Shown here piece by piece: positions 1-14,769 of a stretch of 14,769 nucleotides of DNA. Where the stretch lies: contig CANLGS010000027.1 in NCBI GenBank assembly GCA_947490035.1, positions 1-14,769 of the forward strand. Direction: 5' to 3'. Position numbers and translations under genes: made by a program. The notes below the pieces were generated by a model. It saw nothing but the letters and a program-made list of their open reading frames with translations. It did not search any database and was not told the origin of the DNA. Origin of the DNA: Gemmataceae bacterium (lineage in GTDB: Bacteria > Planctomycetota > Planctomycetia > Gemmatales > Gemmataceae). Position 1 is the first letter of the stretch. The number at the start of each line of letters is the position of its first letter.

Positions 1-2
1 GA

Positions 3-215
3 ATGCGCGTCACGCAACTGCTCCTCGAAGTCGAGTCGGTGCTGGCCGCAACCGACGTGCGCAACTTGGCCGACGCCGCGAAGGCCGCCGCGAAGCTCGG
101 CGAGATCGACCGCCAGTTCGCCGCGCTGTCGGGCAACGGGCGACTGGAGAAGGCGCGCGTGTACCTGAAGGACCAACTCAGGAAGCTCAAACTCGCCAGC
201 ATCGAAGCCGTCTGA
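3..215 (+). CDS. Small helical protein of unknown function (70 aa), possibly the C-terminal end of a longer gene
   Basis: I do not recognise the family. The frame encodes 70 residues rich in Ala, Leu, Lys and Arg, predicted almost entirely helical, with a basic C-terminal half (around RVYLKDQLRKLKL). There is no signal peptide, membrane segment or Cys motif. The ATG lies two bases inside the window, so no ribosome binding site can be seen; the frame may continue upstream and this Met may be internal. Third positions are nearly all G or C, as in the neighbours, so it is very probably coding. It is followed by a post-stop motif and a GC hairpin that recur after other genes of this cluster. It may be a small accessory or DNA-binding protein, but nothing in the sequence settles that. 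Confidence 0.6.
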   Translation: MRVTQLLLEVESVLAATDVRNLADAAKAAAKLGEIDRQFAALSGNGRLEKARVYLKDQLRKLKLASIEAV

Positions 216-221
216 GTACGC

Positions 222-231
222 ACCCGCTGTC
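222..231 (+). repeat. Post-stop motif ACCCGCTGTC, copy 1
   Basis: The 10-mer ACCCGCTGTC starts 7 nt after the stop codon of the 70-aa gene. The identical 10-mer occurs 9 nt after the stop of the 290-aa gene at 2894-2903. In both places it sits between the stop codon and a GC-rich hairpin, and the bases right after the stop are also alike (TGAGTACGC and TGAGCACGC). This suggests a duplicated 3' module, not chance. Role unknown. Confidence 0.5.
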
Positions 232-239
232 AATCGTGA

Positions 240-284
240 CCGGCACGGCGACTAACGTTGAGGTCGCCGCGCCGGCTTTCTTTT
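240..284 (+). terminator. GC-rich hairpin plus T-rich run after the 70-aa gene
   Basis: The arms at 240-252 and 263-275 form a 13-bp stem with one A-C mismatch (245/270) and a 10-nt loop. They are followed directly by CTTTCTTTT at 276-284. This is the layout of an intrinsic terminator, although the T run is interrupted by C. It could instead be an attenuator or RNA-processing site, because the leader of the next reading frame follows within 25 nt and similar hairpins recur at other junctions in this cluster. Confidence 0.55.
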
Positions 285-305
285 CCACTCACAACGGAGT
301 TCATC

Positions 306-489
306 ATGGTCCCACAAGGAGATCGTCTGGCTCCGCGAGCACCACCCCGAACGGCTCGCCCGCGCGCGCGCCATCGAGGCGAACGCCCGGCCCAACTTGA
401 CCTCGGTGGTCGGACTGGGCCGGTCGTTCTCGTGGGCCGAGTTTCTCGCGGACCTCGACCACATGCCGCTCTTCGACTGTCGCGACTGA
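306..489 (+). pseudogene. Start-less gene remnant; its C-terminus resembles PAPS-reductase/ATP-pyrophosphatase-like proteins
   Basis: A leader with CCACTC (285-290), a ribosome site (CGGAG, 295-299) and ATG at 306 is in place. The coding-like frame, however, is one base off: it reads from 307 (WSHKEIVWLREHHPERL, then RPNLTSVVGLGRSFSWAEFL, ending FDCRD) to the stop at 487-489. That frame has strong G/C third positions and sensible protein composition. It is open only from 262 and has no ATG, GTG or TTG before the conserved-looking segment. The reading from the ATG itself gives only Arg/Pro-rich shadow sequence. The likeliest explanation is an internal deletion that joined the start of a gene to its last roughly 60 codons out of frame. 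Resemblance to the C-terminus of PAPS-reductase-like proteins is from memory and tentative. A base error in the assembly at 306-310 is the alternative. Confidence 0.5.
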
Positions 490-516
490 GCCACTCGTTC
501 CCACCCGAGGAGACAC

Positions 517-1920
517 ATGGACCCGAACGAGTTGCTCAAGGTGCTCGACCTGGGCGCGAAGCCCGCGCGCCCGCCGGACGGTGCAAAAGCCACGCCCGTC
601 ACCGACACGACGACCGAGACCGAGGAGCCGCAGAGTCCGACGGCGCTCGCGCTCGACGAGTGGGGGTTGCGCCGCGGGCGCGACCTCGTCGCCGAGAGCG
701 AGCGGCTGCGGAAGTCCGGCACCGACGCGTTCGCCGCCGCGGACTTCTTCGCAGCCGCGTTCGAGCCGGACCCGAAGTTGGTGGGCGCGTGCGCCGACCC
801 GCGGCGGCACGAGTTCCTCGCGCAGATGCTGGACACGCCCGAGTACCGGGCGCTGCACGCCGCCACCCGACTCGACGACACCGCCGCCGCGATCGCCGCG
901 GGGCACTTCGCCGAGCAGTTCGCCAAACTCAAGACGGAGGACACGACGGAGACCGCGGGCGGATCCGCGCCCACGGAGAGCGGGGGCGACCTGTCCCGCG
1001 AGATGGCGGCCCTGCGCGCGGTCGGCAAGGCCGTCGTCGAAGCGGGCAAGGAGGTGAGCGACCTGAAGGACGCGGCGTCCGCGATGGGACTGGGGCCGGG
1101 CGAGCCGGGGAGCAACGACCCCCGCGCCATCGCGGAAATCTACAAGCGGGTGCGCTACGATCCGGGGCTCCGCAAGATCAGCGAACTCGCGGGCCGGTTC
1201 CGCCGGGTCGCGCAGTCGAAGCAGCGGCAGAAGGTGTCGCACGGACTGGACGACGTGGTCGGCGTCGAGCCGGGCGGCGACATCGGACGGCTGTTGCCCT
1301 CGGAGTTGGTCCGGCTCGCGGTGCCGGAGTTGGAACTCGACACCCTGCGCCGGATCGTCGAACGTCAAGCCCTCTGCCGCGAACATCACGCCGTCGAGCC
1401 GGTGGGCAAAGGGCCGATCGTCTGCGTTGTCGATGAATCCGGGTCGATGGACGGGGCCAAGGCGCACACCGCGAAGGCGCTCGCGCTGGCTCTGGCGTGG
1501 GTGGCCCGACAGCAGCGCCGGTGGTGCGGGCTGGTCGCGTATAGTGGCAAGTCCGGCGAACGGCTCCTCGCACTGCGGCCCGGCCGGTGGAACGAGGCCG
1601 CGCTGTGCGACTGGCTGTCGGCGTTCATCGGGCACGGCTCGGACCTCGACGTGCCGATCGAGGAAATGCCCCGGATGTACCAGGAGATCGGCGCGCCGCT
1701 GGGCGTGACCGACCTGATCTTCCTGACCGACGCGCGGGCGCGCATCCCGGCCGACCTGCGCGCCCGGTTCCTCGCCTGGAAGCGACAGACGCGAGCCCGC
1801 GTCGTCTCCCTCGTCATCGACAACCCGCCCGGCGACCTGGCACTCGTCAGCGACGAGGTGCACTCGGTCCGGTCACTCGACCCCGCCGCCGACGCCGTCG
1901 GCCGGGTTCTGTCGCTCTGA
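517..1920 (+). CDS. VWA-domain protein, ViaA/CoxE-like (467 aa)
   Basis: The C-terminal half is a von Willebrand factor A domain, roughly residues 298-467. A complete metal-ion-dependent adhesion site is visible: D306-x-S308-x-S310 in VVDESGSM, Ser375 in GHGSDL (where ViaA-type proteins usually have Thr) and D405 in FLTDA. The region before it (about 205-295, with DPGLRKISELAGRFRR) resembles the helical middle part of ViaA/CoxE-type proteins. The first 200 residues are acidic and low in complexity. There is no signal peptide, so it is probably cytoplasmic. Known relatives work with MoxR/RavA AAA+ ATPases in protein-complex assembly or metal insertion; none is in the window. The start is ATG 517 with a strong GAGGAG site 5-10 bases upstream and a CCACTC element at 491-496. 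It is one of the best-supported functional calls of the left cluster, though the client is unknown. Confidence 0.85.
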   Translation: MDPNELLKVLDLGAKPARPPDGAKATPVTDTTTETEEPQSPTALALDEWGLRRGRDLVAESERLRKSGTDAFAAADFFAAAFEPDPKLVGACADPRRHEFLAQMLDTPEYRALHAATRLDDTAAAIAAGHFAEQFAKLKTEDTTETAGGSAPTESGGDLSREMAALRAVGKAVVEAGKEVSDLKDAASAMGLGPGEPGSNDPRAIAEIYKRVRYDPGLRKISELAGRFRRVAQSKQRQKVSHGLDDVVGVEPGGDIGRLLPSELVRLAVPELELDTLRRIVERQALCREHHAVEPVGKGPIVCVVDESGSMDGAKAHTAKALALALAWVARQQRRWCGLVAYSGKSGERLLALRPGRWNEAALCDWLSAFIGHGSDLDVPIEEMPRMYQEIGAPLGVTDLIFLTDARARIPADLRARFLAWKRQTRARVVSLVIDNPPGDLALVSDEVHSVRSLDPAADAVGRVLSL

Positions 1921-1953
1921 ACCGGCAACCCGTTCCGAATCTGATCCCGTACC

Positions 1954-1987
1954 CGACCCGGCGGAACGTCCGCCGGGTCGCTTCGTT
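1954..1987 (+). terminator. Perfect 12-bp hairpin between the VWA gene and the 290-aa gene
   Basis: The arms CGACCCGGCGGA (1954-1965) and TCCGCCGGGTCG (1969-1980) are perfectly complementary around a 3-nt loop, and CTTCGTT follows. The stem is very stable, but the trailing run has only a few Ts, so full termination is uncertain. The next gene's CCACTC element (1989-1994), GGAGG and GTG start follow within 35 nt. It may act as a terminator, an attenuator or an mRNA stability element. Confidence 0.6.
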
Positions 1988-2012
1988 TCCACTCGCGCGA
2001 AGGAGGTTACCC

Positions 2013-2885
2013 GTGACCGCGACCGTTCCGTTACCGGTGCCCGTGGGCGCCGGCACCCGCTTGTTGGGCGAGGTGATCGCCTGGGCGTGCCCCGGCCTCG
2101 CTGTTCCGCACGCCGACCTGGTGCGCGCGCTCGAAGCCGCCGACCTCGATCCGGGGGTGGCACGCGAACTGGCCCCGCGACACGCGTTCGCCCGCGCGTG
2201 CAAGCGGCTCTCGGACCAGCGCATCATCCGCCCGGTCGCCGAGGACGCGACCACCATCAAGTTCCAGTTCACCCAGGAGACCCGCGAAGACGACCGCTAC
2301 GAGTACACACTGGAGACCACACTCACGCTCGACAAGCAGACCGGCGGCGTGTCCTGCGCGCTGCCCGGCCTGGCCACCGCGGCGCAAGAGGAACTCGACC
2401 GCTGCATCGCGGTTCGCACGGGTTCGGACGTAACGCGAGTGGTGCAGAAACTGTTCGAGCGCCAGGCGGACCTCTTCGGCATTCGACCGGGTGGGGGCTG
2501 CTACTTCGTCCCGCAGCAACACGCCGGCTTCACCGACAAGATCCAGGTGTTCCTGAACCGCGTGGGCGGGCGGTTGCTCCGGTTCCCCGTGCCGGCGGGC
2601 ACCGAGGAAGGCGACCGCTCGGTGACCCAGGCGGTGGCCGACGGACTCGCGGCCGTGGTCGCCGAGCACCGCGCCGCGGTGGCGCAGTTCGGGACCGACA
2701 CGCGGGCCGACACGCTCCAGCGCGCCGCCGAGAAGATCCGCAACACGAAGTTCAAGTTGCAAACCTACGCCGAGTACCTCTCCGGCGAGCGCGAGCGTCT
2801 CGACCGCGCGGTCGCCGACGCCGAGCACGCGCTGCGCGCGAGGGTCGCCGAGATCGCGGGCGAGTCCGCCGAACCCGCCGTGTGA
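2013..2885 (+). CDS. Protein of unknown function with C-terminal coiled coil (290 aa), possibly DUF6744-like
   Basis: GTG at 2013 is preferred over any upstream in-frame start because the AAGGAGG ribosome site lies at 2000-2006 and the frame upstream runs into the VWA gene and a hairpin. Residues 55-110 look alpha/beta (KRLSDQRIIRPV, then a beta-rich stretch with YEYTLETTLTL). Residues 140-195 carry VVQKLFERQADLFGIRPGGG and CYFVPQQH, a pattern I associate tentatively with the DUF6744 family known from actinobacteria and phages. Residues 228-283 form a charged helix or coiled coil. No signal or membrane segment is present, so it should be cytoplasmic. A regulator or scaffold for the neighbouring VWA protein is one possibility, but the sequence does not demonstrate a function. 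Confidence 0.8.
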   Translation: MTATVPLPVPVGAGTRLLGEVIAWACPGLAVPHADLVRALEAADLDPGVARELAPRHAFARACKRLSDQRIIRPVAEDATTIKFQFTQETREDDRYEYTLETTLTLDKQTGGVSCALPGLATAAQEELDRCIAVRTGSDVTRVVQKLFERQADLFGIRPGGGCYFVPQQHAGFTDKIQVFLNRVGGRLLRFPVPAGTEEGDRSVTQAVADGLAAVVAEHRAAVAQFGTDTRADTLQRAAEKIRNTKFKLQTYAEYLSGERERLDRAVADAEHALRARVAEIAGESAEPAV

Positions 2886-2893
2886 GCACGCGA

Positions 2894-2903
2894 ACCCGCT
2901 GTC
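2894..2903 (+). repeat. Post-stop motif ACCCGCTGTC, copy 2
   Basis: This is identical to 222-231 and sits 9 nt after the stop codon of the 290-aa gene, again immediately upstream of a GC hairpin. Confidence 0.5.
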
Positions 2904-2910
2904 GTTTCCG

Positions 2911-2940
2911 GGCCGGTCCGCGGTGGACCGGCCTTCTTCG
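2911..2940 (+). terminator. GC-rich hairpin plus TTCTTCG after the 290-aa gene
   Basis: The arms GGCCGGTCC (2911-2919) and GGACCGGCC (2925-2933) are perfectly complementary around a 5-nt loop, and TTCTTCG follows at 2934-2940. The layout matches the hairpins at 240-284 and 1954-1987. A CCCCTC element (2943-2948) and the GGGAG ribosome site of the next gene follow closely. Confidence 0.6.
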
Positions 2941-2969
2941 TTCCCCTCGTCCCATTCCGGGAGACTGCG

Positions 2970-3260
2970 ATGGCGAATTGCCGCGTGTGCGTGCGGGACC
3001 GGACGGTGCTGTTCCTCACCGCCCCCGCGCTGTGGCCCGTGTGGCCCTTTCTACCCGTGGTGCGCCGGCGGCCGGGTCGGGCCGAGGAACTGGGGGTCGT
3101 GTTCGACGCGCGGGCCGCCGGGCGGGCCGGCTACGGCACGACCGTGTACCTCACGAACCTATTTTTTCTGCCGCCCGACCTGTCCGCGTTCCTGGCGCTG
3201 CCGCACGAGACGTTCGACACCGCGGAGGAACTGGCACGCGCCGGCTGGCGCGTTGATTGA
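2970..3260 (+). CDS. Small protein of unknown function (96 aa)
   Basis: The ATG at 2970 is preceded by GGGAG at 2959-2963. The protein begins with a CxxC pair (C4, C7) in CRVCVRD, followed by a hydrophobic, Trp/Pro-rich stretch (LFLTAPALWPVWPFLPVV), a central basic patch, and a neat C-terminal segment (LPPDLSAFLALPHETFDT, then EELARAGWRVD). The hydrophobic stretch is short and broken by prolines, so it is more likely a buried strand or helix than a membrane span. A single CxxC is not enough to claim zinc binding. High G/C at third positions and a good ribosome site support real expression. I do not recognise the family; a small partner protein of the cluster is plausible. A 7-bp hairpin overlaps its stop codon. 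Confidence 0.7.
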   Translation: MANCRVCVRDRTVLFLTAPALWPVWPFLPVVRRRPGRAEELGVVFDARAAGRAGYGTTVYLTNLFFLPPDLSAFLALPHETFDTAEELARAGWRVD

Positions 3261-3269
3261 CCTCAACGC
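3250..3269 (+). promoter_or_regulatory. Hairpin whose loop contains the stop codon of the 96-aa gene
   Basis: GCGTTGA (3250-3256) and TCAACGC (3263-3269) pair perfectly across a 6-nt loop that contains the TGA stop (3258-3260). The next gene's GAGGAG site begins 17 nt later. This could couple or separate translation of the 96-aa and clamp-like genes. It is short, so chance formation cannot be excluded. Confidence 0.35.
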
Positions 3270-3296
3270 TTCACCACCCCGATCCGAGGAGATTCC

Positions 3297-4697
3297 ATGA
3301 TCGCGTTCCCGCGCCGGCTCGCCCGGCGGTTCCGCGCCGCGTGCGCGAAGTGCACCTCCGGGCGCCCGCGCGGCCCGGCCCCGTGCGTCGTGATCCGGCA
3401 GGCGAACGGCCGCGTCACGCTTACCGCGACGTTCCCCGAAGTCACCCTCGAACTCGGGTACGGCACCTCCGCGCGGAGCCGGGCCGAAGTACTGGTCGTA
3501 CCGATGACCGCGCTGGAGGCCGTCGCCGCCAACGCCGACGAGCCGGTTGCGTTCGACGCCGGGGACCGGCTCGAAGGCGTCGCGCGGTGGGGCGCGGACG
3601 GCGTTGCCCCCGGCTCGGTCCCGGTGGCGTTCGTCCTGCCCGGCAAACAGCACGACCCGCTCCCGCGACCGGAGATGACGCTGGTCGCGGAAAAACTGCT
3701 CGCCGCTCTGCACGAGGCGGGGCGCACCTCCAGCCGCGAGGACGGCCGGTACGCGCTCAGCCGGGTTCAGGTCCGCGGCGCGAAGGGGCAGGTCATCGCC
3801 ACCGACGGCAAGGTCGCCGTCCTCTTCGGTGGGTTCACGTTCCCGTTTGCGGAGGACGTGCTCGTTCCCGCGATCCCGCTGTTCGGTTCGCCCGAGGTGC
3901 GCGACGAGACCGAGGCGCGTGTCGGCCGCACGACATCGCACCTGGTCGTCTCCGTGGGCGACTGGACGGCGTGGCACGGCGTCGCGCCGCCCGGCAAGTT
4001 CCCGGACGTGGCCGCCGTGATCCCACGACACGCGCCGACGACCGTGGCGCTCGACCGCGACGACGCGGCCGCGGTGTTCCCGCAGTTACCCGGACTGCCG
4101 GGCCAGGGGCACGATCTCCGACCGGTCACACTCGACGCGGACGGGCTTCTCATTGTCCGCGCCGGCGATGACACCGGCGCGGTGAAGGAAGTTCTTCTGG
4201 CCCGCTCGCCGGTCACGGGACCGGCGGCGCGGATCGTGCTGGACCGGCGGGCGCTGACCCGCGTGCTCGCGCTCGGCTGCCACACGCTGAGAATCACTCC
4301 CGGCAAAACCCTGGTCGGCGAGGGCGACGGCGTGACCGTGCTCGCCGCGCTCCTCGACCCGGAACTGGCAGTAACGTCCGGAACCCGCTTGCCCGGTTCT
4401 GACGCCAAAGTCCCACTCACCAATCCCAAACACAACCCCGACCCCGAAAGAGACACCGTCATGAAACCGCAGGAGCCAAACGGCCGCATCCCGGGCGCGC
4501 GACCAGACCCACCCACGAACGACGCGCCCGATCCGCTCGTTGCCGCCGAGGAGTTACGCGCGGCTCTGGCCGACGCCGCGACGAAGGCGGCCCGATTGGT
4601 GGCCGCACTGAAGATGTCGCAGAAGGAGAAGAAGGTGCTGGCGACCCTGTACGCCGGCCTGCAGCAGCTCAACCTCGGCACCGGAGGCGTGCGATGA
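3297..4697 (+). CDS. DnaN-like sliding-clamp protein fused to a small helical C-terminal protein (466 aa)
   Basis: Residues about 28-355 follow the three-domain order of the bacterial beta sliding clamp. Domain 1: RVTLTATFPEVTLEL, then VLVVPMTALEAV, ending near PLPRP. Domain 2: RYALSRVQVRG, then VIATDGKVAVL (clamp ATDGHRLA), a VLVPAIPLF strand, and GDWTAW followed by GKFPDVAAVIPR (clamp GRFPDYRRVLP). Domain 3: ARIVLDRRALTRVLALG, then LRITPGKTLV. The usual C-terminal VMPMRL is not recognisable. Clamps are ring-shaped DNA-bound processivity factors; whether this one forms a ring is unknown. Residues 356-388 are low-complexity and read like translated intergenic DNA; residues 389-466 form a separate helical module. 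The start ATG 3297 has GAGGAG at 3286-3291. The cluster context suggests a specialised paralogue, not the housekeeping dnaN, which normally sits beside dnaA. Confidence 0.8.
   Translation: MIAFPRRLARRFRAACAKCTSGRPRGPAPCVVIRQANGRVTLTATFPEVTLELGYGTSARSRAEVLVVPMTALEAVAANADEPVAFDAGDRLEGVARWGADGVAPGSVPVAFVLPGKQHDPLPRPEMTLVAEKLLAALHEAGRTSSREDGRYALSRVQVRGAKGQVIATDGKVAVLFGGFTFPFAEDVLVPAIPLFGSPEVRDETEARVGRTTSHLVVSVGDWTAWHGVAPPGKFPDVAAVIPRHAPTTVALDRDDAAAVFPQLPGLPGQGHDLRPVTLDADGLLIVRAGDDTGAVKEVLLARSPVTGPAARIVLDRRALTRVLALGCHTLRITPGKTLVGEGDGVTVLAALLDPELAVTSGTRLPGSDAKVPLTNPKHNPDPERDTVMKPQEPNGRIPGARPDPPTNDAPDPLVAAEELRAALADAATKAARLVAALKMSQKEKKVLATLYAGLQQLNLGTGGVR
4461..4697 (+). CDS. Internal start: small helical protein (78 aa) at the 3' end of the clamp-like gene
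   Basis: Within the clamp-like frame, ATG 4461 is preceded by a purine-rich GAAAGAGA stretch and by an A/C-rich, T-poor leader containing CCACTC (4413-4418), like the leaders of true starts in this cluster. The 78 residues from here have an acidic, Pro-rich head and then a long helix (VAAEELRAALADAATKAARL to KEKKVLATLYAGLQQLNL). This looks like an independent small gene that has become fused to the clamp frame, or that is also translated on its own from the internal start. Its stop overlaps the next gene's ATG (ATGA), indicating translational coupling. Function unknown. Confidence 0.45.
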   Translation: MKPQEPNGRIPGARPDPPTNDAPDPLVAAEELRAALADAATKAARLVAALKMSQKEKKVLATLYAGLQQLNLGTGGVR

Positions 4698-5254
4698 CCG
4701 CCCTCGTCACGCAACGGGTCCACCGGCTGGCCGACTCGCTCGCGGAACTGAAAGTCAAAGTCCGCGCGGCCCTGGCGACCGAACTGGCCGGCGCCGTCGG
4801 CGGCGCGGTCCGCGACGTGCTGGTCGCTGCCCTCATCGACCATGTCCTCGCCAACGCGACCCGACCCTCGACAAGCCACCCGGCACCGCGCCCGGGCGAG
4901 TGGCGCGACGACGAGTACGAGGAGCGCGACCGCTGGGGCGAAACCCGCGATCCGTGGTCCGCCCCCGACCCCTCCGACGCGCGCATGTCCGCGCGCTACG
5001 GGCGCGACACGCGCGACGAAGTGAAACTGACGCCTGCGGTGCCGACGGCAGCGGCAATCGCGGTCGGGGTGAACGTCGCGCGGTGGTGGCTGGCCCGCCG
5101 GGGTACGCTCCCCGCGGCCGTCGGCTTCGGCGTGCTGGCGACGGCGCTGGGGCTGGCCGGCGGCCCCGTCGCCGGCGCCGCGCTCGCCGTCCTCACCGTC
5201 GCGACCGATCTCCTCACCGCCGAGTCCGTTCTCGCCCGCCTCGATCCGATCTGA
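4694..5254 (+). CDS. Membrane protein of unknown function, helical head and C-terminal membrane hairpin (186 aa)
   Basis: The start ATG overlaps the stop of the clamp-like gene (ATGA at 4694-4697), so translation is probably coupled. Residues 5-55 form an amphipathic helix (RLADSLAELKVKVRAAL, then AVRDVLVAALIDHVL). Residues 57-112 are a charged, Pro/Asp/Arg-rich linker (EWRDDEYEERDRWGETR). Residues 116-135 and 139-173 are hydrophobic, Ala/Gly/Val-rich and fit two membrane spans separated by a basic RR turn. There is no cleavable signal. The head probably faces the cytoplasm, where the clamp-like and VWA proteins would be. The layout (helix, linker, membrane hairpin) is repeated in the next gene. 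Family not recognised. Confidence 0.75.
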   Translation: MTALVTQRVHRLADSLAELKVKVRAALATELAGAVGGAVRDVLVAALIDHVLANATRPSTSHPAPRPGEWRDDEYEERDRWGETRDPWSAPDPSDARMSARYGRDTRDEVKLTPAVPTAAAIAVGVNVARWWLARRGTLPAAVGFGVLATALGLAGGPVAGAALAVLTVATDLLTAESVLARLDPI

Positions 5255-5307
5255 CACAGGCAACTCCGTCACCCGGCGTCCCTCACGCACGCGCCTCCGC
5301 CCGTAAC

Positions 5308-5328
5308 CCCGACCCAGGAAGGGTCGGG
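5308..5328 (+). promoter_or_regulatory. Perfect 8-bp hairpin in the 169-nt gap between the two membrane-protein genes
   Basis: CCCGACCC (5308-5315) pairs with GGGTCGGG (5321-5328) across the loop AGGAA. No T run follows, so a plain terminator is less likely. The gap also begins with a post-stop sequence (GGCAACTCCGT) resembling the one after the VWA gene (GGCAACCCGTTCC), and ends with an A/C-rich leader and GGAG before the next ATG. Confidence 0.45.
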
Positions 5329-5423
5329 CACAGCCGGACAGGTCGCGCGCCGGGGAGCCGCGGAGTGACGTTCCCGCAACACCGACTCACCACAACCACC
5401 ATCCAAACACCGGAGAATCAGAC

Positions 5424-6026
5424 ATGTCCGCAACCGACACGATGAACGGCAAGCCGCAGCGCAAGCAACTGGCGGACCAACTCGACCGCCTCGACGGGAT
5501 CATCGACGCCCTGGCCGCCGGGCTCAACCAGGCGGTGGCCGACGCCGCCCGCGAGGGCACCCGCTTGGCCGTCAAGGACGCGATCGTCGAGATCATGACC
5601 AACCCCGAACTCCGGGCGATGCTCGCCCCCGCGCGCCCGGAGCCGACCCCCGCGCCCGTCGCGCCACCGCCCGTGGCCGCGCCGAAGCAGCCCGGCCCGT
5701 GGGCCCGGCTCAAGACCAAGGTCGCCGCGGCGCGTGACGCGCTGACCGGTGCGGCCACCAAGACGAAGGAGGCGGTGACGTCCCGGTGCCGGGCCGCGAG
5801 CGACGCCGTGGCCGCCGCGGGCACGGTCGCCGGCGAGGCGCTGCCGCTGCGCCGGATGCTGTGCGTGGGCCTCGGCGTCGGGCTGGCGGTCGGCATCGTC
5901 TGCCTGGTCGTGCCGCACGCCGCCGCGGCGGCCGTCGGCGCGGTGAGCGTGGCGAGCACCACCGTCGCCGTCCAGACCGGGAGCTGGTTGAAGCGGGCCG
6001 CCCGCCGCTTCGGCCTGGTGAGTTGA
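5424..6026 (+). CDS. Membrane protein of unknown function, similar architecture to its neighbour (200 aa)
   Basis: ATG 5424 is chosen because GGAG lies at 5412-5415; a second in-frame ATG at codon 7 is less well placed. Residues 12-66 are an amphipathic helix or coiled coil (QLADQLDRLDGIIDALAAGL, then REGTRLAVKDAIVEIMTNPE). Residues 67-92 are a Pro/Ala linker. Residues 93-140 form a basic helix (ARLKTKVAAARDAL, TKTKEAV). Residues 145-186 are hydrophobic and could form one or two membrane spans, followed by a basic tail (KRAARRFG). The helical head and membrane tail echo the 186-aa protein upstream, suggesting distant paralogues or a hetero-oligomer. No enzymatic motif is seen. Confidence 0.75.
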   Translation: MSATDTMNGKPQRKQLADQLDRLDGIIDALAAGLNQAVADAAREGTRLAVKDAIVEIMTNPELRAMLAPARPEPTPAPVAPPPVAAPKQPGPWARLKTKVAAARDALTGAATKTKEAVTSRCRAASDAVAAAGTVAGEALPLRRMLCVGLGVGLAVGIVCLVVPHAAAAAVGAVSVASTTVAVQTGSWLKRAARRFGLVS

Positions 6027-6089
6027 CCGGAATCGGCGGAAAGGGTTCAGTCGAATGAGCGCGTTCGGTGAAGGAAATCGGCCGGTCAA

Positions 6090-6111
6090 GCACGCGCCTT
6101 CGGGTGCGTGC
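6090..6111 (+). promoter_or_regulatory. 9-bp hairpin capped by a UUCG tetraloop
   Basis: The arms at 6090-6098 and 6103-6111 pair over 9 bp (one G-U) and close with C(UUCG)G, the exceptionally stable RNA tetraloop. It lies 64 nt after the 200-aa gene and 116 nt before the microprotein start, with no T run. It is likely an RNA stability, processing or anti-readthrough element. The rest of 6027-6226 shows no convincing gene. Confidence 0.55.
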
Positions 6112-6226
6112 GTCAGCCCGTGCGATACCCGGAATCGAACGCCACTCTCCGACCGAATCTCGTCCGCCAACTCCGACTTCGTGACGCTGTTCCCGTACCC
6201 CTCAACCCCACGTCCCGGAGACCGCC

Positions 6227-6295
6227 GTGCTGTACCTGATCGCCGCCATCTTCTTCGCGCTGATGGTGTTCGACGCCGCCCGCGAGATGCCGTAG
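6227..6295 (+). CDS. Single-span membrane microprotein (22 aa)
   Basis: GTG 6227 is preceded by CGGAG at 6216-6220 and by a CCCCTC element at 6198-6203, the same leader arrangement as other starts in the cluster. The product starts (M)LYLIAAIFFALMVFDAAR and ends EMP. It is almost entirely hydrophobic up to a charged tail, so it should sit in the membrane as one span. Third positions are G/C-biased, and a second gene with its own ribosome site follows 33 nt later. It is too short for homology arguments; expression is inferred from the leader and composition. It may be a small subunit or regulator of the two larger membrane proteins. Confidence 0.45.
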   Translation: MLYLIAAIFFALMVFDAAREMP

Positions 6296-6328
6296 GTTCG
6301 CCCAACAGACTTTAACACAGGAGCCGTT

Positions 6329-6523
6329 GTGGCCAAGACCGTGGTGATCGACGAGATCCACGTGACGATCCGCGTCCCGAGTGACCTGCCCGAGGTCCGG
6401 GCCGCCGAGATCCACCGGGTGCTCACCGGCAAGGACTTCATGAACCGCTTGCGCCGGGCCGTACGAGCCGCTCTCCGGGTCTTCCCGGAATTGCAAGCGG
6501 TGCATTTGTCGCTGACCCGCTGA
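6329..6523 (+). CDS. Small protein of unknown function (64 aa)
   Basis: GTG 6329 is preceded by AGGAG at 6319-6323. The protein begins with a beta-like stretch (KTVVIDEIHVTIRVP), continues with an acidic helix (LPEVRAAEIHRVL), then a basic amphipathic helix (FMNRLRRAVRAALRVFPEL) and a short closing strand (AVHLSLTR). This compact alpha/beta fold with no signal peptide suggests a soluble cytoplasmic protein. The family is not recognised by name. It is the last gene of the + strand series and is followed by a strong hairpin. Confidence 0.7.
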   Translation: MAKTVVIDEIHVTIRVPSDLPEVRAAEIHRVLTGKDFMNRLRRAVRAALRVFPELQAVHLSLTR

Positions 6524-6676
6524 CGTAGCCGAGTCGATGTCCGTCCCTCCACGCTCCCAACTGGGAACGGGTGGGACGGGCATCAGCTCCAGTGCGTTAC
6601 CGGGGAGGTGAACCGCGGGCCTTTTCTTTAGCCCTTGGGTGGCGCGCCGGCTCGGGTGTCGGACGAGTGATTGATA
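6524..6676. other. Convergent intergenic region, left part
   Basis: No gene is supported here. The stretch holds the 12-bp stem at 6536-6584. Further on there is a weaker GGGC/GCCC stem (6617-6634) around a pyrimidine-rich loop. Both lie where transcription from the left and right halves would meet. Confidence 0.5.
6536..6584. terminator. 12-bp stem with nested hairpin at the convergent junction
   Basis: GATGTCCGTCCC (6536-6547) pairs with GGGACGGGCATC (6573-6584) over 12 bp with one G-U. Inside, TCCC/GGGA (6555-6558, 6563-6566) pairs across a 4-nt loop. It begins 12 nt after the stop of the 64-aa gene and faces the end of the opposite operon, so a terminator for one or both strands is likely. 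No long T run is present. Confidence 0.55.
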
Positions 6677-6922
6677 TCAGCGCCAGAGGTGCCGCATCGG
6701 CCGGAGCGCACCGCCGGTGAGGAGGTGTTCCGGAGCCGGTGCGAGGTGCGCGTATTCGAGTGCCCGCTGGGCATCGGTCAAGGCGGTGGGGCGGGTTCCG
6801 CTGGGACCGCGGAACTCACTACCCGATCGGCCGGCAGCCGGCCGGGCTGGAAGTCCGCGGCCGGTGCAAGGGATGCAGAAGCGCAAAGGCCCGCGAGACC
6901 GCAGAGGAGCACGAACGCGCAT
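6677..6922 (-). pseudogene. Probable frame-broken secreted-protein gene after the DUF1501 gene
   Basis: An ATG at 6922-6920 lies 20 nt after the DUF1501 stop, matching the 24- and 19-nt gaps inside that operon. Read straight through, the frame gives 81 residues. One base out of step, however, just after the ATG, the sequence encodes a good signal peptide (FVLLCGLAGLCASASLAPAA, then DFQPG) before hitting a stop near 6775. The 3' part has G/C-rich third positions in the ATG frame (LTDAQRALEYAHLAPAPEHL). The coding signal therefore switches frame, as expected for a decayed gene with indels. The signal-peptide start is reminiscent of DUF1549-type proteins, but this is too short to assign. An assembly indel or a genuine short protein are alternatives. 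Confidence 0.35.
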
Positions 6923-6942
6923 CGGTGTGCCTTCGGGGAGGG

Positions 6943-8391
6943 TCAGGTGAGCCCGGGGATCGGCTCGCCCTGCTCGACGCGGCGCAGCAGGTCGGCCCGG
7001 ATGTTCGGGAACAGGCGCAACTTCGTCGGGTCGAGCAGGGTTCGCAACACGGTGGAAATCAGGTCCGCGGTCGTCACCGGCGTCGTGACCGGACGACCGG
7101 CTTCGTGATCGGATTTGCCGATCACCTGACCCATCTTGAACCCGCCGCCGGCGAGGAACAGCGGGGCCAGGGTCGGCCAGTGGTCGCGCCCGCCCTTGGG
7201 GTTGATCTTCGGCGTGCGCCCCATCTCGCCGCACACGACCAGCAGGATCCGGTCCTCTAGCCCGCGCTCTTTCACGTCGTCGAGGAACGCGGACACGGCC
7301 CGGTCGAGCTGCGGCCCGAAGCCTTCGAGCCCGGCCTTCACGCCCGGGTTCAGCCCTTCGTTGTGGAAGTCCCACCCGCAATTCTCGACCATCACCAGCC
7401 CGGCCCCGGCCTCGCACAGCCGCCGGGCCAGGAGCATCTGCCGACCGAGCATCGACGGCCGCCGCGGGAAATCGGGCAGTTTCAGGAAGTTCGGGCACGT
7501 CAGGGTGATGTCGCTCGTGTCGTACCGCTCGACCGTCTTCGGCTCCTCGCGGTCGAGCCGGAACGCCTCCGCGACGCTCCCCTTGAGCACCTTGTACGCC
7601 TGCTCGATGTACGCGTCGTGGGCGGCGAACGCCCGGTCCGATTCCAGCCCGCGGGTCGCGGTGTCGAGACCGCGGAGCAGTTCGCGGCGGTCCGCGGCGC
7701 GGTCGGCCGGGAGCCGCAGTTCCATGTTGTGGAGCAGAGGCGAGAAGGTGACGTCACCGTCCGGCTTCCGTTGCGGCCCGGTCGGCTTCGGCGGTTTCGT
7801 GATAACGCCCGCCGGGTTGAACGGGGCGTAGGCGTCGGGCAGGTCGCCGTGGGTGTTGCCGCGGAGGAAGTGCTCCTGCAGGAACTCCTTGTTGTTGCCG
7901 CTGTCGAGCACGATGTAACTGGGCATCCCCGTGTTCGGGTGGTTGGTGCCGCGCAGGTACGAGTACACCGAACCGGCGCTGGGCGGCGACAGCTTCGCAT
8001 CGGTGCCGGTGAGCATCGCGCGGACCCAGTTGTCCTGGTGGTCCTTGCACGGGGTCTGGAACGAGCGGACGACCGCGAGCCGGTTCGCGCGCTCCGCCAG
8101 CTTCGGAAAGTGACTCCCGAAAGCGACCCCAGGGAGCACGGTCTTGGTCTCGCCGAACATGGTGCGGACCTTGTCCGACGCGCCCGGCTTCGGGTCCCAC
8201 GTCTCGGCCTGCGGCGGGCCACCGCCGAGCCACAGCCACACCACCGACTTGTCCCGCACCCACGGTTTGTCGGCCGGTTCGCCCCCGCGGAGCAGGCGCG
8301 GCAGGCTCAGCGTGCCCAGCCCGGCCGCGCCGACGCGCAGGAACGCGCGCCGCGAACGGCCCCCGGAGTCGCCCGGTCGGATTGTGAACAT
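6943..8391 (-). CDS. DUF1501 family exported protein (482 aa)
   Basis: A twin-arginine signal is visible (SRRAFL at residues 13-18, hydrophobic stretch to about residue 33), so the folded protein is exported by Tat. Family landmarks follow: WLGGGPPQAETWDPKP (54-69), SFQTPCKDH (110-118), GWDFHNEG (339-346), VVCGEMGRTP (385-394), GGRDHWP (400-406) and GQVIGKSD (421-428). DUF1501 proteins are abundant in Planctomycetes and related to the alkaline-phosphatase/sulfatase fold; the reaction is not established. The gene starts 19 nt after the DUF1080 gene. ATG 8391 is preceded by CGGAG; a nearer upstream ATG is in another frame. The DUF1549/DUF1553 partner often adjacent in this phylum is not intact here. 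Confidence 0.93.
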   Translation of the reverse strand: MFTIRPGDSGGRSRRAFLRVGAAGLGTLSLPRLLRGGEPADKPWVRDKSVVWLWLGGGPPQAETWDPKPGASDKVRTMFGETKTVLPGVAFGSHFPKLAERANRLAVVRSFQTPCKDHQDNWVRAMLTGTDAKLSPPSAGSVYSYLRGTNHPNTGMPSYIVLDSGNNKEFLQEHFLRGNTHGDLPDAYAPFNPAGVITKPPKPTGPQRKPDGDVTFSPLLHNMELRLPADRAADRRELLRGLDTATRGLESDRAFAAHDAYIEQAYKVLKGSVAEAFRLDREEPKTVERYDTSDITLTCPNFLKLPDFPRRPSMLGRQMLLARRLCEAGAGLVMVENCGWDFHNEGLNPGVKAGLEGFGPQLDRAVSAFLDDVKERGLEDRILLVVCGEMGRTPKINPKGGRDHWPTLAPLFLAGGGFKMGQVIGKSDHEAGRPVTTPVTTADLISTVLRTLLDPTKLRLFPNIRADLLRRVEQGEPIPGLT

Positions 8392-8410
8392 ACGCCATTG
8401 CTCCGGTGCG

Positions 8411-10354
8411 TCACTTCGGTTGTACGATCTGGATCAGTACGAGATTGCGGTACTCCGCCGCGACGGTCCCCGGCAGCGCGACCTTCCCGCCCGCGACCGG
8501 GGGCGGCACGTCGGTTCGCTCCTCGCCGTTGACCTCGATGCGCGTCTTGCCGTCGCGCACGGTAGCCTCCATCAGGTTCCAGCCGTCAGCGCCCTTGAAC
8601 GGCGCCTTGTCGCCCGGCTTCCAGGCGTCCGTCTTCACCTGACAGCGGAACACGAACGACGGCCCGTGTGCGGTCGTGAGTGTCAGCGGTTGCTTGCCGG
8701 TGCCGTCGCACACCAACTTGCCGAACGCCCGAAGCCGCCCGTTCGGGTCGCGCGCCGCGGGCTTCGCGGACCACGCCTTCTCGCCCTCAGGGGGTTTCCA
8801 GCCGTCGAGGTCGGTATCGTTGTACACCCGGACCGCGTCACCGAAGGCATCGGCGTACGTCTTCAGGTGGAGTTCGCGGAAGGACACGCGCATCTCCGTC
8901 CCCTTGCCACCGTGAATCTGAAGGGCGATGACGCCGTCGTCGTTCCGGCGCTTGCGGTCGGCGGTCGTCTCGTCCCGGTCGATGTACTCGACCACCGGGT
9001 AGCCGTTGATGAAGTGTGTGAGGTGATTGCCGCGACAGACCACGTCGCACCGCGCCCACTCGTCCTTCGCGTAGTACTTCCTGGGATACAGCCACTTCGT
9101 ATCGGCGACCTGCCCCGCGACGACGCCCTTACCCTTCTCGTGGACCACCGATTCCCCGACGCCGACGCCGGGTCCGCTGTGCGACTGGTGGTACAGGCCG
9201 CCGGTGCCGAGGCCGTTGAGGAAGTCGGCCTGGTAGCCGCCCACGGAGAAGCCCTTCGGGTGCAGCCGCGTGCTCCGGTACTGCACGCCCGAGTTGAACT
9301 CCCCCATCTTGAACTCGCACCGGAAGTGGAAGTCCTTCACGATCGCGTCCTTGTCCCCGTCCCGCAGGATCAGCCAACTGCTGTTCGCGACCGGCCCGGC
9401 GTCCGGGTGCCCGCCCTCGATGACGCCGTCCTTGACCCGCCACAGGCCGGCCTCCGCGTCCCAACCGCGGAGGTCTTTCCCGTTGAACAGCGAGCGGAAG
9501 GCCGGCTCATTACCCGCGGCGAGCGGGGCCTTGTACGTGACCTTCCCCTCCACGCGGACCGGGTCGGGGCTCGGGACGAAGCCCTCGCGGGTCGCGGGTT
9601 CGCGGTCCGGCAGGTGGTCCGGGCCGCGGTACGGGCGGCCCGGCAACTTGTCGCCTTCGAGCTTCGTCTCCGGGGGGACGATCGTCCCGTCGGTCAGCGA
9701 GACGCGCACCACCCGCCCGGACTTGTCCTTCACGGCCCGCGGGGGGGTGACACGGAACTCCAGCACGGTATAGTCCGGGCTGACCCGGTAGAACGCGTAC
9801 CCGTGCCGCGGGGTCTCCTTCCACCTCAACCCGGGGTACTCGACGATCCAGTGAATCCGGTTGAACACCACGAGGGTGTTGTCCCACTCGTCCGGCGTGA
9901 GGAAGTCGTTCACCCCGAGCGCCTTCACCACGGAACCGTCCTTCTTGTAGATCACGAGCCGGCGGCTGTAGTGAGTGTCGGCGCGGTCCTTCGCCTTCCC
10001 CGGCTCGCCCCACAACTTGTTCGCGCCGTGCATGTCGGACTTCCCATCCGTCCACAGCACGACGTGGGTCCACAGGGCGAACGTCTCCCCGTCCGGGGCG
10101 ACGAACAGGTGTCCGAACACCTGCCCGCCCGGCACCTCCTTCGCGTCGAACCGCTGCGTTTTCTTTTCCTTCGTGTCGGTCCACACGAACTGCCACTTGT
10201 TGGGGCCGTGGTTGGTCACCTTGCCGACCGGCTCGGCGGTGACGACGAACCGGCCGTCCGCGGAGCGGCAGCCGTCGATGTGGCACGGCGGCTCGTACCC
10301 GGCGCGGGCGAGCGCCGGCACGGCGAGGATGACGAGAAGGGTGAGCGTTCGCAT
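8411..10354 (-). CDS. Secreted DUF1080 (3-keto-disaccharide hydrolase-like) multidomain protein (647 aa)
   Basis: A Sec signal peptide covers residues 1-18 (MRTLTLLVILAVPALARA). Residues 20-205 form an N-terminal domain (FVVTAEPVGKVTNHGPNKW, FGHLFVAPDGETFALW) that looks like a planctomycete beta-rich secreted domain. Residues 286-500 are DUF1080: FRSLFNGKDLRGWDAEAGLW, VIEGG, FRCEFKMGEFNSGVQYRS, HFINGYPVVEYID, IALQIHGGKGTEMRV. Residues 505-642 form another lectin-like module (VYNDTDLDGWKPPEGE, GWNLMEATVRDGKTRIEVNG, EYRNLVLI), which resembles a second, diverged DUF1080-type sandwich. DUF1080 has a concanavalin-like fold; some members act on 3-keto-glycosides. The gene lies 24 nt after the PQQ-type gene, in an operon. 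It probably acts in the periplasm or at the surface. Confidence 0.9.
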   Translation of the reverse strand: MRTLTLLVILAVPALARAGYEPPCHIDGCRSADGRFVVTAEPVGKVTNHGPNKWQFVWTDTKEKKTQRFDAKEVPGGQVFGHLFVAPDGETFALWTHVVLWTDGKSDMHGANKLWGEPGKAKDRADTHYSRRLVIYKKDGSVVKALGVNDFLTPDEWDNTLVVFNRIHWIVEYPGLRWKETPRHGYAFYRVSPDYTVLEFRVTPPRAVKDKSGRVVRVSLTDGTIVPPETKLEGDKLPGRPYRGPDHLPDREPATREGFVPSPDPVRVEGKVTYKAPLAAGNEPAFRSLFNGKDLRGWDAEAGLWRVKDGVIEGGHPDAGPVANSSWLILRDGDKDAIVKDFHFRCEFKMGEFNSGVQYRSTRLHPKGFSVGGYQADFLNGLGTGGLYHQSHSGPGVGVGESVVHEKGKGVVAGQVADTKWLYPRKYYAKDEWARCDVVCRGNHLTHFINGYPVVEYIDRDETTADRKRRNDDGVIALQIHGGKGTEMRVSFRELHLKTYADAFGDAVRVYNDTDLDGWKPPEGEKAWSAKPAARDPNGRLRAFGKLVCDGTGKQPLTLTTAHGPSFVFRCQVKTDAWKPGDKAPFKGADGWNLMEATVRDGKTRIEVNGEERTDVPPPVAGGKVALPGTVAAEYRNLVLIQIVQPK

Positions 10355-10378
10355 GGTGTGCCTCGGCGTCAGTGTGGA

Positions 10379-11938
10379 TTACTTGCGGCGCAGATCCCAG
10401 CAGTAGATGCCGTCGGCCCCGCGGAGGTACAGGTGACCCGCGACGACCGGGTGGCTGATCGGCATCTCGTAGCCGGTCGCGTCGTAGTGCGGGGTGTTCC
10501 ACGGCTTGCCCATCGGCTTGAAGGTGTCGGCGGTCGTGCCGAGCATGAGCACGTCGTGGGTGCTCCCGTGCTGGCTGTCCGGCTCGTGGAAGAACCTCCC
10601 TTCGGCACAGTACCCGTGGCTCTCCTGGTCGGTCTTCGCGCCGTCGAAGCGGGCCAGCACCTTCCCGCTGTTCACGTCGAGCATGGCGGTTCCGGCCTTG
10701 GTGCGAACAAAGGCGCGGTCCTTCCACACCGGCAGCCCGCTCATGCCGCCACTGACGAATCCGACCTTCTCGTCGCCGGTGTGCTCCCAGAGTTTCTTCG
10801 CGCCGGCCGGGGTGATCTTCCAGCCGCTCGCGCGGCCCAGCAACTTCTCGTCGCCGGGGCCGAGCGGTTCCTTGCCGGCGTTCAGCAGTAGTACGTCGCC
10901 CGCGACGGAGAGCGTCGATTCCTGCCGGCCCGTGTCGAGCGTCCACCGCTCCTTGCCGGTGAGCGGGTCGAGACAGCGCACCTTGCCGTCGACGTTCCCG
11001 CAAAGGACCGATTCGCCGCCCGCGTGAACCCAGCGCGTCGGGGTGGCGTGGTGGGCGAGGCACTTCGGCACCTGCCAGAGTTTCTTGCCGGTCGCGCCGT
11101 CGAACCCGATCAGCCCGCCCTGGAAGTCCGGGCACACCAGCACGCCGGCGGCGAACGTCGAGCCGTGGCAGTGCCCGCGGTTGATCCCGCCGAACGACTT
11201 CTTCTCGGCCAGCCCCTTCTTCTTGACCTCTTCGAGTTTCAGGTGTTCGGCCCCGAGGTCGCCCTCCCACACGAGCTTGCCGGTCGCAGCGTCGAGGCAG
11301 TACACGCGGCACGTCGAACCGATCACATAGACCCGACCGCCGAACACGGCCCCGGTGTGGTTGGTGATGATGCTCTTGTGGTCGGTCCAGTTCAACCCCT
11401 TGTCCTTGAACACCTGCTTCCAGAGAGTCTTGCCGGTGGCCGCGTCTACGGCGAGCACCACGTCGTCGGCCGAGACTCTCCAATAGTCCGGGGTCCAGGT
11501 GCCCGGTCCCAGGTCCCGCTTCTTCTGCTCACCCGCGTCCACGACCTCGCCGCTGGGAACGAAGTAGCTGGCGAACACTTTCCCATCCGCGACCAGCAGG
11601 CTGGTCGCCCCGCCGCCGGGCAGCGGGATGCCGCCGCCGGACGTCGCCTCGCCGCCAGCCGCGAGCGGAATCTTGATGGGCTTGAAGTCCTTGAGCGAGA
11701 TGCCATGCCAGCCGTGCCCTCCGTACCGCGGACTCTGCGCGGCACCGGGCGGCGTCGGCTCCTGGCTCTTCCACACCAGTCGGGCGTCCTTCAGGTCGTC
11801 CACGAGCGTCAGCCCGCAGTCGGTGGCGCTGAAGTTCCCGTTCGGCCCCTGGTAGCACGGCCACGACGGATTCTCTGCAGCCGAGACGGTTCCCGTGAGC
11901 AATCCGAAAACAGCGAAGACAAGCGGAGCAGTCTTCAT
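10379..11938 (-). CDS. Secreted PQQ-like beta-propeller repeat protein (519 aa)
   Basis: A Sec signal peptide covers residues 1-20 (cleavage after GTVSA). Propeller blades of the PQQ type are marked by repeated D-x-x-T/S-G-K-x-x-W motifs: VLAVDAATGKTLWK (161-174), VYCLDAATGKLVWE (212-225), LIGFDGATGKKLWQ (276-289), VRCLDPLTGKERW (320-332) and a weaker MLDVNSGKVLARF near 419. The pattern fits a seven- or eight-bladed propeller; nothing proves PQQ binding, and such proteins in Planctomycetes are often called PQQ-binding-like without enzyme activity. Several Cys and His residues (GHCHGS, CLAHH) are unusual and could bind metal. ATG 11938 has an AGAGGG site upstream. It is the first gene of the three-gene unit. 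Confidence 0.9.
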   Translation of the reverse strand: MKTAPLVFAVFGLLTGTVSAAENPSWPCYQGPNGNFSATDCGLTLVDDLKDARLVWKSQEPTPPGAAQSPRYGGHGWHGISLKDFKPIKIPLAAGGEATSGGGIPLPGGGATSLLVADGKVFASYFVPSGEVVDAGEQKKRDLGPGTWTPDYWRVSADDVVLAVDAATGKTLWKQVFKDKGLNWTDHKSIITNHTGAVFGGRVYVIGSTCRVYCLDAATGKLVWEGDLGAEHLKLEEVKKKGLAEKKSFGGINRGHCHGSTFAAGVLVCPDFQGGLIGFDGATGKKLWQVPKCLAHHATPTRWVHAGGESVLCGNVDGKVRCLDPLTGKERWTLDTGRQESTLSVAGDVLLLNAGKEPLGPGDEKLLGRASGWKITPAGAKKLWEHTGDEKVGFVSGGMSGLPVWKDRAFVRTKAGTAMLDVNSGKVLARFDGAKTDQESHGYCAEGRFFHEPDSQHGSTHDVLMLGTTADTFKPMGKPWNTPHYDATGYEMPISHPVVAGHLYLRGADGIYCWDLRRK

Positions 11939-11960
11939 GGATTTCCCTCTTTCTCCTTCG

Positions 11961-12009
11961 GGTTCGGCTGCGAAGTTCGTTGAGCCATGACGCTTGCCCT
12001 CGCCGAACC
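11961..12009 (-). promoter_or_regulatory. 8-bp inverted repeat spanning the gap before the PQQ-type gene
   Basis: GGTTCGGC (11961-11968) and GCCGAACC (12002-12009) are perfect inverted repeats 33 nt apart. One arm abuts the stop codon of the upstream gene and the other the ribosome-site region of the PQQ-type gene. It may be a terminator or attenuator, or an operator; the loop is long, so confidence is modest. Confidence 0.35.
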
Positions 12010-12011
12010 GG

Positions 12012-13169
12012 TTACTTCGTCTTCTTCCCGCCGCCGACGGTGATGGCGAGTGCCGTCTTCTTATCGACGGTCAGGCTCAGGGTTGCCGTCACGCCCGTCT
12101 TGACGTCGGTGAGTTTCTTGGCCTCGCCATCGACGCTGACCTTGGCGTCCTTGCCAACGGCAATGGTCTGGTCGGGTTCGCTGCCGGTCTTGATTTTCCT
12201 GCCTTCCAGCGTGATCGTGTTCGCCGTCGCGTCCACCGCCTTCACCGTGCCGGCAATCGTCCCGCCGTTGACGACGACCGCGGTCGCGCTCTTCTTGTCT
12301 TCGGTGAGCGTCAACAGGACCACAGCGCCGGCCTTGACATCACCCAGCTTCTTGGCCTGGCCATCAACACTGATCTTGGCGTCCTGGGCGACGGCGATGG
12401 TCTGGTCGGGTTCGCTGCCGGTCTTGCTTTTCTTGCCTTCCAGCGTGATCGTGCTCGCCGTCGCGTCCACCGCTTTCACCGTGCGGGCTTCGGGTTTCTT
12501 GTCGGCGGCGACATTCCGCTTGGTGCCGTCGTCCAGGATCTTGAGGCTGGCACGCAGATCCTGAACCTTCGCGCGCCGTTGTTCCAGGTCTTGCTTGTTG
12601 TCGCCCACCAAGGCGGGCACCAAGACCTCCTCGCCGAGGAGAATCTTGGCCACGGCGTCGCCGAGCTTCTCGGCGGTTCCGCAATAGCGGCTAAGCATAT
12701 CTGGCTCACCGTAGCTCAGAACCCAACACTTGCTGTCGCCGACGTAGGAAATCATGTACCAGGAGCCGTCGATGTACAGATGACCTTGGGCACGGGTCGT
12801 CTTTCCCAGCTCAAGGCGCTCCGGGATCGGTCCGCCGGCGTTGTCAATCCGCGCGAACAGCAGAGCGGCCTTTCCCTCGGCCACCCCGGCGAGAATGGTC
12901 TTCGTCCCTTTGACACCCGGGGCGCAGACGAACTTCGCGAAAGCACCTTCCGGCAGTGCTCCTTGGACCTTCAGTTCCTTGACGGACTTGAAGATGATGA
13001 CCCCTTTCTCCGCACTGAACTTCTCGACCTTCAGCGTGTGAATGTGAGTTGACTGGCGACACACGTCACCCAAGGTCGGCGGCGGACGCTTGATGAAGCC
13101 TTCGGCCGGCTGGGGATACACGGCCAGCAGGAAGGCGGCCGCCAAGGTGGGGCGGAACAACTTGAACAT
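12012..13169 (-). CDS. Secreted planctomycete protein with two C-terminal 78-residue repeats (385 aa)
   Basis: A signal peptide covers about residues 1-24 (LFRPTLAAAFLLAVYPQPAEG). Residues 30-215 form an N-terminal domain (TLGDVCRQSTHIHTLKVEKF, AEKGVIIFKSVKELK, HLYIDGSWYMISY, SYGEPDMLSRYCG, GEEVLVPALV) of a type I recall as common among secreted planctomycete proteins, function unknown. Residues 229-306 and 307-384 are tandem repeats (TVKAVDATASTITLEGKK, TGSEPDQTIAV, DAKISVDGQAKKL, then LTLTEDKKSATAVVV). Each is a small beta-rich unit, possibly a surface-binding or OB-like module. ATG 13169 has AAGGAG 7 nt upstream. It is separated from both flanking same-strand genes, by 143 and 73 nt, so it may be transcribed on its own or loosely with them. 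Confidence 0.85.
   Translation of the reverse strand: MFKLFRPTLAAAFLLAVYPQPAEGFIKRPPPTLGDVCRQSTHIHTLKVEKFSAEKGVIIFKSVKELKVQGALPEGAFAKFVCAPGVKGTKTILAGVAEGKAALLFARIDNAGGPIPERLELGKTTRAQGHLYIDGSWYMISYVGDSKCWVLSYGEPDMLSRYCGTAEKLGDAVAKILLGEEVLVPALVGDNKQDLEQRRAKVQDLRASLKILDDGTKRNVAADKKPEARTVKAVDATASTITLEGKKSKTGSEPDQTIAVAQDAKISVDGQAKKLGDVKAGAVVLLTLTEDKKSATAVVVNGGTIAGTVKAVDATANTITLEGRKIKTGSEPDQTIAVGKDAKVSVDGEAKKLTDVKTGVTATLSLTVDKKTALAITVGGGKKTK
12018..12485 (-). repeat. Tandem 234-bp intragenic repeat, two copies
   Basis: Copy 1 spans about 12252-12485 and copy 2 about 12018-12251, with a period of exactly 234 nt (78 codons). Long stretches match at the DNA level as well as the protein level, for example around 12163-12250 and 12397-12484. 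The duplication is therefore fairly recent or homogenised by recombination. The 3' end of each copy is more diverged. Confidence 0.85.
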
Positions 13170-13312
13170 CTCGAAACTCCTTCAAGGAACTTGCGGGCGA
13201 AGCGAGACCCGGGAAGCACGATGCCGCCTGGTGCGGATTCGGAACGGCTCGAAAACAAGTTCCCGATATTCCCACCCCGGGCAGGCGGCGATGAGAAGTG
13301 TCCCGGCGCGCA

Positions 13313-14296
13313 TCACTTCTTCTCCCCGGATTTCGGCAGCGCGGCTTCGAGTTCGCGGTACGCCTGCACCGCCTGCCAGGCGGACTTCTGTAGTTTGGCC
13401 GCTTCCTCGGGGGTGAGTTCCACGTTGGCTTCCTTCTCGCTGTACCCGCGCAGCTTGTAGACCGGCAACCCCTCGGGGCTCTTGTCAAACATCGCGGCGT
13501 AGAACATACAGGCGTAGAGGTAGGTCGTGCGGGCGTCCGGGTGGCCGCCGCCCCACTTGACCGGCGTCGTCGCGGCGAGCTTGCCCGACCTGTGCAGTTG
13601 CTCGGCGAACGAGGTCGGCACGAGTTTCACCTTCAACTCGCGGGCGATTGGGGCGTACCGCTTCAGGTCTTCGGTGCCGCCCCACGGGAGCCAGACGATC
13701 GGCACGACCTTGTGCTCCCGGGCCGCATCGGCGAACGTCTTCACCCGCTTCGTGATCTCCTCGTCGTCGGCCGCGTAGTCGTCGGTGAAGAACAGCAGAA
13801 ATACGTAGTCCCACCGGGGATCCTTCGCCCGGGCCGACTCGATCTCCTTCTCGCGGAGTTGGTCCTTCAGCGTGATCTTGTAGGAACCGGGGTAGCCCTC
13901 GCCCTTGTCGGGATCCTTGGCGATCTGCTCGCGCACCTTGGCGACGCCGCGTTCCGCGCCGGCCACGAAATCCTTTGTGTCGCCGGTGAGCCACTTCATC
14001 GCCCGCCCGTCCTTCAGGTGCCAACTCAGTGGCGCGCCGGCCGAGGTGAACGGCATCACCTCGGCGTCCCGCTTCTGCCCCGCCGCGACGAACGCTTCGA
14101 GCAACCGCGGCAAGTGGTTCCAGTGCGAGTAGCTGTTGGCGACGAACAGGATGCGGACCTTCTCCGCCTTCGGAGGCTCGTCGGCTCGCACCGCGGTCGG
14201 CAAAAGGCACGCCACCGCGACCGCGATCACGGCGGCGACGAACGAATTGCACGACCCGTCTGGTCGGGGAGAGCGGGTGGGAGTTGTGGGTGCCAT
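13313..14296 (-). CDS. Secreted SGNH/GDSL-hydrolase-like protein, possibly lacking the catalytic Asp (327 aa)
   Basis: A signal peptide covers about residues 16-38 (FVAAVIAVAVACLLPTAVRA). The mature protein opens with VRILFVANSYSHWNHLP; Ser55 sits where the SGNH nucleophile falls (compare GNSYT in DUF4886-like proteins). WDYVFLLFFTDDYA (162-175) matches the central strand. The end block GGGHPDARTTYLYACMFYAA carries His252, but the residue three before it, normally the catalytic Asp of DxxH, is Gly249. Catalysis may therefore be altered or lost, or another acid may serve. ATG 14296 is preceded by GGAGG. It lies 101 nt after a ThuA-like gene on the same strand. A carbohydrate esterase or a carbohydrate-binding role is plausible from this context. 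Confidence 0.7.
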   Translation of the reverse strand: MAPTTPTRSPRPDGSCNSFVAAVIAVAVACLLPTAVRADEPPKAEKVRILFVANSYSHWNHLPRLLEAFVAAGQKRDAEVMPFTSAGAPLSWHLKDGRAMKWLTGDTKDFVAGAERGVAKVREQIAKDPDKGEGYPGSYKITLKDQLREKEIESARAKDPRWDYVFLLFFTDDYAADDEEITKRVKTFADAAREHKVVPIVWLPWGGTEDLKRYAPIARELKVKLVPTSFAEQLHRSGKLAATTPVKWGGGHPDARTTYLYACMFYAAMFDKSPEGLPVYKLRGYSEKEANVELTPEEAAKLQKSAWQAVQAYRELEAALPKSGEKK

Positions 14297-14397
14297 CGAG
14301 GTTCCTCCGGTTGGGGGCGGTGCTGGACGAACTCTGAATCCCTATCGGGCCCATCGGGCAACTTGAGGAATGAAGGCCACGATCCTGCCGACACGCG

Positions 14398-14769
14398 TCA
14401 CTTCTTGTAGTCGGCCTCGGTCTTCTCGGCGGCCCAGAACAGCGCCCGAGCCAGCATCACGCGGACGCTCTCCTGCGCCTCGATGTCGCGCGGGTCGTGG
14501 ACCGTGTAGAACGTCCGCTGTTTCGTGTCCTTGTTGATCCGGCACCACGTCTCCGGCTCCTTCGAGTCCTTCATTTCGATCAGCACGGTCACGTCGTCGG
14601 CGACCAGCTTGTGCTTGTAGCCGCGGTCGGTGAGGGTGAACTTCGTCAACTCCGTCAGCCCCTTCACGGTCGGGTGATCGGCGGAGCCTTCCTTGATCTG
14701 CTGCGTGCCGCCGTGGTGCCCGGCGAAACCGCCGCCGAAGATCAGGTCGCCGTAACCGCCGCTGAACCC
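14398..14769 (-). CDS. ThuA-like domain protein, 3' part only (123 aa seen)
   Basis: The frame is open to the right window edge, so the 5' part of the gene lies outside; the GTG at 14667 is internal and not a start. Visible ThuA-type features are GGGFAGHHGGTQQI, a DHPTVKGL block (family HPI..G), VLIEM, and near the end ETWCRINKDTKQRTFYTV followed by VRVMLARALFWAAEKTE. These match the terminal strands and helix of trehalose-utilisation/ThuA-like glutamine-amidotransferase-fold proteins. In Planctomycetes they often occur with DUF1080 and other sugar-related secreted proteins, consistent with the genes downstream here. Whether a signal peptide is present cannot be seen. Confidence 0.8.
   Translation of the reverse strand, partial: GFSGGYGDLIFGGGFAGHHGGTQQIKEGSADHPTVKGLTELTKFTLTDRGYKHKLVADDVTVLIEMKDSKEPETWCRINKDTKQRTFYTVHDPRDIEAQESVRVMLARALFWAAEKTEADYKK

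Follow-up and report, generated by a model that had tools for sequence, protein, structure and literature searches.

Sliding clamps are textbook parts of the replication machinery, and in Escherichia coli a second product, beta*, is made from an in-frame start within dnaN itself. In-frame internal starts also give the C-terminal small subunits Cas11d and SctQ/SctQC. DnaN homologues can confer self-resistance to griselimycin, and the motif through which proteins bind a clamp usually includes an aromatic residue. MoxR-vWA pairs are chaperones of wide distribution, for most of which no target is known, and a DUF1257/DUF2997/AAA-like trio occurs in cyanobacteria. MoxR-vWA pairs were assigned to conflict systems by Kaur et al. 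(2020, PMC7159879), in the main text of which DnaN, sliding, clamp, PCNA and processivity are not mentioned, and such pairs, the metallopeptidase-vWA form included, were proposed to act in jumbo-phage virion assembly by Iyer et al. (2021, PMC7824862). For Cas11b, a small subunit produced by in-frame internal translation has been described (PMC11899642).

The window (the whole stretch of DNA analysed, 14,769 nt) encodes a divergent sliding clamp of the DnaN fold that belongs to a planctomycete family found beside AAA+ modules in repeated, mobile-looking copies. All genes of the module lie on the plus strand. The first (1..215) is a AAA+ ATPase gene of the MoxR/RavA type, of which the contig start leaves only the C-terminal end and the complete relative of which is 376 aa; the assignment is based on a blastn match of window positions 3-313 to 6914-7223 of locus L034. 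The full L034 counterpart matches PF20030 bpMoxR (E 2e-48), the AAA+ type of the MoxR-vWA beta-propeller systems, and the NCBIfam RavA model (E 1.8e-54, 185.6 bits, below the cut-off of 681). The next gene (517..1920) encodes a ViaA-like vWA protein of 467 aa, likely a co-chaperone of the AAA, with a match to NCBIfam ViaA below cut-off (E 6.1e-19, 68.6 bits, cut-off 500) and one to PF13519 only at E 0.0057, also below cut-off. Since the AAA and the vWA protein of the window type fall below the RavA and ViaA cut-offs, they are relatives of RavA-ViaA, not members; the clamp module, unlike RavA-ViaA and MoxR-vWA systems, adds DUF6744 and a clamp. The vWA protein also matches phrog_24053 (E 9.8e-23), the family of the vWA protein adjoining MoxR in Moorella phage MTATph1, and no propeller family was found in its Pfam scan.

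A DUF6744-like protein of 290 aa follows (2013..2885), with a weak PF20529 match (E 1e-4, below cut-off); a relative at L045 9191-10087 exceeds the PF20529 cut-off (E 2.6e-10), and a fold search with the predicted DUF6744 structure gave no clear match. The small conserved protein c95 (96 aa, 2970..3260), which had zero Pfam or PHROG matches, was present in 11 of 23 sources, window included. The clamp gene itself occupies 3297..4697 (466 aa), and its stop is overlapped (ATGA) by the start of x186 (4694..5254), a 186-aa protein with a hydrophobic C-terminal half and zero Pfam or NCBIfam matches. It is followed by m200 (5424..6026; 200 aa, by alignment conserved in the N-terminal part and hydrophobic in the C-terminal part), relatives of which occur in 14 of 59 genomes searched, the window's genome counted, and by s64 (6329..6523), a conserved 64-aa protein that is the final gene of the conserved block. 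DNA homology with a second copy in a neighbouring genome (window 516-6642 versus L034 7215-13348, 85.6% identity) ends at approximately 6642. The remaining minus-strand genes (6943-14769; DUF1501, 3-keto-disaccharide hydrolase, PQQ-type propeller and others) resemble ordinary planctomycete chromosome genes. Rfam gave no match on the window at the gathering threshold, and more permissive Rfam searches over six loci yielded two matches below threshold, which were not used.

Clamp matches were found in 25 of 59 genomes searched (the window's genome counted), several copies being present in some. A protein database search with the clamp gave 228 matches, and among the best 120 the name, wherever there was one, was "hypothetical" or "uncharacterized" protein. 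Gene neighbourhoods were drawn from 23 sources using a home-made gene caller, with a clamp called in 22. Eleven of these clamps are accompanied by MoxR, vWA and DUF6744 genes (the MoxR gene of the window being cut), six by a DUF1257-like gene, DUF2997 and another AAA (type B), and one (L051) by a third set (type C) of AAA, DUF6744 and metallopeptidase-vWA genes; three (L037, L042 and L044) have DUF6744 without a recognised MoxR or vWA, which suggests module decay or insertions at these loci, and one (L033) begins at a contig edge. An AAA+ module or DUF6744 part thus adjoins the clamp at 21 of 22 loci, the remaining one being that at the contig edge. In the 23rd source, L054, the type B set is present with only a partial clamp match. 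The type C families were identified on L102, with metallopeptidase-vWA being DUF2201, and this architecture is shared with the MoxR/metallopeptidase-vWA pair of jumbo phages; further type C clamps are at L102, L113, L114 and L115. The DUF1257/DUF2997/AAA trio stands beside clamps in other planctomycete families (L055, L048-L054), in some cases with a PD-(D/E)XK nuclease.

The connection between clamp and chaperone is one of gene order only. A clamp lies within 5 kb of 19 of the 34 DUF6744 matches (from 18 of 198 sampled genomes); the other 15 have none within that distance, some owing to contig ends, and clamp-less DUF6744 modules include two in genome G202, three in genus g19 and one in G015. 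The clamp is therefore common in these modules without being obligatory. At L097 (genome G202), a type C module that lacks a clamp, the core profile gave a single weak match (E 8.6e-4), possibly left over from a lost clamp or due to chance. hhalign detected no homology of the 310-aa protein of type B to the DUF6744 protein of type A, or of the small proteins of types A and B to each other, and in a search of the partner proteins for canonical clamp-binding motifs no alignment position was matched in more than three members of any family.

Several copies have the appearance of mobile elements. Three copies in genome G019 share a block of about 6.0 kb with 86-90% identity and sharp ends, and two copies in G014 share about 7.7 kb with 92-99% identity. 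Serine recombinases are encoded within about 8 kb of the clamps in L034, L043 and L051 and adjoin the clamp-less elements L107 and L108, while a scan of about 10 kb around the other clamp loci of 14 genomes gave no PF07508 recombinase; the window is truncated on the side where one would be sought. A tyrosine integrase gene follows the clamp-less module L089, and another is about 3.5 kb from the tail gene of L111 (see below); further tyrosine integrases (PF00589) may lie near other clamp loci. A phage or plasmid origin by direct similarity was dropped: tblastn with the clamp (E 0.01) had no match among 50,697 phage and 72,556 plasmid records, and an IMG/VR scan with the family alignment and a single pattern matched 21 stretches, none of them a relative. 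Two of the G019 copies (L045 and L047) are followed by a T-arm-like sequence that was considered as a tRNA site; neither ARAGORN nor Rfam called a tRNA there, and since the only tRNA that ARAGORN found in 24 sources lay within a coding gene in L039, this idea was also dropped.

The core of the clamp protein (residues 1-360, 3297..4376; AF2 pLDDT about 94) consists of three clamp domains in a single chain, with the DnaN fold matched over residues 1-357. The family profile matched beta clamps in all 26 of its PDB matches (best E 7.1e-10), and hhalign of the family against DnaN gave E 1.9e-13, with sequence identity to DnaN chains of about 9-18%. The first-pass annotation's description of a three-domain DnaN-like clamp was thus borne out by structure prediction and profile homology; the DNA_pol3_beta HMM check that it had suggested was negative for this protein: the clamp has no Pfam match (E 1, DNA_pol3_beta models included) and no match to the NCBIfam dnaN or other models (E 0.1), and PF02767 finds only the housekeeping gene in its own genome. 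RusA-like PHROG matches of the clamp were rejected because genuine DnaN also matches such families.

Compared with E. coli DnaN (PDB 2pol and relatives), the family shares the three-domain fold, apparently most of the residues of the peptide-binding pocket, and positively charged channel segments. Mapping by hhalign shows E. coli T172, D173 and P242 retained in 40/40 clamps, R152 in 39/40, L155 in 36/40, G174 in 35/40, R24 in 34/40 and V247 in 28/40, with L177 replaced by Ala in 32/40; the C-terminal part of the pocket aligns uncertainly. The net charge of the channel segments, which were picked by the analyst from predicted helices, averaged +6.6 in the clamp family versus +6.6 in 31 DnaN proteins (+8 in the window clamp), and R197 and K198 are replaced by hydrophobic residues. 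Unlike DnaN, the clamp has about 100 extra C-terminal residues, lies beside AAA+ genes rather than dnaA/gyrB, escapes the Pfam and NCBIfam models, and has the dimer contacts I272/L273 replaced by Pro (38/40 aligned clamps) and Gly (37/40). A ring dimer on DNA and a role in polymerase processivity are putative for this core: with I272/L273 replaced, ring formation is not assured and a scaffold reading keeps its place among the alternatives. Clamp dN/dS was 0.36-0.47 (window versus three relatives), compared over up to five relatives with 0.19-0.39 for vWA, 0.09-0.31 for DUF6744 and 0.19-0.75 for m200; these values indicate a clamp under constraint, yet evolving faster than vWA and DUF6744. The L043 clamp was omitted from the family alignment, and from the internal-start gene set below, because it is interrupted by masked bases.

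The C-terminus of the clamp is a separable tail made of a linker and a conserved helix and mostly ending in QLNL. In the window, the low-confidence linker comprises residues 361-388 (4377..4460; pLDDT <50 at 365-406), and the 78-aa tail that begins at an internal in-frame ATG comprises residues 389-466 (4461..4697), with a predicted helix at residues 413-457 of the AF2 model. The first-pass annotation stopped at 4370; the last 100 residues, which it missed, proved the most informative part. The mean majority fraction is 0.68 at residues 411-440 versus 0.50-0.63 over residues 1-360, and QLNL stands at the tail end in 104 of 135 homologues longer than 420 aa. It resembles the clamp-binding motif, lacks the usual aromatic residue, and is offered as a lead only.

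A new finding is that clamp-less elements carry the same conserved helical tail as an independent gene of about 70 aa. L107 has such a standalone gene of 70 aa and L108 one of 72 aa; the standalone frame in L111 (71 aa) is degenerate. All three sit immediately before x186 and m200, so that x186 is found both after fused clamps and after standalone tails, and have ribosome-binding sites of the AGGAG or GGAG type. Along L107 the genes encode, in order, a serine recombinase, an HTH-like protein, a DnaQ-like exonuclease, GP88, the tail, x186, m200 and s64. The clamp-core profile had no match in L107 or L111 and one of E 0.063 in L108, a remnant or chance. A database search with the L108 tail gave 27 proteins of 66-125 aa, the query counted; as many of them come from short contigs, truncated clamps may be included. 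Tail-only matches at contig edges (L109 and L110) were not counted as standalone. Two histories are conceivable: fusion of the clamp to a tail gene that already existed, or standalone tails left over as remnants.

At the aligned start of the tail, fused clamps often have an ATG or GTG codon, and the preceding linker codons spell a Shine-Dalgarno sequence, e.g. GAAAGGAG. Using a fixed rule, a start codon with a Shine-Dalgarno sequence was scored in 20 of 32 non-redundant genes (34 distinct full-length clamp genes minus near-identical ones), where a synonymous-codon null gave a mean of 6.1 and a maximum of 14 in 4000 draws. The count was 17/20 for clamps with x186/m200 detected downstream (null mean 5.2, maximum 12 of 4000) and 3/12 for clamps without detected x186/m200 (null mean 0.8, maximum 4), with <1.5 kb of sequence available beyond the clamp in four of the latter. 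Over the seven codons leading up to the site, Arg was encoded by AGG/AGA in 21 of 30 cases versus 4.7% elsewhere in the same genes; this was counted in a selected set of 24 of the 32 genes, the remainder being four that were excluded because a start codon within 5 residues lacked a Shine-Dalgarno sequence, and four with none. The same selection biases a V=GTG count of 10/10, which was therefore left unused; under the fixed rule, only 9 of the 14 genes with V at the internal start site use GTG, with L041 and L013 scored at a GTC adjoining GTG and counted as negative. The window clamp retains the ATG (4461), but the upstream GAAAGAG (4446..4452) is a weak Shine-Dalgarno-like sequence that fails the criterion used, and the gene was scored negative. 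Between the window and L034, the linker has an amino acid identity of 0.42 and a dN/dS of 0.69 over 26 codons. As judged from sequence, most fused clamps with x186/m200 thus retain the tail's own start codon and Shine-Dalgarno sequence inside the open reading frame, and internal translation would give a free tail as a second product. Such a product, predicted from sequence, would resemble Cas11b, Cas11d, SctQ/SctQC and beta* in that a larger gene contains its in-frame start; it would differ from all of these in being only the non-clamp tail, which is also an independent gene.

These features suggest an element-borne clamp that is tethered through its tail, with the free tail as a second product, and that would serve as a DNA tether for a chaperone machine rather than as a polymerase processivity factor, a proposal given an even chance of being right. 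The clamp core would close around DNA, perhaps by a remodelled dimer contact; the tail helix may join the DNA-bound clamp to the free tail from the internal start and also to the hydrophobic proteins x186 and m200; and the clamp-tail complex could then be remodelled or recruited by the AAA-vWA pair. Such a tether might serve maintenance of the element, repair or defence. The fuller version, in which a mobile AAA+ chaperone module owns a private sliding clamp and a two-in-one gene whose ratio of clamp-tail to free tail sets DNA tethering, is held more tentatively, at somewhat below an even chance. In a literature search of titles and abstract openings, no account was found of this clamp, of an internal start in such a clamp, of DUF6744 or of a chaperone-clamp system. 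The occurrence of the clamp beside three AAA+ architectures gives the concrete hypothesis that such chaperones act on clamp-bound DNA complexes, and the embedded start, together with the tail as a gene of its own, is directly testable.

Other readings of the same data were weighed against this tether. The embedded start and Shine-Dalgarno sequence might be a passive relic of gene fusion that gives no product, as the linker resembles the stretch directly upstream of the standalone tails and the window copy has lost its good Shine-Dalgarno sequence; this is judged unlikely, given that both signals are kept in 17/20 genes despite fast linker divergence and that AGG/AGA codons, rare elsewhere in the same genes, are retained at the site. 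The clamp fold might instead have been reused, without encircling DNA, to provide the AAA-vWA chaperone with an adaptor or a platform for its substrates. The Pro-Gly replacement of I272/L273 and the better conservation of the C-terminal helix than of the core (0.68 versus 0.50-0.63) would fit such a scaffold, whereas the channel charge remains at the DnaN level, as most pocket residues appear to do, and the altered dimer contact is itself conserved, as expected of a remodelled interface, which leaves the scaffold doubtful. A further minority prospect is that the module is an anti-phage or other conflict system: the clamp would detect or label DNA under replication, on which the AAA-vWA pair would then act. 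The AAA matches bpMoxR, a branch assigned to conflict systems (PMC7159879), the clamp is multicopy and patchily distributed, the type B AAA resembles IetA (E 1.7e-17) and a PAPS-reductase-like gene at L043 resembles SspD (E 1.3e-13). Against this, PADLOC gave no match (E 0.01) for the clamp, vWA, DUF6744, x186 or m200, no effector was recognised, RavA and ViaA are also near relatives of the window-type AAA and vWA, and the main text of PMC7159879 has no mention of DnaN, clamp or PCNA.

A clamp for replication or recombination of the element, serving an element or host polymerase together with the DnaQ-like exonuclease of some copies, is rated as quite unlikely. It would account for the DnaQ-like exonuclease and serine recombinase genes of L034, L107 and L108, and many phages carry proteins matching clamp models of the DnaN fold; phage DnaN-type clamps (PHROG 947; gp84 of Mycobacterium phage Firecracker) belong to the same superfamily as the window clamp, and Firecracker also has an AAA of the type B family about 8 kb from gp84, although the family alignment gave no useful match to gp84 as a single sequence. 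However, no polymerase, primase or helicase was recognised in the scanned module genes, L107 has the exonuclease without a clamp core, and the clamp pairs with AAA+ modules. The suggestion of a mobile-replicon clamp in the first-pass annotation is thereby left half standing: recombinases and a DnaQ-like exonuclease do accompany some copies, while the scanned module genes include no DNA polymerase, helicase or relaxase. Another of its suggestions, that the protein is a decoy or confers resistance to an antibiotic directed at the clamp, has the precedent of griselimycin self-resistance in its favour and is considered highly improbable. Identity to DnaN chains is only about 9-18%, the window proteins scanned include no recognised biosynthetic gene, and AAA+ modules or a DUF6744 part adjoin 21/22 loci.

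The housekeeping dnaN is encoded elsewhere. In the window's own genome (68% complete), the single PF02767 match is at L001 1117-2244 on the minus strand and exceeds the cut-off of the dnaN equivalog TIGR00663; the adjoining gene, a cut piece, has gyrase B as its best match, below cut-off and with ParE models close behind. A PF02767 match was present in 40 of 41 genomes, the window's genome counted. The view that the window gene is a paralogue in an accessory setting and not the housekeeping dnaN therefore agrees with a separate dnaN beside a gyrB-like gene in the same genome and with accessory, mobile-looking surroundings. Neither of the observations that had been named as contrary to that view was made, as the model contains three clamp domains and another dnaN exists in the genome. 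Two further clamp genes were seen in passing. A second copy of the accessory clamp in the window's own genome (L105, contig C404) is in two pieces with 80% and 72% identity and a frame change near residue 243, either a pseudogene or an assembly error. In genome G002, a second true DnaN (L103 9040-10137, PF00712 and PF02767 above cut-off) lies near a SNF2-helicase/DNA-methylase fusion and a weakly PAPS-reductase-like gene, and represents a different accessory clamp in another setting.
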